A stretch of DNA of 64,000 nt, taken from Mesodorylaimus sp. YZB2_4. Taxonomy: Eukaryota; Nematoda; Enoplea; Dorylaimida; Dorylaimidae. The first letter of the stretch is position 1. Each line of letters begins with the position of its first letter. The notes beneath the pieces were generated by a model, which was not told where the DNA came from, searched no databases, and saw only the letters and a program-made list of their open reading frames with translations. Both the position numbers and the translations under genes were made by a program. The DNA lies in assembly GCA_030248295.1 (NCBI GenBank), contig JASANH010001125.1:248001-312000 (forward strand), given 5' to 3'. This document shows positions 1 to 64,000 of this stretch, piece by piece.

Positions 1-1701
1 CTCATTGTAAGTCGGTGTCTTGAAAATTAGGCTGCATCAGCCAACGTAGCAGCGAGGGATTTTTTTGCACAAAAACCAGCTGAACAACAGGTCGAAGCAA
101 CGAGCATCATCGTGAATCATCATGAATGATGATATATTGCTATAAAAACTGACTCTAAGTGGAAATTTTCCTGGAAGATGAAACCAGAGCATGCTCAGTT
201 CAAAAACTTTGAGCCAAGATACTTCGGAGAGAAAATAACGTTGGACGATTATTTCTGACTTTTTGTGAGAGTAAGATATTATTTACCAGGAGTAACCACA
301 GCCTTGCATAATCCTAGTCACTTTTACTGCTATGCATACAGAATTTTCCAAGTTCAGGACGGCCAAGTCGCTTAGATGTACTGTGGGATACGGTAGAGTG
401 AGAGTTTACTTGCAAGGATGTCCTACGACTTGCACACGTGTCATCTAATTGTGAAAGTGTCTCCTGCACACAAGCTAGCTTGTTTTGTATAATTGCTGAT
501 GACCTCCGCATACAAGCTACGGATGTATCTTTCCTCTGGTCACCTTTGTGGCAGAGGTCAGCCAATATTTTCAGCTAAAAATACCAAAAATCATCCTTTA
601 TCGTGTTTAACATCGCAACTGTTTTGTCTTTCTTGTCACTAATCCTAATCTGATTCTACAATCACCAGTCCTAGTGTTCCTCAAATATTTTCAAAAACTG
701 TTTTAATCTTAAACGTGCCGCTTCTCAGCCAGGCCATGTCTTTCATGTTACATTTGGCAATCACGGCTTGTCCTGCACCCTTATTTTGTATTAATCGTAA
801 GCTAATTAGGCCGTCTGGATGCTTTTGTATTTTCACACGACATGGATGCTTAACTGCAGCTTAATTCAGGCTATTTTGATTGTCAGGCGGGCCAGCATCA
901 AGCTCTATGCAGGCATTGGGCTAACGATAAGATTTCCGTTTTATATTTGGTATCTTGCGGTGCCATGCGCGCAGTAACTCACAGTCAGTCTTGAGTTTGA
1001 GTTGGCTAATCACCGTAGATTTCAGTGGAAGTCACCTCCTGTTACTGAACAGGACAGAGTCATAATGCCTCATATCGATATCTTTCCGAAGATATAGACA
1101 TGGATATCGGTATCCATATCTATATCTTCGAAAATGAGGAAATAATAAAAAAAGAAAAGGACTGCTGTTGCAGAAATGTGAGAAGGGATAGTCGTGACAG
1201 TTGCTGCGAATACTGACGTATAAAAGTCAAGACTGATCGCGCACGCTATGAATGGAATTTAAAAGCTCTACTGAGAAAGCCGAAATTGAATTTGACCGAT
1301 TCTGAATTGTGACAAACAGGCAAATCTTGAATTAGTGCAATTTTTCTCGATGTGATTGAAGTTTTCTCGGAAGTTTTGACCCGTTTTTTTCTCACATTGT
1401 TATTCAGGAACAGTAGGAGGGCATCGCCCGCCTTCCAAGAGCGGGGCATCACTATACTGTAGGATTTTCGAAATAGTTTTGTGAAAACAGATGCTTAATT
1501 TTTTTACCCACAATATAAGATTTCTAGGTTCAACCAAATATTGATCAAATATTCTAGAATAAATAAATAAAAACACGAGAACTATATTACTATATTAAAA
1601 CACGAGAGCGAGAAACTGTAGACTCGAAAATCACGTGCGCATGTTTAAGGACATATTCTCGGAGAATTTTCCAAAGCAAATACAATCGATGTCTGGTCGT
1701 G
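1..1701. other. Intergenic, no gene recognised
   Basis: I find no coding region with family resemblance here. The only structure that stands out is the perfect AT-rich palindrome at 1087-1130, listed separately. Short open frames at 314-565 and 1246-1452 have no recognisable domains and no splice context. Confidence 0.5.
1087..1130. repeat. AT-rich hairpin, 20-bp arms
   Basis: Arms 1087-1106 and 1111-1130 are inverted copies with one mismatch pair, around a TCGG loop. An outer CCTCAT (1068-1073) faces ATGAGG (1134-1139). It could be a minimal foldback element or a cruciform-forming site. There is no coding context. Confidence 0.8.
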
Positions 1702-4076
1702 CTAAGAAATATTTGTCGGCGTCACCTTCGCTTTCTCTCTCCGCCCTTTATATCGCCAATTGCCGTACACAGCTAAATAAAACGCCAAATGGAAAAAACT
1801 GACAACCGACATTCCCCAATAGAGGCCCACTACATTCCCCAGGTCGCAGAACATGAGGTAGGAATCCACCTCCTTCGTCTGCTCATACAGACGATAACTG
1901 AGCTCGCTGTAGTACACATGGATCTTGCTGTAAATTATATTCTTCTTCTCCATGTCCGACTCCAAATCGGAGAAACTGGCCATACTTGAATACGTCCAGT
2001 ATCGACAGTGGCAAGGGCACAACTGGCTGGGCACAACTGAGTTACGTATGCGACTTTCGATTCGAGCTGCGAGCTGCCGTTTCTAGAAAAAATTCGGTAG
2101 ATCATAAAAATGGCTCAACTGGTATAATGCTTCCTTTTGACTAGCATAGACGACACTGCCTCATCACTCATTGTGTAGAGAAACAAAAATAGAGCAGAAG
2201 AGTTTGCATTTGATACACATTTGGGAATGTTTTTTTTGTTTCTAGTTTGTGCCATTTTTCCACTTTGAAATTGTCAATAAAAATCGAGCCCTACAGAACC
2301 CTATTGTCTCACGTTCGTATACCCTCAAGAAAAAAGAGGTCACGAGTACCATTCTGTTCAAGTTCTCGCTGGCATCGTCACTGAGGCCCAGGTATCTGGC
2401 GATGTCTGGTGCAGAAAACAAGCCTGTCAAAGCTAATGTGGACGTCGGACTGCACACGGTGCTGGCGTTTGGGCGAAGCAAGTAGCCTGCAGGGATGCAA
2501 CCCAAGTAATCATACACCAGCTCAGTAATCTTTCGTCCAACGCAGTTGATCCCTTGTGGATCATGAAATAAGACATGGCCTCCTTGCATGCCCAACTTTC
2601 CTGCCGGGGCGCAATTATTGATCAGCTTGTGCATGACTGGCGTGACCCTGATGAAAGCTTGTGCCTTATCCGGGGCTGTCACTGGCGATTCCATGACGCT
2701 GTACGGTATTGCATCCACATACACTCGGAAACCGTTGTCGGCGACCTCCTCCAACCAAGGAAAGTCCTCGACAGGTACTTCGGCCTCGACTATCAGACCA
2801 CCTCTCGGACCAGGTCTGGACTGATGAAATGTTCGGTCGTCGGGTTGTGCATTGTCGCTGTCTGAATTGAGCTAAATAAAAAATTAGAAGAGCACCTCAA
2901 ACGGTTGATATGTACTTTACTATATACGAGCTTTTTATATTTTAATTTTTCTTGGATAAAGCCTCTTTTGCCTGGACGGCCAGCAGTCAAACCTTCTAAG
3001 CAGGGCTGTGCGGGGACTGGCACACACAGCAGCGTCCATCTGCTCAGATCGAATTGCTTTATGGTCCACTAGGAGCACCTCCACGCGAGGCCACCAGGAC
3101 TGGAAACCGACTTCCTCAGACGATAGCGGGTGGGCTTTGAACCCTGTCGGTGTTAGACAGCCGAGACTGTCTACTCGTTTGGCTTCCATCTGTCCACTCG
3201 GAGCACCTCGTCGGTACCCGGTGAGTCACCCACGGCCAGGCGTGCAGGATGTGGTTTATGGTCCGCAAACCGACCGTCATCACCGGGGATCGAACCCGAC
3301 ACGAGTCCAGCCACTTGCTCCCAAGCAATACGGAGAGACGAATGCTGGACAGCTGCACCACCGCGACCAAATACGAGTTGGCACCATATACTTACCCTGA
3401 AGACATAACACACGCCATCTTCGTCCGTTGACTGAACCACGATTGCCGGATCGCAGCAATTGAACTCAAGGCTGTTGAACCAACATTTTTTGAACATTTT
3501 CTCGCAGCTCAAAGAAGCTACGCTAGAAAATGTTGAATAATCTTGGACTTGCGGATTGGATTGGAGAATACGCCAGAACTTGACCAGCAATTTTCGGGGA
3601 AAGTGTCGAGGGCGCATGATGGGGGACATGAACAGGGCTAACTGCGTGAAAAACTCATCGCGGGTCAAATGAGAGCTTTCGATGATAGAGTCTGCAATGC
3701 TCAGATTGTTCATTAAAAAAGTCTGATTAAAAAAGAGTTGGACGCAGACGGTGACATTGGAAAATGGCAGGGATTCGAGGTTCACAAAATCAGCGACTTC
3801 ATCTTTGAACCCCGACTGGAGCCAGTTGCGGATTATTTGGCGAATGTAAATCAGCGAGAAACACGATAATACGGTCAAAGTGATCAGAAACGTCGCACGA
3901 ACGATGGGTATTTGATCGTTCAGGGCTTCCTTCCAGCCAGCAACACTCACTTTCTCGACGAGATCATCCCAGGCGCGGCTGAGGGGGTCATTTACAGAGT
4001 CCGACAGACATTGATCAGTGCGACGCTCGGTGGTCCTAGCTTTCGGCTGATCGTGAGAAAATTCTTTGTCAGCCAT
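1702..4076 (-). CDS. DEG/ENaC sodium channel subunit, 3 exons
   Basis: Predicted amiloride-sensitive-type cation channel subunit of the degenerin/ENaC/ASIC family, acting in the plasma membrane as part of a trimer. I read exons 4076-3396, 2871-2313 and 2036-1702. The lengths 681+559+335 sum to 525 codons (524 aa) and phases agree at both junctions; donors are GTAAGT and GTGAGA. TM1 lies around residues 60-85 and is followed by a LPFSNVTVC stretch matching the family's post-TM1 motif. The exon 1/2 junction gives GVCYVF then a Gly-rich GPRGGL segment, as in family members. Exon 3 has a CPCHC cysteine cluster and TM2 with GLYWGMS, the position of the G/S-x-S selectivity filter. ATG at 4076 is the first Met, so an upstream exon is possible. 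Intron 1 (524 bp) contains a SINE. Stoichiometry and ligand cannot be read. Confidence 0.85.
2990..3365 (-). repeat. SINE-G copy in DEG/ENaC intron 1
   Basis: On the minus strand this starts with a tRNA-like head: a GTGGTGCAGCTGTCCAGC-type A box near 3360 and the B box GGGTTCGATCCCC near 3290. The body contains the core GGAGGTGCTCC (twice, near 3075 and 3200), and the tail reads CGCACAGCCCTGCTTA. The same core and tail occur at 16700-16995, 28752-29075 and 59145-59190. It lies in the same orientation as the host gene, within the intron. Confidence 0.65.
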
Positions 4077-4655
4077 TGTGGCCAATTCGATGTTCTACTG
4101 GGTAAGCAGGCGCACACTACTGTAGGTGCGCATACAGTACCAATGGCGATGACAGCTGCTTTGGTTGCGGAGGAAGATTGCCCTAGCTTCATCAAATGAT
4201 AATTGACCTACATTTCTCAGTGACTTCTCTTGACGTGAATAGCACTGTTGCTGAGGTGACAGCCATCGCTGGCTGGTCATCCAAGAACCGCTGGTAGGCG
4301 AGGATCCCGCGGGTTTACGTAGAGGGCCCGAGGCCAGTTTCGAAGGCACGAACCAAAAGCGCCGAGAAACTTCGTAGAGCTTTCTGCTTCGGCGACACAC
4401 TGTATTCGTAATGTTTTATTTGAGAAAGGCTAGCCGCAGAACGAAGGGATAGTAGGCAGGAACCAAACCTTCCCAGTACGAACACAAGTACAGTAAAGAA
4501 CGTCGCACCTGAACCAATATTTTCGGAAGGATAATCTTACGTGAACTGCAATTGCTGGTTTTTTCATGGAGACACAGAAAAGCTGGCGATACACCGATTC
4601 TGTTAGGTAGCAGTGTCTCGGTCTCTACGATGCTGTTTGTTGTTTGCTCATGCAA
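4077..4655. promoter_or_regulatory. Upstream region of DEG/ENaC gene, unassigned
   Basis: This is the 5' side of the minus-strand channel gene. I see no clear TATA box and no second gene. It may hold a non-coding first exon, since open frame continues upstream of the chosen ATG for a few codons only. Confidence 0.3.
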
Positions 4656-4714
4656 ACTCTTCCCTGGCTGGGACGTCAATCCCTCGGGTTGATGTCTCCC
4701 AGCCAGGGAAGAGT
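4656..4714. repeat. Hairpin with about 24-bp arms
   Basis: ACTCTTCCCTGGCTGGGA at 4656 is repeated in reverse complement ending at 4714, with short inner pairing (TCAA/TTGA) and a small loop around 4681-4688. The arms are perfect over 18 bp. A minimal MITE or recent palindromic duplication would fit. No gene is associated. Confidence 0.85.
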
Positions 4715-4799
4715 ATCTGAGAGAATCGAATTAAGAATTCGACGAGTCAGTTTGCCAATAACGCAACCCTATTTCTTATTATCTATTTTTTTTATGAAT

Positions 4800-4920
4800 C
4801 GTGGTGCGAACCCGTCGCCCAGGGTGCGAACCAGAGCTGGCAGCACACTTGGATCGCCGGCCCCTGATTCGAACCACTTATCGCATAGCAGAAACCCGGT
4901 CTGCTCCTTAGCACGGTGAG
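4800..4920 (-). repeat. Possible tRNA-derived repeat
   Basis: The minus strand has a B-box-like GGTTCGAATC near 4875, followed by two copies of GGTTCGCACC (near 4835 and 4808). An A-box-like stretch precedes it near 4910. It is probably a decayed SINE. I see no second copy in the window. Confidence 0.3.
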
Positions 4921-5569
4921 ATTGTTTACTAAACAAGATATTTATCTATATAGAGTCAAGGCATGCTGAACAACTCAACAGTAAACGACATGCCTCAGTG
5001 GTGCAAGGAAATTATTAACGGGGATAAGAGAATCTCCATTAATCATGTATTCCCAAATTTCAAGATACAATTTACAATAGCTAGAATCTCTGGAGTTCGT
5101 CATGGTCATGGTGTTAAAATTGATCGATTCTTTTTTCTTTTTCAGGTTCCATGATTTCATCGAGACCGCCAATCCTTCAAAATTACCAATACGGGAATGC
5201 CTATCAAAATACCAACCACCAAAATGCCTGCTCTTGTTTATTGTCGCTCACAGGATATGCTCTAAGGCCTTGTGTAGGAGCTCTTCGGTTTTCGAATTAA
5301 CTGCACGTTGATCATTAGAACTGAATTGTACTTTGCGAACATGCGCACTGATATACGTGTCCTTAGCCCGTTGGATTAAGCTTTGCCAGTTTTTTTGTGT
5401 GTCCTAGTAAATATTTTCACACCTGCATTTGTGAATGATGGGAAAGTGAAGAGCGCTGCATGGTCAAGTTGCTCACCATCACTTTAGTCGTTCTATTGCA
5501 GGTTATTTGCAGCATAAACCCATTTTTCCAGGGCAGAACACGTGGAAAATTTCACTATGCACATATGCG

Positions 5570-6060
5570 TGTGCAATGTAGTTAGTTTGAATTCCCGCTC
5601 CAATTCCAGTTCACGTTCTATTGACTTTGGAGCCGAGGTCACCGGGTGAGGATGATGATAATGGAACTGGATCTCACCTAGGTCTGTTTGATAGTGGTGC
5701 AACTTGTTTATCCTGGGTCCCTGTTTCGCCCTGGTACCCGGCCTAGATCCTATGTATTGCGGTGCAAATTCGGTGACCTAGGTTTTGATTATGTTGGGAA
5801 ATGTTGTTTGTTTTGGACAGAACAGGTCGCAGCCAGCAGGTATAAAAGGACTCCTCTTGCTGGCTGCAACCAGAGAACGTATTCTTCTGCCATTTGGTCA
5901 CGACGTGTATTGCTATCGAATAAAGACGTGAAATCTTATGGCGAGGTTCGGACGGGGCAGACGATCAAATCAGCGATATCAGCCATATCGAAACCTGGGT
6001 AAGCAGCATTGAGTGTAACGTAATTAGGAAGTGACTCAACCCCGAATCAACTACGTTACA
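5570..6060 (+). repeat. LTR, plus orientation, followed by primer-binding site
   Basis: A 491-bp LTR-like unit opens with TGTGCAATG and closes with TACGTTACA. It contains a TATA box (TATAAAAG, 5841-5848) and a poly(A) signal (AATAAA, 5919-5924), in the order expected for U3-R-U5. Three bases after its end, TGGGGGCCGCTCCGGG at 6064 begins a 29-nt match to the 3' end and whole T arm of a tRNA, a typical primer-binding site. Its first 378 bp (5570-5947) recur inverted at 6093-6470 with only two differences seen. No polypurine tract or target duplication was identified at 5570. Confidence 0.65.
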
Positions 6061-6063
6061 TTT

Positions 6064-6092
6064 TGGGGGCCGCTCCGGGATTCGAACCCGGG
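6064..6092 (+). promoter_or_regulatory. Primer-binding site (antisense of a tRNA 3' end)
   Basis: TGG plus an acceptor strand and a full T arm (loop TTCGAAT on the opposite strand) sit 3 bp after the LTR end ACA. The match is longer than the usual 18 nt because it covers the whole T arm. The tRNA species was not identified. The opposite strand reads as a tRNA 3' end with CCA. Confidence 0.6.
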
Positions 6093-6470
6093 ACCTCGCC
6101 ATAAGATTTCACGTCTTTATTCGATAGCAATACACGTCGTGACCAAATGGCAGAAGAATACGTTCTCTGGTTGCAGCCAGCAAGAGGAGTCCTTTTATAC
6201 CTGCTGGCTGCGACCTGTTCTGTCCAAAACAAACAACATTTCCCAACATAATCAAAACCTAGGTCACCGAATTTGCACCGCAATACATAGGATCTAGGCC
6301 GGGTACCAGGGCGAAACAGGGACCCAGGATAAATAAGTTGCACCACTATCAAACAGACCTAGGTGAGATCCAGTTCCATTATCATCATCCTCACCCGGTG
6401 ACCTCGGCTCCAAAGTCAATAGAACGTGAACTGGAATTGGAGCGGGAATTCAAACTGACTACATTGCACA
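6093..6470 (-). repeat. Inverted, 3'-truncated LTR of the gypsy element
   Basis: On the minus strand this 378-bp block begins TGTGCAATG 35 bp after the last gypsy reading frame stops (6505). It contains TATAAAAG (6192-6199) and AATAAA (6116-6121), and is broken off at 6093 where the primer-binding site of the facing LTR begins. It takes the place of the element's 3' LTR but lacks the final 113 bp (U5). Only two substitutions separate it from 5570-5947, so the duplication is young. Confidence 0.65.
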
Positions 6471-6504
6471 CGCCCGGCAATTTGAAAGAGATCGTCCTCG
6501 ATCT

Positions 6505-6975
6505 TCAACGCTTCTTCTTGATCGGTTCTGGGGAATACCGCCTTGTCTTGGTTGGGTTCAACCGCAGTCCAGCACCCCTGGTCCGAGTGGGTGCTACCAT
6601 TGATGTGGTTGGAGCGGGCGCTGAGGTGTCTGTGGACGCCGTGGTGCTGACGGTGGGTGCATTGTCGGGATCATTGGACTGCGCCGGTATGACGGGTGGA
6701 ACTTGCGTCGCAGTAAATGGATCCTGTGGGAGAATGGTGGGCGGTGTGGCTGGCCTGGCTGGTGATGTCGGTGGCGTTGCATACGTCGGCGTCATTGAGC
6801 GGTCCAACCTCAGATCAGGTCGCTCTTCCATATACGGCTCAAGGTGCTGTTGCTGTTGCTGAGCCTGCTGTCGTTGTTCTTGCCTCGGTTCCCTTTGTTG
6901 TTTCTGTTTCGTGTTGCCTGTCATTTGCGGTGTATCCTCTTCTTCATCTTCTCGGAGGCGCCTGCCATGGAGCAT
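6505..6975 (-). CDS. Gypsy ORF3 or displaced Pol tail
   Basis: 156 codons overlap the end of pol (6944) in another frame. The protein is rich in Gln, Pro, Thr and Arg, with an acidic start (EDEEEDTP), a polyglutamine stretch and a basic KKKR end. There is no conserved domain. Such low-complexity tails close many Ty3/gypsy Pol proteins, so a small frameshift near 6950 may have split the tail from Pol. It could instead be a separate small protein. It is not a host gene. Confidence 0.5.
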   Translation of the reverse strand: MLHGRRLREDEEEDTPQMTGNTKQKQQREPRQEQRQQAQQQQQHLEPYMEERPDLRLDRSMTPTYATPPTSPARPATPPTILPQDPFTATQVPPVIPAQSNDPDNAPTVSTTASTDTSAPAPTTSMVAPTRTRGAGLRLNPTKTRRYSPEPIKKKR

Positions 6976-9900
6976 AACATGGCTTCAATCGGTTGTTATG
7001 GACCAACTTGCTGTCGGCAGTGGGCTTGTCGCAAAGTCGGATGACACTGTCCACCAACGTCGGCTTCGCTAAAACGACATACGGACCATCCCATTTGGGT
7101 TGCAGCTTTTGACCAAGCCCTTTCGGTACTGTCTGTAACCAGACCAGACTTTTGACTGGGAAATCCCGCTGCTCCCGATTCTTGTCATAGTGATGTTTCT
7201 GCCTTTCTTGTGCTTCTCTTAGGTTGCATCGTATGATGGATTTCATGGCTGCAAGACCAGCAGCTACTTGTGCCGCATATTCAGTAGTGGTCTTCCTTTC
7301 AGTGGGTTGTACCGTCAATTCACCTGGAATTCTTGGCTCGCGACCAAAGAGGATTTTATGGGGTGAATATTTCAAAGATGATTGTATCGATGACCGATAT
7401 CCGAACAATATAAACGGCAAAGCCTCATCCCACTGTTGTCCAAACTGCTTGACATATATACCTAGCATTGTACCTATGACTTTGTTGAATCGCTCCGTCA
7501 ATCCGTTGCACATAGGGTGATACGCTGTTGTGTTCTTTTTCTTGATGTCGCACAAATCGTACACTTCCTTCATCATGGCTGACAGAAATTGCGCACCTCG
7601 ATCCGATACGAGTTCGTTGCAGCTCCCATAACGGCAAATCACTTCTTGTATGAACGCGGAAGCGACCGTTTTCGCTGTGGCGTCAGGAATAGCCACTGCT
7701 TCCACCCAACGGCTGAAGTAATCGGTGAACACGACCACGTAACGCATTTGATTCTTCGTTTGTGGCAGAGGTCCCACCAGGTCTACGCCTACGCGTTCCC
7801 ATGGACCAGCTGTGAGCGGCATGGGTTGCAGAGGGGCGATGTTGCTACGATTCGGATTTTTGAACCTGGCGCAGTACGGGCACCGCTTCACGTACCTCTC
7901 AACATCTTGAAAGTAGCCGTCCCAATAATAGCGCTGCGCTATCTTGTCAAACGTTTTTCCCACCCCAAAATGGGATGCAAACGCGTCACTGTGGCATTGT
8001 TCTAAAATTTCGCCCTTCATGTTCTGTGGAATCACTGTTTGATATACCGGCTCCGAGCTTTTGGTCCATTTCATCAGATGGACTAGGATTCCATCTTTCA
8101 TGATATATCGTGGCTTTTCCAGCAGGAACTGCTTTGCAGTTTGTTCATCTGCGGGTATGATGCCCGCTTCCAAGAATTCAATTCTGGCCTTCAGCCTACT
8201 ATCGTTACGTTGTTGTAACGCGAGATCTGCCAGTCTAGCATGACTTTCCCATAAACTTAAGTCCAGTTGCGAAACTTCCTTCTCCAATGCGGCTAACAGC
8301 ACGTTCAGGCTAGCTCGCGATAGGGCGTCGACGTTGTCGTGACGTTTTCCTGGTCGATACCTAATTTCGAAATGCATTCCTCCCAAGTTCGCGATCCACT
8401 TGGCAAAACGGCCTTCGTGATATTTGTTCTTAAAGATGTATACGAGCGGGAGATGGTCAGTGATGACAGTGAATTTCTGCCCATATACATATGGTCGGAA
8501 CAGTTTTATGGCCCAATGCACAGCCAAACCCTCCAGTTCAGTGACTGGGTAATTCTTCTCGCTAGGCAATAATGATCGACTGGCATAGGCTATCGGGTGT
8601 TCCACGTTGTTATCGTCATTCTGGGCTAGGATTGCACCCAATCCTTCCCTGCTAGCATCAGTGTAGATCGTGAATGATTTCTGAAAGTTTGGGTATGCTA
8701 GGACTGGTGCTGCTATTAGGCGATCCTTGAGTTCGTTAAAAGCCTTCTTGGCGTCGTCAATCCACACGAATGGTACGCTGTCTTTGGTCAGTTCAAACAA
8801 CGGTCGAGCTATCCCCGAAAAGCCTTTCACGAATTTCCTGTAGAACCCACACATGCCGAGAAATCGGCGCACTGCTTTTCTATCCTTGGGTTCTGGCATC
8901 TCCTTAACAGCTCGAACCTTGCTTTCATCAGGTTTGAGACCTTCTGCGGATATGATATGCCCCAAAAAAGGTATTTCCGACTGTAAGAAGCTACACTTCG
9001 ATAGCTTCAAGCGCAAATTTGCCTTGTGTAACCGTTCAAAGACAGCTTGCAATCGTGCTTTGAATTCTTTATACGTTCTTCCAAATACGAGTATGTCGTC
9101 TAGGTATAGTAGGCAATGGGTCCAGTTTAGCCCAGCTAATACAGCAGTCATAAGACGCATGAAAACGGCGGGCGAATTCGTTAGACCAAATGGTAACACT
9201 TTCCATTGGTAATGACCTCCGCCTGGTACCCGAAATGCGGTCTTTTCCTTATCACCTTCTTTCAGCTTTATCTGCCAATAGCCCGATATCAGGTCCAGGT
9301 TGGCAAAGAACTTGACTCCAGACTACGACTGTAATATTTCATCTGTTCGTGGCAAGGGAAACTCATCCCGCAGCGTGATTGCATTCAGCGCTCTGTAATC
9401 CACGCAGAAACGATACTCGTTGCTTTTTTTCTTCACCAAACAGATTGGGCTAGCCCATGCGCTGTACGAGTCTTCAATTTGACCTCCTGCTTTCATCTCG
9501 TCTATCATCTTGTGAACCACCTCTCTCTGACGAAATGGTATCCTCCGGGGAGGAATATGGATTGGTGGGTGGTCACCTGTATTGATAGTATGCTCTATCT
9601 CCACGTTAGCTGGTTTCAAATCCATGGTGCTCGTGGCGAACAGCTTTTTCCTCACCCATCCGCTCAGAAATGCTCTCAGATCTGCTTTTTCCTCCAGGGT
9701 GGCATGCGAGTTGTCGAAAGTCATGTTTTGTACATCCCTGATCAGATCTTCAATTTGCTTTGGTTTCGTCTCTGTGACATGCATATCCGTAGGGATGACT
9801 TCTGCTACTTCCTCCGCGTATCCCATTACAGTACCAATTGGGAGTGAGACTGGGTTCTGCGAGTTATTCATCACTCTTATTGGAACTTGACCCCTTCGGG

Positions 9901-12343
9901 TTTCAGCTAACGCATGGGCTACCAGTACAGTTTTGTCATTTGAGAGTGGCCGGTAGTCTGGTACTATGCACACAGTTCTGTCCGTGTCATCCTGGGTCAC
10001 CAAGCTTCCCCAGACATATTTTTCAACGCCTGGAGGGATGACTACTGACTCGGCCAATGCGACCACTTCATGGCATTTGTCTCCGCTGCGTATTCCTTGA
10101 CAGGCTTCGATAACAGTTGCGTTTAAAGGCACTTGTTGCGAAAAATCGAATTCAAGTTTCCCGAGTTTCGACATGAGGTCTCTTCCTATTATCATAGGTA
10201 CAGGTATACCGTCCAACACTAGCAAGCGATGCACCACCATCCTTCCAAGGATTTGCATCTTGCATGTGACTTGTTTCTTTGCTATTGCAGCTGTACCATT
10301 TATGGATTTCATGGGTGCTTGTTTACACTCCTTCACTTTCAGCGCGGGTTCATTTCGTATGAGAGTTTGCAGTAAGGCGTCGCTGATAAAGGTTTTTCCT
10401 GCACCTGTATCTAGCAGAGCTCGGGACTGCGTGTTCGCATCGAGAAAGTGAACCAAAGGTACTGCGGCTGGTATGGAAGGTTCCTGTTCGCACTGTGCGC
10501 CTAATATTTCGTTGATTTCTGTTGGACTTTTTAGAAACTTTTTGGATTTTTGTCCTCTTGTTGTCCACAAATCAACTTGCACCATCAAGTGCGTCAACAC
10601 CCAAATGAAAGTCAATCCGTAAGCATTCCACAATAGCCATGTCCAAATTATCACTAAAGCGATCGTGACGGCTTCCTGGGCTTTTCCTTCGCTTCTCGAT
10701 TTCATGGAGCCCCGTGCGAGTGATCCGGTTAGGTCAACGCATCCAGTAATGCGTTGACATGCTCGTCCAACGGCGGGCGCGGTTCCTAAGTGGGAGAACA
10801 CCTTTGTTAATGGTGTCCACACCATGTTCCAAATATCGACTGCCTTTACCTGTTCGTTGCTTTCCACGTCCTTATTGGTTTGATCTTTAGCTACCGTGGT
10901 GGCTGCGATGTTTGGCGCCATGTTGTCATTGTTTGCTCCTGTCGTGGCGGCTGACGTATTATTCGTATCCTTATTCGTATTTCCAGCAGTGCCGTTGGTG
11001 ACTACCGCGCCGACTCCGCTCGCTTCCTGCGAGTAAAACTGATATTCGTAATCTGAGGCCATGTACGCCTCGCAATCTACCCAAAACTCTTCCTCGTTCT
11101 GTGCTACTTTGTCGAACGTACTGCATTCGGCAAAAAAGAATTCCTCCAAATTTAAGTTTTCCTCTTCCTCTACTGCTGCGTGATGTCCTCCCGCGTTTTG
11201 GTTCCTGTTTTGGGTGAGTCCCTGATGCAGGGGGCTCCTGCCTATTCTTCCTCGGCTACCTCGATTTGATGAGCTACTGCTTCCGTTATAAGCCCTTCGA
11301 AATTGGTTACTTACGTTACCACTGTTCGTGAGTGGTTTGTCCACGGGCACCGGTTCAGTTCCTTGCAGGCGGGCCTTGGCTCCCAAGTACCAATCGCATG
11401 ATGCGCGTTCGTGGCCAAGATCCCCACAGTGCTTGCATGGGTTCTGACCAGCGTTCTGCTCGAAATGTTGGCGGGCAATTTTGAATGACCGACATTCGGC
11501 CAGCACGTGTCCATGGTTTCCGTCGTACTGGCACTGTCGACGGGCTGATTGTTGTCTTTGGCTGTTCGATGGTTGAGCCGTTTGAGCATTCGACTGGACT
11601 TGCCCATTTCCTCCACGGCCTCGTCCACGGCCACGAGATCCATTTCGGCCACGGAAACTGTTTCGACCACGGCCCCCGATCAACATCGCGTTGAACGTGT
11701 TCTGTACGTCCGTCGGGCTGGGGTTCGAGATGACAGCTGAAGAAGACAGGGAGAACATTCGTTGGCTGACTTCCGCTGCGTTTACTGCTGCGATGACATC
11801 CCCTATGGGTTTAGAGATATTAACGTATGCGGCCTTCCACAGTTTAAAGTTAGGGTGCGATTTATCCTGCACAAATAGGCCTTGCATAAAACGTTCCTTC
11901 AAAACCAAATTCTGAGCCTCGTCCCGTTCACCAGGGTAAGCCAGTTTGACTAAAACTTTCAGATCTCTCAGATAATCGGCTACTGTTTCACTCTTTTGTT
12001 TGCATCTGCTCGAAAATTGCTGACGCCAGACGGCGATCTGATGCGGCTGGATCAGGTTCTGCGTCAACAGTTGTTTAGCGTGATCGTACGTGTCGATTTC
12101 CTCAGGCTCCGCATCTTCCAAGATTTGCTGTGCTTTATCCCTCACAGCCTTTTTTAGTTCTCTCAAGCGAGTTTCATTCGTTATTCCTGTTATTAAGTTA
12201 GCCTGATATTCAAAATGCTTAAACCACCGAGTGACATCCTGTTCTGGACTGCCAGTCAATGGTTTCGTTTCCCAAATCCGATAGAATGGCTGATTCAGCG
12301 AGGCCAGTGCGGCCTGTAAATCTGCATTCTGTGCCAAAGCCAT
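6944..12343 (-). mobile_element. Ty3/gypsy gag-pol, one in-frame stop
   Basis: A single frame runs from ATG 12343 to 6944, 1,799 codons plus the stop codon, interrupted only by TAG at about 9323-9325 in the reverse transcriptase. Order: Gag (residues 1-250), an RG-rich linker, a zinc knuckle CKHCGDLGHERASC (CCHC) near 310, an Asn/Thr-rich spacer, a protease with LLDTGAGKTFI near 650, RT with CVDYRALN and YLDDIL, RNase H (TDASREGLGA), and integrase with an HHCC finger and catalytic D-D-E (GVDLVG, SDRGAQF, NGLTERFNK). The tail reads PCYAPWQAPPRR. The usual residue at the stop, just before GVKFF, is commonly Leu, so a TTG-to-TAG change is likely. The open reading otherwise suggests recent activity. 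An upstream TTG-started frame was not used. Confidence 0.9.
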
Positions 12344-12710
12344 TTCGAAAACACTTAATCGTTTCAAATTTTGTTAACAGGTCTGACACACCTTGTTCGT
12401 GAAAGGGCCAATGGGCCTTCTCAGTGGAGACGCAATGGGACTCCTTTCAAGGAAACACAATGGGAATCCTTGACTGTGGAACGCAATGGGAACCACGAAA
12501 CGGAAGGTACACTGGAAATTCCGTTTTGGAGAACACACTGGGCTCTCCAAGAGTGGACTCACTGGGTACCACTGCGGAAAGACAGAGTGCGACTTTCCGA
12601 CCAGAAGAACACACTGGGAACTTCTTTAGTGAGAACAGAATGCGAACTCACACTCCTCCTCCGGGTCAGATCGAGATCCTCCTCCGGGTCAGATCACACG
12701 TGCACTACGC
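12344..12710 (-). repeat. Gypsy 5' leader with array of ten covarying hairpins
   Basis: Directly upstream of gag, ten small inverted repeats follow each other about every 25 bp: 12403-12419, 12426-12444, 12447-12473, 12475-12497, 12498-12526, 12526-12550, 12552-12573, 12575-12599, 12603-12625 and 12629-12651. Stems of 4-8 bp differ completely between units (TCAAGGA, AAACGGAA, TTGGAG, CGGAAAG, AGAAG, GTGAG and others), yet each is matched by its complement. The loops, about 13 nt, are conserved: AACACAATGGGAA or AACACACTGGGAA on the plus strand. Beyond the array, TCCTCCTCCGGGTCAGATC occurs twice (12653-12671, 12677-12695). No 5' LTR or primer-binding site follows at 12700-13300. The array implies selection on structure plus loop sequence. 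Its role (packaging, translation, protein binding or insulator) is inference. Confidence 0.85.
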
Positions 12711-14075
12711 AGATTATGAAAATGGCGGGTTTTGTTATAAGTGGTTTAGGTCGACATTGCGTGGCGATCCAAGTGTTGCTGCCAGCCTTAGATCGCCCAG
12801 CCGCGTGTACGTTCCCAAAAAAAAACAGATATTACAAAGTCTGAAGCTGCAAATGCTGCTGTCAGGGGCCTGAATGTTCCACAAGCCACTATTTGGAACT
12901 GTGGCTGATTCGCGCCTCTTTCAGGCGAAGCAGTCGGGTAAATAGCGTTGGACGCTATTCTTTCAATAACGAGAGTCCATCGATGCGACCAGCATTCCTG
13001 ACGGTACTTTTTCATGGTTTGGAGATGTCACCCACTCCTTTTAATTCCGCCCAGCCCCTTTAATGCGACATAGAGCTGTCATACTGCAGCCATGAACTAC
13101 TGTTGGGCAGGGCATCAAATGCCCCAAGTTTCATCTGTATCCGTTGGAAGTCATATGTCACGATCATGACAGTTTTAACGGCAAGGGTTCTTAAAAAGAA
13201 TATTATGAGAAAAAACGTTGCTGTAATTTTCGCTTCTGTTCCCTTCGCCTTGTATCCTCTCACTTTACCACCCTGAGGTCAAACTGTAAGGCACATAACC
13301 TCACAAGCCGATATTTCAACATAGTTTACTATGACCGCACCGCACACGAGCAGGTATACTGTAAGCATTAGGATACCAACAGGAGGTTATCAGTGCAGCA
13401 CCACTTACACAGCCACAACAAGAAAACCAGCCAGCATACCCATTCCTGATTGATTTGGGGAGGAAAAGGTAGAAATGACGAACACAACATGATTATCATG
13501 GCGAATAAACTGGAATCTGTACATTCCCTTACAAAAACGTTCAAAAAAAACCAAAACAAAACTGTTATGCGACGTATGCGACGACAAAACTGTGTATATA
13601 TAAATGTTATTGTACGAGTATACCTCAATCATTATGTAGGTCACCCCCTTTTTGTTTTCTTACTTAATTTTGTTTTCCCTTTTCTTTTTGTCTGTCTTAA
13701 TGGACAAAGGTGCTAGTTTTTGGCTGCCTGTACGTCCTGTATATACTGTACATGTATAGTACCCGTATGATAATACTTTAGGCACAGTTTGGTGCAGGAA
13801 AATACATACTGGACATGCTTAAAAACCCCTTTGAGTCCCCTCGCTTGTTTTGCTCTCCAAATTAAGCTTTTCCGAAACACTACAGTAAGTGTTCCTTCTG
13901 TGCACTATGTACGAAGTTTTTGGCTATCATATTAGCTTTAACCTCAAATACTAAGCGGAAAAACGAAAAGAAAAAAAAAGTTTTTTTAAAAAAATTTAGA
14001 CAAGCAAAGCAGGTAAGGCGCATATTTTTCCACATCGTTGAACACACGTAACATCAGACTTTTATTACAGCAGAT
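12711..14075. other. Intergenic, AT-rich, no gene recognised
   Basis: No coding region is recognised. 12801-12826 carries a GCGTGTACGTTCCC...ACAG motif resembling one arm of the hairpin at 49231-49307, so it may be a transposon end. A homopolymer-rich stretch follows at 13965-14000. Confidence 0.4.
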
Positions 14076-14238
14076 ATTCATGTTCATGTTTTACCACATC
14101 ACCAAACGCTTAGGCGCACTCGAGGGTGAAGGGTCATATTTTACACGAAATGATTTACCGGCCCGCGAGTAGAACACTCGCCCGTAACAGCGCACCTAGC
14201 GTGAGAGGCAGACGCCTAGCCCACCAGGCCACGAGGCC
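14076..14238 (-). repeat. SINE-T copy 1 (tRNA-derived)
   Basis: The minus strand begins GGCCTCGTGGCCTGGTGGGC (tRNA-like 5' end with A box) and has a T arm GCGAG-TGTTCTA-CTCGC about 70 bp on. A roughly 85-bp unrelated body ends in an AACATGAACATGAAT-type tail. The plus-strand copy at 47562-47724 matches over the full length. Acceptor pairing is poor, so this is a SINE and not a working tRNA gene. Confidence 0.75.
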
Positions 14239-14305
14239 GGCTGGTCGCCATATATTTGATATGCCATCGCGAATGAGAACCGTTGCTTATCTCTTCTTCT
14301 GTCCA

Positions 14306-15500
14306 TTATGTATTTTGCGGTAGTGGTAACACAGCATTACTCCGCACTCGCAGAATCTTGCCCACTGCTTGTCGCGCGTCTTCTGAGAAAATAATCATGC
14401 ACAATGGTGGCACTGAACGGGCAGCAAAGACGATCATTACTGTCGCCACATTTGCCCATACACCATGAAATATCAAACCAGCCATTCGATATGCTAGAAA
14501 ATGCACACTGATTAGATAATTCAGGGAAAGACGAAAACGCGGCAGCTGAGATTTACGTGGCAGCTGCGTTCTACCGTTCAATTACCTCGCTAAAATCATG
14601 CTTATATCTGAAATACCTTAGTATTTTTGAAGACATAAATGGCGGAAATGGTGCCTCCCCACAAAGAATTTCTCAGCTCTCCCACTCAACAATCGAATAA
14701 GAAAACTCGTAATTTTTCGTCTTACCCAGAACATTAGCCACTAATGATAACCAAATGAAAAATGCCTGAAATAATAAGCGACTTCTTCGACTTTTAGCGA
14801 TTTCTCGGATTTGTTCCATTTGAATCATGTGACATTTTTTCCAAAATGCATACGCAGCATAAACATAAAATACGCCCACACCATACACGCCCAAGTAGAC
14901 AGCTATAGATGACGGAGTGACGAGAGCTAGAACAGTGCCTGGAGCGCAAATACTTCTAAAATTTAACCACTTTTCATCAAAAAGAGTAAAACAAGACAGT
15001 TGAAAATTCCAGATTACAGTTACTGCACCGAGAAGCCAAGCTAGAAGAATGTAAATAATGCAATACTTATTTTGAAAAATTTTCTTTCGCCATGGATGGT
15101 CATCGATTGCTAACGCTCTGTTAACAGATATAAGAAAAGTAAGAAAAATAGAGGCGATGAAATCAGCTGTTTGAATAGCACCGATAATTTTAGCTCCCAA
15201 GTATCCATATATTTGGTGTCCAGTGACAATACACGGGCTACCATAAAAGGCATACACAACGAACATGAGCATATCTGCAGCGTACAGATTCAAGGTCAGG
15301 ATATGAAAAGAATTGAGCTCTTTGAGCCTATAAACTTTCAAAACTGCAGCAATGACCAGTGCATGCAAGGCTAAAGCGAGTAAACTAAACATAAAATAAG
15401 ATAACGCCACTGAAAATGAGAGGGAAGAAGCAGTGATGACAGACTCAGATACATTCAATGCCAAGATGATGCCAGTCTTGTTACCCCTGGTCAGATCCAT
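14306..15500 (-). CDS. Seven-helix chemoreceptor, Srx-like, 2 exons
   Basis: Class-A-like GPCR of the nematode chemoreceptor type, expected in the plasma membrane of sensory cells. Exon 1 is 15500-14726 and carries TM1-TM6. Exon 2 is 14493-14306, with TM7 and a FSEDARQAV segment at the place of helix 8. Donor is GTAAGA, acceptor TTTTCTAG, phases agree, and the total is 321 codons (320 aa), usual for the family. TM3 ends with SVNRALAI, where Srx/Srsx receptors have an NR motif in place of DRY. Several Asn-glycosylation sites sit near the N terminus. ATG at 15500 was chosen because the longer frame starts at a TTG. The ligand is unknown. The subfamily assignment is by motif only. Confidence 0.75.
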
Positions 15501-16258
15501 AATAGCTAGATGCCCAGTCAAACACAAAGCTACATCTGGCGAGAAAATGTCTCTCGGGAAAAGAAGCAAGAATGTCTCTCAGAAATTAATTTTTCATGAC
15601 TTATACATGGCGTTGCCAAGACATGACGACGCGTCGGCGTCTTATTTCCGTTGTTGGATGGCCCTAAGAACAGCTGTCACAGAGGCAAGTCAGCACGACC
15701 TGGTTATTAAATTGCAAGGTACATCGAAATATAAACTTGAAAATGATCGAATTACTCACGGACAAAAGGATGCTTTGTCTCATGGGACATGTTTCCAAGC
15801 AACACCTATCGTCAGCAAAATTAAGTAGCCACGCCTGAACTGGCTCCTTGATCCGATTTCGCTGATAAAAGCACAGCTGGATCAGAAATTCCAGCTTGAA
15901 CATATTATTTTTCGATCGAGGTAATTGGACAGATTAAGCAAACGCGACAAAATTCCTTCACGCCAAGAAATTTTATTTTTTGTGGATGACAGTATTAGCA
16001 CGCGATGAAAACCTGACGGGATACAGTTGTTCCTGGTCAGGAAGAGATGTTGATTCGCCTTATTGCCTTTAGAAATCGTTGAGATAATAACAAAGAGAGG
16101 AGCAGGTACTGATGCTAAGTAATCAAAACAGCAGGAATTTATCTGAAATACGAGCCATAGTCTGTTTTTATCTGCAATCATCTCTGCTTGGACTCAGTGA
16201 CGCCCACTTGTCTTCTTTCTGCTATTACTCAAACAGGCTAAACGAGGCTGAGAGGTGA
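15501..16258. other. Upstream of chemoreceptor, nothing recognised
   Basis: I see no gene or clear repeat here. It should hold the promoter of the minus-strand receptor, but no convincing TATA box is visible. Confidence 0.35.
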
Positions 16259-16699
16259 CTAGGGGTGGGTCGGGATCCCAATCCCGATCCTGACATTGAG
16301 GCATGGGGATTCTGCATATAATATTATGATATGCATAAGCATGGTACACTCTGATCCATCATATCTGCGATGAAGCCGTAGCGATAAAGAGACAACAGCA
16401 ACATCGGCTCAAATCGATTATGATAGCAACACTGATTTTACTCAGCCAAGGCTGACCTCGCTGGACGCGTATCGAAACTACAAATGTACTCCTCGATTTC
16501 AGCTTATTTATAATGACTAAAACTCGACCTGATAAAAGGTTTAAAAAGCCTGGATGACTAAAGTGTGCTTTAGTGAGGAAAATAGACTCATCTCCGTCGT
16601 GTGTGCAAACAATGTACGACCTCAAACAAAAAATCCCGATCCTGAACGGGCTTGCCCTGATTCCGATCCCGGAAAAAGGTAATCCCGACCTATTCCTAG
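16259..16699. mobile_element. hAT-like non-autonomous element, ATCCCG hexamers
   Basis: Terminal inverted repeats CTAGGGGTGGGTCGGGAT (left) and its counterpart ending at 16699 match at 15 of 18 positions. Both ends carry degenerate ATCCCG/GATCCC subterminal repeats. TIRs starting YAGGGGTGGG with hexamer subterminal repeats are typical of hAT-superfamily miniature elements. There is no transposase. It ends against a SINE-G copy. Confidence 0.65.
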
Positions 16700-16995
16700 A
16701 AGTGACCAGCTCTCACGCCAGGTTCCCTGCGTCTTCACTGGGAGCACCTCCACACGAGGGCATACTGGGCTTAGGCTTAGCTTAGGGACCTTCGCGACTG
16801 GTGTTCGAGGACAGTTTCCCAATTCTCTATTTCTTGGGTGGGCGTCCGCCACTTGACAGTAGCAGTGGTGTCGCCCAGAGCCAGCGACAAGCTACTAAAC
16901 TGCCGTCCTTCGTCGGAATAGAACCTCGGCTTTCCACTCAGGGTTTCGGGCCAGCAAGCCGGGTCAACGCCTTAACCAGCTGAGCCATCGCCTCC
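16700..16995 (-). repeat. SINE-G copy
   Basis: Minus-strand tRNA-like head: A box GGCTCAGCTGGTTAAGGCG near 16985 and B box GAGGTTCTATTCC near 16920. The body has the shared CGTGTGGAGGTGCTCC core near 16750. Its tail is cut at 16699 by the neighbouring hAT-like element. Confidence 0.65.
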
Positions 16996-17931
16996 CAACT
17001 TTTCCCTTTCGGATCAGATGCCATTCCAGTTAGGAATAAGAGTCCAGATGACCCCAATATTGCATTATCGAGAATGAACGACCAAGGAGAAGAGATAACA
17101 AAAAATTTTGGTGTCGGTGTTAATGATCTATCGCTGAGGCAACTCTCCCATAGGACGATAATTAATCACGCACGGCCACCCAGTATACGGCAAGAGGAAG
17201 AATTGCCCAAGCGTCATTTTCGACGAACAAAAGCCCACGCAAAGTCTACTTTCGGCACATACTGTCATAGTCGATCAGGATTTTTATGTCATGTGTTAAA
17301 TTTTTTTTCGTCTTGCTATGCAGGGCACGACTCGGCTGATAAGATGTGATTTTCCCGGGAAAGCAAAACTTTTTCTCTACTGATACAGCTCCTAATGCAG
17401 CAAAGGAAAAAGCCAGAATAAGGGTTTTGCGTAATAAAAATAATAACACAAGCGGCAATCATTTTTGTAATGAAAAAAGGAACGCACGCTAAAGCTGCAG
17501 AACGAGTTAAATTACTTGCTCGTTGCGACAGACTGACATCACACATCAAGGCACCGCCAGACCCCATTGTTCGGTGTCGTGTGTCTGTTGAAGTCCGGCA
17601 TACGAGTTTCCAGAAGATTCACCTACGAAAAAACTTGTTCAAGGAGAGTGCCGCGCTTTCGTCCACTTAACTGACCAGCATATCTTGTTGAGGGCTTGTC
17701 TCTAACGGCATGCACCCACGTGAACACTTCCTACGAGTACGCTTCGACCTCTCCTGACGGACAGTTAGGGGGAGCGAGCCTTGATCTTATCCTGACTGGT
17801 TTGAGGGGGTAGTCAGGTAGGTGCCCATCAGGTCTTCATTGACTTCGTATCTCGTGATGGGCGGTTGTTTCTTTCTGTATTTCTTCACCTGCACTTTACG
17901 TATTTTGTGGTAATGATAATACATCACGACT

Positions 17932-18030
17932 GGATCGGATCGGATCCCATCCGCTTCCGATCTGATCTGAAAAATCATCATTCAAAAATTCGGGTTGGAT
18001 CATCCGATCTGAACAATCCGATCCGACATT
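17932..18030. repeat. GATCCG hexamer cluster
   Basis: Degenerate GGATCG/CCGATC/GATCTG repeats appear in both orientations around a short AT-rich centre. It resembles the subterminal repeats of the hAT-like elements, but I could not define termini. Confidence 0.4.
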
Positions 18031-18225
18031 CAAAGCCGATGGTATTTGGAATGACTGCTGGAAAACAGCAAATTATTGCGATTTTTCTCCACCCACTCTA
18101 TAACGTAATGAATGAGATGAGATCAATATTCTGCACTCATGCTTCCTTTTTTTGCTTATAATTAGAGCTATAAGTCATCTTCTCATTATTATTATTTGAG
18201 ACCACAGAAAAACATGGCTGACTCA

Positions 18226-18608
18226 CATGGGAACATCGCCAACCTTAAGTCGAATTTGGCAAAACCAAAAATTGTAATGTGTTCCTAGGCGCAAAAGAAG
18301 CTTTCTGCAAAATATCAGAGGCGTCTGGCCAACTGAGCAGCAATGGCGATGGCCCAAAGTCCTGAGAATTTCTGAACTCTTGATAATAAGGAGCCCGAGC
18401 GTTAAGAAAAGCTCGCAGTGCTCTTCTCCAACCCGCTTTTCAGGCTGTAGGCTTCGAGTTCAAAACACTTGGGCTTCGAGCAAGAATGTCCAGAGAATCA
18501 AAAAATGTTTTTGTGCCTAAATTTTTCATAGTGCTTTATTTAGCACTTAGGAAGAAACTACAATTTTTGTTCTTATTAAGTTCGAGTTAACGGTTGGCGT
18601 GGTTGCCT
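18226..18608. mobile_element. Long-TIR miniature element, degraded copy
   Basis: The left end GGGAACATCGCCAACCTTAA and a degraded reverse-complement right end near 18590-18608 match the long terminal inverted repeats of the better copy at 36009-36466. There is no coding capacity. Confidence 0.55.
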
Positions 18609-18642
18609 CGTCAGATTTTGCAAATGTTTGTAGTTGATCACG

Positions 18643-19502
18643 GGCGGATCGGTTCGGTTAACCGCACCGAACCGAATGAGGTGGAACCGAAATTTCCGTT
18701 CGGTGCACCGAATCGAAATTGTTGCGGCTCCAAGGCGCACCAAGCAGCTGGTGTCGCGCACTAGCAGCGCGCAGGCAGTGGAACATTGCTAACGGGGCAG
18801 ATTTTAGCGCAGTGACATTGCCAGGGCAATCTTAGATTTTTACGGCATTTTTGGGTATTCTTAGACATTGGCACTTTGTCTTCTTGTTAGCTCTCTCGAC
18901 AATGCCGTTGCTCCAAAGGGTGTTTTCCATGATGAGAAACTGGGTGGAGATCTCGCCGACGCATTGGAAGTTTTTGGCGCCCTTGAATACGATATGGTAT
19001 TCAAATGCGCCATCATGGCTTGATTAGAATATTGTTAGGCGTCTGGGAAACAGGTTTGTTTGAAGGGGCCTTCTTTGCATTTTTTTGGAAGTTGAGTTTT
19101 AGGGCAATCTGGACCAGCATCTGAGGCATTATTGCGTTGCCGACCTGGTAACACCTAGCTCGCTCAAGTCATACCCCAGCCTAGTGGGAATGAAGGTGTG
19201 CTTGCGCGCGAACGTACTCAGCATTTTGTATAATTCATATAATTATTCAGCGTAAACTGTGCCTTGCTTTCGTTTTCTATGATGACGATTTGCTATGCAG
19301 TATGCTTTGTGGAGGTAAAATAACACAAATAATGGTCCAAGTTGAGGCTGAATTACCTAAGAAAAAACCAGTGCTCTCGAACCGAAAAATTGAACCGAAC
19401 CGAAAGGTTTAGAACCGAAACCGAAAGAGCCGAGAACCGAACCGATTAGCTGGAACCGAAACAGAAACCGAACCGAGACATATACTGTAGAACCGATCCG
19501 GC
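18643..19502. mobile_element. hAT-like element with AACCGA subterminal repeats
   Basis: The ends read GCGGATCGGTTC and, inverted, GCCGGATCGGTTC. Both sides are packed with degenerate AACCGA/TCGGTT units (18647-18720; 19376-19495). The centre also holds the palindrome TTGAATAC...GTATTCAA near 18985 and a probable integrase-type fragment listed separately. Confidence 0.5.
18866..18981 (-). pseudogene. Integrase (rve-type) fragment
   Basis: A minus-strand frame contains WSNGIVERANKKTK. SNG-x-x-ER-x-N is the hallmark around the catalytic Glu of retroviral-type integrases. Flanking residues are degenerate and stops follow within 40 codons. It is a relic. The parent element is not identifiable. 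Confidence 0.35.
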
Positions 19503-21103
19503 TGTTAGAGTTAGATGACAGAAATATTAGTGAGGAGTAGAAAGAAAAGGGAAAATATCCGTTTTAAAAAAAAATTGAAGTCACGGTCACAGTCTTTCAT
19601 GAGCAGCATGGATCTTCTTTACTTTACTTAATTAACAGAAAATTCATGAAATGAAACTGGGAAAGGTAGTACATGTGCTTTGATGCGCCTTCGGAGCAAG
19701 CCAGTTTAGGCTGACAAAAGGTGATCAAGAAAGATCCTGCCTGGCTCTGGCTGGTCACATGTACCCGCGGCTTTAAGGCTGACTAGTAGACCATAACAAC
19801 TAGCCTCATTTATGTCACCAGCTTGGGGAAGGTGGCTGCTAGAAATGCTCACATCAGCAGCTCTTGTATGGTGGATATTTTAGGGACTGTGTTGTGAAAA
19901 ATGCTATTATACTTGCAGGACAGGTCTCTCTTTCAATTGCGCAATCTCCTACTCAGGCTGTAATTTTGATGAATGTGCAGCATCGTAAGACCTTCTAGCA
20001 GCAATGGGGCGTAACGAAATTCAGACACTGGGATGTTTTGCGTGCCTGTCGCTTTTGACCCAATACGGCAAGGAGCCTAGGTAACACATGCTCGAAATGT
20101 TGAACACACAAGTGTATAGTGGCAGATAATATTTCAGTTTACATACAGGAAAACTTTTTTCTCTCGTCCAGTCCCTGTTGGGGCATATTCTAAAAACAGT
20201 GTTCAGAGTTTTAGCTCCTTGTCGTTGGTCAGTGAGTCATGAGTTCTGTCGTCTGCCAGATTGCCTGAGAACTGAGATACGCGACTTCAGGCAGGAAAAT
20301 TGTAATGACAACTATTTCAATCCGACTAAATTCTTTTATTATAACTGCTCATGAGATTTGGCTCTGTCTTATGATTTATACATGAGGAAATGATCTATTT
20401 CTTGCGTGTATACGCTTGGATTTGTCGATGTGTCCACGCTAGCCTTTGCTGACACTGCTTTTGGATCGCAAGCGCGTTGTCTTTCTCTTGCCTCGTGTCA
20501 GTGGGGAGTCGATAGGACAGGATAATCATCTTTTCCTGATCTATATTACCTTGCGCAGTGGATAACCCAGTTTTTCATTATTTTAAATGGTACTTCTTAG
20601 GTATAGCGCCCAGTTAACTCTGGGGCTCAAATCTAGAACGCTGTAATTTCATGAACTTGTAATCGGGTCCATTATAAAGCATTTGGAAGTCGTGAAAGAA
20701 GCTCTCTCTAGGGTCCCTAAGCCATTATGCTTTGCGGGAAAGTTTTACTTGAGTACCCACCGGCGAGATTGATACGTCTGGCCAGCGGAAGCCACCAAGC
20801 TAGATCTAGTTACAGCAGCTAAACATTCTTGAGGCCCTGACATTTTTGGAGTGTTAAACGGCTGAGCACCTTTTGGGGTCTATTGCCAATAACTGAAGGG
20901 ATTATCACCCTGGCGCCAGACGCTGTATTGCAAGATTCGCATATCCTTGGCATTCAGAGATAGCGAGCGGACATTCGACCAGAATATATTTGATACAAAC
21001 GGGAAATGACGGTTAGTCCCTACCCGCTTCAGGTATGACTGTCATCGTCATTCTTGTGCAGAGACAGCTTTCAAAATGTGCAAGATGTGTTGAAGCTACC
21101 TCA
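19503..21103. other. Intergenic, no gene recognised
   Basis: No convincing coding frame, RNA gene or clear repeat is seen in this 1.6-kb stretch. Confidence 0.4.
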
Positions 21104-21309
21104 ATGAAATCATGCTTACACTTAAAAAATACCGTATTTTTGAAGGCACAAATTGCTCCCACCCCCCCTCCCCAACCAAGAATTTCTAAGCTTTCCTACC
21201 CAACACTCGAACAAGAAAATCCATAATCCTTTTTCTTACCCAGAACATCAGCCACTAATGACAACCAAATTAAAAATGCCTGAAATAACTGACTTGTTCT
21301 ACTCTTTGA
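21104..21309 (-). pseudogene. Duplicate of the TM6 end of the chemoreceptor gene
   Basis: This 206-bp block is alignable to 14592-14795, covering the end of exon 1 (TM6, donor GTAAG) and the start of the intron. It has a C-rich insertion near 21160 and many substitutions. TM1-TM5 and TM7 are absent, so this is a truncated gene copy. It is followed immediately by a GGTCGGTTAATCAGGG hAT-like cluster at 21312. Confidence 0.65.
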
Positions 21310-21662
21310 CAAGGGGTCGGTTAATCAGGGTTTAGACAGATTTCTGACCTGACCTTGAGGTCATTACTAACACTAGTCGATAAATCGAGTTACAGCGTTT
21401 GCGTCTGTTCTTGCTTGTGTGTGGGTATAATATTTCAAGCTATGCCTACAAATCGTCTCTTAAGTGCAACTGCACGTAAGTAGTTTGCCGAGAGTAAGTA
21501 AAAAGGGAAAACATCTCTGTCAACTCACTCTACAACCCTCGTTTAGTCATTGCGCAACCACCTGAAACAGTCTTCATTTTCTGTTTGGTTTTAATGGCCT
21601 AAGGTACCTGTTCCACTCCTGCACAGCGCCCATCCGTTATCTCTTAAGAAAACAGGTACGCG

Positions 21663-21670
21663 TATAAAAG
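21663..21670 (+). promoter_or_regulatory. TATA box of the CHK kinase gene
   Basis: TATAAAAG lies 153 bp before the ATG at 21823, placing a start of transcription near 21693. No other gene start lies nearby on this strand. Confidence 0.55.
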
Positions 21671-21822
21671 TGACGTATTCATGTCCGTTCGCACCTGCCA
21701 GTACTTTGACAAATTGCGCAACCATCTGAAACAGCTTCGAATAAATGTCCAACTAAGGGCAGTGTTTTGTACAAGTTTGCCCAAACTTGCTGTGTCTGAG
21801 TGACTGCTCTCTGCATTTCATT

Positions 21823-23258
21823 ATGGACATCAATCTTTGCGATAGCTTCGTAACTGGGGCAAAATTGCAACGTCTTTTAAAGAAATCCAACATTATTCCC
21901 AGCGGCAATGAAGTTATTGATGTCCACAGCGAACTTGTTGGTGATCAAGGTGCGACATCGAAAGTACTTAGAGTGTACTTGACTTGGTCTGGTCCAGAAA
22001 ATGGTCATCGTTTACCAAAATCAGTCATCGTGAAGGCCATTGGTAGTGATTCCCTGATCAATGGATATTTCGATTCCAGTGCCCAAGATGAGCTGGATAC
22101 GTTTAAAAGGCAGTTGCTCATGGTGCATGACATCGAATGCTGTGTGTACACTTTGCAGGAATTATGTCGAGTGTTGCCTATGCCCATCTGCTACGGGGCA
22201 ACCAAACTCCAAGATCAGGATGGCGGCATTATTATCTTAGAAGATTTGGGCACCCGGGCAGCAATGATTCCTAAACCAACCATGTTCAGCGCCAGTTTTA
22301 ACTGGAATCAACTTGAAAATTTGTTGGAAGCTGTGACAGATTTGCATGCTTGGTCCGTGAATACTGACGTTGATTGGAAAAATCAAATACCAAGTTTGAC
22401 TGAAAATCCAATTATGGGAACATTTGCGGAAAAATTGCTTTTATCTCTGCCTCACACCAAGCAAGAATATCCAGATATGTTTACTGGCGTGGATGAAAAG
22501 AAACTGCAAGAATATTTGACTGTAGAAAATTATTTGAAAATTTGTGGATGCAACCCTCGAGAGCGTTATGGTTTACCTTTAGTTCTGGTTCATGGCGATT
22601 TGCAAGTCATGAATTTACTGTTTGAAAAAGTAGACGGCAATGGTGGCCAATCAATAATTGGAGATAGGATTATTGGTGTGCTTGATTGGCAATGCAGTCA
22701 TCCTGGTTGCGGGGCAGAAGATTTGGCACGAATTCTGAGCTGGTGCGTTCCCATGGAAATCAGGAGACAAAGAGGCGAAGAAATCATGAATAAATATGTT
22801 CAGGTGAGGAAAAGATGGCCAAAAAATTTGGTAACAAGTTTGGTTTCATGAAAAATATTTTTTGCCTGAAATTTTCACTCAACTTAACAATCAATCGAAA
22901 ATCATAGTCAATTGCGCCATCGACTCTGGGGGGAAACATTCTTGGTTAGATAAGGATCCTGCTTGGACGCTAGTTGAATAAAAATAAATGAATTTTAAGA
23001 GACACTCTTTTTAAGCTTTTCAATTCTAAAGTCGTCAACCCTAGCAACATTATCAATCATAAAAATTTCAAGCGAGCTACGGACGAAATGTTTGCCTATA
23101 GCGGTCTCACAGTTGGCTGCGGCATAGTCGGAATGGTTGCGTGGGCGAAGTCTCTGACTGGAGTAACAAAGGAAGAACGAGAAATTATGAGACTTGATAT
23201 GATTGAGCGAACAAAAGGACATTTTTTGGATTCCTTGAAAATTCTTGGCTGGAACTAG
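21823..23258 (+). CDS. CHK kinase-like protein (EcKinase / DUF1679 type)
   Basis: Member of the choline/ethanolamine-kinase-fold family that includes ecdysteroid 22-kinases and nematode DUF1679 proteins. These are small-molecule phosphotransferases, usually cytosolic. Exon 1 (21823-22803, 327 codons) has the catalytic loop VLVHGDLQVMN near residue 260, with Asp as base and Asn as metal ligand, and the second metal motif GVLDWQ near 290, followed by DLARIL. The donor is GTGAGG. The C-terminal part is read at about 23000-23258 (FAYSGLTVGCGIVGM... to GWN-stop). The exact acceptor and a possible small middle exon at 22860-22975 are unresolved, because the phases do not join directly. ATG 21823 was chosen over a TTG. 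The substrate cannot be read from the sequence. Confidence 0.75.
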
Positions 23259-23599
23259 ACCAGATCGAAATAATAATCATTATTGTTCTGTTACTTATTG
23301 GCAACAAAAAGATTGTCGAGGTTTTATGGGTTGTAAAACAGGCAGTCCAGCTTTAAAGCATGCTGTAATCAGTTTTATAGGCTTTATCGCCAACTGACAG
23401 CATAATTTTTGGGTAAAAAGCTAAAACAGCAGGTGACCATATTTGCCTTCCTTATCTCGCCCATTATCTTCGCCTTATAAAGCACCATGAGCCATGCTCG
23501 TGGCTGCAAAATGAACTGGTATATCACCACTTCAATTTCCAGTCACCCTATTTATCAGCTCTACCAAAAATTTCACATGTAAACAACTTTACTGAGAAA

Positions 23600-24440
23600 T
23601 TTTTTCCTCTGGGACTTCTACATTTATTTGGCATTCCTGGTGCCGACCTTTATATTAACTGATTTATTACGATGTAAACCTGTTATTCTGTTTAAAGGTT
23701 TAGCTTACACGGCGACATCAATTTTGCTAATTTGTGGTGTCAGTGTTTTTAAATGCAGATTATGCAACTCTTATATGCATGGGCAGTGGCAACAGAAGTG
23801 GCCTATTTCAGTTATATTTATGCTGCAATTTATCCATCTAATTTTAAAAAAGCCATGAGTTATGTTAAAGCAGCAATAGAGTTGGGAGATTTTTTTTGCA
23901 TATGGTTTCGGTCAATTACTAGTTTACATCTATGGGGCAAATTACGAGTTACTAAATTATGGTTCTCTGGCTAGTTGTATTGTAATCATTCCTGTTGCTG
24001 CATCTTTGCCTTGGATTTCACTCAAAAAGCCAATAAAAACTGCAGAAAGGTGGTGTCCTGCTCATCCAGACACTGCACCACTCACTTATTCGCATTTTGC
24101 AAAGCAATATTTTATAAATTTATTGAAAAATTGTAAGCAAATTTATTCAGATGCATTTATGTGGCAATGGTCACTATGATGGGCATTGGCAACATGCGAA
24201 TTTTTACAGATATAAACGTTAAGACAGACAGTATTACTCACTTTTTTTAAAAATTTAGAAGAATATAGGTATCACCTGGATTTCAGGTACAGCATCGCAA
24301 AGCGACTAACAAGAGAAAGTTACGGATTAGTGTTCAGTTTTACTTCATTATAGCACTTGTTCTACAAACTGCACTTACATTTTCCGTGGATGATCAAGCG
24401 GGCTTCGATTTGGATATTGGGATACAGGTGAACTAGTTTG
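23600..24440 (+). pseudogene. SLC19 (thiamine/folate transporter)-like pseudogene
   Basis: Pieces of an SLC19-family carrier appear in the correct order but in changing frames. VPTFILTDLLRCKPVI near 23640 is followed by WAVATEVAYFSYIYA near 23775, which matches the family's ATEIAYYSYIY motif. SLASCIVIIPVAASLPW lies near 23965 and WALATC near 24182, with ALVLQTALTF near 24355. The breaks are a frameshift in the T/A run at 23738-23745, one in the T run at 23891-23898, TGA where a Trp is expected (24176-24178), and another shift near 24340. The N-terminal first helix was not found. Homopolymer errors could explain two shifts but not the stop. Family members import thiamine or folates. This copy is unlikely to work. 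Confidence 0.7.
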
Positions 24441-24747
24441 GTGAGGTTTTTCTTACCTGGCTATCAAATTTTCGATTTTTAGTTTGTGGTTTATAGCTAC
24501 TTTTATGGATGCATTGACGCAGCATTATGCAGATTATTTGCAGCGATGTGCTTTTACGCACTTCAAGGTCATTGTGAAAGAACTGGGCAGAATGTCGCAA
24601 TCATCAAGCTCTAGCTTGCGGACTTGGACTGATTTTTTCTTTTACGCACTGGATTTACAGTATAACAGGTGATATATTCTACGCAGGAGCTATCAAAACA
24701 TCAGTTGATAATTGCGTTGGTGCAAAGGAAGTTTTTATGGGTGACTT

Positions 24748-25455
24748 CTAAGCAATCATTTCTTCCATGACTTCCATCAGAGCATTATCATCATGACGAC
24801 GACAGTTTGATTTTTGCGTCAGTTCAGCTGGGCATTTGACACGATGGAATTCCATATTCGGATTATCAGCATTTTTGAACCAATCAAATCGCCAGAAACA
24901 TCCTGGTTGCAATTCTCTCGGTAACTGATTGCACTCGTTGCGACTACTCACTCCGCCATATCGCTTTCCCCACCCGTCTGGTGGCGCACCCCATTGACTG
25001 GCGCATCCATTGAAAATACCTACTCCGCCTCCAGGAATTTGCAGATCGAAGTGATTTTGACCCAAATCGCCTCCAGTATTTGTCACTTGCACAACCATTG
25101 TCTTACCAGTGGTAGCGCCGCTGGTGAACTTTAATTCATAACAAGCGCAACACCAATCGCGTTCCGATTGGCCACTGAGGTGTGCAGCGGCAAATCCATA
25201 AGCCAAGTGGTCATTGACAGCCCAGGGTTGATTGGACGTGCACGTGTAACTTGAACCACCATTGCATCCACTGGCAGCATTCACATCAGCTGGCTGCCAA
25301 CCATTCTTCTGACACGATTTTACTGGCGAGGAGACGTCTGCCTTGCCATTCCATCCGCAACTCACTTTACAACAATCCCAGTAACGCGTGGTCTTGCCTG
25401 TGTTGCACTCAGACAGGGATAGTGCGGCGAGGAAGAGGACAACGACTAGCAACAT
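24748..25455 (-). CDS. Secreted GH45 endoglucanase (cellulase), fungal type
   Basis: Endo-beta-1,4-glucanase of glycoside hydrolase family 45 that hydrolyses cellulose with inversion, secreted. 235 aa from ATG 25455, no intron. Residues 1-17 form a signal peptide ([17 protein letters not shown]). TTRYWDCCK near residue 22 fits the GH45 signature and supplies the first catalytic Asp. [10 protein letters not shown] near 130 supplies the auxiliary Asp and the catalytic acid. The many paired cysteines and the GVSSRNEC and [14 protein letters not shown] blocks closely resemble fungal Cel45A. There is no cellulose-binding module. The ORF extends upstream for 88 codons without signal-peptide character, so the second Met was chosen. 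A TATA box lies at 25536-25542. The intronless structure beside intron-rich RBM25 suggests horizontal gain. Confidence 0.93.
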
Positions 25456-25535
25456 TTCAATAGGTGGACGAACAGATGGCACAGCAGTAGATGGTTTTAC
25501 GGTCAGACACAATATGGAAATCCGCGGAGGCTCAT

Positions 25536-25542
25536 CCTTATA
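25536..25542 (-). promoter_or_regulatory. TATA box of the GH45 gene
   Basis: TATAAGG on the minus strand lies about 85 bp upstream of the start codon at 25455, so transcription would start near 25510. This shows an animal-type core promoter in front of a fungal-type gene. Confidence 0.5.
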
Positions 25543-26125
25543 TGGCCACCAAATGTGTCTTTTTACACCTACAGTTCTGTTCATCAGACTCACAGTGAGG
25601 CTGAATCGACGAAAAAATGATTCATTTTCATTGGCAGTTGACTGCCTTTTTCTGCGTCTTGTGAACTGACTGTAAGGATAACAGGCGGTGAGTTCATCGA
25701 GCTTGTTAAACCTGCGCATGCGTCAGCCGATACGTCCACAGAAAAACCATACCTATGTACTGGCATACACATGACTACTATTTGAATCCACTGCCGCATC
25801 TGTCTAACTTGATTGCGTATTCAATTAGTCTAACCCACACTAGTCAACACAGACCCTGCGCCACACTGTGGTTCACCAAACTTGTTTATTCACAACTAAT
25901 AGTCATCGAAAAAAGCAAAGCCCTAAGCAGTCAAACATGCTTCATATCAGCGTAGCACAATGCATTACCTCAGTGACCGGCTACACACGTGCATATATCC
26001 AATTACACTCCATCACTGAGTTCTCCAATAACCACAAACTCCGTAACGTAATTATCGCAGCATGAACGATAAAAACTTACAAAATCCTTAATTCATTTCC
26101 CTTTTGCTAGCGGGTACAGCAAAAT
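25543..26125. other. Spacer between GH45 and RBM25
   Basis: It contains the 3' end of the minus-strand RBM25 gene and the upstream region of GH45. No further gene or repeat is recognised. Confidence 0.4.
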
Positions 26126-29100
26126 TTAACTTGCACCGTCCGATTTAACCAAACCTAACTTCTTTGCTTCGATTTCGTAAATCAATAATCGCCATAACTT
26201 GACCACAAACACTCCAGCTTCTTCATCCAAAACCTGAATAAGGAATACGGTTTGTATAATTTTAAAATGCCCACATCATCCTACGGCTTTCAACTGTAGA
26301 CAAAAGTCGATAAACAAGCACCCAGAATGTTTGCTCTCAACCTTTTTTCCTGCTGAATGTCCATTCTCCTGAAGGAAGCACCAAAATCATTCTTACCATA
26401 GAAATATCATCGATAATTGTTTGTGGTGGTGTTTTCTGGCTGATTTTCTGGCAAATGAATTCCACAAGACTTTGTTCATCCTCGCCAATGTATTCAACAA
26501 TTTTCTTTGTTACCCATGGTTTGAGCCGACGATCAATAAGTGCCTACATCGACATTGTAAGGTCAAACGACATTGAAGTAAAATCCTAGCACTTTCTCAC
26601 CTGATCAACTTGATTCCATGAAATCGAATAAGCGAACAATTCTTCCTTCGCAGTCGGGATCTTTTCTATCACATTTTTTATCATCTTCTTTTTATCATCC
26701 GCCGACAACGATTTCGGATCACCCCCTTTCGACGACTGTTTCTTGCCGGATGATCCACCGACAGCCAATTTTTCTTCCTCCGTATACTCCAAAGGTACCA
26801 GTCGCCTAGAGCTGGTCTTTTGATGTTCATCTTCTTCGTCAATATCATCTTGAGCCGCTACAGCTGCAGCCGACGGAGCTGCCGTCGAAAGCTTCAAACC
26901 AGCAAAACCGAAAGGTTTCGATGCAGGGGCATCACTTTCAGCTGGTACGAAACGCGATTTCTTGCTTTCTTCATCGTATTTACCAGAATCTGGACCTTAA
27001 ACGCGCATTCACTCATGGCATCTCACTCCAACAATCAGCGACCAACTACTTACCACGCCTTTTCTCTCCTCGCCGTCGGTCATCATCATAACTTCGACTC
27101 CTTGTCTCGCCTTCTTCTTCATCCCCTCTGGCAGTTGAACTTGCTTGATCCTCGTCCTCGCTACCACTGTCACCCCTTGGTCGTTGGGCGTGCCGATGAA
27201 CGGGAGATGGTGACTCGGACGAATCACCAGCATTCAAGCGTTTGGACATTTTCTCATCTTGTTCTTTTTGCATCTAAAAAAAGTTCGGTTTCTAAAAATA
27301 TACCACATCGAGCCCCGACTCTATTCTCTTAGAACATCCCCTCATAAAGTAAGATAGCGATCCGAAGTGACCATACCTTAGCAATTTCTTCTTCTGGATC
27401 CTCGATTCCTTCTTCCAACAACTTCTTCCTAATTTCTTCGAATTCCTCTTTCTCTTTTTGCCTGTCCTTGTTATCAGCCTCTTTCTCCTTTTCATAATCG
27501 CGGCGACGCATGTCATAACTCTTCCCTCTAAAAAACGAAAAACATTAAAAAATTTGGATCAAGAAAATAGCAATTATAATCTGACTTGTAATATTTTAGA
27601 TCATCGCGCTCATCGTCGTAATCTTCCAAGAATTCTTTCAACTTTTTGGCTTCGCGTTGCTACAAGTAGAATCTCGTTATTATTGAATGTTACTGGTCAG
27701 GTTTTGACTGATCCCAGATAGCATGTGAGCGGGAAAAGTAGCATAAACAGATCATGGTATGCGGGGTCAAAAATTTCTCTATAACACCAGCATCAAGGCA
27801 GCGGGCTGTTAAAGCGGATTTTAATACTAAGCGAGCATAGACACAGTCATTAAATTTCTTCTATGAGCTGCTTCGCTTCGAAGAGGCAGTAAGACTTTTC
27901 ACATTTCCCACCCCTATTCTACAGTACTAGCCCTGACCCCAACAAGGATTTCAGGTCAGACCGATAATTGACTGATCAATCGGTCGGTGCTGACCAGGAT
28001 TGACTAAATAGATTGAAAAACTGAGTAAATAATGGGCCATGCGAATACGTTTTATGCAAATGAGCTATTTTTGAACCCTCGTAAACGACGTCGTATCCAA
28101 GTATGGGGAAACGGGGTAGGGGGTAAACCCCCCGTTGGGCCGGCCAGGACATTGAACCCTTCCTTTCGAACCCCCCCACCTCAGGTCCAACAGGAAGAAA
28201 GAAAAGGAAGCAAGCAAAAGCGATCAAATTGTAAATTGTATGTGGGCAGGACCACGCAAGGACCTGACTGACCAAGCCCTGGCCTCCAAGCACAGGCCAA
28301 TTGTCCAGCCAGCCTACAGTACTGTATATAAACAGTCATATTATACAACTCACTCACTCGACTCGACCCAAAGCTGACCTGGCCTGTCTCATACGCAATC
28401 AGATCACGCTTAGGCGATCTGATCTGATCTCTACCCCTCCCTCCTCCCCCCCAAAATCCCCCCTCTAACCCAGCCGACCTTGACCGTACTTGGTCGTATC
28501 GGCAGACCCCGCCTCCAAGATGATTCTTCTGTAGTAAAAACTACTTTTTGGACAGACTTTGCTCATTGGATAGACTGAGCTTACCAATGCAATTCCAGAT
28601 CAGAATATCCAGTGCAAAAGCGACTTCGTATTGTTCATGAGCAACTCCCAAGCAACTCTCGTAAATCTTTGCGGTTTGGGTCCTGTGCAGCCTCAGTTCC
28701 CTACGGGACTTCTAACCCAATAGACCGCCAATAGCCACCTGGCAGTCATAATATAAGCAAGGCTGTGAGGCGAACAGCTCTCACAGCAGCTTCCCTCTGC
28801 GCCAGCGTCTCTAATAAAAGCACCTCCAAACGAGGACATCCCGTGAGAGCACCAGCCTCCCAGCATGAAGGGAGGGAAGGGAGGGACCTTCCTCTCTGGT
28901 GTTCGAGAACCAGTTTCCTGACTCCCTACTCGTTCAGCGTTTCCAGGGTTCTGGATGAGTTGCCCAGAGCCAGGTGCGCAAGGCCAACGACTAAATCACC
29001 GTCGAAGACAGGCTCCCACCCTGAGGATGGGGTTACTAAGCTGCCGTCCTTGAAAAAGGAATAGAACTGCGGCCTCTGCTCACACACCTTTTGTTAGCTT

Positions 29101-32100
29101 TAGCAGACTCAAAAAGCTTCGTAAGGGTCTCCCCAAAAGAAAGAAGCAAGTGCCTAAGCAAGTGAAAGAGGCTAGTCCCAAGCTAAAGCTGCGATATTGC
29201 AACTTCAGTTATCAGCTAGATAGCAAATACGTCCAAGTTGATGAGTCACGATGATGATAAGCATAGGATTCTTTGATTTTATGCCAAGCGATTGCTAGAG
29301 GGTTCAAGTCACCCCACTTATTTCTAGGCACACCAATTATCAGTTTATCGCTTTGTTTCACTGACGCTGATTTCAAACTGGAGTTAAGCTGAGCTTGGAG
29401 CGGCTCAGGTTCAATCCCAACATACACAAGCATCTGCTTTATCTGCTGTATCTGCTACAAGCATTGACCGAGTAAATTTAAGCTGTGTTTAGTGGATATT
29501 CAAGCATTAAAAATTCTCAGAAAAATTCAACAAAGAAAAACTAACTCGCTTCAATGCTCTGTTCCAGCAAGCAGCAGCAATTCTGTTTTATGTTTGTTCC
29601 ACTCTTCCTTTCTGTATTTTTTAAAATTTTTTTGATCTTAGGCACAGGCATTAGGCACATGTCAAGCAGCCTGACTTTTGAGTTCCTAACTAGGCTCTTA
29701 GCTATTACCTTAACAACACTGTTTTCTGGAGAAACAGCATCGCCTCGGTGCCTTAGTTAGAATCCTAATCCTAATAATGCCATGAGCTTTGTGAAATCCA
29801 GGGTTCCCACGGACTTCTAAAAATGAAAATAAGGCTATTTTAAGGCTCCTAATAAACCAAAAATTCAAAAATTTTGGTAGCGATGATAAATATTTGACGC
29901 GGACAACGTACGACTCTACCTTCTAAGTTCAATATTCGGACTAGAAAGGACGACGCTGGTCGCGATAGCGCACGCAGATGAAGATTTTTGGTTTTTTGGG
30001 CAGAGAATCCAGAATTTCAGGGTTTATTCAGGGTTTTCAGGGTGAAGACTGAAAATCAGGGTTTTTTCAGGTTTTTCAGTGCACTCAGGGTTCGTGTGAA
30101 CCCTAAAATCAATTTCAGGAAAAAGTAGAGCTAAATGGCTACTATTATAAGACACTCCCTACCTGCCTTCTGTCGCAGTTAGTTAGTCATGATTAAATCC
30201 ACGTCCTACAAGGTTCTTACCTCTTCTCGACGCTGCACCTTCTGTTTCAAACGATCCCGTTCATATTCTTTAGCTTTTTTCCGTTCACGACCTTCCCAGT
30301 TCTGCAACCGTTCCAGGTAAGACGCTTCCTTTTCTCTTATTTTCCGTTCCAATCGACGTCGTTCAACATCGTCATCATCCGAATCAGCTGCCCTATAAAA
30401 AAAGATGTACCCATCGCATCAAATCCTCGTCATCCATGTACTGTATGTATAGGCAAAGTCCTGACGCTGGCCAGCCAGGTACTTTGCACGCATGCAAAGT
30501 ACCAGGCTGATTTATACAAGCCAGCACTTATGACGGCACCCGCTAGCGACAGTTCACTCTTTTTACACCCAGCCCCTGACCATAAGAACCTGCGCTCGAA
30601 GAAAGCTATGCATCTTTTAGCCGACCTGACCCACGGCAGAATCTCCCCAACACCCCTGCCTCACACTCACCTCGATCTCGATCGCGAACTTCTCCTTTGT
30701 CCTCTGCCTCCTCGTCCAGCTTGCACTTCAGGGCTGCTATCACGCCTACGATTCCGATTCCATCCGCCACCACTCATTGGCACGGCATTTTGCGATCCAG
30801 TCATCGATTCCTGCGGACTGGGACTTCTCACCCGACCACCCGTCGCTGTCGATGATCTCGACTCTGGCCTGGCACCAACCACAGCTGTTGCCGATTGTGC
30901 TTGAATACTTGGCGGCGGTGATGGCGATGCTCTTTTTCGATTCGCACTCGACGATTTCTCATCGCGTCGATGTCGATTACGATCACGATCCTTACTCTTA
31001 CCATCCTTGTTATCATCCTAAAAAATAAATTGGTATTAAATAAAAAAGTATCAGAATCTTTTTCCTTATTTTTCGTGCGCTTCAGTCGAAAACCAAAACA
31101 AAACAGTTTTATATCTTCACATAAAAATTTTGTCACTTCAATTTTGGTCTCACTCCGACTTTTTTCTGCTGGCACCGCTAGAAAGGAAAAACGCTATATA
31201 TGTAATTCGTAAGGCCGCGCATTTCTTGAATTGATCTCGACATTCAGAGAATATCTCAGCATTCTTTCCACATTTCAACAAGAAAACTTAACAATCAGAA
31301 AGCCCAACTAAAATAGTACATGCAAGTCCATAAGATTTCGTGCTTAAACCAAGAATAAGCTGAATTAATTTTTTAAAATGAAAGACCCATCACCACAATT
31401 TCTTCGAACTACCAACCAAACCCAAATCCACTACGGGGAGCCAATACAATGTAGATAACAATATCGCGCACGCTTCTTTTTCAGTCAGGCAAACACTTAC
31501 GAACTGCGGCTGCTGTCATCAAAGGAAGGCAAGTAGAAATTTTCGAGCCAAGGAATTTTTGTGAAAATATATCATCTACGAAATAGAATAAATTTACCAA
31601 TTTTCCTCAACTTCGTCCATAAATATACGTTCTGAGAAATCGTGCTAATCCCAAACAAACAATACATGCACATTCCATCCACATAAGCACATCAGGCCCG
31701 TGCCAAATCGAAATATTATGACAGGCAATAATTTGCCAAGCTGTGCATGGATGAACACTTACTTTTGATCGATTCAAGGTTAGTAAGCTCATAAGCACAA
31801 CTACGACTACCCCTATATCCATCTAGAGCTCCAGTCTACCGTGCTTAAGACACTACCACCATGGCAACCATGGCCAAGCAAGAATCCATGCCGTCAAACA
31901 AACTCCAACAAAAAGCAAAGGGAATAGAGCCCAAAGCAATCGTGCATGCATGGGCACAAATCGCGTACCGTACATAAACTCAACACTCGAAACCAACCCC
32001 TCATCAAAGACCTCATTCACCCCTTATCGCTTGCGCAATTGATTGATTTTTGGTGCATTTGCATCAGCTTTTCTTCCCTCTCCTTCGTCAGCCCACTCAT

Positions 32101-33934
32101 ACTCAGACAAGGTTAGAAAACAGTGTATGCATGAATGATACATACCTTGTTGGCTCATGAAAAAAAAACTGAACAAAAAGTTAGCTAAACAAAAAGCCAA
32201 CTACACACTTACCCAATCGCGCGCAGCGTATACGCATGTCATCAGAGGAACATAACGCCCACAGAATCGTCATGATAATCTGTTTGCATAGCAGCAAAAT
32301 TCACATTTTGGCTTAGCGAAAATTGGCCAGTATGCACAAGAAACAAACATGCATCCAGCTAATGTATGCATTTCCTTTTCTTCTTTTTTGTACTTTACTA
32401 CGCACTGCGCAAAAACTTAAAAGTAACTAAAAATTTTGCGTTTGGAAAACTAAGTTGCTGCAACGCTTTTTGAGCGCGAATGACTTTGAAATCTTTTTGA
32501 AATTTGTTTGCGGAGAAAAAGAAACATTCTTCATGATTTCGAAAACAACTAAAGCGCTTTTGCATTGAAGAAGACAAAACTTTTTACTCACCATGTAAGC
32601 TTGACGAAAAGTACTGATTTCCCTTGCGATATATTCCTTTCGTTCGCGATCCAAACTTTGAATGTCCAGATTCTAGAAAAAAAAGTAAGTTAGGGTGAGG
32701 ATCACAGAAGGAGCCTAAGCGAATACGCTGTTTTTTCAAATAAATCCCACGACTTACTCCTCCTTTCCCATACAGCTCCGGAGTTTTTGATCTCGGAATA
32801 ATTCCTGAACAAAAATCATCAAAAATCGAATTTCGCTGGAAAAAATAAAGAGCCTACCTTCATTTCCTTCCATCAAGTCAGGTCCTAATTCCCGAACGGC
32901 ATCTAACAGCGATTTACGAAAAGCTTCGTCTTCTTTTTGCATATCCTCATCGCATGGTAATTGATCGCCTTCGAATTTCAACGCCGGTTTGCCTTGAGCT
33001 TGTCGACGTTTATTCACGTATTCGCGCAAAAGATCTTTGGTTTTTTCGTCTACTTTGACCTAAAATTAAAAAATACACATCAACATGGAGAAACGCCAGA
33101 GAAGACAAAGGGTGAAGTCAAGTATCACGCAAACCCCGAAAAAACTTACCGTTAAATGCTTATCACCCAATTTCCAATTATGTAAAAGCCGCACCGCCCT
33201 CAGAGTGCTATCCGGATGATCATATTCACAAAAACCAAAAGCTTGAAAACGACCTGTTGGGCCTTGTACACGTTTCCAATTCAAGATCGTACCGCAACGA
33301 GCCAGCATAGTTTTAATTAATTCATTAGTTGATTTCTCGGTAATATTGCCTACGAATACGGTCGTTGGCGGTGCTTTGTCCAAAGGAGATACACCCGCCA
33401 TCGGTCCTAATTTATTTTGTTGCTGCTCATGAGGCAATAAAGGCTAAACAAATTTCAGAATGTGCTTATCAAAGAAAGTCTGAAAAAAGATAAAAAACGT
33501 ACTCGTCGTGGTCGTGCACCCACACCACCTCTCGGATTCACTGATGCGATTACGCCGCTAGGTATTGTCGGAACCAGATACGGCGCCGTTTGAACGATCG
33601 GGACTAAACAAAAATCAGTAATTGTATTCTATGTAAAAAAGGATCAAAAAGGATCCAAGGATGCTGTCGACGATTGATTTTTTGAGGCAAAGTGCGCATG
33701 TAAAATAGCCGAAGAAGGCAAAAAGGCACAAGCAGTTCCTAAGTTGGGCCGTACACTAATCTGGTTACTAATTAAAATTCCACAAAACGGTATTTTAGAC
33801 TGCAATAACTCACCAACTAACTTACTAACAGCGCCTAGAACAAAACAAAACACAGAACCCTTACTCATTGGAGGTCCATAAACAGGGACGAACGTCGTCT
33901 GCGGGATACCTCCGAATCGAGGTGGAAATGCCAT
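26126..33934 (-). CDS. RBM25: RBM25 splicing factor, 14 exons
   Basis: Nuclear RNA-binding splicing regulator. Exons (high-low): 33934-33865, 33603-33503, 33443-33150, 33059-32858, 32804-32758, 32672-32592, 31017-30671, 30392-30221, 27659-27586, 27527-27377, 27273-27054, 26995-26601, 26543-26397, 26233-26126. They sum to 2,409 nt, exactly 803 codons (802 aa; human about 840), and phases agree throughout. The RRM at residues 75-150 has TTVFVGNI and FQAFGFCEY. A conserved DRERKEYIAREISTFR helix follows, then an Arg/Ser/Glu/Asp-rich middle, shorter than the vertebrate RE/RD stretch. The C-terminal PWI domain contains LKPWVTKKIVEYIG and ends LGLVK plus five residues. One donor (GTCAGA, exon 9) and one acceptor (TTTAAG, exon 12) are unusual. 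Introns 6 (1.6 kb) and 8 (2.6 kb) are long; intron 8 contains repeats. Confidence 0.95.
28752..29075 (-). repeat. SINE-G copy in RBM25 intron 8
   Basis: The minus strand has a truncated tRNA head (B box GCAGTTCTATTCC near 29050), the GGAGGTGCTT core near 28820, and the shared tail GAGAGCTGTTCGCCTCACAG followed by CCTTGCTTA at its lower end. The last 45 bp are nearly identical to the fragment at 59145-59190. Confidence 0.7.
29799..30105. mobile_element. hAT-like miniature element in RBM25 intron 8
   Basis: The left end CAGGGTTCCCAC faces an inverted right end whose complement reads TAGGGTTCACAC. Between 30010 and 30095 lie degenerate CAGGGTTTT repeats. At 307 bp there is no coding capacity. 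The flanks share only AAATC, so a full 8-bp target duplication is not clear. Confidence 0.6.
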
Positions 33935-34199
33935 GCGTCCGATGATCGACCTAATCGCTTGAATAAATCGACAGAAAACTCGAATCGAAAAACATACAAA
34001 TGGAAGTGCTAAAACACCATTCGCAACACTTGCGTTCGATTTGCTCCTTCCTCTTTCCAAGGAGTTGGACATATAATAGACGCAGGAGGTGACACGGCCT
34101 ATACCTACGTGGTTCAGCGGCCCACCGGGCCAATTCCTAGTTGTCATAAGCAAGCGCACACCTTCTCTGCCGACCTGGCATCATCCTAGTGCGCGCGTC

Positions 34200-34500
34200 C
34201 ACTCCCAGCCCAGGGGTGGGCGGGCCTTTTTGCAGACGGACAAACTCCTTTCCCTTCTTCCCCCTGCCCACTCCGCGTTTTTGTTTTTCCTCGCCTCCAA
34301 CACCACACACCCCCTTTGGATGTTTCCCAATCCTCCTTTTTTCTTTATTTTCCACCACAAAACCCGTATGCTACAAAAAACAACAATTTCCCCCCACAAA
34401 ACCCACCAAAACCCCCCCCGAAACCCAAACCAACCCCCGAGCCCAGATGGCAAAGTATCACCCCCCCCCCCCCCTTCCCCCTCTTTCCTACCGCGTGTTG
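34200..34500. repeat. C-rich low-complexity tract with a C17 run
   Basis: A strongly strand-asymmetric C-rich stretch that includes an uninterrupted run of C at about 34459-34475. Long open frames here are artefacts of composition. The G-rich strand could form quadruplexes. Confidence 0.7.
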
Positions 34501-34973
34501 GCCGTTGCCCAGCGCTTCGTCTGGTTGCTAGCACAGTGCAAGACGAACCGTCGTAAAATGCTCAATACCTGAGAAGCACAGTAACGCGCGGGAATTTCAA
34601 GCATTGCAGCATCCATTCGAACGAAATTTTAGCAGGCATGGTAAAGTACGCGTTCAGCGATTTCCTGACAATGAATGAGTTGTCGCGTCCGAGTTTGCTG
34701 GTTTATAAGAAGTTATTGCTACTTTAATTTGCATTTTTCCACTCACTTACAAGTACATTGATCGCCATTTATAACATTGCTTGTGAAAGCTTATTTTACC
34801 TGGGAACATTTGAAAAGTTACCAGAGAAACTCTGGCATTACTAGGCGCAATATTACTCTTCAAATTCTAATATTGAAATTCAGCAAAGATCAAATTCAAA
34901 ATACAAAGCCTTTCCTGAAAATCGTAGTTACGCAAACGTTTTCCGATTTCAAAGCATTCTATTTAAAAAAATT

Positions 34974-35906
34974 CTAAGCCACATAAAGATTTTTAGCCAC
35001 GGTTTTTCCACGAACTCGATAATAATCTAATTTATCGTCGAAATAATGTTGGAAAACAGCAAAAGGTCTTTTTCGCGCTCGAAAATTGCCCATAATATTT
35101 GCGATCAATGGTTGAGCTTCGTGAACACGATCCGTCTGTGCGCTATTGTAGTGGAAGAAACGTCGTCGAAATAAAAAATTCACCCAGACGATACAATATT
35201 GACGAATCGGAGGTGGTGTTTTTGGTGGTTCGGCCCCAGTTTCAACTACGATAGGAGCTGGTGGTTTTCCAGTTTTGACTAAATTCTTTTCATAAATTCT
35301 AATCACCCAACAACGACGAAAACGGATCAGGGTACCAAAAACGGCCGCGGAAAATGTCAGATTCGTGACGGCTTTACGCGTCATGATCGATTTTATGGTT
35401 TCTGGTTCATTATGAGCCCGTAAATATTTAGCACGATCAGATAATTCTTGCAAGCCGACTGACATAAACACTAAAGTTACCATGCTATAAACGGTGATCA
35501 TCGTGAATAACCAAATGGTACCCTTATTGTGGTAAATTAGTGTCCATTCCGATGGATTTAAACCATCAGTAATTTGAAAATTCGTCGTTTCGCGTAAACT
35601 TTTTCGATTTTTTTGACGAAGCGCACGTAGAATTTCCATTTGTTGTTGAGCTAATTTTGGATCCAATCGAGTCGACGACGGTTTTTGTTCAAAGCTCGGT
35701 TGCTGATGAAGTTTTGATCGAATCAAGAAATAACGTTTTTGCATCGCATTTTTTGGGGCTGTCAAGTCGAACAGACGTGACTGCCGGACATGAGAAATAG
35801 ACGAAAGTCGGGAAGAATTGAGAAGATGATAACGAGGCGTTTGATAGAAAGAATTAGCGAGAAGCATTTTGATACCAAAAGTTTCAGCGAAGGATTTCGT
35901 ATTCAT
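34974..35906 (-). CDS. Predicted mitochondrial two-helix membrane protein (TMEM223-like?)
   Basis: 310 aa, no intron. The N terminus (about 60 residues) is basic and rich in Ser, Arg, Leu and Gln with few acids, like a mitochondrial presequence. Two hydrophobic helices lie near residues 128-150 (IWLFTMITVYSMVTLVFMSV) and 185-200, the second followed by an Arg-rich turn (RFRRCW). The preceding WTLIYHNKG and the spacing of the helices are reminiscent of TMEM223, an inner-membrane factor for cytochrome oxidase assembly. The similarity is weak and judged by eye; TMEM186 is an alternative. The second of two overlapping ATGs (35906) gives the long frame. It lies downstream of nothing obvious and is transcribed in the same direction as RBM25, 1 kb away. 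Confidence 0.55.
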   Translation of the reverse strand: MNTKSFAETFGIKMLLANSFYQTPRYHLLNSSRLSSISHVRQSRLFDLTAPKNAMQKRYFLIRSKLHQQPSFEQKPSSTRLDPKLAQQQMEILRALRQKNRKSLRETTNFQITDGLNPSEWTLIYHNKGTIWLFTMITVYSMVTLVFMSVGLQELSDRAKYLRAHNEPETIKSIMTRKAVTNLTFSAAVFGTLIRFRRCWVIRIYEKNLVKTGKPPAPIVVETGAEPPKTPPPIRQYCIVWVNFLFRRRFFHYNSAQTDRVHEAQPLIANIMGNFRARKRPFAVFQHYFDDKLDYYRVRGKTVAKNLYVA

Positions 35907-36008
35907 TCATAAACCCATAAAGCAGCGTTGACTGGCGCTAGTAGCAGACAGCGCTAGGAACCAATGACAAATTTTGAGTGGCTGCATGGACACTCGCTGG
36001 TATTCTTG

Positions 36009-36466
36009 CAAGGGAACATCACCAACCGTAAGTCGAACCTTGCAAACCCAAAAATTGCAATTTGTTTCTGGGTGATAAAGAAAGCTCCGTGCATAATATG
36101 AGAAGCATCTGGCCAACTGGTCAGCAGTGGTCAGCGGCTAAAGTCCTGTGAAATTTTAGAGTTGCTTTGGTTGGATTTCTTGAGTATTTTATGGGAAAGA
36201 CCCTGAACCCTAGCAGTGTAAGCTTAAACTCAAAGCCTGAAAGCCGAAAACCTAGTTTGGGAAGAACCCTTCGTGGTTTTTCTCAACGCTCGGGTTCCTT
36301 ACCACACAGAAATTCAAAAATTCTTAGGACTTTGGGGCCTGACTACTGCTGATCAGTAGGCCACACGCCCCTAATATTTTGCATGGGGCTTTCTTTTTCA
36401 CCTAGAATCAAATTGACATCTTTTGGTTTTGAAAAGTTCGATCTAACGGTAGGCGATGTTCCCTTG
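36009..36466. mobile_element. Long-TIR (about 150 bp) foldback miniature element
   Basis: The sequence from CAAGGGAACATCACCAACCG onward is repeated in diverged reverse complement at the right end (CTAACGGTAGGCGATGTTCC). The arms are alignable for about 150 bp, including a GGCCAACTGGTCAGCAGT segment. A second degraded copy is at 18226-18608. There is no transposase. The superfamily is not evident. Confidence 0.7.
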
Positions 36467-38738
36467 TTAGCTTAGAGATGAAAGAAGAGCCTGGCAGGCT
36501 CGGAGTTGCTGTCACTGGTTCTCCTTCGACAGAAGAAAATACTATGGCCGAGTAGACCGGCCATCCTAAGCCCTCGTTCCACTGTGTGCATTGGCTGGTC
36601 TAAAAGTTTTTAAGTCCGTCATAACAATTTTTTTGGGGATAATTTCGATTTTCGGTCCTGCAATAGTGTTTCAATGACCTGGGTTTTTCACTCTTTGACC
36701 TGAACCTGACCTTGACCGAACCAAAAAACTTTCTGACCTGACCATTGACCTGCTAGGAATTGTAAATTTTCTGCCTCTGACTCTGACACAGATCGGACAA
36801 ATAATTTTGCCCATAATCGGCACCAGCAACAGAGCTTCGCTGTGTTTGATTCTATCAAGAAATTTTACTACAGCTGACATGTCCGAGCGTTGCGTAAAAT
36901 TTCACGTGCAGCCCGAAAAACTGAATTTTTATCAAGCTCAAAAAGCTAAGTAAAGCTGTTTTTGATGGATTTGGGAAAACTAGAGAAGATGGCACCAATT
37001 GAAAATCAAAAATAAATCTCTTTCATTGAAAACATCAATACCTGTTCCAACTGCCTGCTACATAATCGATTTCTTTTGCCACTAATCCGAGAAAAGGTGC
37101 TCTACCAGGCTGAAAGTACAGTAGCTGGTACAGCCAGAATAGCTTGCGCCAATGAAGCCAAGTTTGGATATGAACAAATGGGAAGAGAGAGTAGCTATGC
37201 CACGGACGGATGGCAGACGCGATCAAGCACTACGCTGGCACACAGTAGTCAATCCAGCTGGGCTGGTAGGTTACTGGACGAGTGAGATAAGTGCAATAGC
37301 ACAAGACTCACAATCAGCAGGACCGGTTTCACAATGCGATCCTAATTTCAGGACAGGAACGAGTTCAGGGCAGCAACTTGGGACAGTGCTGAGACACCAA
37401 TCTGGGACGTGCCCCAATAGCTGTCCCAGAGGTTTCTCATCCGTAGATTTACGCGTCCAAGGACAGGTCTCATCTTGTTTCACATTAAAAAACTGTGACT
37501 TGAGACATGTTGGTAGACCACAAAATTTAACGCGGGAAATAAAAACTGTACGTGTAAGCTGGGCACCCATTACTGGTCGAAGTTTGCTGTGTGACTGTAT
37601 CTGAATAATTTTACTATGTCACGCGGATGCCCTGGCTAAGGCATGCTGATCCACATTATATGCGCTCTGTAAACGTGCCAAATTTCGTTTACCTTTGCCT
37701 TTATCTTAGGCTTTACCATGGGTTTTATTATTTGGGAGTCCTCGTTTTATGCACAAAATCTGACCGTCATGTTAGCAGGAAACTGTGTGAACCACATCAT
37801 TTAGTGTTTCCAAGTCATAATTTTGAGTCCTACACAGAGTTTTGTGTTTTCGCGACTGTTTCACCGGATTCTGTGCCATGGAATTATGTTTGCTGGTAAT
37901 TCGATCTCGCGTGTGAGTTTTGATTAATTTTAAGTGGTTCTCCCTCTTCTGTCAAGTGCATGTACAGTATTTGCTTGGGTAAGGAAGGAGTACAATGATG
38001 ATGATGGGATTCTGTCGTCCCTTTTTGGCCTCAATGGCTAGAAAAGGACGACAGACTTTTAGTTTGGCTGAAAAAGAACTGTTATTGCAGGTCGAGAGAG
38101 CTAAAGCAAAGTGCCACAATCTCAAGACCCCCTATGATCCCTAAAAATTGCCGTGGAACGGCGAGCTCAAAATTGCGCTAGGTCAAGGGCGATTGCCCTG
38201 CGCCTGACAGCCGTCACAGCATAACAGTGCTGCTAGGATCTGAAGACACCGGACTTTGGACATGGTTGAGTTCGTCCTAAACTTAGACAGCTTGGTGTCC
38301 CTGGGTGGGACCCCAAGCTGATTGTGAAATGACTCAGGACTGTCCTAGAATTGTGGACATGCCTTGGGATTCAGAACTGTGAAACTTTCCCCAGATTCCC
38401 ACACAAGAAGGGAAATTTTCTCACCAACATTTCACTGAATTTACTTTTTTTTCGCAGTCAGAATGCTCTAACCAAGTGCAAGAAATTCTGACCTGACCCT
38501 GAGGTTTACCAAGGGTGGGTCGATCAGGGTTTTGACAGAATTCTGACCTTGACCATGGGGCCATTTCTTTATGGGGTCATCTCCCTACCTATGGAAGTCA
38601 TATGCAATAGACTACAAAGAGAATAACGTGGGAACCTTTTTTGCGAGAGATTTGCGTCAGCTAAGGATGGACTAGACGGCAAATTTTTTGTATGTATTCT
38701 GAATTCTCAACCAAAGAACAGGTGCGGAAGAGTATTGG
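36467..38738. other. Intergenic with hAT-like hexamer clusters
   Basis: No gene is recognised. GACCTG/CTGACC repeats cluster at 36665-36765 and 38489-38575, the latter with a AGGGTGGGTCGATCAGGG end. GGGAC/GTCCC motifs recur at 37340-37435 and 38220-38345. These look like decayed hAT-like ends. Confidence 0.4.
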
Positions 38739-39394
38739 TATTTCTAAAAAATCTGTTATCAGACACCCACAAAGTTAGCCCAGCCACCCTACTCTAAACA
38801 AATGCAAGGCGAGACGAGGTTGGCTGGGCTCCCTTGGCAGCGTTTGTAAATAAATTGTGATCAATCAGAAAACCCAGTGATAAGAATTGCAACAGGGCAT
38901 TCCCTGCCTCAGCTACTTCATTTAGGCAATTAGAGATGGCAAACAGGCTGACAGTCATGAGTTCTATTGCAGCAGGTTGGTCGCCTAAGACGATGCTATT
39001 AGCAAGCTGGATCCGCAGCAGCTAAATTTTCTGTTCCAGTGTCGCTGGCTAGGCTAAACATGCAGTACTCATACCCTCCTGTGACAGCTGCGACCTTACT
39101 GCAACAAGTCCTCACTGTTTCCCAGTTCTCAAGGCAAGAGAGGGTCGCATTACATTCCTCCAAAGTACGAATAAAGATGTTCATGCGGTACTAGACTTTG
39201 GTGTAAAACAGAAAGGATAAAATCCGACAGGAAATCGACCCCATGACCTTACGAATCGATAGTAGAAAAGTGTAATGCATCCAAGCATGCGTCGCCGAGG
39301 GAGCCCAGCCAACCTCGTCTCGCCTTGCATTTGTTTAGAGTAGGGTGGCTGGGCTAACTTTGTGGGTGTCTGATAACAGATTTTTTTAGAAATG
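38739..39394. mobile_element. Foldback element with 100-bp inverted repeats
   Basis: 38739-38838 and 39293-39394 are near-perfect inverted copies, with only one or two differences plus one extra A in a run. They surround about 455 bp of unrelated sequence without coding potential. The high arm identity implies a recent event, or repair by gene conversion. Confidence 0.85.
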
Positions 39395-40219
39395 CACTTT
39401 ATCGCCATCTCGTACCATTTTTCAAACCAAAGTAACAGTATCAGTCTGTCTAAGGTAAGCTGAAGGATAACTGTGCCAACCCCTATATGCGCGAGTTCAC
39501 TTGCGATAAAGTGTGATTATGTAGTTACCAACCAAGCAACAGTAGTTCTATGTACTATCCAGCCATTTTCTGAGCCTATTATTTGCCAAGGTGATTTGTT
39601 CTTATGTTCTTAGATTACTTCAGCTGAAGTAATAACAGACGGCGACAAACAATTACGTTTTAGTAGACTGCAAACTGGAGGCGCGAAATACCTGTGGGTA
39701 AAAATTAAGTCCCCATAAGCATCCCTTGCGTCTCATGAACACTGCGCCCGTTGTTAATCCTGCTCTCGTCCCTTGGGGAATCGGATAAGGTCACATGTTT
39801 ATCCTCGTCGTTCAGATCGACTTGTAAGACTCTCAGGTCCATATCATGGCTATAGATCATGATTATAGACCGGCATACTGTGCGAAAGACACTGCCATGT
39901 CGGAAGCACAGTACATCATCAGTGGGTAATGCTTTAGAACAGGAGATGCAGCTTTACAGTTTTCAGAGGGGTTGTTGGAGGCAAAAGTAAATAAATGCAG
40001 GGGTGCCAATTCTAGATATGATATTCAAAATAATAATATGGACATATAAAATCAGGATTACGGAAGGAAAACACAGCATGAATTCAAAAGATGATATGTC
40101 TTTCTAACCCTGTCTAAGCCACATTACTGTGTCTCGGCGAAATCGATGCCACAACACCACAACACAAGGCACCAAAACACCAAAACAACGCAAATCTAAT
40201 CGTAAATCGAATCCATCAT

Positions 40220-41683
40220 TTACAAAACGGCTTCTTTTTCCTGCATTACACTGCCATTTCTCTTGGCGGTCATTCTTTCTTCCTCGTCCCACAACGGCGT
40301 CATTTCCGTGACTATCCCGTTCATGTCCGTTTCCATTGCCTCCCCGCCGTATTCACCCACCGAAGCATTATGCGATATCTGCTGTTTCCGTTTTCTTTGG
40401 TGCACCCACAAAATTGTCGATGGTCTTTGTTTCCTGATTCTGGCTAGTCTGTCCCCAGATTTCTTAGTACCACATTCTCGAAGTAGCTTTTTCAATTCAC
40501 TTCGAATCTTTAAATTTGACCCGTAATAAATGGGGAGACGAACTGTGGCATTGACTACTGTCAGCAAAGTGACCGTGTCCGATGCGAATGAATAGAAATC
40601 GCTGTAACGATGAAGCAATTTTTCATCCAAATGTTCCAAAAATGTTAAAATTAAATTTAATAAATTACATAATAAATATGATGTAACAATGGCGATCATC
40701 ATTTTCCTTGCCGATTGAGCGCATTTCACTCGTTTTCTCATTTCTTCACCCGCCTCTGAGTGTACATCAGCCGGCAATGGTTGGACCGATGTACTGATCG
40801 ACTGACGCTCTTTCGTACTACTTTTTCGACGATCGCTATTACTTTTTTGCAATAAGCCATGATTTGTTTGATTATGAATCGTATCTCGTCGTAATACGAT
40901 TCTCCACTTTTGAACGATTAAAAAATTTAAAATAAATAAAACTAAAAATGGTAAAAATACTTGAACAAAATGTAGGGCATAAAAAGTATAAACTTTTGAA
41001 TAATAAAAATCATAAACTAACCACGATCGTTTCAGATTATAATAAGAAAATGTCCCATAACATTCTTCAGTTGGCAAAACATCGATCTCCCAAAATACGA
41101 CCATCCGAAATCCGATACTCGCCAAAATGACACAAATAATAACAACATAACGTTTTGTGTGAGTTATACGAACGAATGTACGATTAGCGTAAAGTTGCAT
41201 GACCTCTAAATATCGTTCTACTGTACAAGCCACAATCAAATAAGATGAGGCCAAAGTGGCTACTCGACTGAGAGTGAAGAAAAAAGGCAGACAAATGTGC
41301 CAAATAGAATACAGAAAAAAATTAGTGAAATGTTCGTACCAAGTTGCCAGACTCATGACCACGATGTAAGTGACTGCGATGTTGATATCGATCACGGCCA
41401 ATGCTGATAAGTACATGAGATAAGTGGTACGAAGACTCGGTTGCAGAAGAATTTTTAATAAAATTATATTAAAAATAATTCCAATAGCGCAAATAGAAAA
41501 TCCTGCAATTCCAATCAAATAAAATCGAATTTCTAAGAACGGTGTCTCTTCGTACTCTGAACATGGATTTGCTACTGTGGGAGATGATACATCGTGACTC
41601 GCCACGTCTTGCCACGCAGATGAATTGTAATTGGAATTGGGTACAAATTCGCTCAAAGGTTTATAAAGGGTTATATTGCCCAT
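40220..41683 (-). CDS. Neuropeptide-type class A GPCR, intronless
   Basis: 487-aa seven-helix receptor starting at ATG 41683. The N-terminal 60 residues have Asn-glycosylation sites (NIT, NSS). TM1 is near 55-80. TM3 ends in ACTVERYLEV, where ERY replaces DRY. A long basic third intracellular loop (about 270-330) follows, then TM6 (MMIAIVTSYLLCNLLNLIL) and TM7 with RLPIYYGSN at the NPxxY position. The C-terminal tail is long and Arg/Lys-rich. The overall pattern resembles invertebrate FMRFamide/myosuppressin-type receptors, but the ligand cannot be assigned. The absence of introns contrasts with its neighbours and could reflect retroposition or family habit. Confidence 0.8.
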   Translation of the reverse strand: MGNITLYKPLSEFVPNSNYNSSAWQDVASHDVSSPTVANPCSEYEETPFLEIRFYLIGIAGFSICAIGIIFNIILLKILLQPSLRTTYLMYLSALAVIDINIAVTYIVVMSLATWYEHFTNFFLYSIWHICLPFFFTLSRVATLASSYLIVACTVERYLEVMQLYANRTFVRITHTKRYVVIICVILASIGFRMVVFWEIDVLPTEECYGTFSYYNLKRSWLVYDFYYSKVYTFYALHFVQVFLPFLVLFILNFLIVQKWRIVLRRDTIHNQTNHGLLQKSNSDRRKSSTKERQSISTSVQPLPADVHSEAGEEMRKRVKCAQSARKMMIAIVTSYLLCNLLNLILTFLEHLDEKLLHRYSDFYSFASDTVTLLTVVNATVRLPIYYGSNLKIRSELKKLLRECGTKKSGDRLARIRKQRPSTILWVHQRKRKQQISHNASVGEYGGEAMETDMNGIVTEMTPLWDEEERMTAKRNGSVMQEKEAVL

Positions 41684-42944
41684 TTAAGGAGTGTTTGGAA
41701 ATATTAGGGCGCAGAAATAGCGAATTTTAGAAGCTAAAAAACATCAATGATTTAGTCACTCCAGCAGTTTTTTAGGAGAGGCATGTTTCATACACATGTG
41801 TCAGAAACTGAATGTAATTTCATTGAGTAGAACTTTTGTCGGCATTGACATCATTTCAAATCCTGAGTCTGTGAAAATTCTTGGTGCATGAAATTCATCC
41901 TGTACCTTCAGAAAAGAAAGCCGCTGCTTAGCAACATGTGGGCGAGAAGAATGTAAAATCAAAGCTGAAAGGCAAGGGGACAACTTGTTCAGCTATCGTC
42001 TTCTATCTCAAGATTACGAGAGAATACATGTCCAACAAAGGAGCTTAGAGTAAATTAAACCAACTAATTCTCCACAGGTCAAATTATGAGTCTGACCCGA
42101 ACTTAAGATTTCTCACACGATTTTTTGTCCTGTCTCATAAAAATTGTTTTTTTTAGCCTTCGAGTCTAACAGACAGCTCTAATTCTCCAGTATTTCATCT
42201 TTATGCGTCCAGAGAATAAATATTTGAATAATTTACGCTGATAACACTGGTCGCTACGTTCCTGTAGGCAGTTAGCGAACTATAAGCATGCAAGAATATT
42301 TGTCAAATGAATCCAATAAAAATGTTTTTGGAAAATGGTTAGAGTGAGCGAATGAAATTGCTAAACGGCCTAGCCGTGAGATGACTGCATCCTGGATTAG
42401 ACACTGGATTCACAACTACATATCACAGCACGGCTGTGTATATAATACCCGGTGGTTTATCAAAACAAGAGAAAATCGGTTTTAGAATGTGACCTCGGGT
42501 TATTAATTTTATGAAATTAATGCAAACGGGCAAATACAAGGTGGCCAGATTATATTTTGCAAAAGACCTATTTTAGGCATGTTTTCGTGCTAAGAATGAG
42601 TGGAAGATACATAATTATTATACCTACACTCCTCTTTTGCCTGAAGATGCTATTTTTCGGTTGATTGCTAGCTAGAGGCATGTAATTTCGAAGAAGCTCG
42701 CTTCTTTAAAATTATATGCTGCTCGAGAAGCGATAGCCAATGTAAAGGTACGGGTATTATTTCATTTCAGAAAATACCAAAAAATGGGTGCTACATACAG
42801 TACTGGCCGCTAAAGACAAACAATACTGTGTATATATGTAGTATATGTAATGTATACCTTCTGCAATATATACATATATATAATCAGTATGTATTTCTAG
42901 CAACATATCAAGCTCTTTTAAACGTACAGAGGAGGCAATGAAGA
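41684..42944. other. Upstream of the GPCR, no gene recognised
   Basis: I see no coding region or repeat family. It presumably includes the receptor promoter; no TATA box near 41700-41750 is convincing. Confidence 0.4.
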
Positions 42945-43022
42945 ACATGAGCCCGAAGAGGGAGTCGAACCCGCGCCGCAGACTTCTGGTCGAGTACACT
43001 AACCATCATCCTATCAGGACCA
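42945..43022 (-). repeat. tRNA-derived sequence (SINE head or tRNA relic)
   Basis: The minus strand reads GGTCCTGATAGGATGATGG..., with a B box GCGGGTTCGACTCCC. Acceptor strands do not pair, so it is not a functional tRNA. Its GG-Y-CCTGATAG start and AAGTYTGCGG segment recall the head of the SINE at 53068-53223. Confidence 0.5.
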
Positions 43023-43331
43023 AGAGCTGCAATGCGTCTCACATTCGCAAGTGGGGGTCTTTATCTGGAAACTCTCTTCTTGCTTCTAAAGCTTGTTTGA
43101 AGCTGATTGTAGAGCTAGAAAATTTGTTTCGTTTGATTCAGAATTCAGTTCTGTCTTATTTGCGAAATAAATGCTGCACTGTGATGCTTAGATTTCTCGT
43201 GCAGTCGAAGTTGTAACAGTACTTATGCCCCGCACTATAGGTACGTCCCAAGAGATGCTTACTGTATACTGTAATGTAGTATACACTGTAGCTACTCGTA
43301 ATTTCAAGGCTATCACATGGTAATTATCTTC

Positions 43332-43470
43332 TGTACATCAGACTTCAATAAAATTTCTATGGGATCCTACTTGGTTTTATAAATGAGGGTGGCAGCAGGG
43401 GAGGACTCTGGCACGATCTGCAATCCTGAAGAGTGGTGCTAACATGAGCAGGAGCATGAGCGCACATACA
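43332..43470. repeat. Dispersed repeat, copy 1 (direct)
   Basis: Alignable with 45221-45375 in the same orientation: both share CAATAAAATTTC, a GGYGGCAG-x-(A)GGAG block and CACGATCTGCAAT, with an estimated two thirds identity. No coding content. Family unknown. Confidence 0.55.
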
Positions 43471-45220
43471 GCGGATACCTGGTCGTATACCTAATTCTAA
43501 ATGTGATGGTGTGTCAGTCCTGGCATAACTAGGAGTTTGGGTACTCTAGCGAATGGGTTGCGTTTGGGTTTGGGTCGAACTGTGAACCCATTTTTTAAAG
43601 GATTGGGCTGAAATATTCGATGCCTGTGAACTCAACCCGGAGATTAGGGAGGGATAGAGGTTAAATGGGAAGGAAAAAGCCATAATGGAATAAGTTACTG
43701 GAGCTTTATAAAACGGCCTTACCCTGAAATCTCAAATTCAAATAAAAATTCTCATCTTTAGCGAAGGGTCGAAAGTTTAACGCAGTAGGCTCACACTCCA
43801 CACATCTGCATAGCAGCCTCGTTTCTTCTTGCCTAGCGGCAGGTTGCTAGCAGCGGTCCTAGACACGTTTGCCAGGTACCATGGTCCTTATCGGCCGAGC
43901 TAGTTCTCACAATACCCCTTCGTCTTGTTCACACAGAAAATCCATCCCTTGATCCGTCTCTTTCACACGACGTCCTATTATGTTCTCAAGCCTTTTGTGC
44001 TCTTTGGATACCCATCTGGCCTGAGCATTCCCAACTGGCCCATTTCAGCCCTCTTCCAGCTTTCTTGCGTGCTGGCCTGACCTATTGCGCGGGAGTTCCT
44101 GTTTCATTATGCATCCACACCCCACTCCTTGATCACCTTCCCACAGTCATCTAATGAGAGTGGAAGCTCGAGTTCAGAAAAAGGATGATTTCTGCGATGC
44201 GCAGTTTTAGAGTGAAAATTTTCTATTCATGAGGGATGCATGCTGGATATTCAAACTTAGTTATTAATAAAACACAGTGTGACTCGTCATACTTTTTTTA
44301 TGCTCAACAAAATTAAAACTCTGTCCGTGTCAGCTGACTTTGCTCAAAAACTTCTATTTTCACTTGACCAGGAAATCGGAGAAAAAACTTGCGCCCTTAC
44401 TTTTCGCAATTTTCCATCACAAAACCATGGTCAATTAATAATCGAAGACGATTCTTTGAACGTCCTTGATCAATCGCTTAGGGACACTGTGAGACTAGAA
44501 ACGAGAATTCTTTCATCAAATATTAAAACCAGGCACTTAAAAAATGATAGCTAGGGCCTCGTGTGAGCAAGTGTTATCCAAGGCGCAAGTGCCGACGCCA
44601 TCTGCTCGGAGACTAACCTTTGTATTTCAAGGCATGAAAACCGACTAGCAATAGTTCCTTTAAATGAAACTGTCAAAAACAAAAACATACGATGAGCGAG
44701 GAGAAATATCGCCCACGCTTTCAAGGCACTCCTACATAAGGAGTTATTACGAAATATTTACACGCGAGCTATGGGTCGTTCGGGGCGAAAATCAGGCCCG
44801 AGTAAATAGCCTAACCAAGGCTGGGGTTTCCAGAAAATACATCCCCCTTATATCACCACCATCTATTCTCCTTCCTTTCATGGGTCGACGCCAACAGGCA
44901 CTAATGGGAAACCAAGCTTACTCTGCGCCGTCTATATGCTTAAGAGGGTATCGAATGCAACTGCGCTGAAACCTGACCATGGAAAGGCCATTTGTACTAT
45001 TATAACAATTCTACGCTGTAGCAGAATGTACCGAGAACTGCTTCAGTGGGAAGCAAAAGGTTATTCTTTCACACATGGAAATGGTACCATGGATGAGGGG
45101 CCATATGGCAGGAAACAGCCAAGATAAAACGGAGCTGATAAAAATTTAAATAGTTATTCTCGCAGAAAGAGGCATTGGGAAACGGAACTCACAGTGACAA
45201 AACTGACTTATAAATCTCTC
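43471..45220. other. Intergenic, no gene recognised
   Basis: GGGTTT-rich hexamer repeats at 43540-43650 look like another hAT-like end. Two frames of about 90-100 codons (44279-44554, 44664-44969) show no known domain. Confidence 0.35.
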
Positions 45221-45375
45221 CTGTAGGTCAGGGTTCAATAAAATTTCGTGGGGACTCGACCCGGGTGTGTATGTAAGTAGAGGCGGCAGGAGGAGAGGGT
45301 TTCGCCACGATCTGCAATGCTAAAAAGACTGGTGAGTGATGCTAGCATTAACATTCCACCAGCGACTGACATAAA
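45221..45375. repeat. Dispersed repeat, copy 2 (direct)
   Basis: Second copy of the repeat at 43332-43470, same orientation, with insertions relative to it. Confidence 0.5.
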
Positions 45376-47561
45376 GCACAATATTCACGATCTATTTGAT
45401 GACCTAAAGTTTCCTATAAAATTTTAAAGCACGCTGGCTTCAATCATTGGCAACAAAACGAAAAATGCGCTGGGCAATTCGACAAAAGGTATGATACCAT
45501 AGGGCTAACAGAAATACGCGGGTTTTTAAACTGTGACTTAGAAATGCAGATTTACGGGACTGTCACAGTAAATTGAACATTTACTTACCTATGACACACA
45601 TGTTATGAATTTAAAAGTATTTTCTTGTTAATTTCTGAAATCAGAAAATACGAAGAAATTGTTTTCTAAAATAATAAAGTAAAATCAATTCGAATCTTGA
45701 AAATTGCATGCGCAAAGCAAATAGGCAGGCAGTAATCACTCCATCATTCATGCAGAGAATTAGGTCCGACAAAAAATGTCTGTTGACTCTTCGGATTTGC
45801 GTAGCAGTACTCAAGTGTCCTCCTTTGCAGAGTTTGAGTTTCGGCTGCTCGACTTTCTCAGAAAGACGAAGCTGCATTGCGGGACAGGAATCCTTGGAAG
45901 TCCTCCCACAGTTTTTTCATGCCGTCTGGTAACATCCCACCGCGCCCATTCATTCACCTGACCAATTTTTATAGTGCGTGCTTAATGAGATGTACTTCAG
46001 TGAAAGAAGATAGCTGCCAAGGCTGATCACTTTTGGCCGAGCTTTCTCAAATTATTCGAAGACTCATTTGCACGCAGGGAAAAGCATCTGACGTGTGCCT
46101 GGACAATGAATTTGTCTCCTACTTCATTGCAGTTATGCAAAGTCATTTGCCAATTTATCACAACGTCAAAGAATCCAGCTTGCAAGTCGCAGAGCGCGTG
46201 TAACTAAATCATGGGGATGTAGTTGTTGTATGTTTTGTGATTGCCAGGATGAGCGCTGATCGTAGTATCGAGGGCACACACACACACTTTGTGGCATCTG
46301 GTTCACAAGCTAGATCACTGTGCACACGAGTATGCATGCCTGTTCATCTAACCACTGGATTACGCGGGGATATCTTATACCCTCACTTATATCCCCTCGG
46401 ATAAATCTGGTAAGCGAAGTATGAGTACTTGTCATAAGATACATTTTGAGTGACCGCATTCTGATTTTCTGTTATACAGTAATTCTGTCCTTCTTACTTT
46501 TATTCTGATCACTAGCAGAAACGCTCTTTATTGTGGCCTGCATGTAACAGTACGTGCCTAATAACAGGTACGCACGGACAAGTCAGACCTGCTTGATCAT
46601 AAGCCCCATCGCTGCACCCCCGGGGGCGACCTCCCTTACTGAGGATTTATCGCTTTCGGTTAATGTTCGCGCCTGTTTTCTGATATGAAAATTTGTTCCC
46701 TGTCTCATTCCGTTATGGGCAAAAAATTTAAGGAGTGCGCTAAGTAAATAAAACGGATTGTTGGCGCCTTGGTTCCACCCCGTACCTCTGAATTTTCGCT
46801 CTCGTTCACGAGTTTTAATAAGCCTCTTTTCTGTGAGTTCTTGAAAGAAATTTGAGGAAAATCAGTTGTTATACAGTCGGAAATGTGGAAATGGCTTGGA
46901 GTGATGCCAGAGGTGAGGGATGAATGAATGTTCTAGAGGTTAGTTAGAGGAGCTGGAGGGCACAAAAGGTCATTTGGTCTTTTTAGACGAATTCGATACA
47001 ATGATGTGCGCTTCGTTAAACGAGTGCATTTCGCAACGACTGTTTAGTGGGCAGAGTCATTCAAAGGAGGTCAAAAAGAGCCCCTCGCAACGAAACATGA
47101 CCTGGTATCGAGTTTTGTGTTTTGTAAACAAGGAAACGGTAGGTAAGCACCAGTGCCTGCTGTAAGGCCTCTGAAGCTCAGTGGAACTTCAGGAATAGGC
47201 CCTCAGAACGGCATAAATGATCTGCATGATTATTATGTAGTGTAAATGTATATGAACACGCCTTATGTGTCAGCTAGTAAGGTCACTATTTGATTTCTAG
47301 CGGAAAATACGAGTCTGTCGCTGCGTTGCCCTGCCAGACTGGGCAGCATGCACACAAACAGCTTCCTTCTGTTCTTTGCATGGATTCTGGACCTGCAGGG
47401 CCTAACGAAGCCGTCGCCAACTAAAGTGAGCTGCTGGTGGCTTAATCCAACAACGACATAAGTTGCAATGCGGCTAGAGAGCTCTTTTAAAATACTCTAC
47501 ATCAATAAATTTTTTGGAAATAAGCATAGGGTGTTATTCAAAGGTATACGCCTAGCCCACA
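45376..47561. other. Intergenic, no gene recognised
   Basis: No family-level coding match or repeat is seen in this 2.2-kb stretch. Confidence 0.4.
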
Positions 47562-47724
47562 GGCCTCGTGGCCTGGTGGGTTAGGCGTCTGCCTCACGCC
47601 AGACGCGCAATTACGGGCGAGTGTTCGACTCGCGGGCCAGTAAATCATTTAGTGTAAAATGTGTCCTTCACCCTCGAGTGTGCATAAGCGTTTGGTGATG
47701 TGGTGAAACATGAACATGAACATG
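47562..47724 (+). repeat. SINE-T copy 2 (tRNA-derived)
   Basis: It begins GGCCTCGTGGCCTGGTGGGT, with a D-arm-like GCCT...AGGC and an anticodon-stem-like GTCTG/CAGAC. The T arm GCGAG-TGTTCGA-CTCGC pairs perfectly, and the tail is AACATGAACATGAACATGG. It matches 14076-14238. The anticodon loop has eight bases and the acceptor does not pair. Confidence 0.75.
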
Positions 47725-47908
47725 GTGGCCGAGTCAAAGATACAAATGTTAGTAGTTTGCAAGTAGGAAGTGGCGACGGAAACTCTGCTCGACCAGACTG
47801 GAGTCCAGCGAGCACATGTCTCGAGAACAACAGAAACGGAAGGGGTCCAGTCCCGGTATACGACCATCGCTTCGCCAAAATATTTCGACTCGATGCAGAT
47901 GCAGGCAT

Positions 47909-47925
47909 AGGGGGGGGGGGGGGGA
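47909..47925. repeat. Poly-G run (about 16)
   Basis: An uninterrupted G run, one of three long G or C homopolymers in the window (with 34459-34475 and 63317-63334). Confidence 0.8.
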
Positions 47926-48008
47926 AGCGAACCAAGACCAATGGTTGAATCAGTGCAAGTGGACTCTCACCCGGCGATCGAATCAGATATGGTAATCAAT
48001 GTACGTAT

Positions 48009-48341
48009 TTGCCATCACCCCAGTCTGAGAAATGCATGGATTCTCTGGCCGCGACTCAATGGGGGAGAAAAAAAGAGAAGGCTGTCCAAGTTTACATCAG
48101 GTTGACGACAGAAAACGGCTGGCATCAAAATATCGTCGTGCGAAAAGCGGGTCTGAAAATATCACCAGGCGAAGGTCACATTGGTGCATCAGTCGATCGT
48201 ATTTTTAAGTGTTCGTGCTGCCCTGGAGAAGGAAATATCCTCGAAATAATGCCCGTACAAACTTCGCGCAAAGTCACGCACCGAAACCTCCGCCATAACT
48301 ACTGTAGACTCGCTCATATATTTTCAGCGCGATGCACTTGA
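48009..48341 (+). pseudogene. YqaJ-type exonuclease domain remnant
   Basis: The frame contains AATQWGRKKEKAV followed by GLKISPGEGHIGASVDRI, then KCSCCPGEGNILEIMP. This is the arrangement of YqaJ (lambda-exonuclease-like) domains: W-G-x-x-x-E, a GAS-x-D metal-binding motif, and a CCG..LEIK-P motif. Here the last Lys is replaced by Met and the CCG spacing has changed. The catalytic Asp is present, but upstream and downstream parts are missing. Such domains travel with animal mobile elements and nudiviral or phage-like sequences. This copy is most likely a dead fragment. Confidence 0.6.
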
Positions 48342-49230
48342 AAAAGTCAAGCTGAAACAGGATTGCACCTACCACACTCAGATAAAAATGCAAATGGGGA
48401 CAGTATTTGGAAATTGCATCACGCTGAGCTTTTTCTGTGGGCGCTGTTGGGTGACCGCGTCGAAGAGCCTCAAATACCTTCGTTCTGTACGTGTTGATTT
48501 TGATAAGAATTTTTGAGAATGTTTGAAGTGCACAATTGACTTATTTTATGCCTGCATGGTTGCTCCGTATTTGGTATCGATAGCAGATGATGAGAAGTAG
48601 GTACAGCAATAGTTAACTTGCTGTGCATCAAAGCACAAAAATTCTATTTGAGATATTTGAACGCAGAAAAAAATGATCAGCAGAAATAATGATAAGACCA
48701 GAAACAACTGGTCCAGTCACATTTTTACACTACAGGGTGGTCATATTCGCAATAGCTGAGGAAGCTGAGGAATCTCAGATGCAGCATGTGTTTTTGTCTT
48801 TGCTAGTACATACCATAGTGCCTATGCAGTGCCTGTACTGACGACGGGGCAAATGCCTATGAAACTGGACGAGAGAGACTGTCCATTCTCTTTTTCTAGC
48901 CACTCACTTCTCCTGCAGTGGATGCAGTAGTTCCTACAACTTATCCCACTGCACCTTCATAAGTCATGGCCAACAGTTCACCCAGTCTTACCTTCGGTTT
49001 CTTCTTACCCATCTTCGTCTCACCCAGGACATTGACAATACATTGTGGCTTCCAATCGTTGTACTGGTTCGACAGTCAAATCCAGGAGGGCACTAGAACG
49101 ACGGTCCCGTCATTCATAACTTCTCCACTAGTTCTATTTCCATGGATCACTTCTCCTTTTTCGTCCACTTAGGGTGCATCACGAATCTCGCTGGTGTCAA
49201 TTGTACATCACTTTGCCCCATGTGTATTAT

Positions 49231-49307
49231 CTGTTTTCTTTGGGAATGTACTGTACACGCGGACTATTCTTTAACGCGGCAGGCGTGTATATTCCCAAAG
49301 AAAACAG
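49231..49307. repeat. Hairpin element with about 26-bp arms
   Basis: CTGTTTTCTTTGGGAATRTA at 49231 is matched by its reverse complement ending at 49307, around an AT-rich centre. A single related arm occurs at 12801-12826. It is probably a minimal TIR-to-TIR derivative of a DNA transposon. Confidence 0.75.
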
Positions 49308-49432
49308 GTTATACGGCTGGATACTGATTATCGTTGGTCAGTCAGCCATCGACAGAATGACGAGAACATATTCTCACATTGTTCCAGTGACCTGACAGCG
49401 GCGTTGCTCGACCAGTGTGTTTGATCCAAGTG

Positions 49433-51049
49433 TGCCCTCCCCAGGTATGGGGTGGAAGACCTACACGCGTACTAGGATGCTAATATAGATACCTCTTTAT
49501 TAGGCCGACAGGCGGACACCTCTACGCTGGACAACCAACCAAGTTAAGAGCACTTATAAGGGAAGGCCAGCTGTGGGATGAGACCAAACCGCACCGATCG
49601 ACGAGTAGATGATGACTGACGATCAGTTTAGGCGGGCCGGCCAAGGGGCCGATCCGGGCGCGGAACATAACCAGATCTAACTGGTTATATCTGAGCTCGC
49701 TCTGCTCTCATCAAAGAGGCTTATGGAAGAACACTCCGTGCATGGGACACACGTGTTGCCGGGCGGTCTGCATCGAACGGAGAAGGAACCCCCATCAAGA
49801 TATTTGGGTTGCACTTCTCACTCCGCCAATTGAGCGTGACCCCACGCTCCTTCTAGATCAGCTACTCGGAGCCGGAGTAGAGGAAAGTGGGAGCGCCAAT
49901 TGCGATCAGGGAAAGAATTTCGACACCTGATCCGCCGGCCTTCCATCGAGCAGTCAGATCAAAAAGGGAGCCTCAGATCGGGTTGGCACGCAGACAAGCG
50001 CTGCTACCAAAAGTCGGGTGGACGTATGCAGAAGCCTGCTGCCCAAGGATAGGTGCGCCCGTGCCCTGGAGAGGAATCTTCTTTGCGGTATGACCAGCTG
50101 ATAAGAGGGGCACATCGAACAAACGCACATAGCGGATACCCCTACATAACAGTCAATATTCATGGCGCCTAAACCCGCAAGAGCGGGTATCCCCCCTCCC
50201 TTCCAAAAACTCACACACTTACAAACGTCCTAAGATCACGTAGATCGACGTCTTCAACCGGCCATATTGAGATCGAGGAACGATCAGAGGCACATGAAGG
50301 TAGATCGAGAAGCGATCTGAGCTAAAAGCAACCTAGCAGGAAGAGCCTGTGGGGCGCGTGCGCAAAAGACTAGCAAGATACGACCCACGCGCGGCATGCG
50401 CGTACGCAGAAGGCACAACCGGCCTAAGCAAAAGGCACAAACGACCGGAAAGTGCGCGTGCGCGTGCGCGAAGAAGCATTAGTCTCACCTCGCAGCCTGC
50501 GACGAGCGCGCCGCGGGGGCGAGTTGACCAGGAGATGGACGTCCCATCATCGGTCATGCCAGCAGGCAAATCAGCATCACGAGCTTTTTGGCGCTCTTCC
50601 ATCACACGATGGTACGCCGAGATGGGAAGCCCCTGTAGGTAAGCTTCAGGGCCCGAGGAGGTCGTTATAGTGCGACGAAACGACCCAGGTCCTTGTGGCC
50701 GTGGATCGTGCGGAACGCCTCCTCCAGACGAGGTCACGCTGCTGGGTTGAGAACGTGAAGGACACGACCCAGACAGGGACAGCTGCGCCATCTCTGACTA
50801 CAACGGGCACAGGGCACAGGACATGAGGGAATGGAATATTGGGTGAAGACACCATGGACGGATCCGTTTGCCATGCCACTTTACCCAATTGGAATGCACG
50901 AGTACGCAAACAAGTGACGGCTTCCTAAAAAAAGGCACCAAGCCTGGAAGGTGACGAAAGGACGCATCGTAGGGGATTGAAACACTTCCCAATCCTCATC
51001 AAAAGGCGCAGTTTCGACATCGATGCATCGATGACCCCCGAAGAACGAA
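49433..51049. mobile_element. GC-rich block, possible LTR-type insertion
   Basis: This stretch is far richer in CpG and GC (50340-50530 especially) than its surroundings. 49433-50145 runs from TGTGCCC to ACATAACA and has a TATA-like TTATAAGG near 49556. On the minus strand it has AATAAA near 49498, so LTR identity is possible in either orientation. A purine-rich tract (GGAAGGGAGGGGGGA on the minus strand) lies near 50190-50205. A minus frame at 50333-50791 has no known domain. No target duplication was found. Its right edge coincides with the LINE duplication at 51050. Confidence 0.3.
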
Positions 51050-52286
51050 AGGCTTTGATATTGGCACAACTTTTGCTGATTTACGCATCGATGGAAAAAT
51101 GCCTGATTTAATCGATCTATTAAACAAAGCCGCGAGAGCAGGGCAAAGTGATGGTGCGATGTTCTTCAAAATCGACACAGTGAGACCGTCTCCACCAGGT
51201 CCGCTACGTGGCTACAGTAGACACGTATACAGTTCAAAAAGAATTTGCTAGACACTGAATAGTCGGATTCATCAATAGTGACCGACGGGAGTGGCTCAAA
51301 TATACCATAGTCAGTAGATTGAAAATTTCTCGCAAACTGCTCATTGAATGCATCTGAAATATCAAATCAACCGAAGATAGGGCAGTTCATATCGTCCCGT
51401 AAAACTGTAGGAATCGATTGATTATGTGTTGATAGTGTCCTGGAAGCGGCCCAAAAGTCGTGAGACGACTGATCATCGGTGAAAGTGTTGACAATGAAAT
51501 CTCGCTTTGCTTCATAAATTTTTTTCTTACATTGGCGTTGCAAATTTTTGAATATGTACTGATCAGTAAGATTGCAATCTCGCTTCCAACGTTCATATGC
51601 CGCATTTTTCTCTTGTATGAGGCGAAGCAGACAGCTCTTCATCCAAGGACATCGCTTGTCCATGCGAACAAACCTTTGGGCACATGCTTGTCCAGAACTG
51701 AATTTGGAGAGCTAGGCAATTGTTGCAAGGCATCATCGACTGTTGACGACGAGTTCACCGATTGCTCAAGGTCCAGGGTCGATATGTGATCATTAACTTC
51801 AGCCCAGTCCACTCGATTGATCAGCGGGATGGTACGCCTGTCAGGCACCCGTTTCTTTAAAGCACCCGAGGCAAAAATCGATAATGTCGAGTGATCAGGA
51901 GTGGAAATGGGTGGCATCAGAAGTGGGAATGAAATCTCACCCGAAAAGGTCAGAGAAAAGGAGTCAGAGAAAATCCTTGTCGTGTCAGGTTCGGGTTTTG
52001 GATTTTAGGTTTCGAGTCAGGTCGGGAACACTTTCCTTACCTGATCGGACCTAGGAGCTAAACTAACAAAAAAGTGGTGTGACTGGAAAAAAATTGGGTG
52101 AAGTTCGATCGAGGGTTAAGTGGCACACATAATGGCCTGAATTCGAACACGATCGCCCATAACTAGGCGCGCTGGGGGCCTAACCCATTTTGGGCCACAG
52201 GCCAGGCTAGCTTAAACGCTGCTCGATGTTAATGGCCAGAAAATTGCTACTGTAGTAAAAATCCAGCCATAATAGTGCAGGTGCGT
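51050..52286 (-). mobile_element. LINE fragment, inverted duplicate A
   Basis: Reverse-complement copy of 59852-61085, with about 90% or better identity by eye. On the minus strand it carries a short pre-coding region with CAGGTTCGGG-type repeats, the linker between endonuclease and reverse transcriptase (coding-like at 51917-51367), and the first RT residues. Stops and a truncated 3' end make it inactive. Its outer edge (52286) includes the last residues of the MULE relic seen complete at 59570-59868. Confidence 0.8.
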
Positions 52287-52410
52287 GTTTTCTCGCTTTT
52301 TATAATTTCGCAACTTTGTCGCTTCCCGCGTGACTGTGATTACAAGCGGACTCGGCCATATATGGCCGTAATTCTGTCACTTAAGCAGTCCATGCACAGA
52401 TGCAAAATAA

Positions 52411-52565
52411 GTAGGGCTGGTTGCATACAGAATACGCATACTGTACGCAAAGTTTGTGCATCGCATTGAAATTTGGATGCGTATACAGTATGCGTACACC
52501 ATGCGGAATGTGTACGCATATACGAATCGGCAAACTTGCTCGTACGCAATACATACAATGCGTTC
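52411..52565. repeat. hAT-like end with ATACGC repeats
   Basis: TAGGGCTGGTTGCATAC at 52411 resembles a hAT terminus. It is followed by dense, both-strand repeats of GTATGCG/TACGCA. A second TACGC-rich stretch lies at 62150-62245. Confidence 0.4.
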
Positions 52566-52814
52566 GTTAATTAGCCGCTTGAGCCAAGTTGAAAATTTAA
52601 AAAAATTTCTTACCACAAGCCAAATTGAGAGGTGGAAGAATTCGAACTTGTAATTTATACATCTTTTCCTTACTGGTCGCAACAAATCCAATATTTGACT
52701 AGCGTTTTAGTTCGGCAGCTGTTGCCTCTTAATTCGGCGAAAAATTTAAAAAATATCAGCAAAAGAATCTTTCTTGCAAGTCAATATTTGTCTGACTTTG
52801 TCAAAGTGTCATCT

Positions 52815-53067
52815 TCTCACAATTTTTAAAACTTTGTACGTATCCTGATTTTGGTATAGTAAACCTGGCGCCATCAGAATTTATGACCAAATGCAAAATA
52901 GAGGGTACAGCCATCAGGAGTTGGATACTTGCTGCTACAGAATCCTCAAATAAGTGAATCCGTCAATTTTCAACTTACAGTATGCCAACGGTTTCCTAAT
53001 ATTTCTGATCCATAAAGGTCAAAAATTAACAAAAGACTTACACGTGGTAAGATAACCCACGAAGCTT
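52815..53067. repeat. Direct repeat, copy 1 (other copy 61631-61880)
   Basis: About 250 bp alignable in the same orientation with 61631-61880, starting CACAATTTTTAAAACTTTG and ending CACGAAGCTTTA. In this copy a SINE abuts the end. Confidence 0.75.
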
Positions 53068-53223
53068 TAGGGATCGCTTTGAGGCTGGAACCCTAAACCA
53101 GCCACCCCGGAGGGCTCAGCTTTAGCGACGCTGCTCAGTGCAAATGTACCACGCCCAACAGGATTCGATCCCGCAAACTTCCGCTTGCGATCCTGATGTC
53201 GTACCACTGAGCTATCAGGGCCA
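53068..53223 (-). repeat. SINE-C (tRNA-derived)
   Basis: The minus strand begins GGCCCTGATAGCTCAGTGG (A box), has the B box GGGATCGAATCC and a T arm with wobble pairing. An 80-bp body ends AGCGATCC beside the repeat at 53067. Five of seven acceptor pairs remain, so a tRNA relic is possible, but the appended body favours a SINE. Confidence 0.55.
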
Positions 53224-53858
53224 CGAAAATAGAAAAACTAGCAGCTCACTCAAACTTGGTCGAGTGTAAAGTGCAGCCCCTCCTTGCCTGAAGGAAGATC
53301 ATCCCCCTTGCTCTCACTGCACACTGCTTCACACGCTGACCTAGGCTGCGTGTTATCGCACGTGTGGCCTGACAAACCGAAATAACCAACTATGCCGAAA
53401 GTTGGATTTCCAGTGTTGAAAGAGTATTGGCGGAGGAACGCTGGATTGCTGTAACGATCTTCACGGATTTTGTTTGACCAATCGGTATTGTAAATTAAGT
53501 CAAGACCCGCTTATTATCGTCCGACCCTAATCTCCAGTTACCTGCTATGAGTTTGGAAAACGAGTCTATTTCGCCGATTTTTCGAGGAAATTAGCCGAGT
53601 TGTGTTCTACCAATCGCTAGAATCGCAATGTCCTTTATGGATGCTGAGATCAGCTAGTTGTGGCGACTCTTCCCACATAAGGAACTCGACCGTTCAGCAA
53701 CACTGTTACTCCGAACTATACACACATCCCATAGCTACTAGTGCTAGTAATCGTAAACATTGATCACTACAATTTAAACACTAAGCTAACAGTTCGCGAT
53801 TACGCGACACTCCTACGCCAACGATTTCATCATGGATTGTCGGCTGCCGTGGTCGCTT
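53224..53858. other. 3' flank of the BEL/Pao element, LTR not resolved
   Basis: The 3' LTR of the minus-strand BEL/Pao element is expected here. I see no defined TG...CA unit and no second copy upstream of gag to compare with. Confidence 0.3.
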
Positions 53859-55560
53859 TCACAATGTCCGCCAACGTGATGAGGCGTGGATCCCTTTCGA
53901 CAGGGGGCCCTGTGGCTTCTTCTGGAAGCGCCGACGCATGTACTTGACAGCGCATGACCCAATAAACTGCAAGGTCACTATAGTACAGCAACTGTAGACC
54001 CAAATCCACAAAACCTTGCTGGCCCAGTGGCTGATGAATCCCCACGGTGTCAGGCTGCTTAATGCGTCGAGAATGGCTTGTGCGTCCTTGGATGTAGGAA
54101 TATCATGTGCCACCTGTGCTAACTGTCGTAAGATTTATGCTTGCCCATCCACCGTGGCGAAAAGGTCATTTAGACTGCTATGTGCTCGTAGCTCTCTCTG
54201 GGTATACAACTGTATCGGCTTGTGGATAACTGCTGTAAAGTCAAAGTATTCCGCTATCTTGGAAGAATGCAGTGCATGCTTGATTAATTGTCCTGCAAAC
54301 GGCTTGACGATTCCGTTGTGTGCGGTGTACACCAATAAGCCTTGGTTGGGATCACTGATGTAGACTTCATGGGCTAAATCACAATCGATGGGGGAAGAAT
54401 TTGCATAAATAATGGATGTTTTGGGATCCATGTATCCAATTGAAGATGTGCCTCGTACTGTAAAGTTCACAGGGATCCATTCGGTGCATCGGTCTCCCAT
54501 CTTGCAAAACTCGAACCGTTCCACCGGGCTGCACGGCCATGCTTAAAGAAACTGGCCATACATCCGCGCCATAATTTGACTGTCGTTGAGAAGTCGTCTA
54601 GCGATCAAGGTTGGCTCCGCGTGGGCAAGGACCAAATCAATTTTTTGGATTTCCTTGATAGTCTAGCACACGGTGCTGAAGACATGATTAAGGGATTCGC
54701 GGAAAAGGCTATCGAGGCGTACTTCTAGGGCTTGAAGACGCATGGCAACTCCATCAGTGGCGTCGGTGTCTCGCTTCTCTCTCGGCCCATCGAGCTGGCT
54801 CCGTGATAAAGCTGTACTGCGTATTTCACTGAAGGGTACGCCTTGGTCGGTGAGAGTTGTTGTCGTGCCCTCGCATGTCGTCACGGTTTTCTGTGCCTGA
54901 TTCCACGTCAGAGCTATTTCCATGTCACTACTTAGAAACTGATTATTACACATTTTTCCTTCAATCTCTTTCTAGAATATGTACTCGCAGCTAGCATTTT
55001 TGTTTGGGTTCCAAATCAACATCCCGTGATCTGGCAAAGGACAGCTCCCTTTTTCGTAGGCACAGTCAATCACATTGCCCAGGTTAGACTCCATCTGACC
55101 TCTGAATGTCTGAAAGACCTTGCCTTGCAGGAGAAAACATTTGGTCGTTGTTGCGGCCATCCACTTGCAGCAATCCCAGGCATTGCCTGAGGTGTAGGGC
55201 GGCTGCACTTTATTTTCAGTAAATGACGCAACGTCCCCTCCCAAAAGAGGGCCTTCTGAACAACGGCGGTCACGGATCATTGCTTTGCAGTCCACCTCGG
55301 AGACAGCTACTGACTCTTCTTTGGTCCGGTGGTCCCAGCCAGTTTTGGCAAAACCCGTCCAGGCTTCGCTGACAGTGGTGACTTTGGAACACTTATGCGC
55401 TGGACTGGTGTGTCGGGCAATATTTTTCTTGAAAAGCCTTATGGTTGCCTGATAAACTTTGTCGACCTTCTGGGTACGATTGAAACTGCAAGCGGCTATG
55501 GGACCCTAGTCGAACACCATTTTCGCGCTACCATCCTCGCAAATCATCGGTTTTGCGGCA
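53859..55560 (-). pseudogene. Envelope-like gene of the BEL/Pao element, broken
   Basis: Downstream of integrase on the minus strand, a hydrophobic signal-like stretch (SFFLLSCLIAVML, near 55580) opens a Cys-rich ectodomain (55295-54972). A furin-type REKR site lies near 54775. A heptad-like region follows, then a more C-terminal ectodomain (54524-54135) and a transmembrane segment near 54000 with a basic tail. The reading is broken by an amber codon at 54972-54974 and by at least one frameshift between 54663 and 54524, so no functional product is expected. Envelope genes in animal BEL/Pao elements derive from several virus families. The spacing of the motifs recalls chuvirus-like glycoproteins, a guess without a search. 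Confidence 0.55.
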
Positions 55561-55937
55561 GCATGAAAGAGCATTACTGCAATAAGGCAGCTCAAGAGGA
55601 AAAAAGAGATGGATGGAAGTTTTTTCGGATGAGCCTTGGTAGAAGCGGAACCAATGGATTCACCTTCGTTGTCACTATCACTTTCCTGCGCCATATTTCG
55701 GATACGCTCCTTGGCGGCAACCGCCGCTCTGCGTTGTGGACGCAGCAAAGGTGGTGCACTAGGAGACTCCTGCTTCTTAGCCTGCTCTCGTACGGCAATG
55801 TTGTCCGAGTCATCATGAACTTCTAAAGGATGCAAATACAAGATAGCGCGCGTAAGCACATTTCCAGATGCGGTTTTGACCTTGGCCGCTCGAATCTCGC
55901 CGTCTGAGCTTGAAATCAACTGTACGATCTTCGCCAA
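55500..55937 (-). CDS. BEL/Pao C-terminal Pol domain (DUF5641-like)
   Basis: About 60 residues (AKIVQLISSSDGEIRAAKVKTA... to YLHPLEV) match the beta-barrel-like tail that follows integrase in BEL/Pao Pol. An Arg/Ala-rich linker leads to the envelope-like signal segment. A shift separates it from the integrase frame ending at 56100. Confidence 0.6.
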
Positions 55938-56099
55938 TGGCTAGGTTCCACGACGCGTGTCCTGGCGGATATGCACAATGTCACCCACCTTTGGGAGCCG
56001 AGTGACAGCACTACGCCTGCCTTTCAGGTGCTGCTGATAGCGTTCTCGCAGGCTAAGCAAATACTCATCACGCCATCGTTTCCAAAATCCCTGCAAATG

Positions 56100-57477
56100 T
56101 TATTCACCTCTTTTCCAACGACGTAGCAGCGCGGCTTTTGAACTTCCATGTTCCACGTAGTCAAGATCGGCGGGGTCCTCGAACTGGATGCCGGGGACAC
56201 CCAGCTTTGGATTTCTCATCAGGAAATGAGCAGGCGTTAGTGCCAGACCGTCTTGAAAATCCGAACCAACGTGTACCAATGGCCTCGAATTCAACATAGC
56301 CTCCACCTCAGTGAGGACTGTTTGTAACTGCATCTGCGAGAGGCGCAGGTGCTGAAATGACTTGCGAAGTGATCGCTTGACCAGTTGAACCAATCGTTCA
56401 TACACTCCACCCATCCAGGGTGCCCGTTCTGGAATAAACGTCCATCGGATACCAAGATTGCTGACATAGGACAGTACGTTGTCGTCCTTCGTGGCTGTAT
56501 GCCACAAGTCTTCCACAACTGACTTTGTCAGTTTGAATTGCGCAGCATTATCTGACAAAATATGGGAAGGTGTGCCACGTCTGGAGATGAACCGGCGGAG
56601 GCAGAACAGAAATTGATCAGCAGTCAAATCTTCCATGAGCTCCAAGTGGACTGCCCGCGTGCTCATGCATGTAAATAAGCATATCCAGACCTTTTTCGCG
56701 TCTTGACCTTGTTTGTTGTAAAGTGGACCTAAATAATCCAAGCCAGTAAACGTGAACGGTGCGGTCTCTCGGACCCGTGAGGCAGGAAAATCTGGCATGG
56801 GCGGAGGGATATATGGTCCCCCTTCGGCCTTCTTGCAGGTCAGACAGGATCTTATGTGCTGACGAACGACGGAACGCCCAGACGGGATCCAAAACGCGTG
56901 TCGAATTTGCGATAAGGTATGGGCTGTGCCAGTGTGCAGTAATCTTTCGTGAAAACTGCGAATGACCAACGTGGTAAACAATCCCTTTTTTGGCAGGAGG
57001 ATCGGATAAACGGCATCTTTCTCGAGATTCGCGTGCTTCAGTCGGCCTCTGCAGCGCAGGATGCCATCGTCGCCCTTGCAGAGGTTTCAAGTGATCCTGG
57101 ATTGGGCTCCTTTTCCCTTTGTCCATTGCTTGAAACACCTCCGCGAAATGCTGCTCCTGAACGTGCTTGACCCATACGATCTGTGCTGACTGGATATCGG
57201 CAGCAGTCAGGGGCCCTTTATCAGAGCACGTCTTGTCTTTCAATTTTCGGATAAATCGCAAACACCATGCGGTGACTCTTAACAACTTCATCAAACTGGA
57301 AAATCGATTTTGATCAATGCCCAATGGGCTGGTCCGCACGTTCGGATTGTGTTCAGTGTTAAGCATAGAAGTTTCGAATAAAACGCACGGTTTCTGTTCT
57401 GAGGAAATTTTCTCCAAAGTAGCTGTATCGATTTTAAACTGCTCAGCTTCTGGTGTCCATGCTGAGTTGTCCTCCAA
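56100..57477 (-). CDS. BEL/Pao integrase (rve) with HHCC finger
   Basis: Frames at 57477-56617 and 56981-56100 together cover the linker, the zinc-binding segment (HERLLHTGTAH ... CLTCKKAEG, pattern H-x4-H, C-x2-C), and the catalytic core with D in FTGLDYLGPL, D in LSDNAAQF and E in MGGVYERLVQ. The end includes the LTPAHFLMRNP motif typical of BEL/Pao. One frameshift near 56960-57000 divides the two parts. The core itself is open, so integrase would be catalytically complete if expressed from the shifted frame. Confidence 0.85.
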
Positions 57478-57495
57478 CAGCCACGGTGGTCCATG

Positions 57496-58125
57496 TCACA
57501 AGAGCGAACTTTCGCTCACTTCTTCCGCATTACACCCCCGGGATGCCAAGTCGGCCGGATTCTGATCGGTATGGATGTAACGAAACTGAATTTGCGGAAT
57601 TTTTCGTAACTGCTTGACACGATTAGTCACAAAAACGGATAGCGGCTTACTGGATCGAGTCCAGTGTAAAACGCATTGAGAATCCGTCCATAAAAATCGG
57701 TTCGTGATGGCCACATTCAATGATTTCTCCACGAATTGCAGCATGACTCCCCCAACAGATGCGGCTAACAGTTCTAAACGTGGTATGGTAATCGCTCTGG
57801 TTGGCGCCAAACGCGACTTTGCGGAGGTCAGATGCGATGAAATACCTTTCTGTGACCAAATGCGCAAATAAACAGCAGCCCCATAGGCCTCCTCCGAAGC
57901 ATCCGTGAAACAATGTAGCTCATACACGGTGTCTGGTGCCTCACTGATAGGTCCAGCGTAACGAGGAACCGAAACAGAATTGACAAACTCAACGGCTTGA
58001 ATGGTGTTTTGCCACTCCACGTCACCGTATCATCCCACCCTTGCTTCTCCAACCACAAATTTTGCAGAAAGCTCTTCCCGGGGAGCAAGACCTTTTCTTC
58101 ATGCGGCGATTGTGGGGCCATGACA
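57496..58125 (-). CDS. BEL/Pao peptidase-A17/RNase H region
   Basis: It begins with FLQNLWLEKQGWDDT, the segment that ends the reverse transcriptase/A17 domain in BEL/Pao Pol. It passes by a frameshift near 58020 into an RNase H-like region (CFTDASEEAYGAAVYLR, WTDSQCVLHW, NPADLASRG). The catalytic Asp residues are present. The preceding protease and reverse transcriptase are missing, because this segment joins Gag after only a few residues. Confidence 0.8.
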
Positions 58126-59142
58126 TGCGCACTCGCGGTTTGAAGAAGACCACGTCCATCCAAATTGACCAGGGCATTTTCAGGCTTGTGCCCCTAGGTT
58201 CGGTTTTCTGGTGTTCTTCCAAAACAGGACAGGCAGCTTCCTTTTTTGGATCCTGCATGGAGAACTTCTTTGGGCACAAACTTCGATGATGACGTTTCTT
58301 CTGTTTGCAGTGCACACATACCTTTTCAGATTTGCAAGCCTTTTGGCCATGACCCTCTCGAATGCAGACGAAACATTTTTCCTTGATCTGTTTCTTCCTG
58401 GCTTCAACTGCAGTATACACTGGACATTCATCAGCCCAATGGTCTCCTTGGCAAAAGAAACATTTGCTATTCTGCGTCTTCTCAGTTCTGGAGTGGGTCA
58501 AAAGGGAGCCCGTCGTCGTGTGATATCCGCCCTGTTTTTTCTGGTCATCGGTCGACATGTGATATCCTCCAGATCTCTTCTGGGGTCCATTGTGCACATG
58601 CAAAAAACCTGTTGTAGGTTTCGGTGCCACGGATACGGATGGCTTGTGATGCTGATCAGCCAGTTCTCGGGCTTCGAGCAGTTTCTGTACCCTTTTTCGT
58701 AGTGCGGCTACCGTCCAAGCCTTATCTCCCCGATTTTCTTCCAGACGCAAAATTACATCGCGCGGTAGTTTCGAAAAAATCACTGACACGACATGTCCGT
58801 GCTCGATCTCTTCGCCTAGGGCTTCCAACGAATGAAGATGCTTTCCACTTTGTCCCACACAAAACGGATTTTAGACGTCTGATCTGGTGGCGCCTGCAGA
58901 GTCGAGAGGGCCATATAGTGCGAATTGACGACCACCTGTTTATCGCCGAAACGCTTGTGCAAAATATCGACCGCATGCGCATAATTGTCGTTTGTCAAGG
59001 ACAGACCTGTGATGGCCGACTTGGCTTCCCCAAGCAGCTGGCCACGTGAATAGTCAAATTGGTCAGCATCAGAGAGGGTAGTGTTGTTATGAATGGCCGT
59101 TTCGAAGGAGTCCCAAAACTCATGCCACTGCATGCATGACAC
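58126..59142 (-). CDS. BEL/Pao Gag with zinc knuckles, 5'-truncated
   Basis: The N-terminal part matches DUF1759/DUF1758-type Gag (FWDSFETAIHNN..., DILHKRFGDKQ). A frameshift near 58855 moves it to the next frame (LEALGEE ... FSKLPRDVI). Three Cys/His knuckles follow: CFFCQGDHWADEC, CFVCIREGHGQKAC and CVHCKQKKRHHRSLC. The 5' end stops abruptly at 59142 against a SINE-G tail, and no LTR follows. Confidence 0.75.
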
Positions 59143-59144
59143 AC

Positions 59145-59190
59145 AGAGGGGAACTGCTGTGAGAGCTGTTCACCTCACGGCCTTGCTTAT
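59145..59190 (+). repeat. SINE-G tail fragment
   Basis: It nearly matches the reverse complement of 28753-28800: GGAACTGCTGTGAGAGCTG followed by TTCACCTCACGGCCTTGCTTA. It marks the breakpoint of the BEL/Pao 5' end. Confidence 0.75.
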
Positions 59191-59314
59191 CGTATCAAGA
59201 CTGCTGGCCGGCTATTGATGAAATGGCAGGAAAGTCCCGTGGGGAACTGGGGCGGCACAGGGCGCAACCCAAAAAATTAAAAAAAAAAAAATTGGACCCA
59301 CCTTGGAATGGCAT

Positions 59315-59425
59315 TCGGACACTTCGTCCCCGCCATTTCGTCCCCGCCTTTTCGTCCCTGCCGTTTCGTCCCTGGCCATTTCGTCCCCGGCCTTTTTCGC
59401 CCCTGACCCACTTCGTCCCCGGCCA
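59315..59425. repeat. Minisatellite, unit TTTCGTCCCCGGCC
   Basis: Seven to eight degenerate head-to-tail units of 13-15 bp (TTCGTCCCCGCCAT, TTCGTCCCTGGCCA and so on), preceded by an A12-13 run near 59280. Confidence 0.85.
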
Positions 59426-59565
59426 ACATACGAGTATAAATAACCTCAGTGCTCTGCTGCAATGACTTTGTTATTGTTTCGAACTCATTGTCAGTTTTAC
59501 GGTGGGTGTTTTCTCATAAAATTTCTTCTAATATTTGTGCGTTGGCCTCTCTCAGTCGTCACGAA

Positions 59566-59868
59566 AATGGCGGACAGTGTCGTTTCAGTTCGTAAAAAAC
59601 GGAAACTGATCCATGAAAACCACGTGTATCTCTTTTCGAAGATGACAGCGAATGGGGAGAATGCAATTTGGGTTTGCGATACCAACAAACGAAAGAAAGA
59701 ACGAAAATTTCCCTGCTGAGGCGCTGCCAGTTGCCAACTACTTCGAGGATACATATATTGGCCGAAGACAACGTCGACGTCGGCAAGCACCGCTGTTCCC
59801 GATTCAGCTTTTGAACATGTACCAGCGTACTTTGGACGATCAACATCCGCACCTGCACTATTATGGCT
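59566..59868 (+). pseudogene. FLYWCH-MULE transposase remnant, internally deleted
   Basis: From ATG 59566, KRKLIHENHVYLFSKMTANG then WVCDTN match a FLYWCH zinc-finger N terminus (final Cys/His part lost). About 20 codons later, in another frame, NYFEDTYIGRRQRRRR and PLFPIQLLNMYQRTLDD match the C-terminal YFEDTYIG block of MULE transposases that carry FLYWCH domains. The whole transposase core is missing between them. Its last residues also appear at the outer edge of the inverted duplicate at 52286. Confidence 0.65.
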
Positions 59869-61660
59869 AGATTTTTACTACAGTAGCAATTTTCTGGCCA
59901 TTAAGATCGAGCAGCGTTCAAGCTAGCCTGGCCTGTGGCCTAAATTGGGTTAGGCCCCCACCGCGCCTAGTTATGGGCGATCGAGTTCGAATTCAGGCCA
60001 TTATGTGTGCCCCTCCACCCTCGATTGCACTGCACCCAATTCTTTTCAGTTACACCACTTTTTTGTGAATTCAGCCCCTAGGTCCGATCAGGTAAGGAAA
60101 GTGTTCCCGACCTGACTCGAAACCTAAAATCCAAAACCCAAACCTGACCCGACAAGGATTTTCTCTGACTCTTTTTCTCTGACCTTTTCGGGTGAGATTT
60201 CAATGCCACTTCTGATGCCACCCATTTCCACTTCTGATCACTCGACATTATCGATTCTTGCCTCGGGTGCTTTAAAGAAACGGGTGCCTGACAGGCGTAC
60301 CATCCCGCTGATCAATCGAGTGGACTGGGCTGAAGTAAATGATCACATATCGACCCTGGACCTTGAGCAATCGGTGAACTCGTCGTCAACAGTCGATGAT
60401 GCCTTGCAACAATTGCCTAGCTCTCCAAATTCAGTTCTGGACAAGCATGTGCCCAAAGGTTTGTTCGCATGGACAAGCGATGTCCTTGGATGAAGAGCTG
60501 TCTGCTTCGCCTCATACAAGAGAAAAATGCGGCATATGAACGTTGGAAGCGAGATTGCAATCTTACTGATCAGTACATATTCAAAAATTTGCAACGCCAA
60601 TGTAAGAAAAAAATTTATGAAGCAAAGCGAGATTTCATTGTCAACACTTTCACTGATGATCAGTCGTCTAACGACTTTTGGGCCGCTCTCAGGACACTAT
60701 CAAGACATGAGCAATCGATTCCTACAGTTTTACGGGATGATATGAACTGCCCCATCTTTGGTTGATTTGCTATTTTAAATGCATTCAATGAGCTGTTTGC
60801 GAGAAATTTTAAATCTACTGACTATGGTGTATTTGAGCCACTCCTGTCGGTCACTATTGATGAGTCCGAGTATTCAGTGTCTAGCTAATTCTTTTTGAAC
60901 TGTATACGTGTCTACTGAAGTCACGTAGCGGACCTGGTGGAGACGGTCTCACTGTGTCGATTTTGAAGAACATCGCACCATCACTTTGCCCTGCTCTCGC
61001 GGCTTTGTTTAATAGATCGATTAAATCGTGCATTTTTCCATCGATGCGGAAATCAGCAGAAGTTGTGCCAATACCAAAGCCAGGGGACAAGTCGTTAATC
61101 AGTAATTATAGGCCGATATCGCTTCTGCCGATTTTATCAAAATTATTAGAAAAACATGTGGACAGATTGCTGCACAAATTTATTCAGATTCCGCCTGACC
61201 AGCATGGGTTCTGGAAGCGTCGAGGAACCAACACTGCGCTTATTTCTACTGCGCAACAGATGTATGATCGGTCGGATAGTCCTAATTATAAGTTCGTCCT
61301 TGCGGTTTATTTCGATTTGGCAAAAGCCTTCGATCAGATTCTCCGTTGCTCTTTATCGTCGACACTCCAAAATCATCATCGTGTTCCAGTCGGGTTGCTT
61401 GCGTGAATCAAGTCCTATTTATTGAATCGAACCCAGCATGTCACAATTCGTGACTGCGCCCCAGCTGACTTGCCAGTGGTTAGTGGGGTCGCTCAAGGCA
61501 GCGTGCTTGGGCCTGTATTATTTATCGCCTGTATGGATCCTCTGCTTGTGGAGCTCAAATATCGATATCCTGACTTCTCCTTGAATGCTTTCGCGGATGA
61601 TTGTCGGCTTCTCGTTCCTATTAAAAATCTTCACACAATTTTTAAAACTTTGTACGTATC
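59852..61660 (+). mobile_element. LINE (jockey/CR1-like) fragment, duplicate B
   Basis: The 5' part (59852-61085) is the inverted partner of 51050-52286. Coding pieces run from the endonuclease-RT linker (60203-60493, 60469-60765) into RT. The RT blocks are VPIPKPGDKSLISNYRPISL near 61070, QHGFWKRRGTNTAL near 61200, FDLAKAFDQI near 61310, GVAQGSVLGPVLF near 61490 and AFADDCRLL near 61590. There is a frameshift near 61400, an upstream shift near 60490 and stops between 60765 and 60954. The 3' half of RT is lost at 61655, where the repeat 61631-61880 begins. Confidence 0.85.
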
Positions 61661-61880
61661 CTGATTTTGGTATAGTAAACCTGGCGTCATCAGAATTTAT
61701 GATTAAATGCAAAATGAGAGTACAGCCATCAGGTGTTGGATATTTTCTACGATAGAATCCTCAAATAAGTAAATCCGTCAATTTTCCACTTATGCTAAAA
61801 ATTTCCCAATATTTTTGATCCATAATGGTCAAAAATTTACAAAAGACTCATCCGTCGCAAGATAACTCACGAAGCTTTAC
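61631..61880. repeat. Direct repeat, copy 2
   Basis: Second copy of 52815-53067. It is fused directly to the truncated RT and shares CACAATTTTTAAAACTTTG at the junction. Confidence 0.75.
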
Positions 61881-62369
61881 AGGCAAATATTTATAAATGC
61901 TAAAATTTGAATTGGTTATTTTTATTCCCTCGTAAGAGATATAAAAATGTTTGAATGGCCTGATCAAATTTCTGTGATCAGTGGTTTGCGGACTTCAATT
62001 TCGTTTTCGATATAATCTAGTCCTTACATGATACCGCTACAAAGTCATACTGTGTAGTGCTGGAAACCAGCTTCTGTCAGATCCTTCACTACGGATGGAG
62101 AAACGTAAGGGTTATGACTTTTTAAACAGTTAAAACTTGTTGTCTAATGCTAGCATCCATTGATGTATGCGTATTGCGTCATGAACGAATTGCATACTCC
62201 AAAAAGTATGCGTGAAAGTTTGCGTATTGCGTATTTTTCCTGTAGTAAGTGCATCTAAAATATCCAGTCCCATACTGTAACTAATTACGTGACCTTGTCT
62301 GCAAATACAGATAACCGTTCCGAACAGCATGAAAGACCGTCCTGGACTGAAAATATTGCTGGCCTTCCA

Positions 62370-62520
62370 TCTTATCTCCATCTTCTTGTTGCTAAGCTGC
62401 ATTCCATATTCGTCTAACCGATCTTTCCATTGCTGGGTATTGCTCTTGGCCGCTTCTCTGGTCTCACCCGCGAGGAAAACAACGTCAGCATGTAAAAAAG
62501 ACCATGGGCGGGTGATCAGG
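62370..62520 (-). pseudogene. Reverse transcriptase fragment (LINE)
   Basis: The minus strand reads ADVVFLAGETREAAKSN, then WKDRLDEYGMQLSNKKMEI. This is the catalytic-box region of a non-LTR reverse transcriptase followed by its G-M-x-L-x-x-x-K-x-E block. The F/YADD box is mutated to HADV, and no other RT blocks flank it. It is a dead fragment from an element different from the LINE at 59852. Confidence 0.65.
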
Positions 62521-62699
62521 GGAGGGGTTACATTCGTTAGAGGCAGGTTATAGTCGCCGATAAACGTGGCTGTGAGTTGTCGCTGATTTGTGATGACAAA
62601 GCTCGGTCCTTGGTACGTGCAGCATCGCCACAATAAAAAACCAACAGCCACGCCGCTCAATCCATGCATTGCATTTTTCATATATGGTCATAGATTTTG

Positions 62700-63316
62700 G
62701 GTGTCGAGCTATGATGGAGTTTCCCATGTCCTAATTGTCAGATCAACCAGCCAGCAAGTAGCAGTTCGACTCCAATTGAACACACTCGCAGGGGCTCCCA
62801 AATGATTGTGATATTGCGCGAAAAATTCGTGGAAACACAAGTCCACTTGATGATTCAGGCATCGAACAAATACCTTATGCGTGCGACTCTTATAGATATT
62901 GAGGGTTGGTGGGAAAAGAATGCTGTTGACGGCTTCGAAAGGCGGTAAAAGCAAGGCACTAAGCAGCTCACCCTTACTCGCCCAAGTTACCCAGGGTAAG
63001 TGAGGTCAAGACAGTCTAACCTTAGCCTCCGTCCAGTCCAGGCTTACAGGTCATCACTGACCATGCCTATGACCCAGTATCATCCAGCGAAGATGTGATT
63101 ACATGATTGACACATGTCAAATTCAAATTTTAAATCCAAGAGACGCCATGACGCAGCAATGTTGTTTGAATTTCCCGCCTTCACGCATTAAGTGTCTGTT
63201 ATGTCTGCTACGTAGCGCCGGCATGGAACAGAAAAAAGTGAAAAGTTTGGATGCAATGAGAACTGAACCTGGGTTGTCGAATTGAGAGTCAGGCGCTACA
63301 GGCGCGTGCGCAGAGG
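62700..63316. other. Intergenic, no gene recognised
   Basis: No coding or repeat assignment was possible. Confidence 0.35.
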
Positions 63317-63334
63317 GGGGGGGGGGGGGGGGGT
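63317..63334. repeat. Poly-G run
   Basis: An uninterrupted G tract of about 18, followed by TTCTTCGGGGC. It has quadruplex potential on the plus strand and is prone to length change. Confidence 0.8.
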
Positions 63335-63856
63335 TCTTCGGGGCTCGGGCCCCCTACGATCCTGAAAAGTAAGGTAAAGGTAGCTACCTTTACAAACTTC
63401 GTGCAATCCCGGCCATGCGTTTGGTTGCATGTCGACTTATACATTTTTGTGTTTTCGCAGTGCAAGATTGAAAATTTTTTCGCCTCTAGCGGGGCGGAGA
63501 TAAACCCAGTGGCGAACACAGCGGGTGGCATTGCGGCTAACGGCTCCCTTCCAAACCAGAGTGGGCCCCTAGTTGATAACATCAAAGGTTTTTCTTGTAC
63601 ATGGTGAGTACGGTATGCTGACAAAGATGGCACTCATTGCTTCTGTACGATCAGGAAGATTGTGCACAAATTTTGGAAGGTCAGAAGCCACGCAGAAGCC
63701 TTCAGCTTTTTGACAGGTAGGTGGCTTGAGTTTTTGGCGGGGTTGAAAAAAGTGATTTCTTGAACTAAGTTATTTCCCGCAAATTTGTTTAAACAATTGT
63801 GAAAAATTGTGTCTGCGAGAAGCTAATTTATAAAAATTTCCCCCTCGGCCCGCACC

Positions 63857-63910
63857 CCACGACCCCCAAATCCTGTGGCCCCAAATCCTGCGACCCCCAA
63901 ATCCTGAGGC
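63857..63910. repeat. Short tandem repeat, CGACCCCCAAATCCTG
   Basis: Three consecutive units of about 16-17 bp in a C-rich stretch. No gene is associated. Confidence 0.75.
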
Positions 63911-64000
63911 GCTATACCGCTATACTACGAGGACAGTTTGAGAAGCGGTGACGAGTGTGCACAGTGGAGACAGTGGATGATTAGAACGCGCAGACATACA

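Follow-up and report, generated by a model that had tools for sequence, protein, structure and literature searches.

Introduction

In Drosophila, the 5′ untranslated region of gypsy contains an insulator made of short tandem repeats, 12 units in 340 bp according to the available excerpt of PMC2374998. Unlike the units of the array described here, those of the insulator are bound as DNA by a zinc-finger protein; they share a fixed TGCATA core and lie in AT-rich sequence. Tandem repeats whose unit number varies between copies also occur in the untranslated regions (UTRs) of LTR retrotransposons, as in plant Ty3/gypsy satellites; these UTR repeats are not known to form covarying hairpins.

Cis-acting sequences of Ty1 and Ty3 are located at the ends of the RNA, at both of them in Ty3, and those that serve Ty1 packaging within the first 580 nt; the excerpted part of the source describes the cis-acting structures through which Ty1 and Ty3 Gag choose their RNA as lacking a clear definition, even in yeast (PMC4974528). 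According to the same excerpt, the Ty1, Ty3 and retroviral packaging regions, like the array, lie near the primer-binding site (PBS) at the 5′ end of the RNA, and the genomic RNA doubles as mRNA (PMC4974528). The Ty1 packaging region has a pseudoknot, as described in excerpt, whereas the array consists of one hairpin type that is tandemly repeated and contains few palindromes.

In STNV, the coat protein binds stem-loops cooperatively at a set spacing near the 5′ end, and the excerpt of PMC4836477 describes these signals as weak hairpins, repeated and offered to a protein that multimerises, with spacing being important. The packaging signals of single-stranded RNA viruses (the STNV 5′ stem-loops, the MS2 operator and its variants) resemble the array in being several small stem-loops whose folding presents the recognition feature. 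Packaging signals of single-stranded RNA viruses span coding and non-coding sequences, whereas the array comprises 3–25 contiguous units in the non-coding leader of an LTR element, and its binding is putative. In the MS2 operator, a short apical helix is underlain by a bulge, a layout that the units of the array resemble. In the open-licence literature searched, no equivalent of a retroelement leader built of tandem covarying hairpins was found.

Element Carrying the Array

The window, i.e., the whole analysed stretch of 64,000 nt, contains a minus-strand element with the domain order gag, protease, reverse transcriptase, RNase H and integrase, which is that of Ty3/gypsy; this copy is split in two frames (Table 1). 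In its gag-protease frame, Pfam RVP scored above the cut-off and Retrotrans_gag slightly below it. No direct repeat of at least 40 nt was found in 5000–14500, an inverted LTR pair being present instead; this copy, which is without flanking direct LTRs, was placed as Ty3/gypsy by its proteins. Both the type of element and the leader position proposed in the sequence-only reading were supported. Reading of Gag by eye revealed one or more C-X2-C-X4-H-X4-C motifs downstream of a stretch rich in RG, and Pfam zinc knuckles were detected at sub-threshold scores only, in the relative P0001.

In other copies, the PBS is TGGGGGCCGCT and complements the 3′ end of tRNA-Pro(CGG) from the tRNA genes of the same genome; judged by this complementarity, the primer is tRNA-Pro(CGG). 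In the leaders read, the first hairpins lie a few tens of bases downstream of the PBS. No copy of the PBS was found on the minus strand of the window, where the element is without that end: it resembles other copies only as far as 12675, and the leader start is tandemly duplicated at its broken 5′ end (12654–12695).

At the opposite end of the element (5567–6473), the minus-strand 3′ LTR continues into 34 nt ending in CCA, which correspond to the 3′ end of tRNA-Pro, and then into an inverted LTR copy. This region has the appearance of a fossil in which minus-strand DNA primed by the tRNA became joined tail to tail and, if so read, would name the primer directly.

Table 1. Coordinates of the element, its leader and the ten hairpins in the window
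Feature	Position	Strand	Description
Gag-protease frame	9323..12343	(-)	From ATG 12343-12341; stop inside pol
Reverse transcriptase, RNase H and integrase, separate frame	6944..9199	(-)	Pfam RVT_1, RT_RNaseH, Integrase_H2C2 and rve above cut-off
3′ LTR part	6093..6473	(-)	One arm of 381-nt inverted repeat; TATA-like and AATAAA motifs by eye
Leader segment, directly after PBS in other copies	12654..12695	(-)	19-nt core twice: 12677-12695, 12654-12672
Hairpin 1	12629..12651	(-)	5 bp, 13 nt enclosed; alternative pairing preferred in context
Hairpin 2	12603..12625	(-)	5 bp, 13 nt enclosed
Hairpin 3	12575..12599	(-)	7 bp, 11 nt enclosed
Hairpin 4	12552..12573	(-)	5 bp, 5′ bulged U, 2 bp, 7-nt loop
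Hairpin 5	12526..12550	(-)	6-9 bp, by which inner pairs are counted
Hairpin 6	12499..12525	(-)	7 bp, 13 nt enclosed
Hairpin 7	12476..12496	(-)	4 bp, 13 nt enclosed
Hairpin 8	12447..12473	(-)	7 bp, 13 nt enclosed
Hairpin 9	12425..12445	(-)	4 bp, 11 nt enclosed
Hairpin 10	12401..12422	(-)	4 bp, 1x1 mismatch, 4 bp, 4-nt loop; annotated stem probability near 0 in context

Layout and Folding of the Array

Ten inverted repeats precede gag on the minus strand (12651–12401), with a loop-to-loop spacing of 24–27 nt. Their outer stems of 4–7 bp enclose 11–14 nt. The enclosed sequences are alike, often TTCCCAKTGYGTT, with some drift: eight units share CAKTG, unit 1 has CATTC and unit 3 has CACTC. The stems differ (GTGAG, AGAAG, CGGAAAG, AGTGG, TTGGAG, AACGGAA, GTGG, TCAAGGA, GGAG and a mismatched tenth), each lying opposite its own complement. 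This confirms the initial description of ten inverted repeats upstream of gag with similar loops and differing stems that nevertheless pair. The further claim that each stem faces its exact complement does not hold throughout, given the 1x1 mismatch of unit 10 and the bulge on the 5′ side of unit 4. Rfam gave no match at the gathering score in the window or in 14 loci.

Comparison with shuffled sequences, proposed earlier as a check, gave a z-score of −3.72 for the 266-nt sense strand, and none of the 200 shuffles folded as low. As a whole, the antisense strand folds less well (z −1.76, its energy being reached by 10 of 200 shuffles), and it forms the same local hairpins, with a mean pair probability of 0.81 vs. 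0.74 for the sense strand at a span limit of 45; in the absence of this limit, the values are 0.43 and 0.54, respectively. When the sense strand is folded under the span limit, eight of the annotated stems have probabilities of 0.68–0.99, while those of hairpins 1 and 10 are near 0. Folded singly, the units reach −2.3 to −10.7 kcal/mol, values that were equalled by 1 to 45 of 200 shuffles.

Arrays in Related Families

The first 188 residues of Gag were used as a query in the 145-Mb genome, where 150 of the 256 candidates were scored, with at least 150 matches. Leaders were chosen by gag homology alone: 30 loci and 40 more leaders, minus L016 (match begins at gag residue 58) and L020 (near a contig end), both left out before counting, made 68. 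The first hairpin-count detectors were too lenient and did not set leaders apart from controls. The later, blind detector requires at least three non-overlapping hairpins with loops at least 72% alike and at least two different stems.

The detector passed 44 of the 68 leaders, belonging to 17 of the 26 leader families, as compared with 0/30 gag segments, 1/117 window chunks and 2/204 shuffled leaders. In 20 BEL/Pao elements from this genome, the sequence preceding the protease domain was cut into 400 half-overlapping windows, of which 4 passed. At the same threshold, earlier leader ends gave 43/68, and slightly different ends added L062. At 66% loop similarity, 52/68 leaders passed, but so did 3/30 gag segments, 12/117 window chunks and 11/204 shuffles. 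Each of the 17 passing families has a passing leader that starts at the PBS; among those that do not pass, a PBS is present in five and absent from four.

Reading of the leaders showed that families have loops of their own, for example CAGT-AGGTCCTCGAATAGGCC-ACTG in L017 and CTGT-TGGTGCCTTGTAGCCC-ACAG in L029. Two unit types are present in L042 (GCAA-TCGCAGGTGG-TTGC and GATAA-TCGCAGGAGG-TTATC) and in L051 (GTCAG-ACACCCTACGAAGG-CTGAC and AGCA-ATCCCAACGAAGG-TGCT). In this genome, the array is a clade-wide trait with family-specific loops, and is wider than first noted.

The number of units varies among close copies: 8 and 12 in family F2, 4 and 5 in F4, and 7, 25 and 6 in F6. Leader L059 contains at least 25 units arranged as alternating pairs of two stems, vs. 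7 in L042 and 6 in L073, which are close relatives; this is an expansion of the array by a two-unit block.

A correlation of loop similarity with gag distance was weak and non-significant in 11 families (Spearman 0.198, Mantel 404/5000), and a loop code tracking gag phylogeny was dropped. No relatives were found in viral contigs by gag or by reverse transcriptase. In a protein database, where 7994 candidates were scored (length-limited), a single gag relative was found; it shows 43% identity and is located on a contig of 2.3 kb. In five detector-negative leaders of distant families (L065, L067, L068, L070 and L071), a reverse layout was seen by eye, in which the GC...TGCGG flanks are conserved and it is the apical stem that varies; the arm-swap test of L068 was non-significant.

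Pairing within Arrays

Swapping of right arms among the ten window units worsened the mean folding energy from −7.55 for own arms to −5.31, and 2 of 5000 swaps were as good as the original. In family F1, which includes the window copy (16 distinct units from three copies), the pair count of own arms was superior to that of swapped arms (0/10000). Over the complete set of 16 rows, the share of stem cells that pair is 71.8% vs. 53.2% in shuffles, 32 stem cells are changed on both sides vs. 13.6, and the covariation score is 0.618 vs. 0.285 (0/500 for each), slid registers giving 0.18–0.32. Two coarser F1 measures did not rise above shuffles, namely, pairs changed on both sides (94/500) and further pair types (105/500).

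Cells changed on both sides were also in excess in F8 (17 vs. 6.8, 13 rows) and F6 (17 vs. 7.5, 14 rows), with 0/500 shuffles in both cases. The F8 rows comprise 12 of the 13 distinct units plus one further L032 unit, and the F6 rows all 14 distinct units, including two that pair poorly. Repeated stem-loops maintained by pairing, as expected of a packaging signal of multiple stem-loops, were found in F1, F6 and F8.

Among 13 families, own arms paired better than swapped ones in F1, F6 and F8 (0/10000 each) and in F12 (128/10000). The test was non-significant at 5% in F2, F3, F4, F5, F7, F9, F10, F11 and F14; some of these results are explained by stems that are nearly uniform within the family. 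When folding energy was used, it was non-significant in F5, F7, F9, F11, F13 and F15.

RNA or DNA

In 49 PBS-anchored leaders, 36 sense ATG triplets were found vs. 245.6 expected, and 172 on the antisense strand; 34 leaders have no sense ATG. With one leader per family (22), the sense count is 26 vs. 94.4 (first-order chain) or 125.6 (shuffle), the antisense count is 85, and 13 leaders have none. For these counts, the leader was cut at the first ATG of its last 70 nt, which lowers the expectation by an estimated one per leader or less, approximately. Such avoidance is the pattern of a ribosome-scanned leader and suggests that ribosomes pass through it.

Unpaired bases between the outer stem and the apical helix were compared in 13 families. 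They lie on the 5′ side in 67 units and on the 3′ side in 3, and are symmetric in 64; nine families are mainly 5′ and none mainly 3′, F1, F5, F6 and F14 being mainly symmetric. As the families are related, neither the bulge-side counts nor the ATG counts represent independent draws. An excess of G-U over A-C in stems was not observed (29 vs. 28; 10 vs. 7 in a second count), and because no asymmetry was seen, it was not used as a test of RNA sense.

The sequence-only reading had preferred an RNA array and allowed for a role at the DNA level. The avoidance of ATG on the sense strand only and the bulges located mainly 5′ of the apical helix favour the former; the array likely works as sense-strand RNA. 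The alternative is a DNA-level array of palindromic protein sites, i.e., an insulator or promoter element as in the Drosophila gypsy leader. Position and size are similar to those of the 340-bp gypsy insulator with 12 sites, as given in the excerpt of PMC2374998, and the lack of a G-U excess is also in agreement with it. However, the sites of one factor should not have freely varying stems, the avoidance of ATG is restricted to the sense strand, the bulge is commonly 5′, and the Su(Hw) core is absent from the array, which makes DNA sites very unlikely. The Su(Hw) insulator had been cited as a parallel of a different nature, and this difference was borne out: TGCATA does not occur in 12395–12675, repeated YRYTGCATAYYY was not found, and 70 leader segments contain four TGCATA in total on both strands. 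An insulator of the Drosophila type was ruled out by the absent core.

Translation itself could be the function of sense-strand RNA. The hairpins would keep the leader locally folded for scanning, or would regulate scanning, and the reader would not be Gag. The avoidance of sense ATG suggests that ribosomes traverse the leader, and hairpins of −2 to −11 kcal/mol, which ribosomes can unwind, are weak enough for such passage. Nevertheless, the repeated loop sequences, the 5′ bulges and the 25 units of L059 are left unexplained by a translation device, which we regard as unlikely.

Kissing loops are reportedly present in the Ty1 5′ packaging region (PMC5454406). Loop palindromes of at least six bases were found in 0/30 F1 cores and, among 13 families, only in F3 (4/11 units), F9 (2/11) and F10 (1/9); with so few palindromes, dimerisation through kissing loops was dropped.

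Changes between Copies of One Family

A DNA search of the genome found five array-bearing loci of the window element, all before gag; three are identical and two show 91% identity. When the window copy is compared with the two diverged loci, changes affect 3/218 stem, 23/242 loop and 11/36 linker positions. Polymorphic columns are 4/110 in stems vs. 16/121 in loops (Fisher p 0.010) and 7/19 in linkers (p 1e-4). Because F1 stems change less than loops or linkers, stem pairing appears to be held, and the loop is not fixed; the initial claim of a fixed loop thus fails for F1. Stems are slow in F8 too (stem 2/224, loop 19/384, linker 11/124). In F6, stems and loops are about equal and linkers are fast (14/361, 16/337 and 63/369, respectively), and F3 and F12 show no stem conservation between copies. 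The comparison covered 3 F1, 6 F8, 7 F6, 3 F3 and 4 F12 rows, some of them trimmed.

Compensatory change, which had been postulated from the window, is seen between units of an array; between copies, no outer-stem pair in the five family alignments changed on both sides and still paired. Two outer-stem pairs (in F1 and F12) changed on both sides and lost pairing, and 29 one-sided changes broke the pair in 22 cases and left G-U in 7. One paired double change was found outside the counted stems, in the inner helix of another family, F8, where pair 8-22 is G-C in L029 and A-T in L032.

These counts bear on the possibility that the arrays are a mutational product without selected function, in which slippage of reverse transcription would multiply units and template switching between arms would keep them complementary. 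Such an origin agrees with the unit numbers that differ between close copies of F2, F4 and F6, with mostly Watson-Crick stems showing no G-U excess, and with the zero paired double changes in outer stems between copies. It is distinctly unlikely, since the slow stems of F1 and F8, the same site in 17 families, the near absence from the BEL/Pao elements of the same genome and the shared bulge side remain unexplained by it.

Proposed Function

Tentatively, and with somewhat less than even confidence, we consider the leader hairpin array to act in the RNA as a multivalent platform on which Gag of the same element would dock, and which would thereby mark that RNA for packaging. The leader RNA would fold into tandem hairpins, ribosomes would scan through the hairpin-bearing leader, and the C-terminal basic and zinc-knuckle region of Gag may bind the repeated hairpins cooperatively. 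The loops and bulges of each family would provide specificity, so that co-resident families could package their own RNA, and a replacement of loops between families would represent a change of specificity. A single stem change would break pairing, and stems would turn over only through rare paired changes, which would account for their slowness, while loops would drift and be levelled by unit duplication.

Gag docking is consistent with own-arm pairing and both-side changes in F1, F6 and F8, the family arrays, the slow stems, the avoidance of ATG and the 5′ bulges. Against it, conservation between F1 copies is lower in the loops, where Gag would make contact, than in the stems; paired double changes are absent from the outer stems between copies, F3 and F12 stems are not conserved, and own-arm pairing is non-significant in nine families. 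Furthermore, there is no G-U excess, the antisense strand also folds locally, and the correlation of loops with gag is weak. The repeated loops would fit any multivalent reader, and the partner could be a host RNA-binding protein acting in export, localisation, stability or escape from silencing. A host protein would be expected to require one loop across families, yet the loops differ by family, and a host reader seems highly improbable.

A broader version of docking by Gag, which we find rather doubtful, is that the array is a clade-wide evolving RNA identity tag. A variable stem, a bulge on the 5′ side, a short apical helix and a loop would be kept as its architecture, and the loop sequence would be replaced in each family in turn; every one of the many co-resident families would thus have a private multivalent packaging code that is read by its own Gag.

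A clade of arrays with up to 25 repeats of a candidate signal, varying by unit, copy and family, would make the selection of RNA by Gag directly testable. The same clade would also make it testable how co-resident related elements avoid cross-packaging of RNA, and the arrays are a ready natural set of covarying hairpins.

Other Features of the Window

Remnants of BEL/Pao type are located at 56100–58858 (minus strand), with Peptidase_A17 and integrase domains in separate frames. Host-like genes at 21787–22851, 3171–4085, 40220–41683 and 14673–15569 encode a kinase-like protein (DUF1679/EcKL), an amiloride-sensitive sodium channel and two 7TM receptors. A GH45 cellulase gene occupies a single frame at 24748–25719; among the matches listed (120 of 1208), its relatives are mostly fungal and also include nematodes, insects, a springtail and a tardigrade.
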